Of a DNA stretch of 64,000 bases, positions 1-64,000 are shown piece by piece; position 1 is the first letter of the stretch, and every line of letters begins with the position of its first letter. A model generated the notes under the pieces. The model was given only the letters and a program-made list of their open reading frames with translations, made no database searches and was not told the DNA's origin. Origin of the DNA: Streptomyces tubercidicus. Lineage in GTDB: Bacteria > Actinomycetota > Actinomycetes > Streptomycetales > Streptomycetaceae. The stretch lies in NCBI RefSeq assembly GCF_027497495.1, contig NZ_CP114205.1:3782001-3846000 (forward strand). The letters run 5' to 3'. The position numbers and the translations under genes were made by a program.

Positions 1-466
1 ACTGCCCCGCCACCGCCTCAGGTTGCGGCACCGGCACGCCCCGTGCGATGTCGGTCAGATAGGAGAGCAGCGCGCCCTTGTGCTCCCCGGCGGCCCGGCT
101 GACCCCGTCCGAGGTCGCGCCCAGCTCGCCGAACGCGTTGATGAAGGCGCACCCGCGGAATCCGGGCCCCGAAAACCAGCCATACAGCCAGTCGAAGACC
201 GCGAGCGGCCGGGCCGCGGGACCGTCGGCGGGCACGTCCGCCTGCGCGTCGACGTACTCGGCGAGCGCGGCGCGCCAGCGGGTGTCGCGGCGGCGCAGAT
301 ACGCCTCGACGAGGTCCTGCTTGGCCGGAAAGCACTGGTAGAGGCGCTTGAGCGACACCCCGGCGGCGGTGCGGAGTTCATCCATCCCGACGGACTGGAT
401 CCCGCGGTCGTAGAACAGCTTCTCCGCCGCGTCGAGTATCCGCGTACGGGCTTCATCGAGGTCCAT
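1..466 (-). CDS. TetR-family transcriptional repressor (partial, C-terminus off the window)
   Basis: The reading frame starts at an ATG whose complement is at 464-466 and runs off the left edge, so only about 155 residues are visible. The N-terminus begins MDLDEARTRILDAAEKLF and continues through a typical TetR helix-turn-helix (GVSLKRLYQCFPAKQDLVE), which binds operator DNA. The remainder is the ligand-binding helical domain, including the motif GPGFRGCAFINAF common in this family. It is divergent from the DUF1348 gene at 614, and two palindromes in the 147-bp gap are probable operators, which suggests autoregulation and control of the neighbour. The ligand cannot be read from the sequence. 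Confidence 0.9.
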   Translation of the reverse strand, partial: MDLDEARTRILDAAEKLFYDRGIQSVGMDELRTAAGVSLKRLYQCFPAKQDLVEAYLRRRDTRWRAALAEYVDAQADVPADGPAARPLAVFDWLYGWFSGPGFRGCAFINAFGELGATSDGVSRAAGEHKGALLSYLTDIARGVPVPQPEAVAGQ

Positions 467-527
467 GGCACTTCCGGGGCTCGCGGGTTTGCGGACTTGT
501 GGGCTAGCGGGCTAGCGGGCTTTCCAG

Positions 528-543
528 GAGAACGGTCGTTCTC
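528..543. promoter_or_regulatory. TetR operator, copy 1
   Basis: GAGAACG-GT-CGTTCTC is a perfect 7-bp-arm palindrome with a 2-bp centre, between the divergent TetR and DUF1348 genes. It is the inverted twin of the copy at 562-577. Confidence 0.75.
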
Positions 544-561
544 TACACTAGCCGACCAGAG

Positions 562-577
562 GAGAACGACCGTTCTC
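562..577. promoter_or_regulatory. TetR operator, copy 2
   Basis: GAGAACG-AC-CGTTCTC has the same arms as copy 1 with the reverse-complement centre, 34 bp away (about three helical turns). A further half-site CGTTCTC lies at about 583-589. The spacing suits two repressor dimers on the same DNA face. Confidence 0.75.
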
Positions 578-613
578 CCGCCCGTTCTCCCCTCATGAGC
601 AAGGGAATCCACC

Positions 614-1075
614 ATGGCGCCACCACGGCCACCCCTCCCCCCGTTCGACGAGCCGAGCGCCCTGCAGAAGGTGCAGGCGGCCGAGGACGCCTGGAACACC
701 CGCGATCCGGAGCGGATCGCCCTCGCCTACACCGAGGACTCGGTCTGGCGGAACCGCGACACCTTCCTCACCGGCCGCGCCGAGATCGTCGCCTTCCTGC
801 GCCAGAAGTGGGCCCGGGAGCTGAACTACGCCCTCCGCAAGGAACTCTGGTCGTACAGCGGCAACCGCATCGCGGTGCGCTTCCAGTACGAGTCCCATGA
901 CACGGCCGGCCAGTGGTGGCGCAGCTACGGCAACGAGCTGTGGGAGTTCGACGAGGACGGGCTGATGCGGCGCCGGGAGGCCGGTATCCACGATGTCGCG
1001 ATCACGGAGGCGGACCGGCGGATCTTCGGCCCGCGCCCGGAGGAGGAACGGGGCCGCCCCCTCCCGTTCCGGTGA
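614..1075 (+). CDS. DUF1348 / NTF2-like (SnoaL-fold) protein
   Basis: This 153-residue protein has the hallmarks of the DUF1348 branch of the NTF2-like fold: [20 protein letters not shown] near residue 28, then [18 protein letters not shown], a central RFQYESHD and a C-terminal [10 protein letters not shown]. These small alpha-plus-beta cone proteins usually bind a hydrophobic ligand; no reaction is established for the family. The ATG at 614 follows AAGGGA at a suitable distance. The gene faces away from the TetR gene across two operator palindromes, so it is probably the repressor's target and may act on its effector. A terminator follows at 1161. Confidence 0.85.
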
Positions 1076-1160
1076 TCAGCGGACGCCGGCACCTCCCCTC
1101 CCCTAAGAAGGCGGATGTTTCGCTGCGCCTCGGCAGGGGAACTAAGAATCCGACCGAACC

Positions 1161-1207
1161 AATGGGCTGCCCATCCCTCCTCGGGGATGCGCGGCCCATC
1201 GCTTTTT
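1161..1207 (+). terminator. Rho-independent terminator after the DUF1348 gene
   Basis: ATGGGC (1162-1167) pairs with GCCCAT (1194-1199), with an inner CATCCC/GGGATG stem, followed by GCTTTTTG. It separates the DUF1348 gene from the propeller gene at 1280. Confidence 0.7.
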
Positions 1208-1279
1208 GTGCGATGCGGGGTCGGTAGTTGTGGCGCCCCGGAGCGGGATCTCTGGACGGCCCCCACAGAAGGGGTCCAC

Positions 1280-2836
1280 ATGAGTACCCTTGTTCAATCG
1301 CCGTTGCAGGCCCTGCTGCAGACAACTTCTTCCGCCGGCCAGGTAATGCCGGCCGTCGAGGCGGGGGCGGTCAGCCGGACCGCGGCGCCACACACCTTCC
1401 TGGCCGTCACGACGATCCCGGTCGGCACCAACCCGGTCGGGCTGGCGTTCATCCCCAACGGCGACCTCTACGTCGCCAACTCCGGGTCGAGCAATGTGCA
1501 GACCATCGACACCGCCACGGACACCGTCATCGGCGCCGCGATCCCGACCGGCACCACGCCGGCCTGGCTGACCGTCGCTCCCAACGGCAACGCCTACGTC
1601 CCCAACAACATCTCCAACAACGTGACGGTGATCGACACCGCCACCAGCACCGTCCTCACCACGATCGCGCTCAGCGGCGGGCCCGCCGCGGCGGCGGTCA
1701 TCCCCAGCGGCAACGTCTACGTCAGCCGCTTCGCGGCGAACAGCGTGCAGGAGATCTCCACCGCCACCAACACCGTCATCGGCGCCGCGATCCCCACCGG
1801 CAGTGGCCCGGTCGGGATCGCGGTCGCCCCCAACGGCAAGGCGTATGTCGCCAACCGGAATGCGAACAGCGTGACGGTGATCAACACCGCCACCGCCGCC
1901 GTCATCACCACGATCCCCGGCTTCAACCAGCCGAACTTCGTGGCGATCGGCCCCAGCGGGGATGCCTACGTCGCCAACATCGGGTCGAACAACGTGACGG
2001 TGATCAACACCACCACGGACACCATCGCCACCACGATCCCCGTCGGCACCAACCCGTGGGGCGTCACGGTCGGCCCCGACGGCAACGCCTACACGGCCAA
2101 CCGCGGGTCGAACAACGTGTCGGTGATCGACACCACCACCAACACCACCATCGGCGCCCCGATCGCCGTCGGCAACCAGCCGATCGCCCTGGTGGTCGCG
2201 CCCAACAACAAGGTCTACGTCACCAACATCTCCGGTGCCAGTGTCAGCGTCATCCAGTTCGACCCGACGATCAGCAGCATCACCCCCAACTCAGGGCCCG
2301 TCACGGGCGGCACGGTGGTGACGATCACCGGCACCAACCTGACCGGGGCGAGCGTCGACATCGGCGGCAACCCCGCCACCGGCGTGACCGTCAACTCCAC
2401 CGGTACGCAGCTCACCGCGACCACTCCGCCCGGGGTGCCCGGCCCCGCGGACGTCACCGTCACCACCCCTGGCGGCAGCACCACTCTGGTGGGCGGCTTC
2501 ACCTACTTCATCCCCGTCCACGCCACCTCGCTGACCGCGACCCCGGCGCTGACGAAGCTGTTCCCGCCGCACGTGTACTTCCCGTTCCTGACGGCCACGC
2601 TGACCGACCAGGTCACCGGCCTTCCGGTGCCCAACCAGCCGATCCTGTTCAAGGCCGGCAGCAATGTCCTGGGCATCGCCAACACCGACGCCCAGGGCGT
2701 CGCCCGGGTGAACGAGACACTCACCCTGACGCTCATCCTCCTCAACCACGGCTACGAGGTCAGCTTCGCCGGCGCGGTCACTCCGACGGCCATCCTGTCC
2801 CCGTCCAGCGCGAGCGCACCGGTCGTCGAACCCTGA
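1280..2836 (+). CDS. Seven-bladed YVTN beta-propeller protein with IPT/TIG and Ig-like domains
   Basis: I chose the ATG at 1280, preceded by AGAAGGGG; the product is 518 residues. Residues about 39-326 hold seven near-identical repeats of about 42 residues with the pattern VGTNPxGxxxxPNGxxYVAN followed by NNVTVIDTxTxT, a classic YVTN/YncE propeller. Residues about 327-410 form an IPT/TIG domain (SSITPNSGPVTGGTVVTITG). The last 108 residues look like a bacterial Ig-like domain. Such proteins are normally cell-surface or secreted adhesion and binding modules. No convincing signal peptide is visible, only a Ser/Ala/Thr-rich 38-residue N-terminus, so the export route is unclear. The repeats are also conserved at the DNA level, which suggests recent blade amplification. 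Confidence 0.85.
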   Translation: MSTLVQSPLQALLQTTSSAGQVMPAVEAGAVSRTAAPHTFLAVTTIPVGTNPVGLAFIPNGDLYVANSGSSNVQTIDTATDTVIGAAIPTGTTPAWLTVAPNGNAYVPNNISNNVTVIDTATSTVLTTIALSGGPAAAAVIPSGNVYVSRFAANSVQEISTATNTVIGAAIPTGSGPVGIAVAPNGKAYVANRNANSVTVINTATAAVITTIPGFNQPNFVAIGPSGDAYVANIGSNNVTVINTTTDTIATTIPVGTNPWGVTVGPDGNAYTANRGSNNVSVIDTTTNTTIGAPIAVGNQPIALVVAPNNKVYVTNISGASVSVIQFDPTISSITPNSGPVTGGTVVTITGTNLTGASVDIGGNPATGVTVNSTGTQLTATTPPGVPGPADVTVTTPGGSTTLVGGFTYFIPVHATSLTATPALTKLFPPHVYFPFLTATLTDQVTGLPVPNQPILFKAGSNVLGIANTDAQGVARVNETLTLTLILLNHGYEVSFAGAVTPTAILSPSSASAPVVEP

Positions 2837-2906
2837 CCGGTGGCGGTTCCTCGGCTGGTGGCTTCGTCCGGTCACCAGTCGGCGGTCGGTGGGGCGTGCG
2901 GCAGGT

Positions 2907-2946
2907 ATGGGGGAGGGCTGGAGGAGGGCTGGGGGAGGGCTGGGGC
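2907..2946 (+). repeat. G-run repeat, possible G-quadruplex
   Basis: Three imperfect copies of GGAGGGCTGG give at least four runs of three or more G on the + strand. It lies in the convergent gap between the propeller gene and the MocR gene and may help end transcription. Confidence 0.5.
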
Positions 2947-3040
2947 CGGCCTGAAGCGGGCCTCGGTTTGATGCCCCGACGGGGCCCGGCCGTCCGGTCG
3001 CGGCGATCCGGGCGGGCCGAGGTGGTCCGGGCAGGACCCG

Positions 3041-3074
3041 GCGGCTCCGGGCGGCTCCGGGCGGCTCCGGGCGG
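3041..3074. repeat. 10-bp tandem repeat
   Basis: GCGGCTCCGG occurs three times in a row plus a partial fourth copy, just before the stop codon of the minus-strand MocR gene. Confidence 0.7.
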
Positions 3075-3079
3075 TCCCC

Positions 3080-4708
3080 TCACCCGCTGCGCAGCACCTC
3101 CCCGATAACGGCCACGCCCTGTGTGATCTCGTCCGGTGTACGGGCGGCGTAGCCGAGCACCAGACCTGGCGGGGAGGGGCGTTGGGCGTGCCAAGACAGG
3201 GGGTGGACCTTGACACCGTGGGTGAGGGCGGCCGCGGCCAGGTCCGTGTCGGAGCCCCGATAGCCCTCCGGGCCGAAGGTGACGGTCAGATGCAGACCCG
3301 CCGCGGCGCCATGCACACGGGCGCCCGGCAGATGGGCGCGGACCGCCGCGATCATGGCGTCCCGGCGACGGCGATGGCGGCGGCGCAACAGCCGCAGCAG
3401 GCGCTCCAGTTCGCCGGACTCCATCAGCCGGGCCAGGACCAGTTGGGGCAGCGCGGCATTGCCGAGATCGGCGAACCGTTTGGCGTCGGTCAGCGCCTCG
3501 CGGTACTTCGGCGGCGGCAGCAGCCAGCCCACCCGTAGGGCGGGGGCCAGCAGTTTGGAGACGCTGCCCGCGTAACAGACCTGCTCGGGGAGGAGCGACC
3601 GCAGGGCGCGGACCGGCGCGCGGTCGTAGCGGTGCTCGGCGTCGTAGTCGTCCTCGACGATCAGGCCGCCGTCGGCCGCCCACCGCATCAGCTCACGGCG
3701 CCGTGCGCCACCGAGCACCACCCCCGTCGGGAACTGGTGCGCCGGGGTGACCAGTACGGCCCGCGCACCGCTCGCCCGCAGCGCGTCGACGCGGATCCCG
3801 TCGTCGTCCACCGGGATCGGCGGCGTCGCCATCCGCCAGTACTGGAGATGCTGCCGTGCGCCCAGCGAACCGGGATCCTCCACCGCGATCTCCGGAACCC
3901 CGTCGCGGTGCAGCACATCGGCGATCAGACCGAGCGCCTGCGCGGTACCGGCGACGATCAGCACCTCGTCCGGATCCGCCCTGATCCCCCGGTTGCGGGC
4001 CAGCCAGTTGGCGACGGCCCGGCGCAGCGCGGGAGTGCCTCGCGGGTCGCCGTACCCGAAGCCGGCCGACGGGAGGTCCGTCAGCACCGCCCGTTCGGCG
4101 CGCAGCCAGGCCGCCCGGGGGAAGGCGGCCAGGTCCAGCAGACCGGGCGCCAGGTCAACCCGTGCGGGCGCAGTGCGCAGCTCGTCGAAGATCTCGGGGC
4201 CGGGGGGTGTGGCGAAGGGGGTGGGGGGATGGGGGGTGCGGGGTGGTTGGTGGTGGGGGTGGTGAGCGAGGGAATGGTGGTCGACGGGCGTCGTTCCCGT
4301 CGTCGTCGCAGCGGCCGTCACGGGAGCGGCGGTCACGGGAGCGGCGGTCACGGGAGCGGCCGTCAGGGGAGCGGCGACGACGATCGTGCCGCTTCTCCCC
4401 CGCCCGGCGAGCTGCCCGTCCTCCGTCAGCCGCCGATATGCCTCGGTGACCACACCCCGCGATACGTGCAGGTCAGCGGCGAGCGTACGGGTCGCGGGCA
4501 GTCTGCTCCCGACCGGAAGCCGACCATCCGCAACGGCCCGCCGCAACTCCTGGGCCAGCCAGTCCGCCCGACCACCCACGGGCGCGTCGCCCACGTTCAG
4601 CTGCAGGAAGTCGGAGCAACCGGGGGACGTGCCAGGGGGAGGGGAGACGGGGGGCGAGGGCGAGGGAGTTATGGACCGGTTGACCGGGCGCTCTTTGGAC
4701 CTGTGCAC
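3080..4708 (-). CDS. MocR/PdxR-type transcriptional regulator (GntR HTH fused to aminotransferase fold)
   Basis: The N-terminal GntR winged helix (DGRLPVGSRLPATRTLAADL, then SRGVVTEAYRRL) is followed by a linker and a type-I aminotransferase-like domain. Visible elements of the latter are the PLP-lysine region AGSVSKLLAPALRVGW, plus VEDDYDAEHRYDR and SAGFGYGDPRG. MocR proteins bind pyridoxal phosphate and regulate vitamin B6, amino-acid or effector genes, often divergently transcribed. The start is uncertain: I give GTG at 4708, but ATG at 4744 is also open and would overlap the start of the divergent methyltransferase. The linker is low-complexity because of a 15-bp DNA repeat (VTAAP repeated). 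Its probable target is the divergent methyltransferase. Confidence 0.85.
   Translation of the reverse strand: MHRSKERPVNRSITPSPSPPVSPPPGTSPGCSDFLQLNVGDAPVGGRADWLAQELRRAVADGRLPVGSRLPATRTLAADLHVSRGVVTEAYRRLTEDGQLAGRGRSGTIVVAAPLTAAPVTAAPVTAAPVTAAATTTGTTPVDHHSLAHHPHHQPPRTPHPPTPFATPPGPEIFDELRTAPARVDLAPGLLDLAAFPRAAWLRAERAVLTDLPSAGFGYGDPRGTPALRRAVANWLARNRGIRADPDEVLIVAGTAQALGLIADVLHRDGVPEIAVEDPGSLGARQHLQYWRMATPPIPVDDDGIRVDALRASGARAVLVTPAHQFPTGVVLGGARRRELMRWAADGGLIVEDDYDAEHRYDRAPVRALRSLLPEQVCYAGSVSKLLAPALRVGWLLPPPKYREALTDAKRFADLGNAALPQLVLARLMESGELERLLRLLRRRHRRRRDAMIAAVRAHLPGARVHGAAAGLHLTVTFGPEGYRGSDTDLAAAALTHGVKVHPLSWHAQRPSPPGLVLGYAARTPDEITQGVAVIGEVLRSG
4316..4376. repeat. 15-bp tandem repeat inside the MocR linker
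   Basis: About four copies of a unit resembling GTCACGGGAGCGGCG encode the repeated VTAAP motif in the linker between the HTH and aminotransferase domains. Copy-number change here would alter linker length in multiples of five residues without breaking the frame. Confidence 0.75.
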
Positions 4709-4736
4709 CGGGCCATTGTCCCGGCACGGTGGGGGC

Positions 4737-5558
4737 ATGAACACGAAATCGGCCTACGTGCACGGCTATTCACCGCAGGAGGCGCGTCGCCTCGGCGACC
4801 AGGCGGACACGCTCGCCGGGTTGCTGCATGCGGGTACGGCGTACGCCGCCGGCAGCCGGGTGCTGGAGGTCGGCTGCGGAGTGGGCGCGCAGACCGTGCA
4901 TCTGGCCAGGAGCAGTCCGGGGGCACGGATCGTCGCGATCGACCGGTCCGCGGAGTCGCTGGCGCAGGCCCAGGAGTATGTGACGGCGCGGGAACCCTGG
5001 GCCAGTGTGGAGTGGCATATCGCCGATCTCCACGATCTCCCGTTCGGCGTGGGGGAGTTCCACCATGTCTTTGCCTGCTTCGTGCTGGAACACCTCCCGG
5101 ACCCGGGCCGCGCACTGGCCGCGCTGCGCCGCGTCCTGCGGCCCGGCGGCACCCTCACCGTGATCGAGGGGGACCACGGTTCGGTGGTCCTCCACCCGGA
5201 CAGCATCCACGCCCACGAGGTGATCGGCCACCAGGTACGGCTGCAGGCCGCGGCCGGCGGAAATGCGCTGCTCGGACGGGCGTTGCAGCCGCTGCTCAGC
5301 GATGCCGGATTCGACCAGGTGATGGTCCGGCCGCGGACGGCGTACGCCGACGCGACCCGGCCCGCGCTGGTGGACGGCCTCACCCGGAAGACCTTTATCG
5401 CCATGGTCGAAGCGGTCCGCGACCAGGCACTGAGCACCGGCCTGACCACCGCCGCCGACTGGGACCGGGGAATAGCCGACCTACGACTGACGGCGGAGGA
5501 AGGCGGCACCTTCCACTACACCTTCTTCAAGGCCGTGGGCGTCAAACCGCTGGCGTAG
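4737..5558 (+). CDS. Class I SAM-dependent methyltransferase
   Basis: The 273-residue product (ATG at 4737) has the Rossmann motif I VLEVGCGVGAQTVHLA at about residue 41, the acidic motif IVAIDRSAESL, then FHHVFACFVLEHLPDPG and the post-motif LRRVLRPGGTLTVIEGDHG, typical of the UbiE/Methyltransf_11 group. It transfers a methyl group from SAM to an unidentified small molecule and is probably cytoplasmic. The leader is short and lies inside the region shared with the divergent MocR gene, so the two are likely co-regulated. A GC-rich hairpin at 5713 follows the gene. Confidence 0.85.
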   Translation: MNTKSAYVHGYSPQEARRLGDQADTLAGLLHAGTAYAAGSRVLEVGCGVGAQTVHLARSSPGARIVAIDRSAESLAQAQEYVTAREPWASVEWHIADLHDLPFGVGEFHHVFACFVLEHLPDPGRALAALRRVLRPGGTLTVIEGDHGSVVLHPDSIHAHEVIGHQVRLQAAAGGNALLGRALQPLLSDAGFDQVMVRPRTAYADATRPALVDGLTRKTFIAMVEAVRDQALSTGLTTAADWDRGIADLRLTAEEGGTFHYTFFKAVGVKPLA

Positions 5559-5712
5559 GGGGACGGAAACGGGCCCGGCTTGGGGCGGCGGACGGCCGGG
5601 GGCGGCGGGGCGGCCGGGGGCGGCGGGCGGCCGGGGGCGGCGGGCGGCCGGGGCAGGGGGCCGGGACGGGGCAGGGCAGGGGGCCGAAGCGCTTCCCCCG
5701 CCCCCTCCCCCT

Positions 5713-5731
5713 CCTCCCCCTTCGGGGGAGG
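5713..5731. terminator. GC-rich hairpin after the methyltransferase
   Basis: CCTCCCCC (5713-5720) pairs with GGGGGAGG (5724-5731) around a 3-nt TTC loop. There is no T-run, as is usual for Streptomyces terminators. Confidence 0.5.
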
Positions 5732-5760
5732 GGGCGGGGGGTGGGTTCGGGGGTGGGGGG

Positions 5761-5855
5761 AGGCACGACCCCGCGGCGGAGGCACGACCCCGTGGCAGAG
5801 GCACGACCCCGTGGCAGAGGCACGACCCCGTGGCAGAGGCACGACCCCGTGGCGG
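5761..5855. repeat. Five 19-bp direct repeats
   Basis: The unit AGGCACGACCCCGTGGCAG is repeated five times head to tail without spacers. The first and last copies diverge slightly. It lies 68 bp upstream of the TetR operator. Confidence 0.9.
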
Positions 5856-5922
5856 AAGGGAAGGTTCCGGAAGTTTCCTCAGCTGATTTCCCCAACTCCT
5901 TTTCACAGGAGGGGAATCGGAG

Positions 5923-5948
5923 TATCTTGGAATAACCGTTCCAAGATA
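5923..5948. promoter_or_regulatory. Perfect palindromic operator of the TetR-peroxiredoxin operon
   Basis: TATCTTGGAA-TAACCG-TTCCAAGATA has perfect 10-bp arms and a 6-bp spacer, about 60 bp before the TetR start. It is markedly AT-rich for this genome, as expected for an operator overlapping a promoter. Confidence 0.85.
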
Positions 5949-6008
5949 AGGAGCGGGACCGACCAACCCAGCATTCCCACTCGTGACAGCGAAGCGAGCA
6001 GCCCGGCC

Positions 6009-6626
6009 ATGCCCGACGTCAAGCACTTCAACCCCGAGCTCGTACTCGACGAAGCGATTCAGGTCTTCTGGCGCCAAGGTCTCCCTACAACCGGCATCCA
6101 GGCACTGGTGACCGCGACCGGAGTCAGCCGCTCCAGCCTCTATGCGACCTTCGGCAACAAGGACGGTCTCTACGCCGCGGCACTGGACCGCTATATAGCC
6201 CAGCACTCGACACCGGCCTTCGCTCAGCTGTCGCAGGCCACCGCGGGGCTGACCTCGATAGAGGAGTTCTTCGCCGGGCTGATCGAGGTGCGCTGTTCCG
6301 GCCCGGTCGCCGGCTGGGGCTGCATGGTCACCAACGCCTACGCCGGCCCGGAGTGCACCGACACCGGCATCCGCACACTGCTCGAAGACCACCACCACAT
6401 GCTCCAGTCAGCCATGCGCGCGGCCCTGACCAACGCCGCCGGCCTGGGGCAACTCCAGCCGTCCTGCGATCTCGACGCCGCCTCCGCTGTGCTGGCGACC
6501 CTCGCATACGGCGTCAATCTGCGCTCCCGTGCCGGTGCCGACGCCCAGGCGCTGACCGACACCGTGACCGCTGCCCTCGCGCCACTGCGCGCCCCTCTCA
6601 CCTCTCAGGAGCACTCACCGCAATGA
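6009..6626 (+). CDS. TetR-family regulator (AcrR-like) of a peroxiredoxin operon
   Basis: The 205-residue protein starts MPDVKHFNPELVLDEAIQVF and carries the TetR HTH TTGIQALVTATGVSRSSLYA followed by TFGNKDGLYAAALDRY. The C-terminal domain contains RCSGPVAGWGCMVTNAYAG, the region that in related TetR proteins holds a conserved Cys; a thiol-based signal is possible but is inference. No strong ribosome binding site precedes the ATG. Its stop overlaps the start of the downstream peroxiredoxin gene (ATGA), so the two are translationally coupled. A perfect palindrome at 5923-5948 is the likely operator, giving autoregulation of the two-gene operon. Confidence 0.9.
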   Translation: MPDVKHFNPELVLDEAIQVFWRQGLPTTGIQALVTATGVSRSSLYATFGNKDGLYAAALDRYIAQHSTPAFAQLSQATAGLTSIEEFFAGLIEVRCSGPVAGWGCMVTNAYAGPECTDTGIRTLLEDHHHMLQSAMRAALTNAAGLGQLQPSCDLDAASAVLATLAYGVNLRSRAGADAQALTDTVTAALAPLRAPLTSQEHSPQ

Positions 6627-7279
6627 CCCTTCAGGAAGAACTCACCCACCTCCTCCGCACCGGCTTTCCCGAACTCCCCGACGCCGAGCGTGAGGTGATG
6701 CAGCGGTCCGCCCGTGAGCTCGCCGAATCCGGCCTCACCACGCGCGCCCTGCAGACCGGAGACACGGCCCCCCGCTTCAGCCTCCCCACCGCGACAGGCG
6801 ACACCGTCACCCTGGACGCCCTGCTGTCCGCGGGCCCGGTCGTGCTCACCTTCTACCGCGGCGCCTGGTGCCCCTTCTGCCACCTCGCACTGCGCGCCCT
6901 CCAGGCACACCACACCGAAATCACCGCCCGCGGCGCCCAGTTGGTGGCCATATCGCCGCAGATCCCCGACGAGTCCCTCACCCTCACCGAAAAGCACTCG
7001 CTCGCCTTCGACGTACTCAGCGACGTCGGCTCGGACACCGCCAAGCAGTTCGGCATCAGCTTCGACCTGCCCGACGACCTGGCCGTCGTGTACGAGTCCT
7101 TCGGCTTCGACCTGCAGCGGGTCAACGGCGGACATGCCCGCACCCTGCCCGTCCCCGCCACCTACGTCATCGACCAGGAGGGCACCATCCGCTGGTCCTT
7201 CCTCGACACCGACTACACCGCCCGCGCCGAACCATCCGACATCCTCGCCGCCCTCGACGCCCTGCCTTCGGCACACTGA
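6623..7279 (+). CDS. Peroxiredoxin-like (AhpC/TSA) protein
   Basis: The 218-residue product has a thioredoxin-fold AhpC/TSA domain from about residue 45 (GDTAPRFSLPTATGD) with FYRGAWCPFCHLAL, where C83 and C86 form a CxxC pair. This places it in the peroxiredoxin-like family 2 rather than classical 2-Cys AhpC. It probably reduces peroxides or disulfides in the cytoplasm. The N-terminal 40-residue helical extension is usual for this subgroup. The ATG overlaps the TetR stop by 4 nt. Pairing with a dedicated TetR and a strong palindrome suggests induction by an oxidant or electrophile. Confidence 0.85.
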   Translation: MTLQEELTHLLRTGFPELPDAEREVMQRSARELAESGLTTRALQTGDTAPRFSLPTATGDTVTLDALLSAGPVVLTFYRGAWCPFCHLALRALQAHHTEITARGAQLVAISPQIPDESLTLTEKHSLAFDVLSDVGSDTAKQFGISFDLPDDLAVVYESFGFDLQRVNGGHARTLPVPATYVIDQEGTIRWSFLDTDYTARAEPSDILAALDALPSAH

Positions 7280-7568
7280 ATCCCCGTCCGCCACGGCGAC
7301 AACCTCCACCGGCCACCGGCCTCACCCCCGCGCGGGCCTCCGCACCGCACCACACCGCACCAACGGCAGGCCGGGCCGACCCGGGCCCGGCCTGCCCGCC
7401 CGGCGGAAATTCCGCACCGCATTCGGTGTGTTTGCGTTCCCGCACTGACGAGAAATTGACGGAGCCCTAATCGGTGTCCCAACTCGCCGCCATCCCCCCA
7501 TAGGCCGCCGCGCACCGGAGCGCTAAGGTCGGATTTCCAGGTACGTAAACGGGGGAGGGCAGCCGCCA

Positions 7569-7820
7569 ATGGCTCCGGACGAGGCCGTAATCGGCTGTAC
7601 GGGTGTGCTTCTGATCGGCACTCGTGGGGCTGCCGGTCCCGGTGAGGTCCTGGTGCGGATCAGGGGCGGCTCAGAGGCCTTTCTCGCCTGGTCCGCCGAG
7701 CCCCTTCCGGTAGGGGCGACCGTGCTCGTCATCGAGTCCCGTGGCAGTCGCCAGGTCGACGTCATGGAGTGGGCCGATCCGTTGGACGCGTTGACCGGCG
7801 AGGCCGGCGACGCAGGCTGA
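7569..7820 (+). CDS. NfeD-like OB-fold protein
   Basis: This 83-residue protein matches the soluble C-terminal OB domain of NfeD-type proteins: an early GCTGVLLIGTRGAAGPGEVLVRI strand pattern, split by AGPGEV, then a closing PVGATVLVIESRGSRQVDV. It has no membrane segment, unlike full-length NfeD. The start follows a strong GGGGGAGGG. It is 11 bp upstream of a flotillin gene; NfeD and flotillin are habitual partners in membrane microdomain assembly, which is the main support for the call. Confidence 0.7.
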   Translation: MAPDEAVIGCTGVLLIGTRGAAGPGEVLVRIRGGSEAFLAWSAEPLPVGATVLVIESRGSRQVDVMEWADPLDALTGEAGDAG

Positions 7821-7831
7821 GGAGATAAAGG

Positions 7832-8992
7832 ATGTTCGGTTACCGCGTTCCTGCCCCCGATCAAGCCATGCTGATTTCGGGCGGCAGGCGTGGACAAGGG
7901 GGAGCGCCATTCCGAGTGGTGACCGGGCACGGCAAGTTCGTGCTGCCGGTTTTCCGCAAGGTTCGCTTTCTGACTCTCGCGATGTGTGAGGCGGAGGTCG
8001 CCGAGACCTGTGTGACCCGGCAGGGCATTGCCCTGACGGTGCGCGCCGTGATCGCGTTCAAGGTCGGCAATGACACCGAGAGCGTGGTCAACGCGGGTCA
8101 GCGGTTCCTGTCCGACCAGGACCAGATGTCGGTCCTGACCGGCCGGATCTTCGCCGGTCATCTGCGCTCCATCATCGGTTCGATGACGGTCGAGGAGATC
8201 GTCACCGAACGGCAGAAGCTGGCCACCGAGGTCCTGGAGACCTCCAAGACCGAGATGGCGAAGATCGGTCTGATCGTCGACTCACTGCAGATCCAGTCGA
8301 TCGACGACGGCGAGACCGGCTATATCGAGGCGATGTCCGCCCCGCACAAGGCCGCCATCCAGCGGCAGGCGCAGATCGCCCAGGCCCAGGCCACCCAGGC
8401 GTCGGTCGAGGCGCAGCAGGAGGCGGCCCGTAATCAGGCCGAGTACTCCCGGCAGACCGCCGTGGTCCAGGCCGAGTACAACGCCGAGGTGGACCGCGCC
8501 CAGGCGCACGCCGCCCAGGCCGGACCGCTCGCCCAGGCACACGCACAGCAGGAAGTCCTCGCCGCCCAGACCGAACTCGCCGAGCGCGCGGCCCGGTTGC
8601 GTCAGCAGGAGCTGGTGGCCGAGGTCGTCAAGCCCGCCGAGGCGGAGGCGGAGCGCATCCGTCTGCTGGCCATGGCCGAGGCCGAGCGGATGAAGATCCA
8701 GGCCGAGGCAGCCGCCTCGCACGACCGGGTGGCCCTGGACCGGATGCTCATCGACCAGCTCCCGCAGATCGTCAAGGAGGCCTCGGCGGGCCTGGCAAAC
8801 GCCAACGTCAACGTCCTCAACGGCACCGACGGCCTCGGCGAGATCGCCGCCGGCCTGGTCGGCCAGGGCCTGACCATCCTCGACTCGGTCCGCCGCAACC
8901 TCGGCACCCCCGACGGACAGGACAACAACGCCGACAAGACCCCCGGCGGGGGAGCGGCCAACGGCCACAGCGGCCGGGTCGAAATCGAGTAG
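7832..8992 (+). CDS. Flotillin-like SPFH-domain protein
   Basis: The 386-residue product shows an SPFH/Band-7 domain in the first 190 residues (GKFVLPVFRKVRFLTLAM; LTGRIFAGHLRSIIGSMTVEEI). A long Ala/Glu/Gln-rich coiled coil of about 150 residues with EA-repeat character follows (AQAQATQASVEAQQEAARNQ, then AEAEAERIRLLAMAEAERM). The tail is disordered. Flotillins oligomerise on the inner membrane face and organise functional membrane microdomains. There is no N-terminal membrane segment, so attachment is probably peripheral or through the NfeD-like partner. GGAGATAAAGG precedes the ATG. The gene forms an operon with the NfeD-like gene. Confidence 0.9.
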   Translation: MFGYRVPAPDQAMLISGGRRGQGGAPFRVVTGHGKFVLPVFRKVRFLTLAMCEAEVAETCVTRQGIALTVRAVIAFKVGNDTESVVNAGQRFLSDQDQMSVLTGRIFAGHLRSIIGSMTVEEIVTERQKLATEVLETSKTEMAKIGLIVDSLQIQSIDDGETGYIEAMSAPHKAAIQRQAQIAQAQATQASVEAQQEAARNQAEYSRQTAVVQAEYNAEVDRAQAHAAQAGPLAQAHAQQEVLAAQTELAERAARLRQQELVAEVVKPAEAEAERIRLLAMAEAERMKIQAEAAASHDRVALDRMLIDQLPQIVKEASAGLANANVNVLNGTDGLGEIAAGLVGQGLTILDSVRRNLGTPDGQDNNADKTPGGGAANGHSGRVEIE

Positions 8993-9086
8993 CAGCGACG
9001 GGGCAGATGGGGCCGGCCGGGCAGCTGGACGATCGGGGAGGCCGAGGAGCACTCACCCATCAGGCCGGCCCCCGGCCTCCGCCCCA

Positions 9087-9128
9087 GCCCGGCGCCCGGC
9101 GCCCGGCGCCCGGCGCCCGGCGCCCGGC
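9087..9128. repeat. Six 7-bp tandem repeats
   Basis: GCCCGGC is repeated six times without interruption in the convergent gap between the flotillin and MarR genes. Self-complementary halves (GCC/GGC) let it form many alternative hairpins, so it may act as a bidirectional terminator. Confidence 0.85.
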
Positions 9129-9158
9129 GCCGACAACCCCCACTCCCCTCCGCCGAAC

Positions 9159-9656
9159 TCACACCCCCCGCCCCCTCCCCCGCTCCTCTTGCGTGTGCTT
9201 TTGGCGGGCGTAAGCGACCAGGTGGTTGAGGACGGCGACGGTGGTGGCGATGTCGGTGTCGGCGAAGTCGGCGAGGGCCTCGTGGAGGTTGGCCAGGCTG
9301 GTTTGTTGAAGACTGTTGAGGACGGCCTTGCCGTGTGGGGTGATCGCCACTTTGCGGGCGCGGCGGTCGAGTGAGTCCGGCGTCCGTTCGACCAGGTCCT
9401 GGGACTCCAACTGGCTGATCTGACGCGTGACATGCGGCGGTTCGACCATCAGCAGGGCCGCCAGATCGCCGACCCTGCTGCTGCCTCCGCTGTCGTCCAG
9501 GGCCATCAGCAGCCAGAAATCGGAGCGTGCCGCCGTGACGCCCGCCTGGGCCGCCTGGCGTTCGTGCGCCCGGGAGCGGGTGAGCAGATACGACAGCGTG
9601 GACAGCACTCTTTGCAGCGCAACGGTGGGGTCCTGGTCTCTTCCGGGGTCCGGCAT
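9159..9656 (-). CDS. MarR-family transcriptional regulator
   Basis: The 165-residue protein begins MPDPGRDQDPTVALQRVLST and contains the MarR winged helix: SSRVGDLAALLMVEPPHVTR for the HTH and the DSLDRRARKVAITPHGKAVL wing with its conserved D-R-R. MarR dimers repress genes for drug, phenol or oxidant response and release DNA on binding a phenolic ligand. It is divergent from a CYP-ferredoxin operon, and an AACTTA/TAAGTT palindrome lies in between, so it may control the P450. The C-terminal tail (QEERGRGRGV) is basic and low-complexity. Confidence 0.9.
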   Translation of the reverse strand: MPDPGRDQDPTVALQRVLSTLSYLLTRSRAHERQAAQAGVTAARSDFWLLMALDDSGGSSRVGDLAALLMVEPPHVTRQISQLESQDLVERTPDSLDRRARKVAITPHGKAVLNSLQQTSLANLHEALADFADTDIATTVAVLNHLVAYARQKHTQEERGRGRGV

Positions 9657-9967
9657 GCAGGCACTTTAGCGGCCCACACGGCGCCGCGATCCACCCTGTG
9701 ACCTGCCCGTTCCGTACGGGCTTCCGCTCGGTTTGAGCCAACCTCGGGTGCGCCGAGGCTCTCCCCTTCCCTCGCCCTCCGGCGGTGAGTTAGCGTGGAT
9801 CAACTTAGTTGCTTAAGTTAGGTAACTAGCTGTCACCGGCTGCGACCGCCGCCGGTCACCGCGGCCGCCGACTCGGCCGCCGAGTTCGCATGTCCCGTCA
9901 AGGAGTGGCGCCACCCGCACCGTTCGCCACGGCACCGCCGTGTCCCGATCGTGGAAGGACCAGCCAA
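9657..9967. other. Divergent promoter region of the MarR gene and CYP operon
   Basis: The 311-bp gap contains an AT-rich core at about 9788-9832 with the palindrome at 9802-9819, the probable control region for both genes. I see no gene. Confidence 0.6.
9802..9819. promoter_or_regulatory. MarR-type operator
   Basis: AACTTA-GTTGCT-TAAGTT is a palindrome with perfect 6-bp arms in the most AT-rich part of the gap. AGTT/AACT half-motifs recur immediately downstream. Confidence 0.6.
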
Positions 9968-11257
9968 ATGACGACTGCCGAACGTGTCGAGAGGGACGAG
10001 AGGGACGAGAGGGACGAGAGGGACGAGAGGGAGCAGGACACCGGGCCGGGCGTCAGTCGCCCCACCCCCACGCCCACCCCCGTCGCCGTTCCGGCCGCAC
10101 GGGCCACCGGTTGCCCCTTCGATCCGGCGCCCGACGTCCAACGGGCCCACCGGGAGGAGCCGATCACCCGGGCGACGCTGTGGGACGGCTCCTCCTGTTG
10201 GCTGGTGACCCGGCATCAGGACGTACGGGAGGTGCTCGGCGACCCGCGGTTCAGCGCCGATGCGACCCGCCCGGGATTCCCGTTCCTCTCGGCAGGCGCA
10301 AGTGAAGTCGCCGACAGCGCCCCGTCGTTCATCCGGCAGGACGACCCCGAGCATGCGCGGCTGCGCCGGATGCTCACCGCCGACTTCATGGTGAAGAAGA
10401 TGGAGGCGATGCGCCCCGAGGTGCAGCGCCTCGCCGATGAACTGCTCGACCGGATGACCGAGGGACGCGAGGCGGCCGACCTGGTCAGGGAATTCGCGCT
10501 GCCGCTGCCGTCCCTGGTGATCTGCCGACTGCTCGGTGTCCCCTACGACGACCATGAGTTCTTCCAGAAGCGCAGCGGCATCCTGCTCGGCCTCCACTCG
10601 ACGGCCGAGCAGGTGCGCACCGCACGGGAGGAACTGCAGGACTTCCTGCGCCAACTCGCCGAGTCCAAGCGGCGCGAGCCCGACGACGGCATCGTCAGCC
10701 GACTGGTCGCCCGCGGCGAACTCGACGACACGGCCATCGCCTCCATGGGACTGCTGTTGCTGGTGGCGGGCCATGAGACCACCGCCAACATGACCGCGCT
10801 GTCCACCCTCACCCTGCTGCGCAACCCCGACCAGCTGGCGCGGCTGCGCGCGGAGCCGTCGCTCATCAAGGGGGCCGTCGAGGAGCTGCTGCGCTATCTG
10901 ACGATCGTCCACAACGGGCTCCCGCGGGTCGCGGACGAGGACGTCACCATCGGCGGCCGCACCATCCGCGCGGGCGAGGGCGTGCTGTGCACGCTCAACA
11001 CCGCCAACCGCGACGAGGAGATCTTCCCCGGCGGCGCCGCACTCGACGTCGGCCGCGATGCCCGCCGTCATGTCGCCTTCGGCTTCGGCGTCCACCAGTG
11101 TCTGGGCCAGCCGCTCGCCCGGGTGGAACTGCAGATCGCCCTCGAAACGCTGCTGCGCCGGCTGCCCGGCCTGCGGCTCGATATCCCCTTCGAGGAGGTC
11201 CCGTTCCGTCACGACATGGGGATTTACGGGGTGCACGCCCTGCCGGTCGCGTGGTGA
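9968..11257 (+). CDS. Cytochrome P450, CYP105-like
   Basis: I chose the ATG at 9968 because GGAAGGA lies just upstream; the product is 429 residues. P450 signatures are all present: the I-helix AGHETTAN, the K-helix EELLR, and the heme loop FGFGVHQCLGQPLAR with the axial ligand C378. The overall wording resembles the CYP105 group, soluble monooxygenases that hydroxylate diverse xenobiotics and natural products. The N-terminus carries a 9-bp DNA repeat giving a DER-repeat acidic/basic stretch, probably disordered. A 3Fe-4S ferredoxin gene follows at 11380, but no reductase is adjacent, so electrons must come from a reductase encoded elsewhere, possibly the one at 50097. Confidence 0.92.
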   Translation: MTTAERVERDERDERDERDEREQDTGPGVSRPTPTPTPVAVPAARATGCPFDPAPDVQRAHREEPITRATLWDGSSCWLVTRHQDVREVLGDPRFSADATRPGFPFLSAGASEVADSAPSFIRQDDPEHARLRRMLTADFMVKKMEAMRPEVQRLADELLDRMTEGREAADLVREFALPLPSLVICRLLGVPYDDHEFFQKRSGILLGLHSTAEQVRTAREELQDFLRQLAESKRREPDDGIVSRLVARGELDDTAIASMGLLLLVAGHETTANMTALSTLTLLRNPDQLARLRAEPSLIKGAVEELLRYLTIVHNGLPRVADEDVTIGGRTIRAGEGVLCTLNTANRDEEIFPGGAALDVGRDARRHVAFGFGVHQCLGQPLARVELQIALETLLRRLPGLRLDIPFEEVPFRHDMGIYGVHALPVAW

Positions 11258-11379
11258 GCCCGCGCCCCCACTGCCCCGCCCCCACTCGCGGCACCGCCGC
11301 CCCGGCCCTTCCCGTCAGCCCGTTCCAGCCCGTCCGTCCACGGCCGTCAAAAGCCCGGCGGCCCATCATGGAGAGAACC

Positions 11380-11586
11380 ATGCGCGTACACATTGACCAG
11401 GACAAGTGCTGCGGCGCCGGAAGCTGTGTGCTGTCCGCGCCGGAGGTGTTCGACCAGCGCGAGGAGGACGGCATCGTCCTGCTGCTCGACGCCGAACCGC
11501 CGGCCGCACTGCACGACGCGGTCCACGAGGCGGCGGCCATCTGCCCGGCCGCGGCGATCACGGTGGAGGGGGCGGAGGGGGTCTAG
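11380..11586 (+). CDS. 3Fe-4S ferredoxin, P450 redox partner
   Basis: The 68-residue protein MRVHIDQDKCCGAGSCVLSA ends with AAAICPAAAITVE. Its cysteine pattern (CxGxGxC plus a distant CP) and size match actinobacterial 3Fe-4S ferredoxins that feed CYP105 enzymes. I chose the second ATG because GGAGAG precedes it by 5 nt; the first ATG at 11368 has no such site. It forms an operon with the upstream P450, separated by 122 bp. One extra Cys (C10-C11 pair) sits in the first cluster loop. It closely resembles the ferredoxin at 49894. Confidence 0.9.
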   Translation: MRVHIDQDKCCGAGSCVLSAPEVFDQREEDGIVLLLDAEPPAALHDAVHEAAAICPAAAITVEGAEGV

Positions 11587-11640
11587 CGGTCCAGCCGTTT
11601 TCTCCCGACCCGCCCAGCCCGGCCGGCGTGGCCCAGCCTG

Positions 11641-11670
11641 GCCCGGCGTGGCCCGGCGTGGCCCGGCGTG
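11641..11670. repeat. 10-bp tandem repeat
   Basis: GCCCGGCGTG occurs three times exactly, flanked by degenerate copies from about 11621 to 11685. It lies downstream of the ferredoxin gene. Confidence 0.75.
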
Positions 11671-11725
11671 GCGCAGCCCGGCATGGTCCGGCCTGATCCG
11701 CGGTACGCACCGTCGCCGTCGCCGT

Positions 11726-11758
11726 CGCCGTCAGGAGGACGCGTTCCTCCCGACGGCG
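11726..11758. terminator. Bidirectional hairpin between convergent genes
   Basis: CGCCGTC-A-GGAGG (11726-11738) pairs with CCTCC-C-GACGGCG (11746-11758), a 12-bp stem with one mismatch and a 7-nt loop. There is no T-run. Confidence 0.6.
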
Positions 11759-11825
11759 ACATTCGCGGGGCCGGGCGTCGGCCGAACCGAGCGAAGCCGT
11801 TCCGTGGCCCGGTCAGTCGACCTCT

Positions 11826-12257
11826 CTACCCCTCCGCCACCAACCCAGCATCAACCAACCCCTCCAACACCGCCTCGCCCAGCGCATGCACCGCGGACTG
11901 CGGCCGCACCATCACCGTGAACTCCTTGATCCGGCCCGCCTCGTCGAACTGCAGCAGGTCCATGCCGTGGATCTCCTTGCCGTTCACGGTGGCCCGGAAG
12001 ACCAGGACCGTGGAGTCGGCGGAGCCGCCGTCCGGGCCCGCCGCCGTCTGTGCGCTGCCCGTCAGCTCGCCGACGTAGCGGAAGTCCTCGAAGGTGCGCA
12101 GCAGCACCCCGAACAGCCCGAGCACCATCGGCCGCCCCTCGAAGGGCGTGAACTTCACCGGGCTGTAGAGACGGACGTCCTCGGTGAACAGCTCCTCCAC
12201 CGCGTCGAGTTCCTGTGCCTCCACCGCCGCCTTGAAGCGGTCCGCGGTCGTCCCCAT
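11826..12257 (-). CDS. SnoaL-like / NTF2-fold protein
   Basis: The 143-residue product starts MGTTADRFKAAVEAQELDAV, directly after an AGGAG site, and contains the SnoaL-like pattern: helices, then LFTEDVRLYSPVKFTPFEGR, VLVFRATVNGKEIHGMDLLQ and EFTVMVRPQSAVHAL. Members include small ligand-binding proteins, limonene-epoxide hydrolase relatives and polyketide cyclases. Catalytic residues cannot be assigned. It is divergent from a PadR regulator across a perfect 16-bp palindrome, so it is probably that regulator's target. Confidence 0.8.
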   Translation of the reverse strand: MGTTADRFKAAVEAQELDAVEELFTEDVRLYSPVKFTPFEGRPMVLGLFGVLLRTFEDFRYVGELTGSAQTAAGPDGGSADSTVLVFRATVNGKEIHGMDLLQFDEAGRIKEFTVMVRPQSAVHALGEAVLEGLVDAGLVAEG

Positions 12258-12336
12258 GACTCTTCTCCTCGCCCGGCCGGGCACTCGTCCGAGCGGCCTC
12301 GGCCCGCACCCCGGCCGCGGTGTGGACCTCGCCCTC

Positions 12337-12352
12337 CATAGTCGCGACTATG
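12337..12352. promoter_or_regulatory. PadR operator, perfect 16-bp palindrome
   Basis: CATAGTCGCGACTATG is fully self-complementary. A second imperfect palindrome, CATATTC-TT-GAGTATG, follows at 12359-12374. Both lie between the SnoaL-like gene and the PadR gene. Confidence 0.8.
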
Positions 12353-12390
12353 ATTAGTCATATTCTTGAGTATGGGAAGGGTGGCCGGTC

Positions 12391-12960
12391 ATGGCTCTCA
12401 GGCATGCGGTGCTGGCGGCGCTGCTGGACGGCGAGTTCAGCGGGTATCAGCTGGCCAAGGCGTTCGATGCCGGGGTCGCCAATTTCTGGCACGCACTGCC
12501 GCAGCAGCTCTACGCGGAGCTGACGAAGCTGGAGGCGGACGGGCTGGTGGCCGGCCGTCAGGTGATTCAGGAGACCCGGCCCAACAAGCGACTGTTCCAT
12601 GTCACCGACGAGGGCCTGGCCGAGCTGGAGCGGTTTGCGGCGACCGCGGCCAAGCCGTCGTTCATCCGCGACGACCTGCTGGTCAAGGTGCAGGCCGTGG
12701 ACCGGATCGACGCCGCGCCGGTGATCGAGCAGCTGACCGCGCGGGCCCGGACGGCGGCCGCCAAGGCCGAGATCCTCGAACAGCTGGCGGCACGGCTGCG
12801 CGGCGGGAGGGACGAGGCGGAGTTCCTGGCCCACGGCAGCCGGCTCGGCCCGTATCTGACCTGTCTGCGCGGTCTCGCCTTCGAACGGGAGACCCGCGAC
12901 TGGTGTGAGCGGAGCGCCGCCGTCCTACAGGCGCGGTACGACGACGGCGAGCAGTCCTGA
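12391..12960 (+). CDS. PadR-family transcriptional regulator
   Basis: The 189-residue product shows the PadR winged helix at its N-terminus (MALRHAVLAALLDGEFSGYQ, FWHALPQQLYAELTKLEADG, RPNKRLFHVTDEGLAEL), then the C-terminal helical dimerisation domain of the Vir_act_alpha_C type. PadR proteins repress phenolic-acid or multidrug genes and dissociate on ligand binding. GGAAGGG precedes the ATG. The divergent SnoaL-like gene and two intervening palindromes indicate local autoregulation. Confidence 0.9.
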   Translation: MALRHAVLAALLDGEFSGYQLAKAFDAGVANFWHALPQQLYAELTKLEADGLVAGRQVIQETRPNKRLFHVTDEGLAELERFAATAAKPSFIRDDLLVKVQAVDRIDAAPVIEQLTARARTAAAKAEILEQLAARLRGGRDEAEFLAHGSRLGPYLTCLRGLAFERETRDWCERSAAVLQARYDDGEQS

Positions 12961-13168
12961 GGCACACACGGCGGCCGCCCAGCAGCCGCGCAGCACACCG
13001 CACGCCCCACCAACGACAGACTCCACCAGCCACCCCGCGCACCAACCACCCAGCACAGCAATCGCACAGCGCGGCAACCGCAACTCCTTCGTGTGACGGC
13101 GCACATCACCGGGCGGAGGGCTGGGAAGCACACCTTCCGCATAGAACCGGAACGGAAGGAATGTCCGT

Positions 13169-13516
13169 ATGCGTCTCCGTCACACCGCCGCCACCGCCGT
13201 CAGTGCGCTCGCGCTCGCCCTGTCCCTGCCCGCCGCCCCGGCCGCCGCGGCCACCGGACCCTTCACGTACGTCTACACCGACCAGACCGGCACTCCCCAC
13301 GTGGGACTGCTGCCCGACCCGGTGAGCCGGGTGTGCATCACCCTGCCCGAAGTGGCCGACCCGGCCCTGCCGCCCGCGCACACCCCGAAGAACTACACCG
13401 CGTCCGTCGCCACGGTGTTCGCCGGCGTCGACTGCACCGGCGACTTCTTCACCCTCCGGCCGAACGGCGGCCATGGCTCGGAACGGCTGAAGGTCCGCTC
13501 GGTGGTCTTCTCCTGA
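13169..13516 (+). CDS. Small secreted protein of unknown function
   Basis: This 115-residue protein starts with a clear Sec signal peptide: MRLRHTAATA, a hydrophobic ALALALSLPAAPAAA core and a probable cleavage near residue 28 after AAA. The mature part of about 87 residues has two cysteines (VCITL and VDCTG) that probably form one disulfide, with beta-rich character. GGAAGGA lies 7 nt before the ATG. I do not recognise the family. It stands alone between the PadR and alcohol dehydrogenase genes. Confidence 0.75.
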   Translation: MRLRHTAATAVSALALALSLPAAPAAAATGPFTYVYTDQTGTPHVGLLPDPVSRVCITLPEVADPALPPAHTPKNYTASVATVFAGVDCTGDFFTLRPNGGHGSERLKVRSVVFS

Positions 13517-13726
13517 CCCGCGGCCGGTCGCCCACCACCGGCTGACGGCTGCCGCCGACCGCCCGGCGCCAGGCACCGGGCGAGGCCCAACAGCCGCTCG
13601 CACCCGCGCACCCGCGCCCCGCCCCCGCACCCCGCCCCCTGGGTGGTTCCGCCAGTACTAGGCACGCCATACATATGTTGAACTGGGCACTGGTTGGGCC
13701 ACCCGGAACGGCGCATCCTCGGTGGC

Positions 13727-14782
13727 ATGACCCACACCTCTGTCTCCGCGTACGCCGCACCCGCCCCGAAGGCACCGCTGGAGCGGATCACGATTCCGCG
13801 CCGCGAGCTGGGTGCCCACGACATCCTGATCGATATCAAGTACGCCGGTATCTGCCACTCCGACATCCACACCGTGCGCGCCGAGTGGGGCGACGACGGG
13901 GCCTTCCCGATCGTCCCCGGCCACGAGATCGCCGGTGTGGTCGCCGAGGTCGGCGCCGAGGTCACCCGCTACCGGGCGGGCGACCGGGTCGGCGTCGGCT
14001 GCTTCGTCGACTCCTGCCGGGAGTGCGCCAACTGCCTTGCCGGGCTGGAGCAGTACTGCACCGGCGAACTCGGCAACGTCGGCACGTACAACGCCACCGG
14101 CCGGGACGGTGAGACCACCTACGGCGGCTACTCCACCCACATCGTCGTCGACGAGAACTACGCCCTGCGCATCCCGGAGAGCATCCCGCTGGACGCCGCG
14201 GCGCCGCTGCTCTGCGCCGGCATCACCCTCTACTCGCCGCTCGCCCACTGGCAGGCCGGGCCCGGCAAGAAGGTCGCGGTCGTCGGCCTGGGCGGCCTCG
14301 GTCACATGGGCGTGAAGATCGCGCATGCGATGGGCGCGGAGGTCACCGTGCTGAGCCAGTCGCTGCGCAAGAAGGACGACGGTCTGCGGCTGGGCGCGGA
14401 CCACTACTACGCGACGTCCGACCCGGCCACCTTCGAGGAGCTGGCGGGCACCTTCGACCTGATCGTCAACACCGTCTCGGCCAACCTGGACCTGAACGCC
14501 TACCTCGGGCTGCTGCGCACCGACGGCACCCTGGTCCAGCTCGGCGCCCCGGAGAACCCGCTGCCGGTCGCGGCGTTCGCGCTGATCCCGCAGCGCAAGT
14601 CGATCGCCGGCTCGATGATCGGCGGCATCCAGGAGACCCAGGAGATGCTCGACTTCTGCGGCGAGCACGGGCTGACCGCGGACATCGAGGTCATCACCGC
14701 GGACCGGATCAACGAGGCGTACGAGCGGGTCATGGCCAGCGATGTGCGCTACCGCTTCGTGATCGACACCGCCACGATCTGA
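13727..14782 (+). CDS. Zinc-dependent NAD(P) alcohol dehydrogenase, YahK-like
   Basis: The 351-residue enzyme is an MDR-family dehydrogenase closest to YahK/cinnamyl alcohol dehydrogenases. Catalytic zinc ligands are C43 ([11 protein letters not shown]) with H66-E67 (VPGHEIAG). Structural zinc ligands are C97, C100, C103 and C111. The coenzyme loop is [20 protein letters not shown]. It should interconvert broad-range aldehydes and alcohols in the cytoplasm. I chose the second possible start, [12 protein letters not shown], because it matches the usual family N-terminus; an ATG/GTG-type start 33 bp upstream is also open. It appears monocistronic. Confidence 0.9.
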
Positions 14783-15102
14783 TCCCGTCGGGACCTTCCC
14801 GGCCAGGCGCGACCCGACCCCGCCGGGAAGGCGCGACCCGACCCCGCCGGGATCTTCCGACCAGCCACGATTCCGCCCGGGTGGCCTGCCGCAGGCCCCC
14901 CGGGCGGTCGCATGTGCGGGCGCCCCCGCCACAAGGCCGCACGAAACCTGCCCCAGACCGTGGGCCAAGGCCCGTCGCCGGGAAGGTGGCGGCCCGCCGA
15001 AAGTTTTTCGCTCCCCCCGGCAACCCCCGCCCCCGCCGCACGTCGTGAGGGGTGAGGGCGCCACCAGGCGCCGCCCCGTCGAAGAACGTGGAGCAGCCGA
15101 CC
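14783..15102. other. Intergenic region with short repeats
   Basis: The 320-bp gap begins with two copies of a unit resembling GGCGCGACCCGACCCCGCCG (about 14807-14851) and contains a CGGGTGGCCTGC/GCCCCCCGGGCGG hairpin near 14876-14908. I see no gene. Confidence 0.5.
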
Positions 15103-15636
15103 GTGAAGTCCACCCGTACCTTCCGCACCACTTCCGCCGCCCGGCCGTACAGCGCCCGCCCCCGTCTGCGCGGGGCGGCCGGCGCCGGGGTGGTCGCGGC
15201 GCTCGCGCTGGCCGCGCTGTCGGCCGGTAGCGCCCACGCCCAGAGCCAGGGGGCTCAGCCGCAGCACCCGTCCGGCGGTCAGGCGAGCGCCTCGCCCGTC
15301 CCGCAGCCCACGCCGCCCAGCGGCCCCACCGAGGAACCCACGCCGCCCAGCACCGGCACCCCGGAACCCACCGCGCCGCCCACCGCCCCGCCGTCGGCCG
15401 GCCCGACCCGCCCGGGACCGCAGCCGACCGACGCCCCGACCGACGCCCCGCCGCAGCCCAGCTCCACACCGGCCTCCCCCGGCAAGCCGGCCCCCGCCTC
15501 CGGGAAGGGTGACGGGAAGGAGCTCGCGCGCACCGGCGCCTCCTCCGGGACCACCCTGGCGATCGGCGGCGTCGCGGCGGCCCTGATCGCCGCGGGTGGC
15601 GGCACCGTCTACGCGGTCCGCCGCCGGCGCGCCTGA
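15103..15636 (+). CDS. LAXTG-anchored Pro-rich cell-wall protein (sortase E substrate)
   Basis: I chose GTG at 15103 because GGAG lies 9 nt upstream. The 177-residue product has a signal peptide (basic start, then VVAALALAALSAGSAHA) and a Pro/Ser/Thr-rich stalk of about 90 residues full of PTPPS-type repeats. A C-terminal sorting signal follows: LARTG at about 141-145, a hydrophobic segment and the charged tail RRRRA. LAXTG is the motif used by Streptomyces class E sortases. It should be covalently attached to peptidoglycan. There is no globular domain, so it is mainly a spacer or decorated surface stalk. An ECF sigma gene follows 35 bp downstream. Confidence 0.8.
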   Translation: MKSTRTFRTTSAARPYSARPRLRGAAGAGVVAALALAALSAGSAHAQSQGAQPQHPSGGQASASPVPQPTPPSGPTEEPTPPSTGTPEPTAPPTAPPSAGPTRPGPQPTDAPTDAPPQPSSTPASPGKPAPASGKGDGKELARTGASSGTTLAIGGVAAALIAAGGGTVYAVRRRRA

Positions 15637-15671
15637 GACACCGCTCCCCGCTCGCCCGCCCCGAGGAAGCG

Positions 15672-16379
15672 ATGGAGTACTCCGCCGCCCCGCAGCACGC
15701 CCCGGTACGGTTCGCCCTGCCGGGGCCCCGGCCTGCCCTGTGGCGGTGGCTGCTGCGCACCGCCCGCCCGGCCGCCGCGCACCGCGAGACACCGCGGCCC
15801 GGCCCCCCGCCCGCGCCGCCGTATACGTACGGTCAACCGCCCGTCCCCGGGCCCCGGTTGCCGGACGGCGAGGGCGGCGCGCCGCCCGATCCCGCGCCCA
15901 CGATCAGCGAGCTGTACCACGCCCACCGGCTGACCATGGTCCGGCTGGCCGTCCTGCTCGTCGACGACCGCGCGACCGCGGAGGACGTCGTCCAGGACGC
16001 CTTCGCCGCGCTCTACAAGCGGCACGGCGATCAGCTCGACGAGGTCGACAACGCGCTCGCCTATCTGCGCACCGCGGTGGTCAACGCGGCCCGCTCGGTG
16101 CTGCGGCGCCGGCGGACCGCGCGTGCCTACACCCCGCCGTACGAGGCGGACGCGCCGTCCGCCGAGGAGCGGATCGTGCTGGACGAGGAGCACCGGGAGG
16201 TGTTCGCCGCGCTGAGCGGGCTGACCGCCCGCCGCCGGGAGGTGCTCGTCCTGCGCTACTGGGGCGATCTGACGGAGGCGCAGATCGCCACGACACTGGG
16301 CATCAGCCGCGGTTCGGTGAAGTCCCTCGCCAGCCGCGCCCTGGACTCGCTGGAGAAGATCTTGGAGGCGCGGTCATGA
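15672..16379 (+). CDS. ECF RNA polymerase sigma factor (SigE-like family)
   Basis: The 235-residue protein has an unusual Pro-rich extension of about 75 residues, then sigma region 2 (SELYHAHRLTMVRLAVLL, TAEDVVQDAFAALYKR) and region 4 (TARRREVLVLRYWGDLTEAQ, ATTLGISRGSVKSLASRAL). It directs RNA polymerase to a specific promoter set, generally for envelope stress or differentiation. GAGGAAGCG precedes the ATG. It overlaps the next gene by ATGA and lies directly after an LAXTG surface protein, so a cell-envelope regulon is plausible. Confidence 0.9.
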   Translation: MEYSAAPQHAPVRFALPGPRPALWRWLLRTARPAAAHRETPRPGPPPAPPYTYGQPPVPGPRLPDGEGGAPPDPAPTISELYHAHRLTMVRLAVLLVDDRATAEDVVQDAFAALYKRHGDQLDEVDNALAYLRTAVVNAARSVLRRRRTARAYTPPYEADAPSAEERIVLDEEHREVFAALSGLTARRREVLVLRYWGDLTEAQIATTLGISRGSVKSLASRALDSLEKILEARS

Positions 16380-17011
16380 ACGGCCCCGGCACGGGTACCG
16401 GCGGCACGGGTACCGGCCGCACCGGAGACGGCCCCGACCTCGACGGCACGGCGTCCGTACGCCCCGTGGAAGACCGTCTGCAACGGGCCTTCGCCGCCCG
16501 CGCCGAGAGCATCGGCATCCGGGATCTGCGGCCCGCCGCGCCGCCGGGACCCGGACTGCGCCGCGGGCGGCTGCGCGCTCCGCGGCAGCCCTGGCTGCGC
16601 CGTTTCGGGCTGCCGCTGGCGGCGGCCGCCGCGGCCGCCGCCGTCGCGCTCGGGTATCTGGTGACCGCCCCCGACGGCCCGCCGGACCGGCCGCTGCCCG
16701 CGCGGCCGCCGCACTCCGTCGACCCGTCACCGGCCCCCACGCCCGCGCGGCCGACCTCCCCGGCGTCGCCGAGCGCGACACAGCCGGACCGCCACCGCAC
16801 CGCTGATCCCTCCCGCTCCCCGGTCCCCGGCACCGACGGGGCACGGCCGCCGTGGACCACGGACACCCCCACCGCCCAGCCGTCCAACCGCCCGGACAAC
16901 AGCCCCTCCGGGGCCACCTCGCCACCGTCCACACCCCCGTCGGCCACCCCCACCCTCCAAGACAGCGACAAGAGCAACAAGAGCAACACCCCTACGGCTC
17001 CGGCGAGTTGA
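16376..17011 (+). CDS. Single-pass membrane protein, putative anti-sigma partner
   Basis: The 211-residue product has a Gly/Thr-rich N-terminus, a short helical segment (VEDRLQRAFAARAESIGIRD), one strong membrane span at about residues 80-102 (FGLPLAAAAAAAAVALGYLV) and a Pro/Ser/Thr-rich outer tail of about 100 residues. Its start overlaps the stop of the ECF sigma gene, the usual arrangement for a membrane anti-sigma factor. No zinc-binding HxxxCxxC anti-sigma motif is present, so if it is an anti-sigma it is not of the ZAS type. It is cotranscribed with the sigma gene. Confidence 0.65.
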   Translation: MNGPGTGTGGTGTGRTGDGPDLDGTASVRPVEDRLQRAFAARAESIGIRDLRPAAPPGPGLRRGRLRAPRQPWLRRFGLPLAAAAAAAAVALGYLVTAPDGPPDRPLPARPPHSVDPSPAPTPARPTSPASPSATQPDRHRTADPSRSPVPGTDGARPPWTTDTPTAQPSNRPDNSPSGATSPPSTPPSATPTLQDSDKSNKSNTPTAPAS

Positions 17012-17016
17012 TGACC

Positions 17017-18663
17017 TTACGGACGACCGCCGGGCGCGCCGGGGAACGCGGCACGGACCCGCCGCCCCCGCACCACTCCGAGCGCCACCACGACCAGCGT
17101 CCCGCCCGCGCACAGCAGCGCGAACAGATCGCCGGTCCGGCTGTAGAGGGTGTCCGTGCGCGGCCGCACCGGCACCTCGGCGACCAGCGTCTGCCGGTCC
17201 GCGGTGAAGTAGTCCGCCAGGCCCCGGATACGGCCCTGGTGGTCCACCGCGGTGGCGACGCCGTGCACGGACTGCCGGACCATGGCATAGCCGTACTCGA
17301 CGGACCGGAAGACGGCCCGCTGCGCGTGCAGCGATTCGAACCCCGCCCAGTCGTTGGCGGGCACCAGGATCAGGGCGGTGTCCTTGTCCGCCACCTGCCG
17401 CATCAGTTCGGGGAAGTCGGCGTCGTAGCAGATCACCGTTGCCAGCCGCCCGTATGGCGAGCCGGTGACGGGGACCGCCCCCTTGCCGGGCGTCATCGGC
17501 TCCATCGGGGTGGGGTGCGCCTTGTCGTAGGTCCAGGCGACCTTCCCCTCCGGGGTCACCAGGGCGGCGACATTGCGTACATAGGGCGGCCGCGGGGTGT
17601 AGAGGGCGAAGGCGGTGTTGACGTAGACCTGGCGTGTGCGGGCGATCTCCGCGACCCGGTCGAGCAGCCGCTGCCGGCCGTCCGCCAACACCCCGGCCTG
17701 GGTCTCCGGCCACACCACGATCCGCGCACCGGCCCGCGCCTCCCGGTCGGTGGCCGCCACCAGATCGTCGGCCACCGGCGCCAGCGCGGCACCGACCCGC
17801 CGCGGATCGGCCCGCACCAGGTTCCGCGGCCGCCACAGCTCCTGCCCGGCCGTGTGCAGCGCCCGTTGGGTGGCCCGTTCCGCGGCGCGGCCTGCGCTGA
17901 TGCCCGCGACCCGTACGGTGTCCGTCGTCGGCGCGCGCCACACCAGCCGTACGCCACCGGCGCCCAGCACCAGGGCGAGCGCCCCGGCCCACACCACCGC
18001 GCCGCGCCGGATCTCCCGCCATCGGAAACCGCGTCCCCATGCCCAGTGCGCGACCGACGCCGTCCACGCGACCACGAAGCTGACGCCGTACACCCCGGTG
18101 ACGGAGGCGAGTTGGACCAGCGGCAGAAAGCCGTGCTGGCTGAAGCCGAGCACCCCGTAGTCGCCGAAGCCGGCCAGCCGCGTGAAGAGATACTCACCGC
18201 AGACCAGCACCACCGGAAAGACCAGCGTCGACCACCCCGCGCCGGAGCGCGCCGCGACCAGCCGGTCGGCGATGAACGGCAGCGTCTGCACCACGACGAG
18301 CACCGCGAACACCGCCACTACGGACGGCACGAACACCATCCCCGTCGAGACCAGCCACGCCAACTGGCCGAGCCCCAGCGCATATCCGACCCGCAGCAGC
18401 CCGCGACGGGCCGGCCGCAGCCGGGCATAGCGCAGCAGAAAGACCGGAAACAGCCAGGCGGCCGCCGCCAGATGCCAGTTGCTGTGCACGGCGAGCACCA
18501 GCAACGCGGTGCCCGCCCCCCACAGCCACCGCCCGCCCGGCCGGGCCCGCGCCGCCCTCTCCCCACGTGCCTGCGCTCTTCCGCGGAGCCCCCGGTCCTC
18601 CCCTTCTCCCGCTCCCGCTCCCTCTCCCGCTCCCGCTTTCCTGCGCTCCCGTATCCCGAGCAC
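17017..18663 (-). CDS. Apolipoprotein N-acyltransferase-like protein (Lnt family)
   Basis: I chose GTG at 18663 because GGGGAGAGGAG lies just before it; upstream GTG 18718 is also open. The 548-residue product has five to six membrane spans in its first half, then a carbon-nitrogen hydrolase (nitrilase) domain. The catalytic triad is visible: Glu in VVWPETQAG, Lys in YDKAHPTPMEP, and Cys in VICYDADFPEL. A last membrane span follows (LFALLCAGGTLVVVALGVV). Lnt transfers an acyl chain to the N-terminal cysteine of lipoproteins at the outer membrane face. Its stop is only 5 bp from that of the convergent sigma partner gene. The N-terminus is Gly/Glu/Ala-rich and probably disordered. Confidence 0.85.
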   Translation of the reverse strand: MLGIRERRKAGAGEGAGAGEGEDRGLRGRAQARGERAARARPGGRWLWGAGTALLVLAVHSNWHLAAAAWLFPVFLLRYARLRPARRGLLRVGYALGLGQLAWLVSTGMVFVPSVVAVFAVLVVVQTLPFIADRLVAARSGAGWSTLVFPVVLVCGEYLFTRLAGFGDYGVLGFSQHGFLPLVQLASVTGVYGVSFVVAWTASVAHWAWGRGFRWREIRRGAVVWAGALALVLGAGGVRLVWRAPTTDTVRVAGISAGRAAERATQRALHTAGQELWRPRNLVRADPRRVGAALAPVADDLVAATDREARAGARIVVWPETQAGVLADGRQRLLDRVAEIARTRQVYVNTAFALYTPRPPYVRNVAALVTPEGKVAWTYDKAHPTPMEPMTPGKGAVPVTGSPYGRLATVICYDADFPELMRQVADKDTALILVPANDWAGFESLHAQRAVFRSVEYGYAMVRQSVHGVATAVDHQGRIRGLADYFTADRQTLVAEVPVRPRTDTLYSRTGDLFALLCAGGTLVVVALGVVRGRRVRAAFPGAPGGRP

Positions 18664-18893
18664 GCCGCTCTCCTCTCCCCGTACCCATCGCTCGATGCGT
18701 ACCGGCACGCTAGGAGCGGCCACCCCCACGCCACCGCTGCCATTCGGCAGGAACGACCCCCGACTTTCGTCCCGTACCGGTCGCGGCGGCGGTCCGCACG
18801 CCGGAGGCACCCCGGCACGCGTTAGCCGCGCGTTAGCCGATCGCCAGCACCCGCGCCGAAGGTCGAACACACGCCACCGTCCGGGGAGCCCCC

Positions 18894-19517
18894 ATGCGCA
18901 TCACTGTCACCACCACCCGCCGGGCCGCCACCGCAGCTCTCCTCGTCACCGCCACGCTCGCCCTGACCAGCGGCTGCCACGACGGCGGCGGCTCCCGGGC
19001 CGACGGCCCCGCCACGGCCGTGTCGCCGGCCCCCGACCTGCCCTCCTCGAACGACGGCGGCGACCCGCCGCCCGGCCCGGACGGCCAGGCGGTCTGCACC
19101 CCCGAGATGCTCAGGTTCCAGGCCGGGGCGATGCCGCGGCGGCCGCACCGCATGCTGCTGACGGTCACCAACTTCTCCGACCGGCCCTGCACCTTCGCCG
19201 CCCAGCCCTACCCCTTGCTGCGCTTCGGCGGCGACCGACGGGCCCCCCTCCCGGCCATCGAGGCCAGCGAGCCGCCGGCCGCGGTCACTCTGCCTCCCAA
19301 CAGGACCGCGTACGCCCTGATCACCACCTCCGCCGCCCGCGGGCCGGACGGGAAGCGCCACCGGGGCAGAAAGATCTCCCAGTTCGGCGTCGCCCTGACG
19401 GACCGCGCCACGCCCACCCAGGTCGGTCTGGACGGCCGCGCGCCGGTCCATGTCGACCCGCACACCGCCGCGGTGACGTACTGGCAGCCGACCCTGGCGG
19501 CCGCCCGCAAGTGGTGA
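18894..19517 (+). CDS. DUF4232 lipoprotein
   Basis: The 207-residue product starts with a lipoprotein signal peptide ending in LALTSGC, so C28 should be lipidated and the mature protein tethered outside. After a disordered Asp/Pro-rich linker, the domain from about residue 64 (CTPEMLRFQAGAMPRRPHRM, LTVTNFSDRPCTFAAQPYP) is typical of DUF4232, an actinobacterial Ig-like domain with one disulfide. GGGGAG precedes the ATG. It is divergent from the Lnt-like gene. The function of the domain is unknown. Confidence 0.85.
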   Translation: MRITVTTTRRAATAALLVTATLALTSGCHDGGGSRADGPATAVSPAPDLPSSNDGGDPPPGPDGQAVCTPEMLRFQAGAMPRRPHRMLLTVTNFSDRPCTFAAQPYPLLRFGGDRRAPLPAIEASEPPAAVTLPPNRTAYALITTSAARGPDGKRHRGRKISQFGVALTDRATPTQVGLDGRAPVHVDPHTAAVTYWQPTLAAARKW

Positions 19518-19700
19518 CGCCCGACACGGAGGCGCCATACGGTCCGGCGCCCGCCACGCGGTCCGGCACCCCCCGCGCATAGGCCGTTCGGGTCGCATCC
19601 GGCCAAATCCGCCGACCTCCGCTCCCCAAAGATCCAACTTTGCCGCCATTGATCCTTTTGCACTGCTGCGGCATGGCTGCGCCCGGTGCCGCTCGCCCGG

Positions 19701-19715
19701 TAGGCTTTCCGTGTG
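19701..19715 (+). promoter_or_regulatory. Promoter -10 of a leaderless transcript
   Basis: TAGGCT at 19701-19706 lies 6 bp before the GTG start at 19713, and no ribosome binding site is present. This is the layout of Streptomyces leaderless mRNAs. Confidence 0.6.
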
Positions 19716-20009
19716 ATCTTCAAGCGCATCGGAAACGGACGGCCGTACCCGGACCACGGCCGGGAGAGCACCCGCCAGTGGGCGGACGTCGCTCCGCGCC
19801 CGGTACGCCTCGACCAGTTGGTGACGACCAAGCAGCAGCTCGATCTCGAAACGCTGCTCGCCGAGGACTCGACGTTCTACGGCGACCTCTTCGCGCATGT
19901 CGTGAAGTGGCAGGGCGACCTCTACCTGGAGGACGGGCTGCACCGCGCGGTGCGCGCCGCCCTGCAGCAGCGCCAGGTCCTGCACGCCCGCGTACTCGAA
20001 CTGGACTGA
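19713..20009 (+). CDS. Conserved actinobacterial protein, annotated in relatives as VapB-like antitoxin
   Basis: This 98-residue protein (GTG start; N-terminus MIFKRIGNGRPYPDHGRES) is nearly invariant among Streptomyces as I remember it. The middle KQQLDLETLLAEDSTFYGDL and the segment KWQGDLYLEDGLHRAVRAAL are its signature. Databases often label it a VapB-family antitoxin, but no VapC-type PIN toxin is adjacent, so a toxin-antitoxin role is doubtful. The transcript looks leaderless. It lies upstream of a LytR C-terminal-domain gene, an arrangement I believe is conserved. Confidence 0.8.
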   Translation: MIFKRIGNGRPYPDHGRESTRQWADVAPRPVRLDQLVTTKQQLDLETLLAEDSTFYGDLFAHVVKWQGDLYLEDGLHRAVRAALQQRQVLHARVLELD

Positions 20010-20232
20010 CGCCCGGCCCCGTCGGGTCAGCGCCCCCGTCGCCGTCGGCCCACCGGCCCGGCCCCCGTTATCGCACCGCCCCGGCCCGCCCTGAACAACC
20101 GGCCGGAAACCGCCCTTTACCGCCCGACTCCACCCCACCCACCCTGCCCGAATTGACCCTTTTGGGTTGGGTCTCGCGCCACGCGTTGATCATCTAGTAG
20201 GCACGGACCTCCGCCCGCACTACGCTGCGCCC

Positions 20233-20883
20233 ATGAGCATGCTGACGCCCCCAGGCATGGGCGGTAGGAAGTACCGCATCACGGGCGACAGGTATCCGCG
20301 GATGCGCCGTCCGCGCCACCGTCGCCGGATCGTTCTCACCATCGTCGCCGCCGCCTGCGCCCTCGGTCTGGCCGGCTGGGGGACCCTGCAGCTCATCGAC
20401 GTCTTCGGCGGCCGGTCCGGCACCGCGCACGCCGCCCAGGGCGAACAGCCCTGCCGGGACGGCGCCGAGGCGGACACCGCCGAGGCGAAGACCGCCGCCC
20501 GGAAGCTGCCCGCGCCCGGCACGCTGACCGTCAATGTCTTCAACGCCACCCCGCGCTCCGGGCTCGCCAAGCGCACCGCCGATGAACTCCAGAAGCGCGG
20601 CTTCAAGATCGGCAAGGTGGGCAACGCCCCCGCCGCCTACGACAAGAAGATCAAGGGCGCCGGGATACTGCTCGGCCCCCGGGCGGCGGCCGACGGCCCG
20701 CTGAAGGTGCTCGCCACCCAGCTCACCGGCGCCCAGCAGAAGACCGACGGCCGCAAGGGCGCCGAACTCGACCTGATCATCGGCAACACCTTCAAGGCAC
20801 TGGCCACCCAGCAGGCCGCCGGCAAGTCCCTGTCCCTGCTGACCCACCCGTCCCCGGCCCCCGCCGCCGCCACCAAGTGCTGA
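20233..20883 (+). CDS. LytR C-terminal-domain membrane protein
   Basis: The 216-residue product has a basic cytoplasmic start with MRRPRHRRR, one membrane anchor (IVLTIVAAACALGLAGWGTL, about residues 36-58), and an outer LytR_C domain from about 95 (GTLTVNVFNATPRSGLAKRT, ADELQKRGFKIGKVGNAPAA) that ends near residue 195. LytR_C domains accompany cell-wall glycopolymer ligases, but here there is no catalytic LCP domain. The ATG at 20233 follows TACGCT by only 7 bp, so it may also be leaderless. A strong terminator follows. Confidence 0.85.
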   Translation: MSMLTPPGMGGRKYRITGDRYPRMRRPRHRRRIVLTIVAAACALGLAGWGTLQLIDVFGGRSGTAHAAQGEQPCRDGAEADTAEAKTAARKLPAPGTLTVNVFNATPRSGLAKRTADELQKRGFKIGKVGNAPAAYDKKIKGAGILLGPRAAADGPLKVLATQLTGAQQKTDGRKGAELDLIIGNTFKALATQQAAGKSLSLLTHPSPAPAAATKC

Positions 20884-20895
20884 CCGGACAGGGAA

Positions 20896-20930
20896 GGGCC
20901 CCGCACCAACCAACCCGTGGTGCGGGGCCC
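20896..20930. terminator. Strong bidirectional terminator
   Basis: GGGCCCCGCACCA (20896-20908) pairs perfectly with TGGTGCGGGGCCC (20918-20930) over a 9-nt loop. It separates the convergent LytR_C and upp genes. Confidence 0.9.
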
Positions 20931-20961
20931 GAACACTGAGTCAGGTGGGCAGGCAGTCCGC

Positions 20962-21597
20962 TCAGCCGGCCGTGCCGTACATCCGGTCGCCCGCGTCGCC
21001 GAGGCCCGGCACGATGTAGCGGGCCTCGTTCAGCCGCTCGTCGACCGCCGCGGTGACCACCGTCACCGGCGCCCCGGCCAGCTCCTTCTCCATGACCGCG
21101 ACACCCTCCGGCGCGGCCAGCAGACAGATCGCGGTGACATCGTCCGCGCCGCGCTCGATCAGCTCACGGATCGCCGCGACCAGGGTGCCGCCGGTGGCGA
21201 GCATCGGGTCGACGACGTACACCTGACGGCCCGAGAGGTCGTCGGGCATCCGCGTGGCGTACGTGTGCGCCTCGTAGGTCTCCTCGTTGCGGACCATCCC
21301 CATGAAGCCGACCTCGGCGGTGGGCAGCAGCCGGACCATGCCCTCCAGCATGCCCAGACCGGCCCGCAGGATCGGGACGACCAGGGGGCGCGGGTGCGAG
21401 AGCCGCACACCGGTGGTCGCCGTCACCGGGGTCTCGATGTCGACCTGCTCGGTCCGCACATCGCGGGTGGCCTCGTACGCGAGCAGGGTGACCAGCTCGT
21501 CGGCGAGCCGCCGGAATGTGGGGGAATCGGTGCGCTTGTCGCGCAGAGTGGTGAGTTTGTGCGCCACCAGCGGGTGGTCGACGACGTGGATCCGCAT
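20962..21597 (-). CDS. upp: Uracil phosphoribosyltransferase
   Basis: The 211-residue enzyme converts uracil and PRPP to UMP in pyrimidine salvage. The start [20 protein letters not shown] and the PRPP-binding loop [17 protein letters not shown] are diagnostic, as are [18 protein letters not shown] and the C-terminal [16 protein letters not shown] chose ATG 21597, the family's usual start, although the frame extends upstream. A TAGTGT box lies 8 bp before it and there is no ribosome binding site, so the mRNA may be leaderless. The context (tadA, tRNA-Ser, sigma factors) matches the S. coelicolor chromosome. Confidence 0.97.
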
Positions 21598-21766
21598 GAC
21601 ATCGACACTAACCGAGCCGGAAGGCCCCGGCGCCCGCCGTGCGGTGCCCGGCAGAAGCGGGCGGCGGCGCGAGGTGCCCGGCATCAAACCACTGAAAGGA
21701 GGGAAAGGTGGCACGTACGCCCGATTGGTCGTTCCGTCACCGGGCGAGGAGCTCGCTCAAGGTGGT

Positions 21767-21991
21767 GTGCGCGTGCCCGACCGTCAGCGGACCGATGACA
21801 CCAACGACGGCGTCACCGGCGACCAGGACCCGTCCCCGGACGCCGGGAACGAAGCGGCGCGCCGACGGCGCCGCGCACAATTTCTGCGGGAACTGCACGA
21901 GGCCAAGGCATTGCGGGACCGTGTCCAGCCGCGCCGCGCGCGGGCCGAGCGGATGCGCCAGGCCGTGCGGATGCGCACATTCCGCTGGTAG
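21767..21991 (+). CDS. Small basic protein with a probable upstream frameshift
   Basis: The coding part reads as an acidic linker followed by ARRRRRAQFLRELHEAKALR and a C-terminal MRQAVRMRTFRW, a small Arg-rich helix-forming protein next to upp and tadA. I do not know its function. The only strong ribosome binding site (AAAGGAGGG, 21696-21704) belongs to a GTG at 21708 in a different frame ([20 protein letters not shown]). Codon bias suggests that frame is used until about 21765 and this one afterwards. So the real gene may be 21708-21991 with a one-base deletion, a sequencing error or a programmed shift. As annotated here, translation starts at GTG 21767 or 21773. Confidence 0.6.
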   Translation: MRVPDRQRTDDTNDGVTGDQDPSPDAGNEAARRRRRAQFLRELHEAKALRDRVQPRRARAERMRQAVRMRTFRW

Positions 21992-22201
21992 CGGAGTCCT
22001 TTGCGCCGGTAGCGGAACTCCTGCGCGCCCCCGCTCGCGCTGCGGCACGTGAGCGACATCTCTCACAACCTCCGCACGACGCAGCGCCGAAGACCCCGCG
22101 CGAACGCGTTGTTTCTGCCACGATTCCGAAGGGGCGGGACCAACGGCGTGCAGCGCCGCCCCGCCCGGCCCGGCACGCCTATGACCAGTGGGAGAGTCAC
22201 G

Positions 22202-23316
<1,115 letters not shown>

Positions 23317-23395
23317 CCGGCGTCCGGAGCCCTTGGCGGACGCCGCCCGGAATCCGATTTCGGCGCACGGCCACCCTTGGGCTAAGCTCTCTCTC

Positions 23396-23482
23396 GGTAG
23401 CGTGTCCGAGCGGCCGAAGGAGCGCGCCTCGAAAGCGCGTGAGGGGGCAACTCCTCCGTGGGTTCAAATCCCACCGCTACCG
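23396..23482 (+). tRNA. tRNA-Ser (anticodon CGA)
   Basis: The 87-nt class II tRNA has acceptor arms GGTAGCG/CGCTACC with discriminator G, a long variable arm, the anticodon stem CGCGC/GCGCG with loop CTCGAAA (anticodon CGA, reading UCG), and a T-loop TTCAAAT. CCA is not encoded. Confidence 0.97.
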
Positions 23483-23491
23483 CTCAGAGGC

Positions 23492-23525
23492 GAAGGCCCC
23501 GATCCTTACGAGGATCGGGGCCTTC
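23492..23525. terminator. Terminator after tRNA-Ser
   Basis: GAAGGCCCCGATCC (23492-23505) pairs perfectly with GGATCGGGGCCTTC (23512-23525) over TTACGA. It also ends the convergent gene at 23546. Confidence 0.9.
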
Positions 23526-23545
23526 GTCGTGTCCGGGGCCGGCCG

Positions 23546-24037
23546 CTAGTGGGCGCTGCGCCGGGTGCGCTTGCGGACGAAGCGCACCAGCAGCCAGACC
23601 GCCAGGATCACCAGCGCCAGGAAGACGACGAACAGCACGATCAGGACGATGCCGAGCTTCTTGAAGAAGCTGCCCTTCTTCTTCGCCTTCTTCTTCCACT
23701 TCGACACCTTGGACTTGGCGACCGTCGTGACCTGCGGCGTCTGGTGTGCACTGTGGTGGCGGTAGGAGACGGGCTGCGCGGGGGCGGCGGCGAGGCGTAC
23801 GGAGGACTCGGCGCCGCGGCTCGGGGCGCTCGCGGTGGTCACCGTCCGTGCGGTGTCCCCGGCGCCGCGGCCCGCCGCCGCTGCCGGTGCGACGGCCGCG
23901 GCCAGCAGACCGGCCAGCAGCGCCAGCACGACGGCCGGCCGCCGCCGCATCAGGGGCGATCGGGGGCCGCTCCGGGCGGGCCGGGCGGCTCGGGCGGCTC
24001 CGGGCGACGAATCGGGCGCGGGTGAGGCGGAGTTCAT
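23546..24037 (-). CDS. Small exported protein with Lys-rich stretch and C-terminal membrane span
   Basis: I chose the second ATG (24037) because GAAGG precedes it by 6 nt. The 163-residue product has an N-terminal hydrophobic segment (MRRRPAVVLALLAGLLAAAV) that looks like a signal peptide or anchor, then a disordered middle, a very basic SKVSKWKKKAKKKGSFFKK and a strong membrane span (LGIVLIVLFVVFLALVILAV) with a basic end. I do not recognise the family. The topology suggests an extracytoplasmic loop held at both ends. It converges on tRNA-Ser across a shared terminator. Confidence 0.7.
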   Translation of the reverse strand: MNSASPAPDSSPGAARAARPARSGPRSPLMRRRPAVVLALLAGLLAAAVAPAAAAGRGAGDTARTVTTASAPSRGAESSVRLAAAPAQPVSYRHHSAHQTPQVTTVAKSKVSKWKKKAKKKGSFFKKLGIVLIVLFVVFLALVILAVWLLVRFVRKRTRRSAH

Positions 24038-24566
24038 GGGCATCCTTCAATTCCCCCTTGGGACGAGCGTCCCGCCATTATGTGCCGCGGCCCCGCGCCT
24101 GTCTCCGCACACGACGGCGGCCCCGCCGCCGGGCCGTTTCCTGGCTTCCCCCGTGGAGACCAGGGACGGCTCGGCGGCAGGGCGCTCGGCCGGGGGAGGC
24201 GGCACCGGGGGGACGTCCGCTTCCCCCGAGGAGACCGGCCTCAAGTCCACGCCGCCGTCAGGGGACGGCGTTGGCGTGAACCCCGCAGCGAGGCCCGGTC
24301 CCGGGCCGGGGACTCCTGCCATATCCACCGGCCACCTCTCCCAGGGTGCCTCCGGGAGCCGCCCCAACAGGCAGGCGAAGGGCCCCCTTTGGTGGGCCTT
24401 TGGTCCATAAAGTCCGCATCAGCACCCGGGGACGGGCTCACCGACAGCTCGCAGACGGGCCCGCGACCTCGACTCCCGTGATCGAACACCTGTGGTTACA
24501 CTCGCCCGACTGCATCCGGGAACTGCAGGCACAGCCGTAGGGGACTGCGTAGGGGAGACGGGACTG
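24038..24566. other. 529-bp intergenic region
   Basis: No gene is supported. It contains GC-rich low-complexity sequence, a G/C stem near 24375-24405, and a TACACT -10-like box at 24494-24499, which may be the promoter of the small membrane protein at 24567. Confidence 0.45.
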
Positions 24567-24731
24567 ATGGCGCAGGCGAAGAAGATCGCGTTGTACATGA
24601 TCATTGTCTTCGTGCTGTACACGATCATCACCTCCCCGCAGCGGGCCGCCGAAATGGTGCAGATAGGCTTCGAGGGCATCTCGTCCGCCGCGCAGGGCGT
24701 CGGCGAGTTCATGACCCAGCTGATCAAATAG
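24567..24731 (+). CDS. Conserved small membrane protein
   Basis: The 54-residue protein MAQAKKIALYMIIVFVLYTI has one membrane span near its start, then an amphipathic segment (AAEMVQIGFEGISSAAQGVG). I remember close relatives in the same place upstream of the Dabb gene and sigma factors in other Streptomyces. GGGGAG lies 9 nt before the ATG. The function is unknown. Confidence 0.8.
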   Translation: MAQAKKIALYMIIVFVLYTIITSPQRAAEMVQIGFEGISSAAQGVGEFMTQLIK

Positions 24732-24864
24732 GGCCCGCCCGCCCCGTCCGGCAGGCCCTGAGGCCGCCCGGCGAACGGAGCGGCCCGCGGTCGGCCGGTA
24801 CCTCAGCCCCACGCCAGCCGGCCGACCGGACCGGCTGCGCCTCGTCCGCCGCACGGAGGCTCCC

Positions 24865-25158
24865 GTGATCCGCCACCTGGTCCTGTTCAAGCTCAATGAG
24901 GGTGTCTCCCGCGACGAGGAGCGGGTGCAGGCCGGCGCCCGCGCGTTCGCGGCGCTGGAGGGCGAGATTCCGGAGCTGACGTTCTGGGAGTGCGCCTGGA
25001 ACATCACCGACCGCCCGATCGCCTACGACTTCGCGATCAACTCGGCGGTGGCCGACAAGGACGCCCTCACCCGCTATATCGAGCACCCGGCCCACCAGGC
25101 GGCCGCTGCCCAGTGGCGCGAATTCGCCACCTGGGTGATCGCCGACTACGAATTCTGA
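24865..25158 (+). CDS. Dabb-family stress-responsive alpha/beta-barrel protein
   Basis: The 97-residue product (GTG start after GGAGG) begins MIRHLVLFKLNEGVSRDEER and contains ALEGEIPELTFWECAWNIT, DFAINSAVADKDALTRYIEH and a C-terminal EFATWVIADYEF. This is the dimeric Dabb fold, related to polyketide cyclases and plant stress proteins, with the catalytic-type histidine near VLFKL. Its role in bacteria is unclear. It is followed by a terminator and the sigF-like gene, matching the order I recall from S. coelicolor. Confidence 0.9.
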   Translation: MIRHLVLFKLNEGVSRDEERVQAGARAFAALEGEIPELTFWECAWNITDRPIAYDFAINSAVADKDALTRYIEHPAHQAAAAQWREFATWVIADYEF

Positions 25159-25196
25159 GCCGCGGCACTCCCCCGCCCCGTCCCGCCGAGCCCCTC

Positions 25197-25219
25197 GCCC
25201 CCCGTGGGCGGGGGGCTTT
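25197..25219 (+). terminator. Terminator after the Dabb gene
   Basis: GCCCCCC (25197-25203) pairs with GGGGGGC (25210-25216), followed by TTT. Confidence 0.7.
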
Positions 25220-25377
25220 GCCGCACCCCGCCCACGGCCGCCGCCCACCCGCCCCGAACCGCCCCGCAGCCACTCAACTCTCTGTTCAACACGGCGTTAT
25301 GGGGTGCTTGCACACAGTGCACATGTCTTGTGATGCTATGACCGCTTTTGCCGGATACATGCACTGTGAAGGGTGGC

Positions 25378-26187
25378 GTGACCGTGACGGCCCGTACTGC
25401 GCCCAAGGCTCCATCCCGCGAGAGCCGAAGCGCGGACACGCGGGCGCTCACGCAGGTGCTGTTCGCGGAGCTGACGGACCTGGAGCCCGGCACCCCGGAG
25501 CACACCCGGGTCCGCGCCGCCCTGATCGAGGCCAATCTGCCGCTGGTCCGCTATGCCGCGGCGCGCTTCCGCAGCCGCAATGAGCCGATGGAGGACGTCA
25601 TCCAGGTCGGCACCATCGGCCTGATCAATGCCATCGACCGGTTCGATCCGGACCGCGGCGTCCAGTTCCCGACCTTCGCGATGCCGACCGTTGTCGGCGA
25701 GATCAAACGCTACTTTCGAGACAATGTCCGGACGGTCCATGTGCCCCGCCGTCTCCACGAGCTGTGGGTCCAGGTCAACGGCGCGACCGAGGATCTGACG
25801 GTGCTGCACGGCCGCTCCCCCACCACCGCCGAGATCGCCGAGCGATTGAAGATCGGCGAGGACGATGTGCTGGCCTGCCTGGAGGCGGGCCGCTCGTATC
25901 ACGCCACCTCACTGGAGGCCGCACAGGAGGGCGACGGCCTGCCCGGTCTGCTCGACCGCCTCGGATACGAGGACCCGGAGCTGGCCGGCGTGGAGCACCG
26001 CGACCTCGTACGGCACCTCCTGGTCCAGCTGCCCGAGCGCGAGCAGCGGATCCTTCTGCTGCGTTACTACAGCAATCTGACGCAGTCACAGATCAGTGCG
26101 GAGCTAGGGGTGTCGCAGATGCATGTCTCGCGGCTACTGTCGCGGAGCTTCGCCCGGCTGCGATCCGCAAACAGGATCGACGCATAG
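25378..26187 (+). CDS. sigF: SigB/SigF-type RNA polymerase sigma factor, probable SigF
   Basis: I chose GTG 25378, preceded by AAGG; other in-frame GTGs lie at 25366 and 25384. The 269-residue product has sigma regions 2 ([40 protein letters not shown]), 3 ([20 protein letters not shown]) and 4 ([39 protein letters not shown]). Together these define the SigB/F/G group, which in Streptomyces controls stress and sporulation. By position it matches sigF, needed for spore maturation. No anti-sigma gene is adjacent. An AT-rich promoter region with TGCACACAGTGCA lies upstream at about 25309-25323. Confidence 0.85.
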
Positions 26188-26377
26188 CCGGGACGGGCGA
26201 CCCGATCCTGCACAGATATGTCGACATGGCGCTACAGCGTGTTGCCGACATGTGACATTCTGCAGGAACCGCGTTTGCCGCGGCGCTGCCTCCGGTATTC
26301 AGGTGGAGGCATCACTCCTCGGTCCACCCCGGTCCGAGGACGCCGCAGCGACCCGACCGCGACCTCAAGGGGGTGGC

Positions 26378-27214
26378 ATGTCCGTAGAACTGGGCAGCTC
26401 GAAGGTGCTTCCCGCGATTCCCGCGCCCGCACCGCACGTGCACGACGACGACGCCATCAACACCCGCACGCTCTCCCGCTCCCTGTTCCTGCGGCTGGCC
26501 TCGCTCGACAAGGACTGCGCGGAGCGTACGTACGTCCGCGACACGCTGATCGAGCTGAACCTCCCGCTCGTCCGTTATGCGGCCGCCCGATTCCGCAGCC
26601 GCAACGAGCCGATGGAGGACATCGTCCAGGTCGGCACGATCGGTCTGATCAAGGCGATCGACCGTTTCGATTGCGAACGCGGCGTGGAATTCCCGACGTT
26701 CGCGATGCCCACCGTGGTGGGCGAGATCAAGCGATTCTTCCGCGACACCTCGTGGTCGGTACGGGTCCCGCGCCGGCTCCAGGAGCTGCGGCTCGCCCTC
26801 ACCAAGGCCAGTGACGAGCTGTCCCAGAAGCTGGACCGCTCCCCGACCGTTCCCGAACTGGCCCTGTGCCTGGGGGTGTCGGAGGAGGACGTGGTCGACG
26901 GTCTGGCCGTCGGCAACGCCTACACCGCCTCCTCGCTCGACTCGCCCTCCCCCGAGGACGACGGCGGCGAAGGCTCCCTCGCGGACCGCCTCGGCTACGA
27001 GGACACCGCCCTGGAGGGCGTGGAGTACCGCGAGTCCCTCAAGCCCCTGCTGGCCAAACTCCCGGCCCGTGAGCGCCAGATCATCATGCTGCGCTTCTTC
27101 GCCAACATGACGCAGTCCCAGATCGGCGAGGAGGTCGGCATCTCCCAGATGCATGTCTCCCGGCTGCTCACCCGCACCCTGGCGCAGCTGCGCGAGGGCC
27201 TCATCTCCGACTGA
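26378..27214 (+). CDS. sigN: SigB-type RNA polymerase sigma factor, probable SigN
   Basis: The 278-residue protein MSVELGSSKVLPAIPAPAP is closely similar to the upstream sigma factor, sharing [20 protein letters not shown] in region 2 and SQMHVSRLL in region 4, so the pair looks like a tandem duplication. AAGGGGG precedes the ATG. By synteny it corresponds to S. coelicolor sigN, active in a developmental sub-compartment of aerial hyphae. It lies 190 bp from the sigF-like gene and may have its own promoter. No anti-sigma factor is nearby; in this family such regulators are often encoded elsewhere. Confidence 0.8.
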   Translation: MSVELGSSKVLPAIPAPAPHVHDDDAINTRTLSRSLFLRLASLDKDCAERTYVRDTLIELNLPLVRYAAARFRSRNEPMEDIVQVGTIGLIKAIDRFDCERGVEFPTFAMPTVVGEIKRFFRDTSWSVRVPRRLQELRLALTKASDELSQKLDRSPTVPELALCLGVSEEDVVDGLAVGNAYTASSLDSPSPEDDGGEGSLADRLGYEDTALEGVEYRESLKPLLAKLPARERQIIMLRFFANMTQSQIGEEVGISQMHVSRLLTRTLAQLREGLISD

Positions 27215-27307
27215 GGAACGGTCCGCCGAGGGGCCGTACGGCGCTTCGTGCCGCTCGGCGGACAGTTGCAAGGGCTTTCGCCGCCCGCCCGTTGCACCCC
27301 TGTACAC

Positions 27308-27322
27308 CTGACGTATCGTCAG
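27308..27322. promoter_or_regulatory. Palindrome upstream of the lipoprotein gene
   Basis: CTGACG-TAT-CGTCAG is a perfect 6-bp-arm palindrome 14 bp before the ATG at 27336. I recall similar motifs before other Streptomyces exported-protein genes. It could be an operator overlapping the start site. Confidence 0.6.
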
Positions 27323-27335
27323 CAACACTGCCGCC

Positions 27336-28172
27336 ATGCGACGGACTACGACGGTTGCCGCCGCCTCCGCGGCCGCGCTGTGTCTGGGTGCCCTGCTCAC
27401 CGGCTGCGGAAGCGCAACCGGCACGGGCCATGCCGCGGTGGGTGCCGCGGGTCCCGCTGACGGCCGGGTGCCGACCGGGGCCGTACCGCCCGACGAGCGC
27501 GTCGAGCTGACGCCGCTGGACGGCGACAGAGGCCGTGGACGGCACGGAGACGGCCGAGACGGCAGCGACAGCAGTGGCGGCGGTACGCGGACCGGCCAGG
27601 ACGGCTCAGGGGCGTCTGCCGACTCCGGCGAGCGCGATACGGGCGACGGCTCACGAGCCCCCGGCAGCCCCGGTCCGTCCAGCGGCGCCCGGCACGGCTC
27701 CTCCGCACCCGCCACCGGAGCACACTCCGGACATGGCGGCGGCACCACGCCCCCAGCGACACCGGGCCCGTCCAACTCCCCCTCGCGCCCCGGCACTCCC
27801 ACCCCGCCGCACGGCTCCCCCGCCCCGAAACCGCCCTCCCCGACCCTCCCGACCGGGCCGGACACCCCCGACGGCCTGCTGATCGGTGTGCCCGGCCGGT
27901 CCGACACCGGCGTCCGCTGGTGCGAGCGGGTCACCCTGGAGTTCCTCAACACCGGCGACCGGCCCGTCACCCGCGGCACGGTCACCTTCGGGACCCACAT
28001 CATCGGCGGCCTCGGCATCGACTGGGCCACGATCCCCTCCACCCACAAGCTTCCGCTGCCGCTCGCCCCGGGGAAGAAGAAGACCGGCGGCTGGCGGGTG
28101 TGTGTGGACGGCTGGCGGGTTCCGGCGGGCATGCATATCGACACCCAGGATGTGGCCTTCACCTGGAAGTGA
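27336..28172 (+). CDS. Lipoprotein with disordered stalk and small C-terminal beta domain
   Basis: The 278-residue product has a lipobox ALLTGC (C24 lipidated), then about 150 residues of Gly/Ser/Pro/Asp-rich low-complexity sequence. A C-terminal domain of about 95 residues starts at TPDGLLIGVPGRSDTGVRWC and contains RVTLEFLNTGDRPVTRGTVT and WRVCVDGWRVPAGMHI; its two cysteines may pair. The beta-rich pattern resembles a small Ig-like or carbohydrate-binding fold, but I do not recognise the family. It lies just after the sigma pair with a perfect palindrome in its promoter region. Confidence 0.75.
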   Translation: MRRTTTVAAASAAALCLGALLTGCGSATGTGHAAVGAAGPADGRVPTGAVPPDERVELTPLDGDRGRGRHGDGRDGSDSSGGGTRTGQDGSGASADSGERDTGDGSRAPGSPGPSSGARHGSSAPATGAHSGHGGGTTPPATPGPSNSPSRPGTPTPPHGSPAPKPPSPTLPTGPDTPDGLLIGVPGRSDTGVRWCERVTLEFLNTGDRPVTRGTVTFGTHIIGGLGIDWATIPSTHKLPLPLAPGKKKTGGWRVCVDGWRVPAGMHIDTQDVAFTWK

Positions 28173-28311
28173 GGCCGGGGAGGAGCTGCGGGGCCCGCCC
28201 CCGTCGGCCCGCGAATTCCTCTCCCTGGATAGCGATGACTTCCGACCGGTGCGACGGTCTATAGAGGCACAGGCGCAGCCACCGGCCGCGAACCGTCCCA
28301 GGGAGAAGACC

Positions 28312-28785
28312 ATGCCCAAGATCACCCCCAACCTCTGGTTCGACACCCAAGGCAAGGAAGCCGCCGAGTTCTACTGCTCGGTGTTCCCGAACTCGAAGAT
28401 CAACAACGTCACCTATTACAACGAGGCGGGCCCGCGACCGGCGGGCACCGTGCTGACGGTGGAATTCGAACTCGACGGCCAGGAGTACACCGCGATCAAC
28501 GGCGGCCCGGAGTTCACCTTCGACGAGGCGATCTCCCTCTTGATCAACTGCGCCGACCAGGACGAGATCGACTACTACTGGGCCAAACTCTCCGAGGGCG
28601 GCGAAGAGGGCCCCTGCGGGTGGGTGAAGGACAAGTACGGGCTGTCCTGGCAGGTCGCTCCCACCACGGTGGTGAGGCTGCTCAGCGGTCCGGACCAGGA
28701 GCGCGCGGCCCGCGCCATGAAGGCCATGTTCGGCATGAAGAAGATCGATATCGCCGCGCTGGAGGCGGCGGCCGACCAGGCATAG
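28312..28785 (+). CDS. VOC-family protein (PhnB / 3-demethylubiquinone methyltransferase-like)
   Basis: The 157-residue product MPKITPNLWFDTQGKEAAEF contains FYCSVFPNSKINNVTYYNEA, FTFDEAISLLINCADQDEID and KDKYGLSWQVAPTTVVRLLS, the signature of the 3-dmu-9_3-mt subgroup of the vicinal-oxygen-chelate fold. Despite the historical family name, members are metal-binding or ligand-binding proteins without shown methyltransferase activity. GGGAGAAG precedes the ATG. It is monocistronic and followed by a strong hairpin. Confidence 0.9.
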   Translation: MPKITPNLWFDTQGKEAAEFYCSVFPNSKINNVTYYNEAGPRPAGTVLTVEFELDGQEYTAINGGPEFTFDEAISLLINCADQDEIDYYWAKLSEGGEEGPCGWVKDKYGLSWQVAPTTVVRLLSGPDQERAARAMKAMFGMKKIDIAALEAAADQA

Positions 28786-28806
28786 GGTCATCGTCCCCGT
28801 ATGTCA

Positions 28807-28839
28807 CGGAGCCCCGGGCCGCCGCGGTCCGGGGCTCCG
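28807..28839. terminator. Bidirectional terminator hairpin
   Basis: CGGAGCCCCGG (28807-28817) pairs perfectly with CCGGGGCTCCG (28829-28839), between the convergent VOC and MarR genes. Confidence 0.75.
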
Positions 28840-28859
28840 GCGCGCCCCGGGGCCAGGTC

Positions 28860-29435
28860 TCAGGAGCGGCTGGGATTCCGTCCGGTCCGCAGGGGGCGCG
28901 GGGCGGTGCTGTGGCGGATGCCGACCTCGCGCAGGGCCCGGGTGGCCGCGTCGACGGAGGCGGCGGACGCCTCGGCGAAGACGGCCTCGTGGGCGTCGGC
29001 GTTGGCGCGGACGGCGCGCTCGGCGGTCCGCACCCCGTCCGGGGTCAGGCTGATCATGATGCTCCGGCCGTCGTCCGGTGAGGGCTCGCGGCCGACCAGA
29101 CCGCGGCCGGCGAGGTGGTTGACGACGTTGCTGATGCCGCCGGAGGAGAGCAGCAGGGCGCGGGCGAGTTCGTTCGGCTTCATGCGGTACGGCTCGCCCG
29201 CCCGGCGCAGGGCGACCAGGATGTCGAACTCGGCGACCGTCAGGCCGAGTTCGGGCAGCACGCCACGGGTGGCCTGATCCAGGGCGCGGGCGAGCTGGGC
29301 TATGCGCTTGGAGAGTTCCGTCGTCGGGCGGAGCACGTCCGGCAGCTCGGTGTGCCAGGCGTCCATCAGCGCGTCGACGGGGTCAGGGCGCGGTCCGGGT
29401 GGTGCGGTCACGTCGGCAGGATAGATCAGCATCAT
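28860..29435 (-). CDS. MarR-family transcriptional regulator
   Basis: The 191-residue protein has a helical N-terminus (ELSKRIAQLARALDQATRGV), then the MarR winged helix: GLTVAEFDILVALRRAG, MKPNELARALLLSSGGISNV and GLVGREPSPDDGRSIMISLT. The start is uncertain: two consecutive ATGs at 29432-29435 lie within the control region, and an internal GTG (VTAPPGPRPD) is possible. An AGCTTT/AAAGCT palindrome abuts the start. It is divergent from an amidohydrolase gene, its probable target. Confidence 0.9.
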   Translation of the reverse strand: MMLIYPADVTAPPGPRPDPVDALMDAWHTELPDVLRPTTELSKRIAQLARALDQATRGVLPELGLTVAEFDILVALRRAGEPYRMKPNELARALLLSSGGISNVVNHLAGRGLVGREPSPDDGRSIMISLTPDGVRTAERAVRANADAHEAVFAEASAASVDAATRALREVGIRHSTAPRPLRTGRNPSRS

Positions 29436-29438
29436 GAT

Positions 29439-29454
29439 AGCTTTCTATAAAGCT
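29439..29454. promoter_or_regulatory. MarR operator
   Basis: AGCTTT-CTAT-AAAGCT has perfect 6-bp arms in the AT-rich gap between the MarR and amidohydrolase genes. The element AGCTTTCT is also directly repeated (29439 and 29451). Confidence 0.75.
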
Positions 29455-29494
29455 TTCTTCCATACATTCCCCCACGTGTAGAGGGAGACGTGCC

Positions 29495-30832
29495 ATGGGA
29501 ACCGAGCGCCACCACTCACCGCGCCTGCTGCTGCGCGGCGGCCTGGTCATCGACACCGCCCCCCACCCCGTCGTCCACCCGCACACCGATGTGCTCATCG
29601 AGGAGGGCCGGATCGCCGCCGTGGGCCGCGGGCTGCCCGGCGACGAGACCGATACCGGCCTGGAGGTGATCGACGCCCGCGGGCTGATCGTGCTGCCCGG
29701 CTTCGTCGACGCCCACCGGCATCTGTGGCAGGCCGTCCTGCGGTCCGCCGCGGTCGACGAGAGCCTGGATAGCTATCTCGGCCGGATCCTCGGCGACCTC
29801 TCCGGCCGCTTCACCCCCGCCGATGTGTACACCGGCAATCTCCTCGGCGCGCTGGAGTGCCTGGACTCGGGCGTGACCACCGTGCAGGACTTCTCGCACG
29901 TCCAGTACACGCCGGAGCACAGTGCGGCCGCCGTCGAGGCGCTGGAGGAGGCCGGCATCCGCGCCGTCTTCGGCTACGGCTACCCGGTCTTCGACGACAC
30001 CGCCCGGCGGGCCGACTGGGTGCGGGAGGTCCGCGCCCGGTACTTCCCCTCGCGCGACGCGCTGCTCACGATGGCCCTGGCGCCCGTCGGCCCCTCGTTC
30101 GCACCGCCGGAGACCGTCCGGGAGGACTGGCTGCTCGCCCGTGAGCTGGGCCTGCCGATCGCCGTCCATGTGACCGCGGGGCCGGTGGCGATGCAGCCGA
30201 TCACCGCGCTCCAGGAGCAGGGCCTGCTGACCACCGGCACCCTCTATGTGCACGGCAATTCGCTGCCCGACTCCGAGCTGCGGCTGATCGCCGAGTCCGG
30301 CGGCGCGGTGGCGATCACGCCGGCGATCGAAGCCTCGATGCGGTTCGGCGCCCCGATGGCGGGACGGCTGCGCCGGGCGGGCATCCCGACCGGGCTGGGC
30401 GCGGACGCGGTGACCTCGGCGCCGGGCGATATGTTCTCGCAGATGCGCGCCGCGCTGATGAGCAGTCACTTCGACGGTGACGGGAACGGCGACGGCGAGG
30501 CCGGGACGGCCACCGTCAAGGCGGCCGATGTGCTCCGGATGGCCACCGCGGAAGGCGCCGAGGCCCTCGGCCTGGGCGGCGAAATCGGCTCCCTGGGTAT
30601 CGGCAAGCGGGCCGACCTCGTACTCCTGCGCGCCGACGCCCTCAACCTCGCCCCGGTCGCCCACGATCCGATCGGCGCCGTGGTGACCGCCGCCCACCCC
30701 GGCAACATCGACACGGTCCTGGTGGACGGCCGCGCGGTCAAGCGTGAAGGGCGACTGGTCTACGGGGAGTTGGGCAGCGTGCTGGACACGGCCCACCGGT
30801 CGGCGGAGCGCCTCGCGGCGTCGGCCTCCTGA
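29495..30832 (+). CDS. Amidohydrolase (TRZ/ATZ / cytosine-deaminase-like)
   Basis: The 445-residue enzyme has the composite-domain start LLLRGGLVIDTAPHPVVHPH, the metal motif GFVDAHRHLWQAVLR, a central HV (LPIAVHVTAG), a later VHGNSLPDSELRLIAESGG, and IPTGLGADAVTSAPGDMF near the active-site Asp. The C-terminal HPGNIDTVLVDGRAVKREGR is typical. Members deaminate or dechlorinate heterocycles such as guanine, adenosine derivatives or triazines; the substrate is not determined here. GAGGGAG precedes the ATG. The divergent MarR suggests substrate-induced expression. A MITE-like repeat begins 8 bp after the stop. Confidence 0.88.
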   Translation: MGTERHHSPRLLLRGGLVIDTAPHPVVHPHTDVLIEEGRIAAVGRGLPGDETDTGLEVIDARGLIVLPGFVDAHRHLWQAVLRSAAVDESLDSYLGRILGDLSGRFTPADVYTGNLLGALECLDSGVTTVQDFSHVQYTPEHSAAAVEALEEAGIRAVFGYGYPVFDDTARRADWVREVRARYFPSRDALLTMALAPVGPSFAPPETVREDWLLARELGLPIAVHVTAGPVAMQPITALQEQGLLTTGTLYVHGNSLPDSELRLIAESGGAVAITPAIEASMRFGAPMAGRLRRAGIPTGLGADAVTSAPGDMFSQMRAALMSSHFDGDGNGDGEAGTATVKAADVLRMATAEGAEALGLGGEIGSLGIGKRADLVLLRADALNLAPVAHDPIGAVVTAAHPGNIDTVLVDGRAVKREGRLVYGELGSVLDTAHRSAERLAASAS

Positions 30833-30840
30833 GGCCCTTA

Positions 30841-30963
30841 AGGGCTGTCCCGTAATCCCTGGTGGATCAGCGCACGGCGTCAGTGGTGCGGGGGCACCTC
30901 CCGGCGCGAGCCGGGGGGCCGTAGCTGTCGTCGTGCATCCGCCAGGGATTCCGGGACAGCCCT
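30841..30963. mobile_element. MITE-like element with long terminal inverted repeats
   Basis: The element is 123 bp. Left end AGGGCTGTCCCGTAATCCCT and right end (reverse complement) AGGGCTGTCCCGGAATCCCT share about 25 of 27 terminal bases. The interior (GGTGCGGGGGCACCTCCCGG region) folds further and has no coding capacity. It resembles non-autonomous repeats I recall in many Streptomyces genomes. No clear target-site duplication is visible. It may also end transcription of the amidohydrolase gene. Confidence 0.75.
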
Positions 30964-31025
30964 CAGTGGTCTGCGGAGGCCCCTGAGCCGGACGTCGTCA
31001 CCGCCGCCCGACATCCCCGGGTTAA

Positions 31026-31220
31026 CTACGGACCCGCTCGGCTTCGGTACACCGGTGTCGGCGGCGTCTTCGGCGTGGTGGATGCGCCGGCCCGTCCAGC
31101 CGGCCGCACCGTGGCCGGGGAGGCGCAGGCGGTAGGCGCCGCGCATGCCAGTGCCGCCGTCAGTCCGAAGGTGAGGCCGCAGGCGGCGCCGAAGGCTCCG
31201 GCTGAGGTGAGAGTGCGCAT
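31026..31220 (-). CDS. Possible small exported peptide
   Basis: The 64-residue frame starts MRTLTSAGAFGAACGLTFGL after AGGGGGA, and its first 35 residues look like a signal peptide (GLTFGLTAALACAAPTACA). The remainder is Ala/Pro/Thr-rich without a recognisable fold. It is supported by the ribosome binding site and signal only, so it is tentative. Confidence 0.5.
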   Translation of the reverse strand: MRTLTSAGAFGAACGLTFGLTAALACAAPTACASPATVRPAGRAGASTTPKTPPTPVYRSRAGP

Positions 31221-31395
31221 GGATTCCCCCTGTGGACACTGCGGATCGCCACATGGTTGGTCGTTTCGGGTCGGAGCGTCCTCGCGAAGGGCCCCCACCC
31301 CTCACCAGGACAATGATCGAACTGACGCCCTCCATGATGGTGGATGCGCCTGGCGAATCGTTAGCTCAGAGTGCACAACTGCGTGCGCAATGAGT

Positions 31396-32373
31396 TCACT
31401 TGTGGCCGTTGAGGCCCTGATGCCGGTGGTCCTTCGGCGTGGTGCCGTAGGCGGCGCGGTAGGCGCGGCTGAAGTCGGCCGCGCGGGGGAATCCCCAGCG
31501 GGTGGCGATGGCGTGGATGGGGACGGCGCGGAGTGCCGGGTCGGTGAGGTCGCGGCGGGCCGCCTCCAGGCGTCGGCGGCGGATCCACTCGGCGACGGTG
31601 GCGTCCTCGTCGCGGAAGAGACGATGCAGGTAGCTGGTGGAGATGTGGTGCGCGGCGGCGATGGTGGCCGGGGTGAGGTACGGGTCGCGCAGCTGCTCCC
31701 GGATGAACGCCTGGATGCGCAAGGTGAGGGCCCGTCGGCGGGTCTCCGGGGGGAGGCGGTCGCCCGCTTCGAGCAGGTGGGCGAAGAGCGCGGCAACCAG
31801 ATCGTTCAGGACCGTGCCCAGCCGGGGCCCGTCGGAGGGCTGGTACGCGGTCGTGTCCGCGGTCAGCTGGGTGAGGAACCGTGCCAGGAGGGCACCCATC
31901 CCCTCCCGGGCCGACACCGGCGCCCCGACCAGCCGTGGGGCCATGTCGGGAGGCAGCGGCAGGAGGGCCTTGGGAGTCTCCAGCGCGATGATCGTAACCG
32001 GGCCCCCGGTGCTGCTGCGGATGTCGTTCGGCAGTGAGGTGGAGGTGACGAACAGGTCGTGCGGCTTGTACGCGGTCTCCCGGGTCGGCCACTCGCCTGT
32101 CCCGCTCCCCTGGACGACGAGGGAAAGGTGGTAGGCCTCCGGGTCGGATTGCCGGATCAGCTTCGGTGTGCGCCGGAAGACCAGGGGCTGGTAGGTGGCG
32201 GACCACACGGTGACAGCACCGAGATCCAGTACGCGTTGGGAAGCGCGGAAGTCGTCGGTGCAGTCGCAGCGCAGCTCCATGGGGGCGTGGGTGCGGCCCA
32301 GTAATTCGACCCAGTAGTCGAACCTGTCCGCCACGGGCAGAGCGTCGGTCCGGAACACCGTCTCGTCCAACAA
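31396..32373 (-). CDS. AraC-family transcriptional regulator
   Basis: The 325-residue product has an AraC-binding-like N-terminal domain (residues about 20-190: ADRFDYWVELLGRTHAPMEL, YHLSLVVQGSGTGEW). The double HTH lies at residues about 225-315: IREQLRDPYLTPATIAAAHH, ISTSYLHRLFRDEDATVAEW, AIATRWGFPRAADFSRAYRA and YGTTPKDHR. It belongs to the OxyR-independent feaR/NimR-like group. It stands alone; no partner gene is adjacent, and the effector is unknown. Confidence 0.92.
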   Translation of the reverse strand: MLDETVFRTDALPVADRFDYWVELLGRTHAPMELRCDCTDDFRASQRVLDLGAVTVWSATYQPLVFRRTPKLIRQSDPEAYHLSLVVQGSGTGEWPTRETAYKPHDLFVTSTSLPNDIRSSTGGPVTIIALETPKALLPLPPDMAPRLVGAPVSAREGMGALLARFLTQLTADTTAYQPSDGPRLGTVLNDLVAALFAHLLEAGDRLPPETRRRALTLRIQAFIREQLRDPYLTPATIAAAHHISTSYLHRLFRDEDATVAEWIRRRRLEAARRDLTDPALRAVPIHAIATRWGFPRAADFSRAYRAAYGTTPKDHRHQGLNGHK

Positions 32374-32591
32374 CAGTCTTTCCCCGTTTCAGAGGGCGCG
32401 GATCAAGGGGCTCCCGTCAGGTGGTCACCAGTGTGCTGGACGCCCCGGTTCCCTGCCTCGGCGGCCGCGGGTGGGGAGCGCCCGGCCGCAACTCCCGGAA
32501 GGATGGCGGGCGGACGCACCAAGGGCCCGGCATGGCCATGCCGGGCCCGGACGCAGGAAGACGACTGCGAAGAAAAGTGCGATGGAAGGCG

Positions 32592-32810
32592 TTACGAGAG
32601 CGCCAGCCAGGCCGCGCCCGCGACGACCAGGATCGCGACGATGACGCCGACGATGACGCCCACCCGGGGGCCGGACGACTGCTGGGGGGCGGCGGCGCGG
32701 CGGCCACCGGGCTGCGGGGTGCCGGCCTCGTCCACGAAGGCCCGGAACATCTGCGTGCTGCCCGCCGGGTCGTAGTTGCCGCCGGCCTGGTTCTGCGGGT
32801 TGTTCGCCAT
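32592..32810 (-). CDS. Small tail-anchored membrane protein
   Basis: The 72-residue protein MANNPQNQAGGNYDPAGSTQ has a soluble polar N-terminus and one C-terminal span (VGVIVGVIVAILVVAGAAWL). I chose ATG 32810 because a TAGGGT -10-like box lies 8 bp upstream and no ribosome binding site is present, which suggests a leaderless transcript; ATG 32816 is also possible. I recall relatives in many Streptomyces without assigned function. Confidence 0.75.
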   Translation of the reverse strand: MANNPQNQAGGNYDPAGSTQMFRAFVDEAGTPQPGGRRAAAPQQSSGPRVGVIVGVIVAILVVAGAAWLALS

Positions 32811-32951
32811 GGGCATGGACCCTAGCGAACCGGGGGCCGGGCGGCACCCTTGGGGCGCCTGCGCAGCGATGACGCGGGCCATGACGCGGGCGGTTGACCA
32901 ACGCCCGGTCCAGACTTTTAACCGCCTTTACTTCAACCCTGGACCAATCAT

Positions 32952-32983
32952 TTGCCTTCAGCAACCAATATTGCTTATGGTTG
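32952..32983 (+). promoter_or_regulatory. Promoter and MarR operator
   Basis: TTGCCT (32952) and TATGGT (32976) are spaced 18 bp as -35 and -10. The palindrome CAACCA/TGGTTG (32962-32967 and 32978-32983) overlaps them. The segment is unusually AT-rich. It precedes the MarR-MFS-YceI operon. Confidence 0.65.
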
Positions 32984-33025
32984 CCCCAAGCAACAAAAGA
33001 TGCGAAGGATGCATGGAGGCAGCCG

Positions 33026-33499
33026 GTGGCAGCTCACAGTCAGTACGAGGAGCTGGCCAGGCAACTCAGCGCCATCGGCGCCGTCAAGCGCGAGATGGGG
33101 CGGATGCTGCCCCAGGAGTGCCCGCCCGCCTCGGCCGGGGTGCTCGCGCTGCTCGACCGGAACGGTGAGATGCGGATGAGCCAGCTCGCCGAGCTGCTCG
33201 CGATCGATATGTCGGTGACCAGCCGGCATGTGGCGCATGCCGCCGAGCGCGGCTGGATCGAGCGGAAGCCCGATCCGGCGGACAAGCGCTCCCGGCTGCT
33301 GCGGCTGACCCCGAGCGGCGCCGCGCTGCTGGACGAACTCGCCGAGCATTACACGGCGGCGCTCGCCCGGTACCTGGACGACTGGTCCGACGACGACGTC
33401 GGGCGCCTCACCGAACTCCTCGCCAGGCTCCGCGCGAGCTTCGGCGACTGCCGCAGCCGGCCGCATCACGACCCCACCACCCGTACACCCGCAGGATGA
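33026..33499 (+). CDS. MarR-family regulator of the MFS-YceI operon
   Basis: I chose GTG 33026, with GGAGG 6 nt upstream; the product is 157 residues. The N-terminal helix (YEELARQLSAIGAVKREMGR) leads into the MarR HTH: ASAGVLALLDRNGEMRMSQL, AELLAIDMSVTSRHVAHAAE and RGWIERKPDPADKRSRLLRL. It should repress its own operon through the palindrome overlapping the promoter and respond to a transporter substrate. Its stop overlaps a possible MFS start (ATGA at 33496), so coupling is tight. Confidence 0.9.
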   Translation: MAAHSQYEELARQLSAIGAVKREMGRMLPQECPPASAGVLALLDRNGEMRMSQLAELLAIDMSVTSRHVAHAAERGWIERKPDPADKRSRLLRLTPSGAALLDELAEHYTAALARYLDDWSDDDVGRLTELLARLRASFGDCRSRPHHDPTTRTPAG

Positions 33500-33510
33500 A
33501 AAGGAACCAC

Positions 33511-36111
33511 ATGGCTACGACCACACCAGCCGGTGTGCGGGGCGGCCACGCCAGGCACGGAGGCGGCCAGCACGCCTCCGGCGGAGCCCCTATGACGCAC
33601 CGTCAGATCATGGAGGCGCTGTCCGGGCTGCTGCTCGGCATGTTCGTCGCCATCCTGTCGTCGACGATCGTCTCCAACGCGCTGCCCGAGATCATTCATG
33701 ACCTCGACGGCGGGCAGAGCGCCTACACCTGGGTCGTCACCGCGTCGCTGCTCGCGATGACCGCGACCACCCCGCTGTGGGGCAAGCTCTCCGATCTGTT
33801 CAGCAAGAAGCTGCTGGTGCAGTTCGCGCTGGTCATCTATGTGGCGGGCTCGGTCGTCGCCGGTCTGTCGCAGAACACCGGGATGCTGATCGCCTGCCGC
33901 GTGGTGCAGGGCATAGGCGTGGGCGGGCTGTCCGCCCTGGCCCAGATCGTGATGGCCGCGATGATCTCGCCGCGCGAGCGCGGGCGTTACAGCGGCTACC
34001 TCGGCGCCACCTTCGCCGTCGCCACCGTCGGCGGCCCGCTGCTCGGCGGCGTCATCACCGACACCGACTGGCTCGGCTGGCGCTGGTGCTTCTACGTCGG
34101 TGTGCCGTTCGCGATCATCGCGCTGATCGTGCTGCAGAAGACCCTGAAGCTGCCCGTCGTCAAGCGCGAGGGCGTCAAGGTCGACTGGGCGGGCGCGTTC
34201 TTCATCAGCGCGGCGGTCTCGCTGCTGCTGGTGTGGGTGACGCTGGCCGGTGACAAGTACGACTGGATGTCGTGGCAGACCGCGGCGATGGTCGGCGGTG
34301 CGGTCGTGCTCGGCGCGATCTTCGTGTTCGTGGAGACCAAGGCCAAGGAGCCGATCATCCCGTTGCGGCTGTTCCGCAACAAGACGATCACCCTGGCGTC
34401 GCTGGCCTCGCTGTTCGTCGGTGTCGCGATGTTCTCCGGCACCGTCTTCTTCAGCCAGTACTTCCAGCTGGCGCGCGGCGAGTCGCCGACGATGTCCGGC
34501 GTTCTGACGATTCCGATGATCGGTGGCCTGTTCATCTCGTCCACCGTCTCGGGCCAGGTCATCACCAAGACCGGCCGCTGGAAGAGCTGGCTGGTCGCCG
34601 GGGGTGTGCTGGTGACCGCGGGGCTGGGCCTGCTGGGCACCATCCGCTACGACACCGAGTACTGGCACATGGCGATCTTCATGGCGCTGATGGGTCTGGG
34701 CATCGGCATGATGATGCAGAACCTGGTGCTCGCCACGCAGAACCAGGTGGCCCCCGAGGACCTCGGCTCCGCCTCGTCCGTCGTGACCTTCTTCCGCTCC
34801 CTCGGTGGTGCGGTGGGCGTCTCGGCCCTGGGTGCGGTGCTCGCCAACCGCGTCACCCACTACGTCAAGGACGGTCTGGCCGACCTCGGCCCCAAGGCCG
34901 CCAAGGCCGCCGCCCACGGCGCCGGCAACAGCGGCGGCGGCATCCCCGACCTGGACTCCCTCCCGGCGCCGCTGCGCACCGTCATGGAGAGCGCCTACGG
35001 TCACGCCGTCGGCGATGTGTTCCTCTACGCGGCGCCCTGCGCGCTGCTCGCCTTCCTCTTCACCCTGTTCATCAAGGAGGTCGCGTTGAAGACGCGTGGC
35101 GGACTGCAGCAGAGCCCGGAGGGCGAGGAGGCCGCGGCCGTCCCGGCCGAGGCCCCGGTGGCCGCCGCGGCGGAGGCCGTCATCCCGGCACAGGCCGAGG
35201 AGCGGGAGTTCGCCCTGGTGGGCGCCGCGCCGGTGGCCCCTGAGGACGACGCACACACGCCCTCCTGGGCCCGGCCCGCCGCCGCGACGGCCACCCGGCC
35301 GCTGGCCGCGTACGCCTCGGCCGGTGGCGGCGACGGCACCCCGGCCGGTCCCGCGGTGCACGGCTTCGTCCGCAACGCGGAGGGCCACCCCGTACCGCGC
35401 TCCGCCGTGACGCTGATCTCGCTCGGCGGGCGGCAGCTGGGCCGCGCGGTCGCCCAGGCCAACGGCTCGTACGCGCTCGACGCCCCCGGCGCGGGTTCGT
35501 ACGTCCTGATCGCGGCGGCCGACGGCCACCAGCCGCAGGCGTCCACGGTCGTCATCGGCGAGGCGCCGCACGCCTACGACATCCTGCTCAGCGGCACCAG
35601 CGGCCTCGGCGGCCAGGTCCGCAGCGCGGCCACCGGCGCACCGGTCGACGGGGCGATGGTCGTCGTCACCGATGTCCGCGGTGAGGTGCTGGCCACCGGA
35701 AAGACCGGCGCCGAGGGCCACTTCGCCTTCGACGAGCTGGCGCCCGGCACCTTCACCGTCGCGGTGAACGCCCCGAACCACCGCCCGGCCGCACTGCCGG
35801 TCGAGATCGGCGGCCAGGGCATCACCCGGATCGAGATCGAGCTGCTGTCCGGCGCGCGGGTGCAGGGCGTCGTACGGGCCGGTGCGCACCGACGGCCGCT
35901 GCCCGACGCCCGGGTCACGCTGGTGGACGCGGCGGGCAATGTCGTGGCCACCTCGACGACCGGGGAGGACGGCGCCTACGCCTTCACCGACCTGGACGCC
36001 GGCGACTACACGGTCATCGCGAGCGGCTACCCGCCCGTCGCCACCGGCCTCACGGTCGACGCACACGGGGTCGACGGCTACGACGTCGAACTCGCCCACC
36101 CCGGGGACTGA
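33511..36111 (+). CDS. MFS transporter (DHA2/EmrB type, 14 spans) with fused carboxypeptidase-regulatory-like domains
   Basis: I chose ATG 33511 because AAGGA precedes it; ATG 33496 is also open. The 866-residue product has about 14 membrane spans in the first 530 residues with the DHA2 signatures ALSGLLLGMFVAILSSTIVS, WGKLSDLFSKKLLVQFALVI and the motif-C-like GGPLLGGVITD. An Ala/Pro/Glu-rich linker (about 535-610) follows. Then come three beta-sandwich repeats of about 80 residues: VHGFVRNAEGHPVPRSAVTL; LGGQVRSAATGAPVDGAMVV with GHFAFDELAPGTFTVAVNAP; and VQGVVRAGAHRRPLPDARVT with AYAFTDLDAGDYTVIASGY. Most DHA2 pumps stop after span 14. The extra domains would lie in the cytoplasm if the C-terminus is inside, which is odd for this usually extracellular fold. 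Confidence 0.9.
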   Translation: MATTTPAGVRGGHARHGGGQHASGGAPMTHRQIMEALSGLLLGMFVAILSSTIVSNALPEIIHDLDGGQSAYTWVVTASLLAMTATTPLWGKLSDLFSKKLLVQFALVIYVAGSVVAGLSQNTGMLIACRVVQGIGVGGLSALAQIVMAAMISPRERGRYSGYLGATFAVATVGGPLLGGVITDTDWLGWRWCFYVGVPFAIIALIVLQKTLKLPVVKREGVKVDWAGAFFISAAVSLLLVWVTLAGDKYDWMSWQTAAMVGGAVVLGAIFVFVETKAKEPIIPLRLFRNKTITLASLASLFVGVAMFSGTVFFSQYFQLARGESPTMSGVLTIPMIGGLFISSTVSGQVITKTGRWKSWLVAGGVLVTAGLGLLGTIRYDTEYWHMAIFMALMGLGIGMMMQNLVLATQNQVAPEDLGSASSVVTFFRSLGGAVGVSALGAVLANRVTHYVKDGLADLGPKAAKAAAHGAGNSGGGIPDLDSLPAPLRTVMESAYGHAVGDVFLYAAPCALLAFLFTLFIKEVALKTRGGLQQSPEGEEAAAVPAEAPVAAAAEAVIPAQAEEREFALVGAAPVAPEDDAHTPSWARPAAATATRPLAAYASAGGGDGTPAGPAVHGFVRNAEGHPVPRSAVTLISLGGRQLGRAVAQANGSYALDAPGAGSYVLIAAADGHQPQASTVVIGEAPHAYDILLSGTSGLGGQVRSAATGAPVDGAMVVVTDVRGEVLATGKTGAEGHFAFDELAPGTFTVAVNAPNHRPAALPVEIGGQGITRIEIELLSGARVQGVVRAGAHRRPLPDARVTLVDAAGNVVATSTTGEDGAYAFTDLDAGDYTVIASGYPPVATGLTVDAHGVDGYDVELAHPGD

Positions 36112-36152
36112 CATCCCCCGGGCCCGGGGATCTCGCCCGGGAGCAATACCCC

Positions 36153-36190
36153 GGCCCGGGGCGCGCGCTGAGCGGAGCGCGCCCCGGGCC
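36153..36190. terminator. 14-bp GC stem-loop after the MFS gene
   Basis: GGCCCGGGGCGCGC (36153-36166) pairs perfectly with GCGCGCCCCGGGCC (36177-36190). It lies between the MFS and YceI genes and may attenuate read-through. Confidence 0.6.
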
Positions 36191-36268
36191 GGACAAAGGG
36201 CTCCGGCGGCGGCGCTGCGCACAGGCAGGGGACGGCCTGCAGGCCGCCGTCCGGAGCCCGCATACTTC

Positions 36269-36324
36269 CCCGTGCTCCTGGATCCCCGCGCCGCTCAGGC
36301 CGGGCGGGGCCCCAGGAGCACGGG
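36269..36324 (+). promoter_or_regulatory. Long stem-loop in the leader of the YceI gene
   Basis: CCCGTGCTCCTGG (36269-36281) pairs with CCAGGAGCACGGG (36312-36324), with an inner CCCCGC/GCGGGG extension. It ends 29 bp before the ATG at 36354, leaving the ribosome binding site free. Attenuator, terminator or mRNA-stabilising roles are all possible. Confidence 0.55.
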
Positions 36325-36353
36325 ACACCATCAGGCAACAAACGGGAGAGGCA

Positions 36354-37196
36354 ATGACTTCGACGGGCGCGGGAGCTGCGGGACTGAGGGCGCAGGTCCG
36401 CACACGGGACGGCTGGGCGGTCCAGCACGCCGTACTGACCGTCACGGATATGACCGGCGCGCAGGTGCTGCGGGCCTCGGCGGACGACGAGGGCACCATC
36501 CGCAGCGCGCAGCCGCTGCCGGCCGGCCCGTACACGGTCATCGTGACGGCCGTCGGCTACGCACCGGTCGCCTCCAGCGCGATCGTGACGGCGAGCGGCC
36601 GGATGGACGTGGGCAGCGTCGTCCTGGCGCGGCAGGGCGGGGCGGAGCTGCCGCCGCCCGGCGCCTGGACCATCGACCCGATGCACTCGACGGTGGCGGC
36701 GGTCGCCCAGCACCTGGGGATCTCCAGCGTGCACGGCCGGTTCACCGAGTTCAGCGGCCGGATCGAGATCGCCGAGGACCTGCACGCCTCGCGGGTCGAG
36801 GCGGACATCAAGGCCGCCTCCATCGACACCGGCAACGGGATGCGCGACGGCCATCTGCGCTCCGAGGACTTCCTGAACATCGAGGAGTACCCGGAGATCA
36901 GCTACCGCAGCTCGGGCCTGTCACCGGCCGGAGCGGACCGCTGGACCGTGCACGGTGAGCTGTCGCTGCACGGTGTCGTACGGCCGGTGGACCTCGACCT
37001 GAGCTACCTCGGCACCGGCCCGGACCCGTGGGGCGGGGTGCGCGCCGCCTTCCGCGCCACCGCGGAACTGCGCCGCGAGGACTTCAAGATGAACTACAAC
37101 CAGGTCGTGGCGGCCGGTATCGCGGCGATCGGGACGACGCTGAAGGTGGAGCTGGACATCCAGGCGGTGCAGGGGGAGAGCCTGCCGATGGGGTGA
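36354..37196 (+). CDS. YceI-family protein with N-terminal carboxypeptidase-regulatory-like domain
   Basis: The 280-residue product starts MTSTGAGAAGLRAQVRTRDG. Residues about 10-90 form a beta-sandwich like those on the MFS protein (VQHAVLTVTDMTGAQVLRAS, LPAGPYTVIVTAVGYAPVAS). Residues about 102-275 are a YceI domain: GAWTIDPMHSTVAAVAQHLG, SVHGRFTEFSGRIEIAEDLH, HLRSEDFLNIEEYPEISYRS and GELSLHGVVRPVDLDL. YceI proteins are lipocalin-like barrels that bind polyprenoid or other long lipids. There is no signal peptide, so it appears cytoplasmic. GGGAGAGG precedes the ATG. It follows the MFS gene and probably works with it. Confidence 0.88.
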   Translation: MTSTGAGAAGLRAQVRTRDGWAVQHAVLTVTDMTGAQVLRASADDEGTIRSAQPLPAGPYTVIVTAVGYAPVASSAIVTASGRMDVGSVVLARQGGAELPPPGAWTIDPMHSTVAAVAQHLGISSVHGRFTEFSGRIEIAEDLHASRVEADIKAASIDTGNGMRDGHLRSEDFLNIEEYPEISYRSSGLSPAGADRWTVHGELSLHGVVRPVDLDLSYLGTGPDPWGGVRAAFRATAELRREDFKMNYNQVVAAGIAAIGTTLKVELDIQAVQGESLPMG

Positions 37197-37268
37197 GGCA
37201 GGCGGCCGATGGCGTGAGGCAGCCGGCCGGTGTCCCGCCTGGACGGGAACGGCCGGCCGGGCCGGGCG

Positions 37269-38039
37269 TCAGTCCCCCGCCCGGTCCCGCATCGCCTCGA
37301 TCCCCGCGATCTGGAGATCGAGGGCGAAGGCGAAGTCGCGGTCGCGCATCTCCTGCACGGTGGTGCCGCCGCGGGCCGCCATGACCTTGGTGGAGTTCTG
37401 CATCGTCTCGGCGAATTCGGGACGGTCGCTGACCGCGGACATCACCTGGTGGAAGTACTCGTCCACGGGCACCCCGGCCTCTGCACAGCGGGCGTTGAAC
37501 AGGCCCTCGATGGTGGCGAAGCCGTAGACGAACTGGAAGACGGCGGACAGCCCGCCGGTGATCTGGTCCAGGGACAGTCCGCTCTCCTTCATCACCCGCA
37601 TGCTCGCGTTGGAGAAGGCGATGGAGTGCGGGCCGATGTTGATGTACGTGCCCAGCAGCCGGGCCACCCAGGGGTGGCCGGTCAGCAGGGCGCGGTACTC
37701 ACCGGCCAGCGACCGCAGATGGTCCCGCCAGTCCCGGTCCGCGGCGGCCTCGTCCGGCAGCCGCATCTCGCCCATGACGCTGTCCAGGGCGAGTTCCAGC
37801 AGGTCGTCCTTGGTGTCGACGTACCAGTAGACGGACATCGCGGTGACGCCCAGCTCGGCGGCGAGCCGGCGCATGGAGAACTTCGCCAGGCCGTCGGCGT
37901 CCAGCAGCCGGACCGTCGCCGCCACGATCTTGTCGCGGGCGAGTCCGGCCGGCTGCTCCGCCTTCCGCTTGAGCGGGGGGCGTTCGGTCAGCCAGACGCT
38001 GTTCGGCCGCTTTCCGGTGCGGCCGTCCGTCGCTGCCAT
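37269..38039 (-). CDS. TetR-family regulator with TetR_C (tetracycline-repressor-type) domain
   Basis: I chose ATG 38039, with AAGGAGAGG upstream. The 256-residue product has an N-terminal basic tail, the HTH (ARDKIVAATVRLLDADGLAK, MRRLAAELGVTAMSVYWYVD, TKDDLLELALDSVMGEM) and a C-terminal domain of the TetR_C class (YRALLTGHPWVARLLGTYIN, SLDQITGGLSAVFQFVYGFA). It lies downstream of an MFS efflux gene on the same strand; a perfect 11-bp-arm palindrome lies in its own promoter. It probably represses both genes until the pump's substrate binds. Confidence 0.92.
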   Translation of the reverse strand: MAATDGRTGKRPNSVWLTERPPLKRKAEQPAGLARDKIVAATVRLLDADGLAKFSMRRLAAELGVTAMSVYWYVDTKDDLLELALDSVMGEMRLPDEAAADRDWRDHLRSLAGEYRALLTGHPWVARLLGTYINIGPHSIAFSNASMRVMKESGLSLDQITGGLSAVFQFVYGFATIEGLFNARCAEAGVPVDEYFHQVMSAVSDRPEFAETMQNSTKVMAARGGTTVQEMRDRDFAFALDLQIAGIEAMRDRAGD

Positions 38040-38124
38040 GGCGCCTCTCCTTGCCCTGAGCGTCTGTGACGTCGTGGGGGTTGTTGTGGGTGGTGTTGCC
38101 GGTGCCGTCGTCGGCATCGGCGTA

Positions 38125-38152
38125 CGGCACGTATGGGGTGTCATACGTGCCG
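38125..38152. promoter_or_regulatory. TetR operator in the regulator's promoter
   Basis: CGGCACGTATG-GGGTGT-CATACGTGCCG is a perfect inverted repeat with 11-bp arms and a 6-bp spacer, 86 bp upstream of the TetR start. Further CGTAC/GTACG motifs flank it. Confidence 0.85.
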
Positions 38153-38189
38153 TCGGTACGTGCCGTTCACGATCACGTACCCGCCGATG

Positions 38190-39749
38190 CTATTCCGCCG
38201 GGGCGGTCGCCGGTTCCGCACCCGCGGGTGTGGCCGGCGCCTCGGTGTCCTGGCCGGTGCGCTCCGCCCGGCGCAGCAGGACGGCCGCGACCAGCCCGCC
38301 GAGGAAGACCGCGGCCGCGCCGACCAGCTGGCTGGTGCCGATACCGGCGGCGAAGGCGTCGTGCACGGCAGCGCGTTCGGCATCCGTACGGGTCCGGGAC
38401 AGCGCCGCGGGCAGTGAACCCGCACCCGCGGCCACGACCGGAAGCAGCGCGACGAAGCGGGAGTTGAGGACGGCGCCGAGGACGGCGACGCCGAGCCCCT
38501 GGCCGAACTCCATCAGCGTGCCGTTGACGCCCGCCCCCACTCCCGCCTTGGCCGGGGGGATCGCGGACATGATCGCGTTGGCCATCGTCGGCATGGCGAG
38601 CGCGACACCGACACCCATCACGAGCAGGCCGGCCAGCATGCCGCCGTAACTGTCGCCACCGAGCAGGGAGATCGCGGCGAGGCCGGCCGCCAGCAGCGAC
38701 ATCCCCGAGACGATCATTCCGGGGGTGCCGAGCCGGGGCAGCAGACGTGCGCTCAGGCCGGTGAAGTTGATCAGGATGACGGTGACGGCGAGCGGCGCCA
38801 TCCGCAGTCCGGCGTCCAACGGGCCGTAGCCGAGGACCAGTTGCAGATGCTGGGTGAGCAGGAACATCGAGCCGCCCATCCCGAAGGCGACGAGGATGCC
38901 GCCGGAGACGGCCCCGATGAAGCGGCGGTTCCGGAAGAAGTGCATATCCAGCATCGGATACGGGGTGCGCAGCTCCCACAGCGCGAAGACGGCGAGACCG
39001 GCCAGGCCGATGGCGGCCGAGATGAGCACCCGGCCGGACAGCCAGCCGGTGACCGGCCCGGAGATGATCGCGAAGACCACCCCGACCATGCCGATCATGG
39101 ACAGCACGGCCCCCAGGAGGTCGGGGGTCTCGCCCGCCCGGCTCTTGGACTCCGGGACGAGGGTGACCACGGCGGCCAGCGCCACCACCGCGACGGGGAG
39201 GTTGACCAGGAACAGCGAGCCCCACCAGAAGTGGTCCAGCAGCGCCCCGCCGATCAGCGGCCCGGCGGCGAAGCCGAGGGAATTGACCGAGCTCCAGATG
39301 CCGATCGCCCGGGGGCGCTCCTCGTCGTCGAAGATCTGCATGACGACGGCGAGGGTGGTGGTCACCAGCAGCGCGCCGCCGACGCCCATCCCGGCACGGG
39401 CGGCGATCAGCTGGCCCGGCGACTGGGCGAGGGCGGCGCCGAACGAGGCCAGGCCGAACAGCACCAGGCCGACGGCGAGCATCTTCTTACGGCCGTAGCG
39501 GTCGGCGGCATTGCCGGCGGTGAGCAGCAGACCGGACTGCACCAGCGCATAGGCGTTGATCATCCACTGGACGTCGGCCGTGCTCGCGCCCAGGTTCTCG
39601 GTGAGGGAGGGGATGGCGACGTTCAGGACGGTGTTGTCAAGGATGACCGTCAGCTGGGCGACGCAGATGACGGCCAGGATCAGCCAGCGGGCGGCGGTCC
39701 GGCCCGGCGGCTGGAGTGTGGTGGTGGCGTCGGAGGCCACGGGGGGCAT
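38190..39749 (-). CDS. MFS drug efflux transporter (DHA2/EmrB-QacA type)
   Basis: The 519-residue protein has about 14 spans and the DHA2 motifs VAQLTVILDNTVLNVAIPSL, MINAYALVQSGLLLTAGNAA, DRYGRKKMLAVGLVLFGLAS and ARAGMGVGGALLVTTTLAVV. It exports hydrophobic drugs using proton motive force. GGGAG precedes the ATG. Two copies of TACRCCGTACA, 21 bp apart, lie 42-73 bp upstream as probable regulatory sites. The TetR gene lies immediately downstream on the same strand. Unlike the MFS at 33511, it has no extra C-terminal domains. Confidence 0.92.
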   Translation of the reverse strand: MPPVASDATTTLQPPGRTAARWLILAVICVAQLTVILDNTVLNVAIPSLTENLGASTADVQWMINAYALVQSGLLLTAGNAADRYGRKKMLAVGLVLFGLASFGAALAQSPGQLIAARAGMGVGGALLVTTTLAVVMQIFDDEERPRAIGIWSSVNSLGFAAGPLIGGALLDHFWWGSLFLVNLPVAVVALAAVVTLVPESKSRAGETPDLLGAVLSMIGMVGVVFAIISGPVTGWLSGRVLISAAIGLAGLAVFALWELRTPYPMLDMHFFRNRRFIGAVSGGILVAFGMGGSMFLLTQHLQLVLGYGPLDAGLRMAPLAVTVILINFTGLSARLLPRLGTPGMIVSGMSLLAAGLAAISLLGGDSYGGMLAGLLVMGVGVALAMPTMANAIMSAIPPAKAGVGAGVNGTLMEFGQGLGVAVLGAVLNSRFVALLPVVAAGAGSLPAALSRTRTDAERAAVHDAFAAGIGTSQLVGAAAVFLGGLVAAVLLRRAERTGQDTEAPATPAGAEPATAPAE

Positions 39750-39790
39750 ATGGGCTCCCTGGCTGGGTGTGGGCGGTGTGGGCGTGGATT

Positions 39791-39822
39791 TACACCGTAC
39801 AGGGGGAGCTATACGCCGTACA
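39791..39822. promoter_or_regulatory. Paired direct-repeat operator upstream of the MFS gene
   Basis: TACACCGTACA (39791-39801) and TACGCCGTACA (39812-39822) are direct repeats with a 21-bp period, two helical turns. They share a CGTAC core with the palindrome at 38125. Confidence 0.65.
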
Positions 39823-39961
39823 TCTGATTTTGGCCGGGTGGGGAGTGGGGGTGGGCCTTACGGGTTAACCCTGCCGGGGAGAGCCCTACGGGGCGCCCCC
39901 GCCGGGGAGAGCCGTACGGGTCCCCGGCAGGACGCGCCCCTCGCGATCGCCCCTGCTTCGG

Positions 39962-42075
<2,114 letters not shown>

Positions 42076-42079
<4 letters not shown>

Positions 42080-43440
42080 CGAGCGCTCCTGGTGAGGTCG
42101 TTGGGGTCATTGGGGTCGATAGGGCCGATGGGGTCGACGGGGCCGTTGCGGTCGTGCGAGGGATACGGCGGTGCGGCGAGGTCGTCGTCCCGCCGCTCGC
42201 GGTCCGGGAAGACCCAGGCGCGGAAGAGCAGAAACCGCAGCACCGTCGCCGCGAGGTTCGCGGACACCAGGACCGCGAGTTCGGTGCCGTGCCCGGCGGT
42301 GCCGCCGGCGGCATCGAGGGCGGCGAGCGAACCACTGGTCAACACCAGTCCGATGGCGAGGACCACCAGCCCCTGCGCCTGATGACGAACCGCCCGGTCC
42401 CGGCCCCGCACCCCGAAGGTCAGCCGCCGGTTGGCGGCCGTATTGGCCAGCGCCGACAGCAACAGCGCCGCCGCATTGGCCAGTTGGGCGCCCGCGCCGA
42501 GCCGGAAGAGCGAGAACAGGCCGAGGTAGAGCAGCGTGCTCAGCCCGCCCACGACACAGAACCCGACCAGCTGACGGGCCAGCCCACCCGGCACACCGGT
42601 CAGCTCGCGGTCCCGGGGATCGTCCCCGAACGGCCGGGCGAGCCGGTCCAGCGGCAGCCCGCCGGTCGCCAGCGCCCGCCCCACCCGCCATACGCCCTTG
42701 AGGTCGTCGGTGGCCGTCCGTACGAGCCGTACGGTGCTGTGCGGATCGTCGATCCAGTCCACCGGCACCTCGTGGATCCGCAGCCCGGCCCGCTCCGCCA
42801 GCACCAGCAGCTCGGTGTCGAAGAACCATCCGGTGTCCTCGACCATCGGCAGCAGCCGCGCGGCGACCTCACCGCGAATGGCCTTGAACCCGCACTGCGC
42901 ATCGGAGAACCGCGCGGCGAGCGAGCCGCGCAGAATGAGGTTGTAGGCACGCGAGATGAACTCCCGCTTCGGCCCCCGCACCACCCGTGCGCTCCGGCTG
43001 AGCCGGGAGCCGATCGCCAGATCCGAGTGCCCGGAGATCAGCGGCGCCACCAGCGGCAACAGCGCATTGAGGTCGGTGGACAGATCGACGTCCATATAGG
43101 CCAGCACCGGCGCATCGGAGAGCGACCACACGGCGCGCAGCGCCCGCCCGCGCCCCTTCTCCTCCAGCCGCACCGCAGTGACCTCGTCCAGCGCATCGTC
43201 GAGCCGGGCGGCAACCTCCGGCGTCCGGTCCGTGCTCGCGTTGTCGGCGATCGTGATCCGGAAGCCGTACGGGAAGGTGCGGGCGAGGTGCTCACGCAGC
43301 CGCCGCACACAGGGTTCGAGGTCGCGCTCCTCGTTGTAAACGGGGATCACCACATCGAGGACGGTCGTGATCTGTCCCAGCCGCAGATGCTCACGCGGCG
43401 GCAGAGAGCCCAGCGGTACGCGGGGCGGTGTCGTCGTCAT
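42076..43440 (-). CDS. GT2 glycosyltransferase fused to a GtrA-like membrane domain
   Basis: The first 250 residues are a family-2 glycosyltransferase: VLDVVIPVYNEERDLEPCVR, ITIADNASTDRTPEVAARLD, the DxD-like APVLAYMDVDLSTDLNALLP and the acceptor-site GWFFDTELLVLAERAGLRIH. The C-terminal 130 residues contain four GtrA-type spans (GFCVVGGLSTLLYLGLFSLF, RLTFGVRGRDRAVRHQAQGL). This fusion resembles polyprenyl-phosphate sugar synthases in which GtrA flips the product. It would make a lipid-linked hexose for the adjacent GT39 enzyme. The tail has repeated PIGPIDPNDPNDL. It begins a minus-strand operon with the GT39 gene. Confidence 0.9.
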
Positions 43441-43551
43441 GCCACGACATTCACCAACTCCGCTGTCGTGGAGATGTGGCTCGGCTGTGGTGGGGCTGTG
43501 AGGGGCCCTCAGGGGATGCTTGTGGGGGCGATGGGGCTCCTGGACCGGCGC

Positions 43552-45081
43552 CTACCGGGCGGCCACCCCCGCCGTCGGCAGCGTCACCGTGAAGACCGTC
43601 CGCCCCGGCACACTGCCGACCCGGACCGAACCGCCGTGCGCGGCCACCACCGCCTGCACGATGGCGAGGCCGAGCCCCGTGCTCCCGGCGGCCCGCGAAC
43701 GCGAGGCATCACCCCGGGCGAAGCGCTCGAAGACATGCGGGAGGAGCGTCGCCGGAATACCGGGCCCGTCGTCCTCCACCTCCAACTGAACGCCCTCGTC
43801 GCGACCGGCGGCAGCACCCACGGTGACCCGCACCCTCGCCGTCACCGTCGTCCCCTCCGCCGTATGCGTACGGGCATTGGCCAGCAGATTCACCAGGATC
43901 TGGTGCAGCCGTCCGGCATCCCCGTACACCACCGCCGGCTCATCGGGCAGCTCCAGCCGCCACCGGTGACCCGGCCCGGCCACCTGCGCATCGCTGACCG
44001 CATCGACCACCAGCGGCGACAGATCGATGCGCTCATGGGCGAGTGGACGCCCGGAGTCCAGCCGGGCGAGCAGCAGCAGATCCTCCACCAGCCCCGTCAT
44101 CCGCTCCGCCTCCGACTCGATCCGCCCCAGGGCGTGCCGGGTCTCCGGGCCCGGCTGCTCCCGCCCGCGCCGGGTCAGCTCGGCGTAGCCCCGGATCGAC
44201 GCGAGCGGGGTACGCAGCTCATGACTGGCGTCGGCGACGAACCGCCGGACGCGCGTCTCGCTCTCCTGCCGGGCCGCGAGCGCGGAACCGACATGCCCCA
44301 GCATCCGGTTCAGCGCCGCACCGACCTGCCCGACTTCCGTACGCCCGTCCGCCTCCGTCGCCGGCACCCGGAGATGCAGCGCCACCTCGCCCTGGTGGAG
44401 CGGGAGTTCGGAGACCCGGGTGGCGGTGGCGGCGACCCGGCGCAGCGGACGGAGTGCGATCCCGACCATGGCGGACCCCGCGAGCCCGGCCGCCGCCAGC
44501 CCCGCGACCGTCACACATGCCTCGATGAGGACGAGCCTGCCGACGGTCTTCTGCACATAGTCGAGCGGCAGGCCGATCACCAGGGAGCCGTCCTGGGCGG
44601 ACTCCACCCGGTAGTCACCGAGTCCGGGCAGCTCGGCGGTGTGCGACCGGCCGTCCCTGGGCACCGTGTTCAGGGCCGCGACCTGCGACGGTGACAGCGG
44701 AGTCAGCCGCTCCTCGGGCAGCCGGTTGGTCGGGTTGCTCAGCTTCGCCCCGGCCTCCGCCGTCCCCCCGGGACCGATCCGCGCCCCCACCGTGCCGAGG
44801 GGCTGACCACCCATCGCCACAAAGTCCAGGCGCCCCTGGTCGGGGCTCGGTTCATGGGGGCGCGGCATCTGGGCACGCATCACGAAGTCGTGCACTTTCC
44901 GGTCCAACTGCCCCTGCATATACGAGTGCAGCGCGATAGTCGTCACCGTCCCGATGACGGCCCCGACAACAGCGATCAAAGCCACCGCAGACACCACAAG
45001 CCGCGTCCGAAGCGACCATCGACGCCGGGGGGCCGGGGACGGGGCTGCTCGCCCAGTCCCCGTGGCGGGCTCCCCGCTCAC
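43552..45081 (-). CDS. Sensor histidine kinase
   Basis: The 509-residue protein has two membrane spans (about 27-50 and 182-207) flanking an outer sensor domain of about 130 residues, a HAMP domain, a HisKA site DASHELRTPLASIRGYAELT (His phosphorylated) and an HATPase_c domain with N, G1 and G2 boxes (NLLANARTHTAEG, VEDDGPGIPATLLPHVFERF, GSTGLGLAIVQAVVAAHGG). The gene follows the OmpR-type regulator by only 6 bp. It probably senses an envelope signal; the neighbouring GT2/GT39 genes on the same strand are candidate targets. Confidence 0.92.
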   Translation of the reverse strand: MSGEPATGTGRAAPSPAPRRRWSLRTRLVVSAVALIAVVGAVIGTVTTIALHSYMQGQLDRKVHDFVMRAQMPRPHEPSPDQGRLDFVAMGGQPLGTVGARIGPGGTAEAGAKLSNPTNRLPEERLTPLSPSQVAALNTVPRDGRSHTAELPGLGDYRVESAQDGSLVIGLPLDYVQKTVGRLVLIEACVTVAGLAAAGLAGSAMVGIALRPLRRVAATATRVSELPLHQGEVALHLRVPATEADGRTEVGQVGAALNRMLGHVGSALAARQESETRVRRFVADASHELRTPLASIRGYAELTRRGREQPGPETRHALGRIESEAERMTGLVEDLLLLARLDSGRPLAHERIDLSPLVVDAVSDAQVAGPGHRWRLELPDEPAVVYGDAGRLHQILVNLLANARTHTAEGTTVTARVRVTVGAAAGRDEGVQLEVEDDGPGIPATLLPHVFERFARGDASRSRAAGSTGLGLAIVQAVVAAHGGSVRVGSVPGRTVFTVTLPTAGVAAR

Positions 45082-45087
45082 GACCCG

Positions 45088-45879
45088 CTACCCACCCGGC
45101 TTGATCAGATAGCCCGCGCCCCGGCGGGTATGAATCATCGGCGCCCGCCCCACATCGATCTTCCGCCGCAGATACGAGATATACAGCTCCACGACATTGG
45201 CCTGGCCGCCGAAGTCATAGCTCCAGACCCGGTCGAGGATCTGGGTCTTGCTCAGCACTCGCCGAGGATTGCGCATCAGATAGCGCAGCAGCTCGAACTC
45301 GGTGGCCGTCAGATGAATCTCCTGGCCGTCCCGCCACACCTCATGACTGTCCTCGTCGAGCACCAGATCGCCCACCGTCAGCCGCGATTCGCTCCGTGCG
45401 GCGGCCGCACCGGCCCGGCGCAGCAGCCCCCGCAGCCTGGCCACCACCTCCTCCAGGCTGAACGGCTTGGTGACGTAGTCGTCGCCGCCCGCCGTCAGTC
45501 CGGCGATCCGGTCCTCCACCGCGTCCTTGGCGGTCAGGAACAGCACCGGCACATCCGGCAGTTCACGCCGCAGCCGCCCGAGCACCGTCAGACCGTCCAT
45601 GTCCGGCAGCATCACATCGAGCAGCACCGCATCCGGCCGCCAACCACGGGCGCAGCGCAGCGCACCGGCGCCGTCCCCCTCCGCACGGACGTCCCAGCCC
45701 TCGTAGCGCAGCGCGAGCGACAGCAGATCGGCGAGCGAGGACTCATCGTCCACGACCAGTACCCGTACGGGACTGCCGTCGGCCCGCAACAGCTCCGGCT
45801 GCTTCCCTGGCGCACCCCTGGAGGACGACGCCGGAGCCGGCAGACGAAACGACGCTGAGGACGAGGAAGTCACGGTCAT
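45088..45879 (-). CDS. OmpR-family response regulator
   Basis: The 263-residue product has a non-conserved Ser-rich start of about 35 residues, a receiver domain (VRVLVVDDESSLADLLSLAL; phospho-acceptor D88 in VLLDVMLPDMDG; LTAKDAVEDRIAGLTAGGDD; conserved K in YVTKPFSLEEV) and a winged-helix output domain (LTATEFELLRYLMRNPRRVL, VVELYISYLRRKIDVG, RGAGYLIKPGG). ATG 45879 lacks a clear ribosome binding site, so a start nearer the receiver domain cannot be excluded. It forms a two-component operon with the downstream kinase gene. Confidence 0.92.
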   Translation of the reverse strand: MTVTSSSSASFRLPAPASSSRGAPGKQPELLRADGSPVRVLVVDDESSLADLLSLALRYEGWDVRAEGDGAGALRCARGWRPDAVLLDVMLPDMDGLTVLGRLRRELPDVPVLFLTAKDAVEDRIAGLTAGGDDYVTKPFSLEEVVARLRGLLRRAGAAAARSESRLTVGDLVLDEDSHEVWRDGQEIHLTATEFELLRYLMRNPRRVLSKTQILDRVWSYDFGGQANVVELYISYLRRKIDVGRAPMIHTRRGAGYLIKPGG

Positions 45880-46225
45880 ATCCGGGAGCTTGGCCCGCCC
45901 CCGTGAGAGCTCTCTTGCGCCTTTCTGTGAATCTCCTGAGAATCCGCCATGCCTGGCTTTCTCTCTCCCTCCCCCGGCCCCGAACCGTTCCCCATGCCCG
46001 GCCGGTTGGTCGTGGACCGACCTGGGCCGCCCCCCGCGCGGTCCAGGTCGATCACCACTCCTTAAGCATCGCACCTGCCACTGACAATCGCCCTGACCAG
46101 CACTTTCCTTGTCCCTGCCGGCACTTCGGCGCCCGCTTCCCGCCCCCGCTGCCGCCGCCCTCCACCGCCCGCACCGCGCCACCCCGACCACATACCGACC
46201 CCACCCCGAGCCGTACCGTCACCCC
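45880..46225. other. Divergent promoter region
   Basis: This 346-bp gap lies between the response regulator and the FMN reductase genes. The TACCGT box at 46214-46219 is 6 bp before the reductase ATG. No gene or clear palindrome is seen. Confidence 0.5.
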
Positions 46226-46771
46226 ATGAACCTTCTCGCCCTCTCCGGCAGTCTGCGTGCGCGCTCCTCCAACGGTGCGGTGCTGCGCTCCGCCCTCACC
46301 TTCTGGGACGGCCCGGCCACCACCGCGGACATCGGCGCGCTCCCGCACTTCAACCCCGACCTGGACGGCGAGGGCGCCACACCCCCGGCCCCGGTCGCCG
46401 CGCTGCGCACCGCCGCCGCGAGCGCCGACGCCCTGCTCGTCGTCAGCCCCGAATACGCGCACGGTGTCCCCGGCGTCCTCAAGAACGCCCTCGATTGGCT
46501 GATCAGCAGCGGCGAATGCGTCGGCAAACCGGTCGCGGTGATCACCGCCTCGCCGTCCCCCTCCGGCGGTGACCACGCCAACGCGCAGCTGCGCGAGGTC
46601 CTGCGCATGGTGTCCGGTGAGGTCGTGACGGCGGCCTGCCGCGAAATCCCCGCCGTCGGACCGAAGATCGACCCCGCCACGGAACGCGTGACGGACGAGG
46701 CCACCCACGCCGACCTGGGCGCGGCCATGGCCCAACTGGCAGCAGCAGCCGCCGCGTTCACCACACCCTGA
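46226..46771 (+). CDS. NADPH-dependent FMN reductase-like flavoprotein
   Basis: The 181-residue protein MNLLALSGSLRARSSNGAVL has the flavodoxin-like fold of the NADPH-dependent FMN reductase family: the FMN phosphate loop SGSLRARSSNG, SADALLVVSPEYAHGVPGVL, KNALDWLISSGECVGKPVAV. It reduces FMN, quinones or azo compounds with NADPH. A TACCGT -10-like box lies 6 bp upstream and there is no ribosome binding site, suggesting a leaderless mRNA. It converges with the amidohydrolase gene at 46818. Confidence 0.9.
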   Translation: MNLLALSGSLRARSSNGAVLRSALTFWDGPATTADIGALPHFNPDLDGEGATPPAPVAALRTAAASADALLVVSPEYAHGVPGVLKNALDWLISSGECVGKPVAVITASPSPSGGDHANAQLREVLRMVSGEVVTAACREIPAVGPKIDPATERVTDEATHADLGAAMAQLAAAAAAFTTP

Positions 46772-46817
46772 AGGCGCCCCGCTCCCACCTTCCGGACCGC
46801 ACCACCTTCCGGACCGC

Positions 46818-47693
46818 TCACACGCCGAACAACCGCGCCGCGTTCCCATAACAGACCCCGCGCAGCCAGTCGTCCCCCAGCTCCAGCCCGGTGAGCACCT
46901 CCAGGGCGTGCGCGTACCCGTAGGGGATGTTGGGGAAGTCGCTGCCGAACAGCACCCGTTCGCCGAGGTCCCTGAGCCGGCCGCGTTCCGCCCGCGGGAA
47001 CGGCGCGATCCGCTCGGCGAAGTCCGTGAACGCCATGGTCGTATCGAGGTGCACACCCGGATAGCGCTGCGCAAGGTCCAGGAAATCGGCGTACTCCGGC
47101 ATCCCCATGTGCGCGATGATCAGCCGCAGCCCGGGGTGGCGGGCCAGCAGACGGCCGATCGGCTCGGGCCCGGTGTGCTTGCCCGGCGCCGGGCCCGAAC
47201 CGCAGTGGGTGACGACCGGCACCCCGGCCTCCGCGAGGGCTCCCCACACCGGGTCGAGCCGCTCATCGGCCGGGTCGTACCCGCCCACCTGCACATGCGC
47301 CTTGAAGACCCGCGCCCCGTCGGCCAGTTCGGCGCGCACATACTCCCCGGCGCCGTCCTCCGGGAAGAACGTCGCGGTCCGCAGACAGTCGGGCGTACGG
47401 GACGCGAAGTCGGCCGCCCAGCCGTTCAGCCACTGCGCCATCCCCGGCTTGTGCGGATAGATCATCGAGGTGAAGGCGCGTACGCCGAAGCCGCGCAGCA
47501 CCGCCAGCCGCTCGTCCTCCTCGAACCGGTACGTGATCGGCCACTCCCGGCCCACCAGCGGCCCGGCCGCGTCGAAGTACGCCCAGACCTTCGCCATCAC
47601 GCGCTCAGGCATGAAGTGCGTATGCACATCGATCAGCCCCGGCAGCCCCAACTCCCGCCAGAACGCCCCGACCCGCTCGTCCCCGTCCGCCAC
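46818..47693 (-). CDS. Amidohydrolase family 2 (ACMSD-like) metal-dependent hydrolase
   Basis: The 291-residue product (GTG start after AGGGAGGGG) has the family-2 motifs: the metal-binding LIDVHTHFMPERVMAKVWAY, FKAHVQVGGYDPADERLDPV, VVTHCGSGPAPGKHTGPEP, LIIAHMGMPEYADFLDLAQR and the active-site Asp in VLFGSDFPNIPYGYAHALEV. Members act as decarboxylases or hydrolases (for example aminocarboxymuconate semialdehyde decarboxylase). The substrate is unknown. It is monocistronic. Confidence 0.9.
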   Translation of the reverse strand: MADGDERVGAFWRELGLPGLIDVHTHFMPERVMAKVWAYFDAAGPLVGREWPITYRFEEDERLAVLRGFGVRAFTSMIYPHKPGMAQWLNGWAADFASRTPDCLRTATFFPEDGAGEYVRAELADGARVFKAHVQVGGYDPADERLDPVWGALAEAGVPVVTHCGSGPAPGKHTGPEPIGRLLARHPGLRLIIAHMGMPEYADFLDLAQRYPGVHLDTTMAFTDFAERIAPFPRAERGRLRDLGERVLFGSDFPNIPYGYAHALEVLTGLELGDDWLRGVCYGNAARLFGV

Positions 47694-47955
47694 CCCGGCC
47701 CCTCCCTCACGGTTCGACCACTACGTCCCACCCTGCCCACCCTGCCAGCCATGACAGCCCGGCCGGGCGCAGCCCCCGCCCCAGCGACGCGCGGGGCACG
47801 TCTGCGCCCGTGGTAGGCGCCGCGGCGTCGTACTGCGTCTGCGGCAGCCGAAGTGTCTGCGGGCGCACGACGACGGCCCGGGGGGCGCGACGGCATCGTG
47901 AACAGGGTCGCAAGCGACGAGATGCCCACCGTCTGTCGAGGAGCCTGGAGCAGTC

Positions 47956-48639
47956 GTGGACCCAACAGCACACCGCGTGACCGGCGGCGAGGAGGCCGCC
48001 CAGGCCGTCCTTCGCGAGCGGCTGCGCGCGGCAGTGATCGATATCGCGCCCATCTTCGGATTCACCGTGAGCTACGCCCTCACCCACCGGCTCACCGTCG
48101 CGCTGATGCTCGCCCTGGCGGCAGCCACCGGAGTCTGCGTCTACCGGGTGGTGCGCGGGGAATCGGTGTGGCGCGCGCTCGCGGTCCTCGGTCTCGTGTG
48201 CGTCCAGGGGGCGCTGGCCGCGAAGACCGGAGAAGCCGCCAACTTCTTCCTGCCCAACCTGGTGATGCACAGCGTGGTCGTCGTGGCGAACGCAGTGGGG
48301 GTGCTGATCGGCCGGCCGCTGATGGGCGTGGTGGTGGCGCTGATCACGAAGGAGGGGCCCGGCTGGCACCGGTGTCCCGTACGGCGCCGGGCGTACATCA
48401 AGGGCAACCTCGTGATCCTCGCCTCAAGTGCGGTGATGCTGGCGATCCAGCTGTCGCTGTACCTGTCCGGCGAGGTGGTCGCCCTCGGCACGGCCGACGC
48501 CTTCGGGCCGCCCGTCCTCGCGCTCGCCGTGCTGCTGGGCTGGCGCGTCTACCGCCGCGCCCTCGCCGGCCACTCCTGCGCCACCAACTCCCGCACGCAC
48601 ACCGAGACATCCCTCTCTCTGGAAAGGACCCTTCCGTGA
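47956..48639 (+). CDS. DUF3159 integral membrane protein
   Basis: The 227-residue product (GTG with GGAG upstream) has about five membrane spans and the DUF3159 patterns: IDIAPIFGFTVSYALTHRLT, RALAVLGLVCVQGALAAKTG, EAANFFLPNLVMHSVVVVAN and YIKGNLVILASSAVMLAIQL. The function of the family is unknown. Its stop overlaps the P450 start (GTGA), so it is cotranslated with the P450-ferredoxin-reductase genes. It may help substrate or product cross the membrane, but that is inference. Confidence 0.85.
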   Translation: MDPTAHRVTGGEEAAQAVLRERLRAAVIDIAPIFGFTVSYALTHRLTVALMLALAAATGVCVYRVVRGESVWRALAVLGLVCVQGALAAKTGEAANFFLPNLVMHSVVVVANAVGVLIGRPLMGVVVALITKEGPGWHRCPVRRRAYIKGNLVILASSAVMLAIQLSLYLSGEVVALGTADAFGPPVLALAVLLGWRVYRRALAGHSCATNSRTHTETSLSLERTLP

Positions 48640-49841
48640 CGAACACCCAGCCCACGAACACCGAGCCCACCAAGACGCAGCCCACGGTGCGGAGCTGCCC
48701 CTTCGACCCGCCGGCGGAGTACCGGACGCTGCGTGAGCAGGAGCCGGTCGCGCCGATGACCTTCCCGGACGGTGCCGCCGGCTGGCTGGTCACCAGGTAT
48801 GACGACGTGCGGACGGTCCTTTCCGACGCGCGGTTCAGCGCGAAGCGCGGCATCCTGCGGCCCGGCGGCCCCGAGGGGGACGTACCCGCACCGCCGCCGC
48901 CGGGGCTGTTCATCATGATGGACGCGCCGGAGCACACCCGGTTCCGGCGGCTGCTCACCGGGCAGTTCACCGTGCGACGGATGCGGCAGCTGACGCCGGC
49001 GGTGGAGAAGATCGTCGCCGAGCAGCTGGACGCGATGGCCGCCGCCGAGGGCCCGGTCGACCTCGTCCAGGCCTTCGCGCTGCCGATTCCCTCGCTGGTG
49101 ATCTGCGAGCTGCTCGGGGTGCCCTACGCCGACCGCGAGGAGTTCCAGCGGAACTCGGCCACGATCGTCCGGCTGAATTCCAGCCCTGAAGAATTCCAGC
49201 AGGCACAGGGCGCGATGCGCGCATTCATCCACCAACTGGTGCTAGCCAAGCGGGAGAACCCCACCGACGACATCCTCAGCGAGCTGGTCCAGTCTGGCGA
49301 GCTGACCGACGAAGAACTGACCGGCGTGGGGGTGCTGCTGCTGATCGCCGGGCACGAGACGACCGCGAACATGATCGCGCTCAGCACCATGTGCCTGCTG
49401 CGGAACCCCGAGCAGCTGGCAGCGTTGCGCGCCGACCCCTCCCTGATGGACGGCGCCGTCGAAGAGCTGCTGCGCTACCTGTCGATCATTCAGTTCGGGG
49501 TCCGCCGTACGGCGCTGGAGGACGTGGAACTGCACGGCCACCAGATCAAGGAAGGCAGCATGGTGGTCGCCTCCCTGTCATCCGGGAACCGGGACACGGA
49601 ACACTTCGCCGATGCCCCGGAGCTGTTGGATGTGGCCCGGGAGCACACCCCGCACCTGGCGTTCGGCCACGGCATCCACCAGTGCCTGGGCCAGCAGCTG
49701 GCCCGTGCGGAGATGAAGGCAGCCCTGTCCGCGCTCCTGGAACGGTTCCCGACGCTGCGGCTGGCGGTTCCGGTGGACGAGGTGCCCATGCGCGACGACA
49801 TGCTCGTCTACGGCGTCCACGAACTGCCCGTGACCTGGTGA
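48636..49841 (+). CDS. Cytochrome P450, CYP105-like
   Basis: The 401-residue P450 (GTG start after GGAAAGGA) has AGHETTANMIALSTMCLLRN in helix I, the ExxR EELLRYLSIIQFGVRR, and the heme loop LAFGHGIHQCLGQQLARAEM with axial C350. It resembles the P450 at 9968 but is a distinct sequence with a short Thr/Pro-rich start (NTQPTNTEPTKTQPT). The full electron chain is encoded downstream: ferredoxin at 49894 and reductase at 50097. It should hydroxylate a hydrophobic small molecule. Confidence 0.95.
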   Translation: MTNTQPTNTEPTKTQPTVRSCPFDPPAEYRTLREQEPVAPMTFPDGAAGWLVTRYDDVRTVLSDARFSAKRGILRPGGPEGDVPAPPPPGLFIMMDAPEHTRFRRLLTGQFTVRRMRQLTPAVEKIVAEQLDAMAAAEGPVDLVQAFALPIPSLVICELLGVPYADREEFQRNSATIVRLNSSPEEFQQAQGAMRAFIHQLVLAKRENPTDDILSELVQSGELTDEELTGVGVLLLIAGHETTANMIALSTMCLLRNPEQLAALRADPSLMDGAVEELLRYLSIIQFGVRRTALEDVELHGHQIKEGSMVVASLSSGNRDTEHFADAPELLDVAREHTPHLAFGHGIHQCLGQQLARAEMKAALSALLERFPTLRLAVPVDEVPMRDDMLVYGVHELPVTW

Positions 49842-49893
49842 AACCGCCACACACCCAGCGCACCGCCGCACCACACACCACACGGAGAACCAC

Positions 49894-50088
49894 ATGAAGA
49901 TCCTCATCGATGAGGGCAAATGCGTCGGCGCGGGCACCTGCGTGCTGGCCGCCGCCGACGTCTTCGACCAGCGGGACGAGGACGGCATCGTCGTCCTGCT
50001 CGACGCCGACCCGCCGCACACGTCGCTGCCCCAGGTCAGGGACGCCGCCGCCCGCTGCCCCGCGCTGGCCATCGAGGTGGTGGAGTAG
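49894..50088 (+). CDS. 3Fe-4S ferredoxin
   Basis: The 64-residue protein MKILIDEGKCVGAGTCVLAA has the CxGxGxC pattern and ends RCPALAIEVVE, the 3Fe-4S type used by CYP105 enzymes. CACGGAGAACC precedes the ATG. It carries electrons from the reductase at 50097 to the P450 at 48636. It is 60 percent or more alike, by eye, to the ferredoxin at 11380, sharing VFDQR-EDGIV-LLDA-PP. Confidence 0.95.
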   Translation: MKILIDEGKCVGAGTCVLAAADVFDQRDEDGIVVLLDADPPHTSLPQVRDAAARCPALAIEVVE

Positions 50089-50096
50089 TGCCCGCC

Positions 50097-51272
50097 ATGG
50101 ACCACATCGTTCTGGTGGGCGCGTCGGCCGCGGGTCTCACCGCGGCCGACACCCTGCGGCGCGAGGGCTTCACCGGGACGCTGACCATGGTCGGCGACGA
50201 ACTGCAGCTCCCGTACGACCGGCCGCCGCTGTCCAAGCAGGTGCTGGCCGGCGACTGGGAACCGCATCGGTCCGCCCTGCGCCAGGACACCGACATCCAA
50301 CGGCTGGACATGAACCTGCGACTGGGGTGCCGGGCGACCGGCCTCGATACGGAGGACCGCGTCGTCACCCTGGCGGACGGGGACCGGCTGGGATACGACG
50401 GCCTGATCATCGCCACCGGGCTGCGCCCCCGTCGCCTGCCCTTCGGCCACGACTTGGCCGGCGTGCATGTGCTGCGCACCCTGGACGAGACCCTGACGCT
50501 GCGCGCCCAGTTGCTGGCCGGTCCCCGGGTCGTGGTGATCGGTGCCGGATTCCTCGGCAGCGAGATCGCCGCCACCGCGCGCGGTCTCGGCCTGGACGTC
50601 ACCCTCGTGGACGTCGAGCCGGCCCCGATGGCCAGGCAAGTCGGCAGCTGGGTGGGCGGTTTGGTGGGCGATATGCACCGGGATCACTGTGTCCGGTTGC
50701 GCATGGGCCGCCACGTCACCGGCATGACCGGCCAGAACGGCCGGGTCACCGCCGTGACCCTCGACGACGGCAGCCGGCTGCCCGCCGACGTCGTCGTGGT
50801 CGCGATCGGCTCGGTGCCGGCGACCGACTGGCTGGCCGGCTCCGGGCTCCCGCTGGGTGACGGGGTGCTCTGCGACCGCACCTGCCGGGCCGCCCCCGGG
50901 GTGTACGCGGCAGGAGACGTCGCCAACTGGCCGCATCCCGTGGCCGGCCGCCGCGTCCGCCTCGAACAGCGCACCAACGCCACTCAACAGGCCATCACCG
51001 CCGCCGGAAACCTCCTTTCCGGCCCGGCGGAGGCAGTGCCCTACGCACCGGTTCCGTTCGGCTGGACCGACCAGTACGACGCCAAGATCCAAACCTGCGG
51101 CTGGTGCCCCTCCGACGCGACCGTGGAAGTCGTCGACGGGGATCCACAGGCACGCAAGTTCGTCGCGCTCTACAAGGTGGACGACCGCGTGGTGGGCGCG
51201 CTCGGCTGGAACAGCGCACGCGCCCTGCGCGAGTACCGCAGTCACCTCACCGGCAACGGCGCCGCGAGGTGA
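50097..51272 (+). CDS. FAD/NAD(P)-dependent ferredoxin reductase
   Basis: The 391-residue flavoprotein begins MDHIVLVGASAAGLTAADTL, the FAD-binding GxSxAG fingerprint. The NAD(P) fingerprint lies near residue 142 (VVVIGAGFLGSEIAATARGL), and the second FAD motif is GVYAAGDVANWPHPV. It belongs to the putidaredoxin/rubredoxin reductase family, which takes electrons from NAD(P)H to ferredoxin. ATG 50097 is preferred; GTG 50088 overlaps the ferredoxin stop. It completes a CYP operon and could also serve the orphan CYP-ferredoxin pair at 9968. Confidence 0.93.
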   Translation: MDHIVLVGASAAGLTAADTLRREGFTGTLTMVGDELQLPYDRPPLSKQVLAGDWEPHRSALRQDTDIQRLDMNLRLGCRATGLDTEDRVVTLADGDRLGYDGLIIATGLRPRRLPFGHDLAGVHVLRTLDETLTLRAQLLAGPRVVVIGAGFLGSEIAATARGLGLDVTLVDVEPAPMARQVGSWVGGLVGDMHRDHCVRLRMGRHVTGMTGQNGRVTAVTLDDGSRLPADVVVVAIGSVPATDWLAGSGLPLGDGVLCDRTCRAAPGVYAAGDVANWPHPVAGRRVRLEQRTNATQQAITAAGNLLSGPAEAVPYAPVPFGWTDQYDAKIQTCGWCPSDATVEVVDGDPQARKFVALYKVDDRVVGALGWNSARALREYRSHLTGNGAAR

Positions 51273-51396
51273 GCCGTCCGCCGCACGGCAGGCCGGTACG
51301 CGCGGTCCGCCTCGTTCGATGAAGCCGTACGCACCGCGCGGCCGGACCGCCGTCATCGCCGGTCCGGCCGGGGTTGCGTACCGTGGGAGAGTGCAG

Positions 51397-52644
51397 ATGA
51401 CCGACCGGATCGGCGAGTGGCTGCGGGCGGCCCGGCCCCCCATGGTCGACCTGGTCGTCACGCTGGGCTGCTTCCTCCTGGCCTCCCCGCTGACCCTCGC
51501 GTTCGCCTACGTCGACCACGCCGCGTTCTCCTGGTCCCTCGCCGCCCTCGCGCTCTCCTGTGCGCCGCTGCTCGTCCGGAGCCGCTGGCCACTTGCCGTG
51601 GTCGCGGTGACCGTGGCCATGGCTCTGGCCCAATTGACCCTGTCCCAGCTCCCCAGGCCGACGCCCGCCGCCACGGCCGTCGCTCTCTATACGGTGGCGA
51701 TCCGCACCGGCCGGCGCAGGGCGTGGGGCGCCGGCATCCTCGCGGCAGCCGCGCTCATCACCGGGTCGCTGCTCCTCCGCACGAGCGTGGAGCTTCCGCA
51801 GTCCCCCGGCCTGGCGGAGAAGCTCCCGTCGTCCCTTGCCCTGATTGCCTGGACGCTCCTGGCGGCGGCCATCGGCGACGCGGTCCGCAGCCGCCGTCAA
51901 GTGCTCGCCGCCGCCGTGGAGCGAGCCGAGCGGGCCGAGCGCACCAAGGAGGACGAGGCCCGCCGCCGGGTCACCGCGGAACGCCTCCGGATCGCCCGGG
52001 AGCTGCACGATGTCGTGGCCCACCACATCACCTTGGTCAACGCCCAGGCGGGAGTCGCCCACCACCTCATGCGCACCGACCCCGAGCACGCCTACCAGGC
52101 GCTCGAACGGATCCGGGACACCAGCCGGGGCGCGCTGGACGAACTGCGCGCCACCGTAGGGCTGCTCCGGTACGGCGAAGACCCGGTCGAGCCCCGCGAA
52201 CCGGCGCCCGGACTCGCCGGCCTCGACGGTTTGCTGGACTCCTTCCGCCACTCCGGCCTCCAGGTCACCCTGGAGCGCACCGGGCAACCGGGCGAGCTGT
52301 CACCGATCACCGATCTGACGGCCTACCGGATCATCCAGGAGGCCCTGACCAACACGCACAAGCACGCCGGCCCGGCATCGGCGCGGGTCCGTCTGGACTT
52401 CCGCACCGATGTCCTGCGGATCGCCGTCGAGGACGACGGCCGTGGTACCGCGGCAAGCAGCCGTGGCACCGGCCCTGCCGCCGCGGGCACCGAAGGAACC
52501 CCCGTGGCCGGCACCGGCCACGGCATGATCGGTATGCGGGAGCGGGCCAAGTCCGCCGGAGGTACCCTCGCTGCCGGACCGCGCCCCGGCGGGGGCTTCC
52601 GTATCGACGCCGAACTGCCGCTGCGCCCCGGCCGAAAGGGCTGA
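51397..52644 (+). CDS. NarL-type sensor histidine kinase (HisKA_3)
   Basis: The 415-residue kinase has four to six membrane spans in its first 170 residues (LVVTLGCFLLASPLTLAFAY, SLAALALSCAPLLVRSRWPL), a coiled coil, the HisKA_3 site RIARELHDVVAHHITLVNAQ (His phosphorylated) and an HATPase_c domain (AYRIIQEALTNTHKHAGPAS, GHGMIGMRERAKSAGGTLAA). ATG 51397 has GGGAGA upstream; GTG 51391 lies 6 bp after TACCGT and could be a leaderless start. It is paired with the LuxR-type regulator 3 bp downstream. Confidence 0.92.
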   Translation: MTDRIGEWLRAARPPMVDLVVTLGCFLLASPLTLAFAYVDHAAFSWSLAALALSCAPLLVRSRWPLAVVAVTVAMALAQLTLSQLPRPTPAATAVALYTVAIRTGRRRAWGAGILAAAALITGSLLLRTSVELPQSPGLAEKLPSSLALIAWTLLAAAIGDAVRSRRQVLAAAVERAERAERTKEDEARRRVTAERLRIARELHDVVAHHITLVNAQAGVAHHLMRTDPEHAYQALERIRDTSRGALDELRATVGLLRYGEDPVEPREPAPGLAGLDGLLDSFRHSGLQVTLERTGQPGELSPITDLTAYRIIQEALTNTHKHAGPASARVRLDFRTDVLRIAVEDDGRGTAASSRGTGPAAAGTEGTPVAGTGHGMIGMRERAKSAGGTLAAGPRPGGGFRIDAELPLRPGRKG

Positions 52645-52646
52645 CC

Positions 52647-53321
52647 ATGACCATCCGTGTGCTGCTCGCCGACGATCAGGCCCTCCTGCGCGGCACCTTC
52701 CGGATGCTCATCGACTCCGCCTCCGACATGGAGGTCGTCGCGGAGGCCGCGACCGGCCGCGAAGCCGTCGACCTGGCCCGCAGCCACCGCGCCGACCTGG
52801 TGCTGATGGACATCCGGATGCCTGACCTCGACGGTCTCGCCGCGACCCGGCTGATCAGCGAGGACGAGGATCTCGCCGGTGTGAAGGTCCTGGTGCTGAC
52901 CACCTTCGAGAACGACGAGTACGTCGCGGAGGCACTTCGCGCCGGGGCGAGCGGCTTTCTCGGCAAGGGCATCAACCCGGAGGAACTGCTCGACGCGATC
53001 CGTGTGGTCGCCGCCGGCGACTCCCTGCTCTCGCCGACCGCGACCAAGGCCCTGATCGCCCGTTTCCTGGCCCAGCCCGCACCACCCCTCGGGCGGGCCG
53101 CAGCACCGCAGTTGGCCGCGCTCACCCCGCGGGAGCGCGAGGTGGTCACCCTGGTCGCGGCCGGCCTGTCCAATGACGAGATCGCCGAGCGCCTCTACGT
53201 CACCCCGCTCACCGCCAAGACCCACGCGAACCGCGCGATGACCAAGCTGGGCGCCCGTGACCGGGCCCAACTCGTGGTCATCGCCTTTCAGGCGGGACTG
53301 GCCCGGCCCGACGGGGCATGA
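52647..53321 (+). CDS. NarL/LuxR-family response regulator
   Basis: The 224-residue product has a receiver domain (MTIRVLLADDQALLRGTFRM; phospho-acceptor D55 in VLMDIRMPDLDG; LTTFENDEYVAEALRAGASG; K in FLGKGINPEEL) and a C-terminal LuxR HTH (LTPREREVVTLVAAGLSNDE, IAERLYVTPLTAKTHANRAM). GAAAGGG precedes the ATG and the kinase stop is 2 bp away. The pair follows the P450 operon directly and may regulate it, though such pairs often act elsewhere. Confidence 0.95.
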   Translation: MTIRVLLADDQALLRGTFRMLIDSASDMEVVAEAATGREAVDLARSHRADLVLMDIRMPDLDGLAATRLISEDEDLAGVKVLVLTTFENDEYVAEALRAGASGFLGKGINPEELLDAIRVVAAGDSLLSPTATKALIARFLAQPAPPLGRAAAPQLAALTPREREVVTLVAAGLSNDEIAERLYVTPLTAKTHANRAMTKLGARDRAQLVVIAFQAGLARPDGA

Positions 53322-53338
53322 CCTCCGGCACCAGCCCC

Positions 53339-54430
53339 TCACGCCACCAGCCCACCCCCACCACTCCCCGGCCCCCGGAACGTGCTCCGGTAGGCCCGCG
53401 GCGAGACCCCCAACGCCGACTGCAGATGCTGCCGCAGCGAGGCCGCCGTCCCGAAGCCCGCCTCGGCCGCGATCCGGTCCACCGTCAGCTCCGTCTCCTC
53501 CAGCAACTGCCGCGCCCTCTCGATCCGTTGCTGTGTCAGCCACTGGAGGGGCGAGACGCCGACCTCCTCCCGGAACCGCCGGGTGAAGGTCCGTACGCTC
53601 ATCGACTCCCGCGCCGCCAGTTCCCGCAGGCTCAGCGGCCGGTCCAGATGTTCCAGTGCCCAGGCCCGCGCCGCCCCCGTGGACGAGATCTGCGGCTCCG
53701 GCACCGGCCGCCGGATGTACTGCGCCTGCCCGCCCTCCCGGTGCGGCGGCACGACCGTCCGGCGCGCCACGTCATTGGCCACCGCCGCCCCGTGATCGCA
53801 CCGGACCATGTGCAGACACAGATCGATCCCGGAGGCGACCCCGGCCGCCGTCAGCACCTCACCCTCATCCGTGTACAGCACATCCGCGTCCAGCTCGACG
53901 GCCGGGAACAACTGGCGGAAGTCCTCCACCGACCGCCAGTGTGTAGTCGCCCGCCGCCCGTCCAGCAGCCCGGCCGCGGCCAGGACGAACGCCCCGGTGC
54001 AGATCGACGCGATCCGGGTCCCGGGCCGGATCCGGCCCAGCGCCTCCGCCATCGCCGGACTCAGCCGTCCGGCGCTCCGCTCCGCCCCCAGCCCGTAGTC
54101 CGTCCCGGACGCCGGTACGACCACGGTGTCGGCCTGCGCCAGCGCCTCCGGCCCGTGCGCGACATTCACCGTGAAGTCCGTGTCCGTCCGCACCTCACCG
54201 GGCTCCAGCGCGCAGGTCACCAACTCGTACAGCCGCTCCCCGGCCGCCGACCGGGCCTCCCCGAAGATCCGGTGCACGATGCCCACCTCGATCGGCAGCA
54301 TCCCGTCCCGCACCAGCACCGCCACCCGATGCAGCCGCCCGCTCCCCGTTACGTCCCGCACCTGCCCGCCCCCACCACGGCCCCCACTACCGCTCCCGCT
54401 TCCGCTCTCCACTACACCCGTGACACCCAT
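53339..54430 (-). CDS. GlxA-family regulator (DJ-1/PfpI domain plus AraC HTH)
   Basis: I chose ATG 54430, with AAGGA 7 nt upstream. The 363-residue protein has a DJ-1/PfpI-like domain (HRVAVLVRDGMLPIEVGIVH, TVVVPASGTDYGLG, RIASICTGAFVLAAAGLLDG with the nucleophile-elbow Cys) and a C-terminal AraC HTH (RPLSLRELAARESMSVRTFT, VDRIAAEAGFGTAASLRQHL, GVSPRAYRSTFRG). GlxA proteins often control amine or quaternary ammonium catabolism, and others respond to oxidants. A Gly/Ser-rich start of about 25 residues precedes the domain. It is divergent from a flavodoxin-fold oxidoreductase, its probable target. Confidence 0.92.
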   Translation of the reverse strand: MGVTGVVESGSGSGSGGRGGGGQVRDVTGSGRLHRVAVLVRDGMLPIEVGIVHRIFGEARSAAGERLYELVTCALEPGEVRTDTDFTVNVAHGPEALAQADTVVVPASGTDYGLGAERSAGRLSPAMAEALGRIRPGTRIASICTGAFVLAAAGLLDGRRATTHWRSVEDFRQLFPAVELDADVLYTDEGEVLTAAGVASGIDLCLHMVRCDHGAAVANDVARRTVVPPHREGGQAQYIRRPVPEPQISSTGAARAWALEHLDRPLSLRELAARESMSVRTFTRRFREEVGVSPLQWLTQQRIERARQLLEETELTVDRIAAEAGFGTAASLRQHLQSALGVSPRAYRSTFRGPGSGGGGLVA

Positions 54431-54500
54431 GGCCCGATCCTTGCACACTATGACCATCGGGCCACTCGTTCCGCGCTCCGCCCCCGCGGAGAGTGGACCC

Positions 54501-55301
54501 ATGAAGGTCCTCTGGCTGTTCGCCCACCCCGACCAGCGCTCCCTGAGCGGCGCCCTCAAGGACGAGGGCCTCCGCACCCTCGACACCCAGGGCCACCAGC
54601 ACCGCGTCTCCGACCTGTACGCCATGAAGTGGAACCCGGTGGTCGACGCCGCCGACTACGGCCACGACCCGGCCGACCGCCTCCTCGTCGGCGAGGCATC
54701 CGAACGCGCCTACACGGAAGGCCACTTGGCCCCCGACATCCGCGCCGAACAGCACAAGCTCGACTGGGCCGACACCTTGATCGTGCAGTTCCCCCTCTGG
54801 TGGTACGGAATGCCGGCCATCCTCAAGGGCTGGTTCGACCGCGTCTTCGTCAAGGGCTTCGCCTTCGGCCTCACCGACCCGGCCACCGGCCGCCCCCTCC
54901 GTTACGGCGACGGCAAACTCACCGGCAAACGGGCCATGGTCATCACCACCGCCGGCGCCCGCGCCGCCACCCTCGGCCCGCGCGGCGTCAACGGAGACCT
55001 CAACGACCTCCTCTTCCCCCTCCAGCACGGCACCCTCTGGTACACCGGCATCTCCGTCGTCCCGCCACTCCTGATCCCCGGCGCGGACCGCGCCTCCCCG
55101 ACCGCCTACGCGACCGCCGCCACCCGCCTGCGCGAGCGCCTGCGCACGCTCCCCACCACCGAGCCGCTCCCGTTCCGCCACCAGAACAGCAAGGACTACG
55201 ACGACGACCTACTCCTCCACCCCGACCTGACCCGGCTCCCCCCACCCCGCACCGGCCCGGCCGCCCACTACACGGCCCCGCCACCCCCGGTCCACGGCTG
55301 A
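54501..55301 (+). CDS. NAD(P)H dehydrogenase (quinone), flavodoxin_2 family
   Basis: The 266-residue product MKVLWLFAHPDQRSLSGALK has the NQO1/MdaB/KefF fold: the pattern AHPDxxSLSGAL, LDWADTLIVQFPLWWYGMPA, ILKGWFDRVFVKGFAFGL. It reduces quinones by two electrons with an FMN or FAD cofactor, protecting against redox cycling. The C-terminus has a Pro-rich tail of about 20 residues. No strong ribosome binding site is present; GAGAGTGG lies near. It is divergent from the GlxA-type regulator. A strong hairpin follows, shared with the initiator tRNA. Confidence 0.9.
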   Translation: MKVLWLFAHPDQRSLSGALKDEGLRTLDTQGHQHRVSDLYAMKWNPVVDAADYGHDPADRLLVGEASERAYTEGHLAPDIRAEQHKLDWADTLIVQFPLWWYGMPAILKGWFDRVFVKGFAFGLTDPATGRPLRYGDGKLTGKRAMVITTAGARAATLGPRGVNGDLNDLLFPLQHGTLWYTGISVVPPLLIPGADRASPTAYATAATRLRERLRTLPTTEPLPFRHQNSKDYDDDLLLHPDLTRLPPPRTGPAAHYTAPPPPVHG

Positions 55302-55313
55302 ACACACAAAAAA

Positions 55314-55353
55314 GCCGCAGGTCCGGTGGAAGAAATTCCACCGGACCTGCGGC
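55314..55353 (-). terminator. Perfect terminator for the initiator tRNA
   Basis: An 18-bp perfect stem (55314-55331 with 55336-55353) has a 4-nt loop. On the minus strand it is followed by a run of six T, so it ends the tRNA transcript. Confidence 0.95.
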
Positions 55354-55358
55354 GTCAG

Positions 55359-55432
55359 TAGCGGGGACAGGATTTGAACCTGCGACCTCTGGGTTATGAG
55401 CCCAGCGAGCTACCGAGCTGCTCCACCCCGCG
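55359..55432 (-). tRNA. Initiator tRNA-fMet (anticodon CAT)
   Basis: The 74-nt tRNA starts CGCGGGGTGGAGCAGCTCGG and ends CCCCGCTA. It has loop CTCATAA (CAT anticodon), an anticodon stem with three GC pairs (CTGGG/CCCAG) and a mismatched first acceptor pair, both marks of an initiator. Confidence 0.97.
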
Positions 55433-55828
55433 TCGGTGAAATGAACACTACGCGACTCCCCCCGCCAATACCTAATCGTTTCCCCGACCACCCCACCCAT
55501 CACCTCCCCCCGCCACCGCCGCACCCCTCCCACCCCTCGGGAATACCCGCCCCACCCCGCCTCGTTGTGGCCCCACAGGGGGCCCTCGCACCCCCTACGG
55601 GATCCGTTCACCCCCGCCCTAGGTGACGCCGGCCACTCCGCCCCGAGCACGGCCCCCACCACCCCGGCCCCCGACGCCGCCCCCCTCGACCGCCCACCCG
55701 CATCCCCCCTCCTCCCCACCACCCTTTCCAGCCACCCCGCCAGCGCCCAGCCGCCCAGCCGCCCCCCAACTCCCCCAACTACCGCCCGACTTACCCCCGT
55801 TGACCGCCCCCTCTGCCAAACTTCCCCC
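55433..55828. other. 396-bp C-rich intergenic region
   Basis: It is dominated by pyrimidine-rich, Pro-codon-like sequence on the + strand. No gene, palindrome or repeat is convincing. The kinase gene at 55829 may be leaderless, with CAAACT 6 bp upstream. Confidence 0.5.
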
Positions 55829-56548
55829 ATGACCTCCACCCACCCCACAGACCACCCCGCTCACCCCCCGGCACGCCCCCTCCACCTCATCGCGGTCGCC
55901 GGCAACAGCCCCGGAGTCGGCAAATCCACCCTCTGCCACTCCCTGGCCGACTGGATGAGGAGCACCGGAGCCACCGTCGACCACTTCGAAGAGGCCGACA
56001 TCCTCACCCGCCCCGCCTTCCGCCCGGTCGCCGAGGAGTTCGCCAACGGCTCCCACAGCGTCCGCCCCGAGACCCTGGTCGCCGCCACCCACGCCTACCT
56101 CACGGAGTCCCGCGCCGCCGGCACCGACGTCCTGGTCACCGACGCCCTGCTCCCCTTCATCCCGTCCCTGGTGGCCTGGGGCCACGACGAGCCCACCATC
56201 GCCCGGTTCCTGGGGGAGTTGGCCACCGCCGTCGAACCGGCCCGGGTGACCGTGGTCTACGTACAGGACGACCCCGCGACCGCACTCCAGCGCGCCGTCG
56301 ACCGCGAGGGCCCCGACTGGGAGAACTGGTACGTCACCAAGCTCGCCGCCTCCCCCGGCACCCGCTCCGTCCACGACCTCCCCTCGGCCGCCGCCCACCT
56401 ACGCCACGAAACCGCCCTGACCCACCGCCTACTGGCCGCCACCCTCTGGAAGGTCCTCCCCGTAGACGTCGCCGGCCTCGACGCCCACCAAACGGCCCAG
56501 CACGTCCGCCACCACCTAAGGGCTGCCCTCACAAACGCCACCCCCTGA
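55829..56548 (+). CDS. P-loop nucleotide-binding kinase-like protein
   Basis: The 239-residue product has a Walker A motif VAGNSPGVGKSTLCHSLADW at about residue 25, a Walker-B-like TDVLVTDALLPFIPSLVAWG, then RVTVVYVQDDPATALQRAVD and a C-terminal VDVAGLDAHQTAQHVRHHLR. This pattern fits a uridine-kinase or phosphotransferase-like P-loop family; the substrate is unknown. No ribosome binding site is visible. Its 3' end abuts the truncated caspase-like pseudogene, so it lies at the edge of the rearranged accessory DNA. Confidence 0.75.
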   Translation: MTSTHPTDHPAHPPARPLHLIAVAGNSPGVGKSTLCHSLADWMRSTGATVDHFEEADILTRPAFRPVAEEFANGSHSVRPETLVAATHAYLTESRAAGTDVLVTDALLPFIPSLVAWGHDEPTIARFLGELATAVEPARVTVVYVQDDPATALQRAVDREGPDWENWYVTKLAASPGTRSVHDLPSAAAHLRHETALTHRLLAATLWKVLPVDVAGLDAHQTAQHVRHHLRAALTNATP

Positions 56549-56906
56549 CGACGCACAAACGACCACCGCAGCGAGGTGTACTCGCGCTCACGGTCCGAAT
56601 CGGGCAGTGCGAGATAGAGCTCGTCGGTGTGCGGGTCCGTGAGCCCGTGCCCGGCGTAGTAGATGAGCAGCGTGTCCCGAGCCTTACGGGCCCGCTCCCG
56701 TACGGTGTCCAGCACCTGCCCGGCACTACCGGGCTGCGAGAGCACCGTGCAGGCTTCATCCGGCAGCCCCACACCGCCGGATCCGTCAACGCCTCCCGCA
56801 GCCCCACCAGATTCCGGGCGACCGCAGGCAGCTTCTCCAGGTTGACGTAGTCATGGACCCCCACCAATACGGCCTCCGACCGGCCCGGGTCCGACAGAGC
56901 GGCCAC
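56549..56906 (-). pseudogene. Caspase-like (peptidase C14 / CHAT-type) effector, frameshifted and truncated
   Basis: From GTG 56906 the frame gives SEAVLVGVHDYVNLEKLPAV and REALTDPAVWG. The protein then continues in another frame as LPDEACTVLSQPGSAGQVLD and KARDTLLIYYAGHGLTDPHT, ending at about YTSLRWSFVRR. Joining the two frames needs one base restored in a G-run at about 56774-56778. The caspase catalytic His motif YYAGHG is present, but the catalytic Cys half is missing because the sequence runs into the kinase 3' end. It starts 2 bp after the EACC1-like stop, so the two were one operon. It can no longer be an active protease. Confidence 0.75.
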
Positions 56907-56908
56907 CG

Positions 56909-57337
56909 CTACCCGCGCTCTCCCCCCCTCGCCCCCGAACCAGGCGCACCGCCCTCGTCCCCCTGATCCCTCTCCCCCTCACTCCACACCCGCAAAATCC
57001 GCTCCACCGCCTCGGGAGAGCCATCCTGCAACGTCACCACCACACCATCCCGCTCCAGCCGGATCTGCGGCGGCCGCGCCCGCGAACCCCGCCAAGTGGC
57101 CACAGCGGTCACCAGGCTCCCCAACGCAATGCTGTTGGACAGCACCACATTGACGAGCTCCAGCCCCCCGCCCATCTGCCCCGGCTCCGACGGCTCCGCC
57201 TCCAGGGACACCCCCGCCTGCCCCCGCAACTCAGGCTCATCCACCAACCATCGATACAACGAAACCGCCCCCTCAACCCCCTCCGCCCCATCCCCAACCG
57301 ACACCGTGACCTCCACCGCCCAGCCCCCTTCCGCCAC
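56909..57337 (-). CDS. EACC1-type effector-associated component
   Basis: The 142-residue protein (AEGGWAVEVTVSVGDGAEGV start, ELRGQAGVSLEAEPSEPGQM, LELVNVVLSNSIALGSLVTA, PPQIRLERDGVVVTLQDGSP) matches my recollection of effector-associated constant component 1, a small two-helix or membrane-like module found beside caspase, trypsin and NTPase effectors in actinobacterial conflict systems. The segment VVLSNSIALGSLVTAVATW is hydrophobic and may insert in the membrane. It appears intact although its caspase partner is broken. Confidence 0.65.
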   Translation of the reverse strand: MAEGGWAVEVTVSVGDGAEGVEGAVSLYRWLVDEPELRGQAGVSLEAEPSEPGQMGGGLELVNVVLSNSIALGSLVTAVATWRGSRARPPQIRLERDGVVVTLQDGSPEAVERILRVWSEGERDQGDEGGAPGSGARGGERG

Positions 57338-58177
57338 CTCAACTCCCGCCCCACATCATAGAAAGCCCACTCCCGCAACAGCTGTGGTTTCCCAGGGCTG
57401 CACCGAGCCCCGGAACACCCCGCCCCACCGCACGCGGCCACGTGGCGCCGCTGCCGCCACCAGGGCCACGGATCACGCACCCCTACCGCCGCCCTTTCCC
57501 GAAGCCCCCTCCGGGCGTAGGGGCGTGGTGCGACTGTTCCTCCTGAGCCTCCGGATGACCGGCAGCGCGCTAAGCCAGACAGATGAGTGGCGATTTAGGC
57601 CATTCGGAGTATCGTTCTGGTGTCGGAGAGTGAACGCTCCTCTGACCTCAGTGACGAAGACGCCTCGGGGGATGCGCGCTCCCCGCTCGCGAGGCCGGCA
57701 CCAAAGGAGCTTCGACCTCCCGTGGTACAGGTTCCCCACCGTCTCAACGAACTGGCGACAGATGCGCATGCCGCAGCCCACCGCGGGAAGGTGGGCGCCT
57801 GATGGTCGGCAAACCGCTTGCCCCGTCATCCCACCCGAACAAGGAAGTCCGGGCTGTCCTGACGAAGTGAGTGGACGCGGGTTGGATCTTGCACGAGGCG
57901 AGCCATTGGGGGACTCTCTGGTGCACCTGCGAGTCCCAGTGCACGTCGATCCCAGTCTCTCGCACCCCGCGGAATGCAGGGACACACGCGCGACGCATCG
58001 ATCGACTTGCGTCCCGTTGCCCACTACCCCCAGATGCCGCCCACCGCAGCCTGGCGGGACGCCCCCGCAAAGAGTGAGAGCCTGGACACCGGTTCGACTT
58101 TGTCCCAATTTGGGGCGCTTTACCTGTTGACGAACGACAACATCTCTGCGACGGTGTAGACGACTCCAGGGGGCATC
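57338..58177. other. 840-bp region without a supported gene
   Basis: GC content is lower than in neighbouring genes and codon-position bias is absent in all frames. Near its right end is a short palindrome CCCAA-T-TTGGG at about 58106, followed by TTGACG, a probable promoter zone for the gene at 58178. It may contain decayed mobile DNA. Confidence 0.5.
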
Positions 58178-59095
58178 ATGGACTACGACTTCACCTTCAT
58201 CGTGACAGGCGTGACAGTTGAGGATGCCGACGCCGTCGAGAGTCTTTTCGACACCTTGGACGCCACCCTCGCGAAGGCCGGCGGCCAGCACATGGTGAGC
58301 ATCACCATGGACGGCCCCCGCGCAGTGGATGCCGCGCTTCACGCGGCCACGGCTCTTCGCGAATGCGTGCCAGGGCTGCGCGTGATCAGGCTGGACCGTG
58401 ACCTGGTGGGCATCCCTGAGATCAGTGAGCGCACAGATCGGTCCAGGCAAAACGTTGCACAGTGGGTCGCGGGTGAGCGCAAGGCTGAGCACGGGCCTTT
58501 CCCTGCACCCGAGGGAGTAGCAGGACGCACTCAGGTCTGGCTGTGGACAGAAGTCAATGCGTGGCTGCGTAAACACGGCATGGGGGACACCGACGTCGCC
58601 TACCCCAGCCGAGAAGAGATGACGGAGATCGATTTCGCTCTCGCCAATGCGGTTTCCTTGACGTTCAAGTACGCCCCTACGCTCGGCTTCGACGAGGGCC
58701 GGCAGACCGTCGTCCGCGAATTGCAGCGACGCCACATGCCCAAACTCGTCAAGGTGCTGACGGGTAGCCAGACGCTGGACCAGAACGGTCGGCATGTCGT
58801 CCTGGTGGCGGACCAGCACGAACCCGCTGACGCTGTGATGAAACGTGTGGCTGACTTCGACCACGGCGTGATGCTGGTGACCATGACCGACCAGTTCGTG
58901 GGGGCCGAGCTCTCGACACAGGAAGACGCCAGCCCGTCGCCAGAAGTGGTTTCGGTTCCAACGACCGCAACCGTAAGAGACTGGTTCGAGCTAGCGCTTG
59001 AACACCCCGGAGCCTCTTTCACTCCAGGCGGGATGGAACGCGCAGAGCCGCATCCAGCCCCCGTGAAACAGCTGCTACTTGCTGCAGCCGCCTGA
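58178..59095 (+). CDS. Unfamiliar protein with ACT-like N-terminus and AlpA/excisionase-like HTH
   Basis: The 305-residue product begins MDYDFTFIVTGVTVEDADAV, an alternating strand/helix pattern like an ACT or small sensor domain, ending in the HTH-like GIPEISERTDRSRQNVAQWV at about residue 80. The basic GERKAEHGPFPAPEGVAGRT and WLWTEVNAWLRKHG follow, as in phage AlpA/excisionase winged helices. The C-terminal 170 residues show no recognisable fold. A role as DNA-binding regulator or recombination factor fits the accessory context. AGGGGG precedes the ATG. I do not know its function. Confidence 0.75.
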   Translation: MDYDFTFIVTGVTVEDADAVESLFDTLDATLAKAGGQHMVSITMDGPRAVDAALHAATALRECVPGLRVIRLDRDLVGIPEISERTDRSRQNVAQWVAGERKAEHGPFPAPEGVAGRTQVWLWTEVNAWLRKHGMGDTDVAYPSREEMTEIDFALANAVSLTFKYAPTLGFDEGRQTVVRELQRRHMPKLVKVLTGSQTLDQNGRHVVLVADQHEPADAVMKRVADFDHGVMLVTMTDQFVGAELSTQEDASPSPEVVSVPTTATVRDWFELALEHPGASFTPGGMERAEPHPAPVKQLLLAAAA

Positions 59096-59236
59096 AGCGC
59101 ATCACGGAACACCGCGCCGACGCCGGTCAAGAAGCCATCACCCAGCCAGCAGGGGACCGAACCGGAGAAGGGCCGCTCGCCATACCTCCCCAGCGCTCCG
59201 CCTTCGACGGCATGGGGAAGGCAAGGCGATGGCTTC

Positions 59237-59623
59237 TCACGTATGCCGAGACCAGAAGGCGACGAACGCGATGTAAGCGATGGCGGCGGTGGCCACGAAC
59301 CAGAAGTAGGGATCGCCGCTCCTTCCAGATGCCAGCTCACCGATGAAGGCGCAGATATTCCCCACGGTAAGGACCACGCCCGTGCCGGCCCAGGCACGCC
59401 CTCCGATCCGGGCGAAGCGCTCGTCGGGTTCCTTCTCGGTGAGCCCCTGATACGTCTCGCTCCGGCGCCCCAGCAGCACTAACGCAAGACTGCAGACCGC
59501 CAGAACCCCGAACGCCACCAGGCCGATGACGAGGCGCCCGCCGAAAGCCGAGGCCACGAGGCAGGCACCTCCGAGGACGAGGAAGAAGCCGGGAACGGAC
59601 CACCTGGCCGTGTTACCGGTCAT
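59237..59623 (-). CDS. DUF2178-like small membrane protein
   Basis: I chose ATG 59623, which overlaps the upstream XRE gene by 11 nt. The 128-residue product MTGNTARWSVPGFFLVLGGA has four predicted spans (CLVASAFGGRLVIGLVAFGV, AWAGTGVVLTVGNICAFIGE, FWFVATAAIAYIAFVAFW) and a polar loop with EKEPDERFARIGGRA, the DUF2178 signature. Its pairing with a small XRE regulator is a widespread arrangement; the function is unknown. Confidence 0.85.
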   Translation of the reverse strand: MTGNTARWSVPGFFLVLGGACLVASAFGGRLVIGLVAFGVLAVCSLALVLLGRRSETYQGLTEKEPDERFARIGGRAWAGTGVVLTVGNICAFIGELASGRSGDPYFWFVATAAIAYIAFVAFWSRHT

Positions 59624-59825
59624 CTGCTGGGCTCTCATCGACATGAAACATCTCCTCAACGCTGACCTCGAAGAACTTGGCCAAGGACAAGGCGAGCGGC
59701 AGCGAAGGTGTGTACCGCTCGGTCTCGATGGCGTTGATCGTTTGCCGTGAGACCCCAAGGGCCGTACCTAGCTGCCCCTGAGAGAGCTTTCGCGACGACC
59801 GCAGTTCCCTGACACTGTTTCGCAC
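59613..59825 (-). CDS. XRE-family (HTH_3) regulator
   Basis: The 70-residue protein MRNSVRELRSSRKLSQGQLG is a single helix-turn-helix (TALGVSRQTINAIETERYTP, LALSLAKFFEVSVEEMFH), the compact YozG/ArpR-like type. A 14-bp inverted repeat centred 25 bp upstream of the start is the likely operator. It is translationally coupled to the DUF2178 gene (overlap 11 nt). Confidence 0.93.
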   Translation of the reverse strand: MRNSVRELRSSRKLSQGQLGTALGVSRQTINAIETERYTPSLPLALSLAKFFEVSVEEMFHVDESPADDR

Positions 59826-59827
59826 GT

Positions 59828-59873
59828 GTAAAGCTTACTTGTCACCTTCCCTTTAGTGTCAAGCATGCTTTAC
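59828..59873. promoter_or_regulatory. XRE operator: 14-bp inverted repeat
   Basis: GTAAAGCTTACTTG (59828-59841) and CAAGCATGCTTTAC (59860-59873) are inverted with 12 of 14 matches. They flank the AT-rich promoter of the XRE-DUF2178 operon. Confidence 0.75.
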
Positions 59874-59879
59874 ATTCCT

Positions 59880-60164
59880 TCACCCGGGGCCGGCGCGTGG
59901 TCCGAAGTCCATCTCGTCGTGGGTGAGTTCGCGATGCGGTGACTGTGCCCGTTCGCCACCGCCTGGCACGGCAGGGCCGTCGAGCAGCACACCGGCCGCA
60001 CCCGTGCCCCCCGCCTCAGCCGTTCACCACAAGGCGCCGATGAGAGGTGACGGCAACCCGTCGGACGATGACGAGGGCACGGCTGGTGTTCCGGTAGCCA
60101 TCTGATCGGCGTCACGCCGGCTGCCTGAAGCGGTTGCCGTCAATCACCGCCGTCAAGAGAAACA
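59880..60164. other. Intergenic region, possibly decayed coding DNA
   Basis: It contains a short open frame ending in DDDEGTAGVPVAI on the + strand (about 60040-60105) without a ribosome binding site or codon bias. No supported gene. Confidence 0.4.
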
Positions 60165-60200
60165 CCAGAGGCCCCGTTCGATATCGAACGGGGCCTCTGG
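60165..60200. terminator. 36-bp perfect palindrome, tRNA terminator
   Basis: CCAGAGGCCCCGTTCGAT is followed directly by its reverse complement. On the minus strand it lies right after the tRNA-Arg 3' fragment, as the original tRNA terminator would. Confidence 0.85.
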
Positions 60201-60207
60201 CCTGCTG

Positions 60208-60249
60208 TGCGCTCGGCAGGATTCGAACCTGCAACCTTCTGATCCGTAG
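60208..60249 (-). other. tRNA-Arg 3' fragment (attachment site, displaced side)
   Basis: On the minus strand the segment CTACGGATCAGAAGGTTGCA, AGGTTCGAATCCTGCCGAGC is the 3' part of tRNA-Arg(ACG), from the anticodon loop to the acceptor end. The 5' half is absent. This is the usual footprint of a site-specific integrase: an intact tRNA is rebuilt at the far end of the element, here to the right and beyond the window, while the old 3' end stays behind beside its terminator. Confidence 0.8.
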
Positions 60250-60769
60250 CTCTGAAGAGATCGGTCATTGGAGGTCATACAGGCTGCCGGGAGGACCATG
60301 AGAGCCGGAGTCGGGCGCTGCCGGTTGCTGGGGTTGCTGTACTTCGTTGCTGTACCGGAGCGAGGCACCGCCGCTCCTCCGGGTGCCGGACCGTTGTCAG
60401 TGCTGCTTGCTGGTTTCCCTGGTGGAGTGAGACCGGTCAGAGAACCTTCGAGGTCCGGCGGCTCCGTTCACACCCGTTCGGGGCACCAGTAAAACCCGCA
60501 GGTCGCACGAGTTTGAACGCTGGTGCACGAAGGTGAATGAGACGGAAATTGAGAAGGAGCCGGATCGGAGTCTCGTCCCTCAGCTGAGGGGCTTACTGAT
60601 CGTTTCAGAATGCCTTGCGGAGCCGGCGGAGGCATGCGACGCCACATGCCAGGGGTGGCTGCCTAGGCAAACATTCGGTCTGAGTTGACTAGTTGAAGTC
60701 CTGACCGAGGCTCCGTCAGCACCATACGATATTGCCTAGGTGCCTGGATCGACCGCGCGGGGGAGAGAA
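60250..60769. other. 520-bp region without a supported gene
   Basis: No frame has Streptomyces codon bias. GC is lower than average and several stop codons lie in all frames. No integrase or excisionase fragment is recognisable. Confidence 0.5.
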
Positions 60770-61195
60770 GTGGAAGAGACCGGCAAGGTGTCAGGGTGGC
60801 TCGGCGTCGCGGCGGCGGTCGTAGGGTTGCTGGCGTTCTTCGGCATCACCAATGTCGATGAGCTTCAGCGCAAGCTCAACCCGGATTCGACGAACGCAGC
60901 CGCCTGCAAGAGAGCCGACCAGGCCTACAAGTCCTACCAAGAGGTAACTATTTACAGCAGTAAAGCAGGAGCGGCACGCGCCTATGCCGAGGAGCTTCGG
61001 CATGTCGTATCCGCCACTGATAACGAAGAGCTGCAAGCTGCTTTTCGCGCCAACATCACCTCCTCGGAGCTCTACGCCCAAGCTCGCGACAGTGAGGCGC
61101 CCTACCTGGATCGGGTCAAACTCGGCGTCAAGATCATCACGGACCGAGGCGCATGGAGATCACTCTGCGGTGAACTGGAGAAGGAGTCCGGGTGA
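60770..61195 (+). CDS. Small membrane-anchored protein of unknown function
   Basis: I chose GTG 60770, with GGGGGAGAG 2-8 nt upstream; GTG 60740 is also open. The 141-residue product has one N-terminal span (VSGWLGVAAAVVGLLAFFGI) and a soluble helical domain of about 105 residues with three cysteines (ACKRADQAYKSYQEV; SLCGELEKE). The pattern of Glu/Arg/Ala helices suggests a coiled-coil outer or inner domain. I do not recognise it. It lies inside the probable integrative element. Confidence 0.65.
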   Translation: MEETGKVSGWLGVAAAVVGLLAFFGITNVDELQRKLNPDSTNAAACKRADQAYKSYQEVTIYSSKAGAARAYAEELRHVVSATDNEELQAAFRANITSSELYAQARDSEAPYLDRVKLGVKIITDRGAWRSLCGELEKESG

Positions 61196-61940
61196 GTAGG
61201 CGGGGCAGACACAGCTCGACGAAGCACTCGGCATGTGTGCAGACGCCGAGTGCCTGCTGGCCGGTCTCGCGACCAGCATCGCGACTCAGGACCCTCAGGG
61301 CAGGTGGGCGATCGGCAACTGGTTCTCTGACCCTCTACAACGTTCTGGTTGGGTCAACGATGGGAGAGAAGAACGATATGGGAAGCAGCTGTGGGGCTCG
61401 GCGGACCGATGGACGTTTCGATGAAATGGCATCCCCTGCGCCGAGGACGTCGCAACATCACTGACAGCTCCACAGGTTGGTATCCCCGGCGCCGCGATGC
61501 ACGATGCTGTCGACCGCGTGAAGGTGCGGTTGGGGTTCGCGATGCTCAGCCTGCACGGACGTCGAGCACCGCTCCAGCAGACGCTGGGACAGTCCTCATG
61601 AGCTGGCACAACGTGACGCTGGTGATCTTTGCTGCTTTTTGGCTGCGCCATGCTGCTACTGACGCAGATCGCCGAGGTGCTGTCTAAGCTTCCTGAGGTC
61701 ATCCGCGCTTGGCGTGAGGTACGGCGCGCCATTCAAGCAGGGCTTGATTATCTCCCCGAAGTCGAGGGCTCGCGAGGCTGTGACAACCCCACCCCTGACT
61801 CTTGTGGTGGGAGACGCCCCGAGGCCGTCACTGCGCCTGACAGGCCGAGCCGAGGGCGGCACACAAGAGTCCGATGTCAGACGGAACACAGGTAGGTCCG
61901 CTAACTTTGCTGTGCGCTGAAACACGGGGCTCAAGACCCA
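61196..61940. other. Degenerate region with possible gene fragments
   Basis: A fragment reading DPQGRWAIGNWFSDPLQRSG (about 61290-61350) looks protein-like but has no start site. At 61599-61760 a membrane-like peptide MSWHNVTLVIFA continues as LLTQIAEVLSKLPEVIRAWR only after a one-base shift in a T5 run (61632-61637). Both suggest decayed genes. No intact gene is supported. Confidence 0.45.
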
Positions 61941-62696
61941 CTAACGACTGATGGGGATCTCGTAGACGATCTCGCACAGAGCGGCGGGAACGATGATGTC
62001 CGCCGTCTCCACGGGCCGCCCCTCATCGCTGTAGTACGTCCGCCGGATGTGCGTGACCAGGCCGGCCTTCTGGATGCCGAGGAGTGACGCCTCCTCGGCA
62101 TTCGCTTGCCGCGGCTCCGGCTGCTCCACAGCGTGGCTCACCGTGACGCCGATCTCGGCCATACGGTTCACCACGCCCACCCCGGCGTGCGGCCCGCCCT
62201 CCGGGAGGACGACGAGCGTGCCGGCGGTGAGGTCGTACGGCTCCCAGCTCGTCGACAGCTGCACCGGCTTGCCGTCGGCGAGGAACTCGTACACGGTGCG
62301 GACGCACAGCTCACCCTCGCCGATACCGAGGCGTGCCGCGATCTCAACCGGCGCCGGGACCTTCGCCTCGGTCCGGCTCTCCCAATCCCCCAACTTGCCC
62401 ACGGCCTTCATGTCCGCGCGGAACGGGGAACCGTCAGGCTGCTCGCGCGCCGAGGAGCGGACCATGCGTACGCGCTGACGAGCGGCGGCAACGTACGTGC
62501 CGGATCCGGCGCGACCTTCCAGCGCTCCCTGAGAGATCAGTAGCTCTTGGGCGCGACGAACCACGTTCTCGCCGACGCCGCACTCCTGGGCGATCTGGGC
62601 GCGTGACGGGAGCCGGTCTCCCGGCGCCCACTCATGCTCCGCGATCCGGCGCCGGAGCTCGTCAGCGATGCGGAGATACGGCGGCTGCTCAGGCAT
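61941..62696 (-). CDS. GntR-family regulator with UTRA domain (KorSA-like)
   Basis: The 251-residue product begins MPEQPPYLRIADELRRRIAE and has the GntR winged helix (WAPGDRLPSRAQIAQECGVG, NVVRRAQELLISQGALEGRA) and a UTRA ligand domain (GIGEGELCVRTVYEFLADGK, GLVTHIRRTYYSDEGRPVET, ADIIVPAALCEIVYEIP). In Streptomyces integrative plasmids such as pSAM2, a regulator of this type represses transfer and excision genes. Two 12-bp palindromes lie just upstream. It is divergent from the small-gene string at 62775, its likely target. Confidence 0.9.
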   Translation of the reverse strand: MPEQPPYLRIADELRRRIAEHEWAPGDRLPSRAQIAQECGVGENVVRRAQELLISQGALEGRAGSGTYVAAARQRVRMVRSSAREQPDGSPFRADMKAVGKLGDWESRTEAKVPAPVEIAARLGIGEGELCVRTVYEFLADGKPVQLSTSWEPYDLTAGTLVVLPEGGPHAGVGVVNRMAEIGVTVSHAVEQPEPRQANAEEASLLGIQKAGLVTHIRRTYYSDEGRPVETADIIVPAALCEIVYEIPISR

Positions 62697-62706
62697 ATGG
62701 AAAATC

Positions 62707-62737
62707 TAGTCCACTAGCTCTAATCTAGTTAACTAGC
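62707..62737. promoter_or_regulatory. Paired GntR operators
   Basis: CTAGT-CC-ACTAG (62707-62718) and CTAGT-TA-ACTAG (62726-62737) are palindromes with identical arms, 19 bp apart, in the AT-rich gap between the GntR gene and the divergent small genes. Confidence 0.9.
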
Positions 62738-62774
62738 TTTACTGCAAGTGATCGTCGATGACGGAGGCTGCCCT

Positions 62775-63053
62775 GTGCCTGCTTCGGAATTAAGAGCCGA
62801 AGGCATCGCAGCCCGGCTGTCCGCCGTCGGCCTCACCCCGCGCGTGGAGCAGCACGCTCAAGTCACGTCGATCGAAGCGGAGGTACCGGAATCGCTCTCC
62901 GCCGAGTCGTGGCGGGAGGTCTTGGAAGCAGTGGCGGAGGCCGATCGATTCGGGCTCGTCGCCAACAGCTTGAACGGCCGCACCTTTTGGGCCGCCGTAC
63001 ACACAGCGGCCCCCGCGACGGGCGATGTCCGGGGGCCTGGCTATCAGCGATAG
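62775..63053 (+). CDS. Small protein, first gene of a string in the integrative element
   Basis: I chose GTG 62775, with GGAGG 6 nt upstream. The 92-residue product begins with PASELRAEGIAARLSAVGLT, continues RVEQHAQVTSIEAEVPESLS, and ends RTFWAAVHTAAPATGDVRGP. The alternating strand/helix pattern suggests a small alpha/beta fold. I do not recognise the family; similar proteins occur next to GntR regulators in Streptomyces integrative elements as I recall. Confidence 0.75.
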   Translation: MPASELRAEGIAARLSAVGLTPRVEQHAQVTSIEAEVPESLSAESWREVLEAVAEADRFGLVANSLNGRTFWAAVHTAAPATGDVRGPGYQR

Positions 63054-63065
63054 GAGCTGATCAGC

Positions 63066-63218
63066 ATGTTCAACCGTATCCGCCAGACCGTCGGGCACAC
63101 CGATGAGCGGTGCGTTCCGATGAGTCGACACCACCGGTTCTCAGTACCTATCGGACCGGCTGGCACACCTCGCGATCGCGTTGCGCGCCACCGGTTCACG
63201 CTGGCGGAGGCGCTCTGA
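63066..63218 (+). CDS. 50-residue basic peptide
   Basis: The frame MFNRIRQTVGHTDERCVPMS ends RHRFTLAEAL. AGGAG lies 8 nt before the ATG, and its stop overlaps the next start (TGATG). It is rich in Arg and His, with a PxGPAGTPR turn. Its function is unknown, but tight spacing on both sides supports that it is translated. Confidence 0.65.
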   Translation: MFNRIRQTVGHTDERCVPMSRHHRFSVPIGPAGTPRDRVARHRFTLAEAL

Positions 63219-63418
63219 TGCCTCCCCAGCAGTTCCGCGCGCCCCACACGAAGGTCGTTCCCTACCAGTCGAGTTCCTGCCTGATCGGTAGGCACTGCGA
63301 GTGCGCGCACTCCTCTCCCGCTACCGCGCCGATCGGCGTCCCCGTGATCTACGAGGCGTGCAGTTGCTCCTGCCACACGGTGGCCGACTGCGGCAACCCA
63401 ATGGACGGCCCCCGGTGA
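63218..63418 (+). CDS. Cysteine-rich small protein, possible zinc-binding
   Basis: The 66-residue protein MPPQQFRAPHTKVVPYQSSS has the spaced cysteines SSSCLIGRHCECAH and EACSCSCHTVADC. Seven cysteines and several histidines suggest a zinc ribbon or knuckle that could bind nucleic acid. Its ATG overlaps the upstream stop (TGATG) and its stop overlaps the next gene (GTGA), so it is cotranslated in a string of four. Confidence 0.7.
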   Translation: MPPQQFRAPHTKVVPYQSSSCLIGRHCECAHSSPATAPIGVPVIYEACSCSCHTVADCGNPMDGPR

Positions 63419-63678
63419 GGGGCTGGGTTCCGGGTACTGCACCGGCCGCCTCCGTCGAGATCACCTCTGCCACCGTGCAGCGCGGCGACGTCATCCAGAT
63501 CGGCGGCCACCCGTGTCGTGTGACCGACCTGCTCCAGCTTCCCGGCGGAGCGAAGCGTCTGTGTTTCGAGTCGGGCGAACTGCTGACCATGCACTCCCGG
63601 TCTCGGCTCGTAGCCGTACGCACGCTGAAAGGTGGTGATGCAGTCCGTGCCTTCTCGCCGTCACGTCATCGCCGATGA
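63415..63678 (+). CDS. Small beta-rich protein
   Basis: The 87-residue product (GTG start overlapping the previous stop by 4 nt) has GDVIQIGGHPCRVTDLLQLP, GAKRLCFESGELLTMHSRSR and VAVRTLKGG. The beta-barrel pattern resembles the small N-terminal barrel of EF-P or a KOW-like module. Its end overlaps the downstream GntR gene by 41 nt in another frame. The function is unknown. Confidence 0.65.
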   Translation: MRGWVPGTAPAASVEITSATVQRGDVIQIGGHPCRVTDLLQLPGGAKRLCFESGELLTMHSRSRLVAVRTLKGGDAVRAFSPSRHRR

Positions 63679-64000
63679 CATTCGGAACACGATCTCGACC
63701 GGTCAGATCAAGGCTGGCGAATGCCTCCCTTCTGAAGCGCAGCTCGCTTCTCGCTACGCGGTAAGCACGGCAACGCTGCGGAGTGCCCTCTCGGTTCTCC
63801 AGGGCGAAGGGCTCGTCGAGAAGATTCACGGCAAGGGCAACTTCGTCCGTTACCCGCTCCGCAGAATCACCTACATCGGTGGTGCTTGCACACCCCGGAC
63901 GGAGCCCTCCTTCGGTTCGGCGTTACGCGTCAGCGTGCGTACCACCATCCTCCGTGCGGACAGTCAACTGGCCGGCCTGCTGGGGGTGTCGTCACGTAGC
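63638..64000 (+). CDS. GntR-family regulator (partial, C-terminus off the window)
   Basis: The visible 121 residues (MQSVPSRRHVIADDIRNTIS, GQIKAGECLPSEAQLASRYA, VSTATLRSALSVLQGEGLVE, KIHGKGNFVRYPLRR) form a GntR winged helix followed by the beginning of a UTRA-like domain (VRTTILRADSQLAGLLGV). AAAGGTGG precedes the ATG. The gene ends the string that starts at 62775 and runs off the right edge. A second GntR so close to the first is notable. Confidence 0.9.
   Translation, partial: MQSVPSRRHVIADDIRNTISTGQIKAGECLPSEAQLASRYAVSTATLRSALSVLQGEGLVEKIHGKGNFVRYPLRRITYIGGACTPRTEPSFGSALRVSVRTTILRADSQLAGLLGVSSRS

What the first reader, a model, noticed from the sequence alone, without database searches (positions are those of the whole stretch)
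60165..64000. Integration footprint at tRNA-Arg; an integrative element extends right
A tRNA-Arg 3' end without its 5' half sits beside its perfect terminator palindrome, in minus orientation. By the logic of 3'-end integration the intact tRNA should be rebuilt to the right, outside the window. GntR regulators and small genes right of it fit the element's control region.
Basis: partly seen in the sequence, partly recalled or inferred. Interest (0 to 1): 0.65.

Follow-up and report, generated by a model that had tools for sequence, protein, structure and literature searches.

The report
Mobile element in an arginine tRNA
A 13.6 kb Streptomyces DNA element of a well-known self-transferring kind sits in the one intact copy found of an arginine-tRNA gene and rebuilds that gene at its far end, right beside what looks like the stump of an older element that used the same site; ordinary in kind, but neatly readable.

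Summary
A 43-nt tRNA-Arg 3' piece at 60207-60249 (-) lies in a 52-bp tract (60198-60249) that recurs identically 13,557 bp to the right, outside the window, in an intact tRNA-Arg(acg), the only intact copy found. Between them lies an actinomycete integrative and conjugative element (AICE) of the pSAM2 type: integrase, Xis, RepSA, FtsK-type Tra, a DUF2637 protein, Pra, NUDIX, three GntR regulators and an HNH protein. In 68 of 68 named loci with an integrase at least 75% identical, the same tRNA-Arg core follows int.

One correction: the palindrome is probably not the tRNA's original terminator. The 160 bp left of the junction match the right end of a second AICE lineage: last codons of its integrase, arm-type repeat, hairpin. 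An older element was probably here first and is mostly gone. Stacking of AICEs at tRNA-Arg is published (PMC9513070, PMC3218068), so this is a new member of a known kind. The oddest detail is Arg where this integrase lineage should have its first catalytic His. Excision, transfer and regulation are inferred, not shown.

The parts
60037..60105 (+). Last 22 codons and stop of the integrase gene of a probable older AICE (lineage 2), the rest lost
   Evidence: In-frame DGNPSDDDEGTAGVPVAI* against the C-terminus of a lineage-2 integrase (weak as protein, E 0.81) and DNA alignment; DNA 60030-60164 matches 12 of 24 loci chosen for that integrase, E 9e-22 to 1.2e-7
60132..60156 (+). Putative arm-type integrase-binding repeat of lineage 2: one exact TGCCGTCA and one near copy, 13-nt period
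   Evidence: alignment. Within 400 bases after int, TGCCGTCA occurs twice in 11, once in 5, not in 8 of 24 lineage-2-type loci. Role inferred
60165..60200 (.). Perfect 36-nt palindrome, terminator-like, probably brought by the older element
   Evidence: -37.5 kcal/mol for 60161-60201, minus strand; same position between arm repeat and tRNA as in lineage-2 right ends
60198..60249 (.). attL core: 52-bp tract identical to attR (window-equivalent 73755-73806)
60207..60249 (-). 3'-terminal 43 nt of tRNA-Arg(acg)
   Evidence: 100% over tRNA positions 32-74
60332..60355 (+). Putative arm-type repeat of the resident element (GGTTGCTGTACTTCGTTGCTGTAC), far arm of attP
   Evidence: 23 of 24 identical to the copy between int and attR; TGCTGTAC beside the upstream core in 27 of 29 related loci with a second core. 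Role inferred
60740..61195 (+). ORF of 151 aa, unknown, inside the element
   Evidence: no Pfam or NCBIfam match
61629..61895 (+). ORF of 88 aa, unknown, inside the element
   Evidence: no Pfam or NCBIfam match
61941..62696 (-). GntR/UTRA regulator 1
   Evidence: PF00392 1.4e-16, PF07702 4.9e-17
62748..63053 (+). ORF of 101 aa, unknown
   Evidence: a 71% relative in 1 of 80 integrase loci (L063; these loci hold at most 10 kb upstream of int)
63110..63678 (+). Two small ORFs, unknown; relatives in 2 of 80 integrase loci (L014, L063)
   Evidence: same limit of 10 kb
63632..64000 (+). GntR/UTRA regulator 2, running on to window-equivalent 64378
   Evidence: (ORF): PF00392 3.7e-17, PF07702 1.1e-14

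Best explanation
The footprint is attL of a 13,557-bp AICE of the pSAM2 type. Shown by sequence: an identical 52-bp core at both ends, a truncated tRNA at the left, an intact tRNA-Arg(acg) at the right, and repSA, xis and int genes that overlap end to end next to attR. [quoted passage not shown] The element's core copy replaced the tRNA 3' half, and its int-side arm supplied a new terminator, so the tRNA kept working. A KorSA-like GntR probably holds itself and pra off through shared ACTCATGTAC sites. When this is lifted, Pra would switch on repSA-xis-int, the element would excise and replicate, and the FtsK-like Tra would move double-stranded DNA to a neighbour. The DNA just left of attL is most likely the right-hand stump of an earlier AICE with a different integrase that had used the same tRNA gene.
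For: att copies and spacing. Intact tRNA at the right, no second intact copy found. Genes: int PF00589 3.3e-15 and PF14659 6.3e-11, RepSA PF20199 5.3e-147, FtsK_SpoIIIE PF01580 1.8e-45, DUF2637 2.9e-22; Xis TIGR01764 32.6 bits against cut-off 28.8 and Pra NF051478 143.2 against 80; NUDIX and three GntR/UTRA. Gene overlaps. Operator-like sites, one before the KorSA-like gene and two before pra. Lineage and site: 88 of 110 integrase loci have tRNA-Arg(acg) as first tRNA downstream, opposite strand (the two sets overlap in species and include the own locus); 68 of 68 named loci with integrase at least 75% identical have the core there and a hairpin beside it with z below -2. Older stump.
Against: No excision, replication or transfer data. 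Arm sites and operators are repeats, not footprints. The transfer protein matches NCBIfam's TraB model with only 21 bits against a cut-off of 800, and the GntR proteins match no NCBIfam model above its cut-off, so 'Tra' and 'KorSA-like' rest on domain and gene order. Xis stays just below the Pfam HTH_17 cut-off (26.4 against 27). The integrase has Arg in place of the first catalytic His, which could mean weak activity, though its lineage shares it. The 151-aa and 88-aa ORFs and the HNH protein had no match in the 80 integrase loci, but those loci hold at most 10 kb upstream of int.
Confidence: 0.93

Rival explanations
1. The element is a fixed, no longer mobile relic that only keeps its ends.
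For: Related loci often look shortened or broken: an upstream core only 2.3-6.5 kb away in 14 of the 29 loci with a second core (some of these could be stacked cores), and partial integrase matches. Published work reports that AICEs decay (PMC9513070, passages).
Against: The reading frames are open and int, RepSA, Tra domain, DUF2637, Pra and Xis pass a family cut-off; the core ends are identical over 52 bp. G+C is 66.7% in the element against 71.4% in the first 40 kb of the window, as for a fairly recent arrival.
Confidence: 0.15
2. The DNA left of attL, palindrome included, is the native chromosomal flank of the tRNA gene, and lineage-2 elements captured such a flank in their attP.
For: Nine matches start at query positions 277-282, that is, they hold a similar repeat and hairpin beside a tRNA-Arg core, in several genomes away from an adjacent lineage-2 integrase. 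In one relative with no integrase match at 1e-60 (G036) the tRNA is followed by a hairpin almost like the one at own attR, so arm and flank types do get exchanged.
Against: The match continues into the stop and last codons of an integrase gene, in frame; 12 of 24 loci chosen for that integrase match 60030-60164 at E below 1e-6.
Confidence: 0.12
3. The element is a prophage or satellite rather than a conjugative element.
For: Tyrosine integrase and tRNA site are shared with phages (1082 phage records match the integrase, all below 60% identity).
Against: RepSA, FtsK-type Tra, DUF2637 and Pra are AICE genes, and the Pfam and NCBIfam scans of the ORFs I chose show no phage structural gene (PHROGs not run). 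The best listed phage integrase is 32% identical.
Confidence: 0.02

Closest known systems
pSAM2 of Streptomyces ambofaciens (AICE prototype)
   Same: RepSA-type initiator, xis, int, Pra family protein, GntR regulator, FtsK-like Tra, NUDIX protein, tyrosine integrase, tRNA 3'-end site (pSAM2 features from PMC8584621 and PMC3218068 passages)
   Different: Other integration site (tRNA-Pro for pSAM2, recalled); three GntR genes; own cargo; pSAM2 sequence not compared here
pSAM3 of S. ambofaciens DSM 40697 (PMC4891641, passages)
   Same: AICE in a tRNA-Arg gene with int, xis, repSA, tra, spd, pra; shown there to excise and circularise
   Different: 18,965 bp, 21-bp repeats; sequence not compared
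Sav3708/Sav3728 of S. avermitilis (named in PMC3218068, passage)
   Same: Two AICEs with integrases of two sub-families, one after the other in a tRNA-Arg gene
   Different: Two elements are listed there; here only a stump of the second lineage is left; sequences not compared
tRNA-Arg accretion site of a Streptomyces population (PMC9513070, section 13 read)
   Same: One to three AICEs of different families plus an ancient remnant at one tRNA-Arg
   Different: Other strains; sequences not compared
AICE-like element in S. inhibens NEAU-D10 (L011)
   Same: 96% identical integrase, same site, cores 11,153 bp apart
   Different: Other genes 31-73% identical or not found, apart from Xis at 92%: same integration module, different body

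Membership tests
AICE (actinomycete integrative and conjugative element) | Integration in a tRNA 3' end with direct repeats | tested here: met
   52-bp repeats, tRNA-Arg(acg) intact at the right
AICE (actinomycete integrative and conjugative element) | Integrase next to an att site, and excisionase | tested here: met
   PF00589, PF14659; TIGR01764 above cut-off, HTH_17 just below
AICE (actinomycete integrative and conjugative element) | Replication initiator | tested here: met
   PF20199 RepSA 490.9 bits
AICE (actinomycete integrative and conjugative element) | FtsK/SpoIIIE-type transfer protein | tested here: met
   PF01580 1.8e-45; NCBIfam TraB model itself not reached, 21 of 800 bits
AICE (actinomycete integrative and conjugative element) | Spd spread proteins | tested here: inconclusive
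   DUF2637 protein 2.9e-22 and a 102-aa ORF without a Pfam match; the name Spd is recalled
AICE (actinomycete integrative and conjugative element) | Excision, autonomous replication, transfer as double-stranded DNA | not testable with these tools
   Needs cultures
pSAM2-type regulation | Pra activator gene | tested here: met
   NF051478 SCO3933 family, 143.2 bits against 80
pSAM2-type regulation | KorSA repressor acting on its own and the pra promoter | tested here: inconclusive
   GntR/UTRA gene just upstream of pra; ACTCATGTAC at L008 7614, 8482, 8518; not compared with KorSA, binding not tested
pSAM2 itself | Same integration site (tRNA-Pro, recalled) | tested here: not met
   Site is tRNA-Arg(acg)

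The most novel reading that the evidence does not exclude
This AICE integrase lineage works with an altered active site: the first histidine of the catalytic set is arginine (RNTRHT instead of HDLRHT) throughout one well-supported clade. Competing integrase lineages take turns at one tRNA-Arg gene, each bringing its own arm repeats and its own terminator for the tRNA, so the flank can be read as a record of who came before.
Probability: 0.3. Interest if true: 0.45.

Novelty: new member of a known kind. Interest (0 to 1): 0.3.

Why it matters
A half tRNA beside a hairpin, read by eye, correctly predicted a whole mobile element and a rebuilt tRNA 13.6 kb away. The two-layer junction suggests a simple way to read past occupancy of a hot spot: arm repeats and integrase stumps name the earlier element. 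The integrase lineage with Arg in place of the first catalytic His is a ready test of how much that residue matters.

Tried and rejected
A phage origin was considered and dropped. Plasmid relatives were sought: the integrase is below 60% identity in all 128 matching PLSDB records, and the best RepSA is 85% over 88% of the query in Streptomyces sp. JCM17656. The DNA 57500-60037 was searched in 291 Streptomyces genomes to tell chromosome from element; 9 (own included) match at 1e-20, in separate pieces, so where the older element ended on its left is not known. No further tRNA-Arg piece was found left of attL in the window. PADLOC gave nothing for five of six element ORFs tried and JetC at 0.0044 for the 151-aa ORF, taken as chance. 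The arm motif was first tried as TTGCTGT, found twice in only 1 of 68 loci; TGCTGTAC, taken from the repeat, was then used (counts), so the motif was settled after seeing the loci. A paper search for tRNA-restoring terminators in attP listed one paper, on a Streptococcus genome, not opened; one for histidine changes in tyrosine recombinases listed six papers, of which I saw passages of one. The count of stacked sites (17 of 61) was made by hand, where six candidates per genome were scored, so it is a lower bound.
Full report
What was checked. The window is bases 3,782,001-3,846,000 of a single 8,284,047-base contig. At 60207-60249 on the minus strand stand the last 43 bases of a tRNA-Arg, without the 5' half; ARAGORN lists no tRNA-Arg in the window. 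To its left is a perfect 36-base palindrome, 60165-60200.

The other end. A search of the same genome finds the segment again 13,557 bp to the right, same strand. The longest identical tract is 52 bp, window 60198-60249, equal to window-equivalent 73755-73806. There ARAGORN finds an intact tRNA-Arg with anticodon ACG on the minus strand. A search of the genome with that tRNA gives six matches: itself (74 of 74), the 43-base piece at attL, a 77% match over positions 6-74 that is probably another tRNA, and three shorter, imperfect pieces. No second intact copy was found; no genome-wide tRNA scan was made. So the tRNA 3' end was duplicated by integration and the intact gene stands at the right, as predicted.

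What lies between. From left to right (L008 coordinates; add 58,999 for window-equivalents): ORFs of 151 and 88 aa; GntR 1 (2942-3697, -); small ORFs; GntR 2 (4633-5379); a 115-aa ORF; an HNH_5 protein (5895-6680; 2e-10); a NUDIX protein (7164 to about 7640, -; 3.3e-19); GntR 3 (7638-8429), here called KorSA-like; Pra (8569-8925; NCBIfam SCO3933 family, 143.2 bits against a cut-off of 80); an FtsK/SpoIIIE protein (ending 10283; 1.8e-45); a DUF2637 protein (10313-11032); a small membrane-like ORF; RepSA (11840-13258; 5.3e-147); Xis (13255-13464; TIGR01764 above cut-off); and a tyrosine integrase (13452-14687), which ends 77 bases before the tRNA. repSA, xis and int overlap end to end. This is the gene set of an actinomycete integrative and conjugative element of the pSAM2 type. 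NCBIfam's own TraB model is not reached (21 of 800 bits), and the GntR proteins reach no NCBIfam cut-off. That KorSA represses itself and pra, and that Pra activates repSA, xis and int in pSAM2, is stated in PMC8584621 (passages). That NUDIX proteins such as Pif give conjugal immunity is stated in PMC3218068 (passages). Here ACTCATGTAC stands once before the KorSA-like gene and twice before pra, once inside a 22-base perfect palindrome. The regulation is inferred by analogy and shared sites, not shown.

How the integrase lineage behaves elsewhere. Of 110 loci carrying relatives of the integrase (80 named genome contigs and 30 from the same-genus search, overlapping in species and including the own locus), 88 have tRNA-Arg(acg) as first tRNA downstream on the opposite strand; 12 have none within the stretch examined, 3 Ala, 3 Phe, 2 Thr, 1 Pro, 1 Val. 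I then kept the 68 of 80 named loci with integrase at least 75% identical (12 dropped). All 68 have the tRNA core just downstream of int, and 29 also show a second core upstream within the stretch held. In the arm between int and core, TGCTGTAC occurs twice in 63 and once in 5 of 68; the motif of the other lineage (TGCYGTCA) in none. Beside the upstream core TGCTGTAC occurs in 27 of 29. In all 68 the 60 bases after the tRNA end fold better than 100 mononucleotide shuffles (z from -2.30 down, median -5.34). I read this as each element bringing its own terminator for the tRNA it rebuilds; termination itself is not shown. Gene content beside these integrases varies: of 80 loci, Xis was found in 63, RepSA in 60, Pra and Tra in 46 each (at most 10 kb upstream of int held).

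The older layer. A joined empty site used as a query against 100 genomes matched, in four Streptomyces (G006, G058, G002, G025), 150 or so bases left of attL together with the tRNA. In G058, G002 and G025 an integrase gene about 44% identical to the resident one ends just there. Alignment shows why: window 60037-60105 reads as the last 22 codons and stop of such an integrase gene, followed by a repeat like theirs (one exact and one near TGCCGTCA) and a GC-rich hairpin, in the order found at the right end of those elements. As protein alone the tail is a weak hit (E 0.81). Without the tRNA and the palindrome, 60030-60164 matches 12 of 24 loci chosen as relatives of that integrase at E 9e-22 to 1.2e-7; the other 12 do not match. 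In those 24 loci TGCCGTCA occurs twice in 11, once in 5 and not at all in 8. Among the 80 loci, 7 match 60030-60197. In five of them (L031, L043, L052, L054, L068) the match ends 9-30 bases left of the resident lineage's upstream core, the same order as here; in L043, L052 and L054 it spans only about 50 bases, repeat and half of the hairpin. In L062 it lies about 4.6 kb right of the core, and L087 carries a second-lineage integrase itself. Against this reading: nine matches hold a similar repeat and hairpin beside a tRNA-Arg core, not always near such an integrase, and one genome with no integrase match (G036) has a hairpin almost like the one at own attR, so flank and arm sequences have been exchanged.

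Stacking at the site. Counting by hand, 17 of 61 Streptomyces genomes (own included) have at least two tRNA-Arg cores within 25 kb; G030, G056 and G057 have three or four. This is a lower bound. Published work already describes stacking: one to three AICEs plus an ancient remnant at one tRNA-Arg, with integrases 39-88% identical (PMC9513070, section 13 read); Sav3708 and Sav3728 in tandem in tRNA-Arg with integrases of different sub-families (PMC3218068, passage); and pSAM3 in tRNA-Arg, shown to excise (PMC4891641, passages). That several integrase lineages share one site agrees with PMC9513070.

An odd active site. In the resident lineage the box that is HDLRHT in the second lineage reads RNTRHT: 64 of 64 readable integrases of the 68 loci (4 unreadable). 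In a tree of 85 integrases (of 106 loci given; short or broken ones dropped) the 53 with RNTRHT form one branch with support 100/100; 49 of them sit at tRNA-Arg(acg), 2 at tRNA-Thr(tgt), 2 with no tRNA found. [quoted passage not shown] I saw no statement about arginine in those passages or in the listing, which is a thin search. The meaning for activity is unknown.

Verdict. The finding is right and ordinary in kind: a complete-looking, probably mobile AICE in the tRNA-Arg hot spot. What is added is the exact element, the intact tRNA at its far end, and the likely stump of an earlier element of another lineage at the junction.

Noticed in passing
L008:13452-14687 (window-equivalent 72451-73686): The integrase has Arg352 where the first catalytic His is expected (RNTRHT), conserved in 64 of 64 readable relatives of its lineage and forming one clade.
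   Followed up: partly
L009:12116-12158, 12660-12709 and 15529-15554 (genome 3.897-3.901 Mb): Decayed tRNA-Arg 3' pieces, a piece like the resident element's left end and an arm-like repeat, with ORFs between them that read like a transposase (my reading of the translation): remains of a related element about 41 kb right of attR.
   Followed up: partly
L010:9968-10013 (genome 4.471 Mb): Another decayed tRNA-Arg 3' piece; by eye its flank resembles that at L009:12116.
   Followed up: no
window 58178-59095: 305-aa protein whose residues 1-136 match a candidate phage-defence family, PDC-M06B, at 4.6e-12, just left of the tRNA-Arg junction.
   Followed up: no
window 56260-57337: EACC1 protein (3.1e-27) beside two overlapping ORFs without a Pfam match that I read as a frame-shifted effector gene, between tRNA-Met and the tRNA-Arg junction.
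   Followed up: no
window 59224-59874: Segment with an XRE regulator gene and an overlapping downstream ORF, 87-90% identical in 4 of 291 Streptomyces genomes; in G018 and G060 it lies on contigs other than their tRNA-Arg hits (draft genomes), so the pair itself may move.
   Followed up: no
L119, L120: Integrases 73-75% identical to the resident one sit at tRNA-Thr(tgt), a change of target inside the same RNTRHT clade.
   Followed up: no
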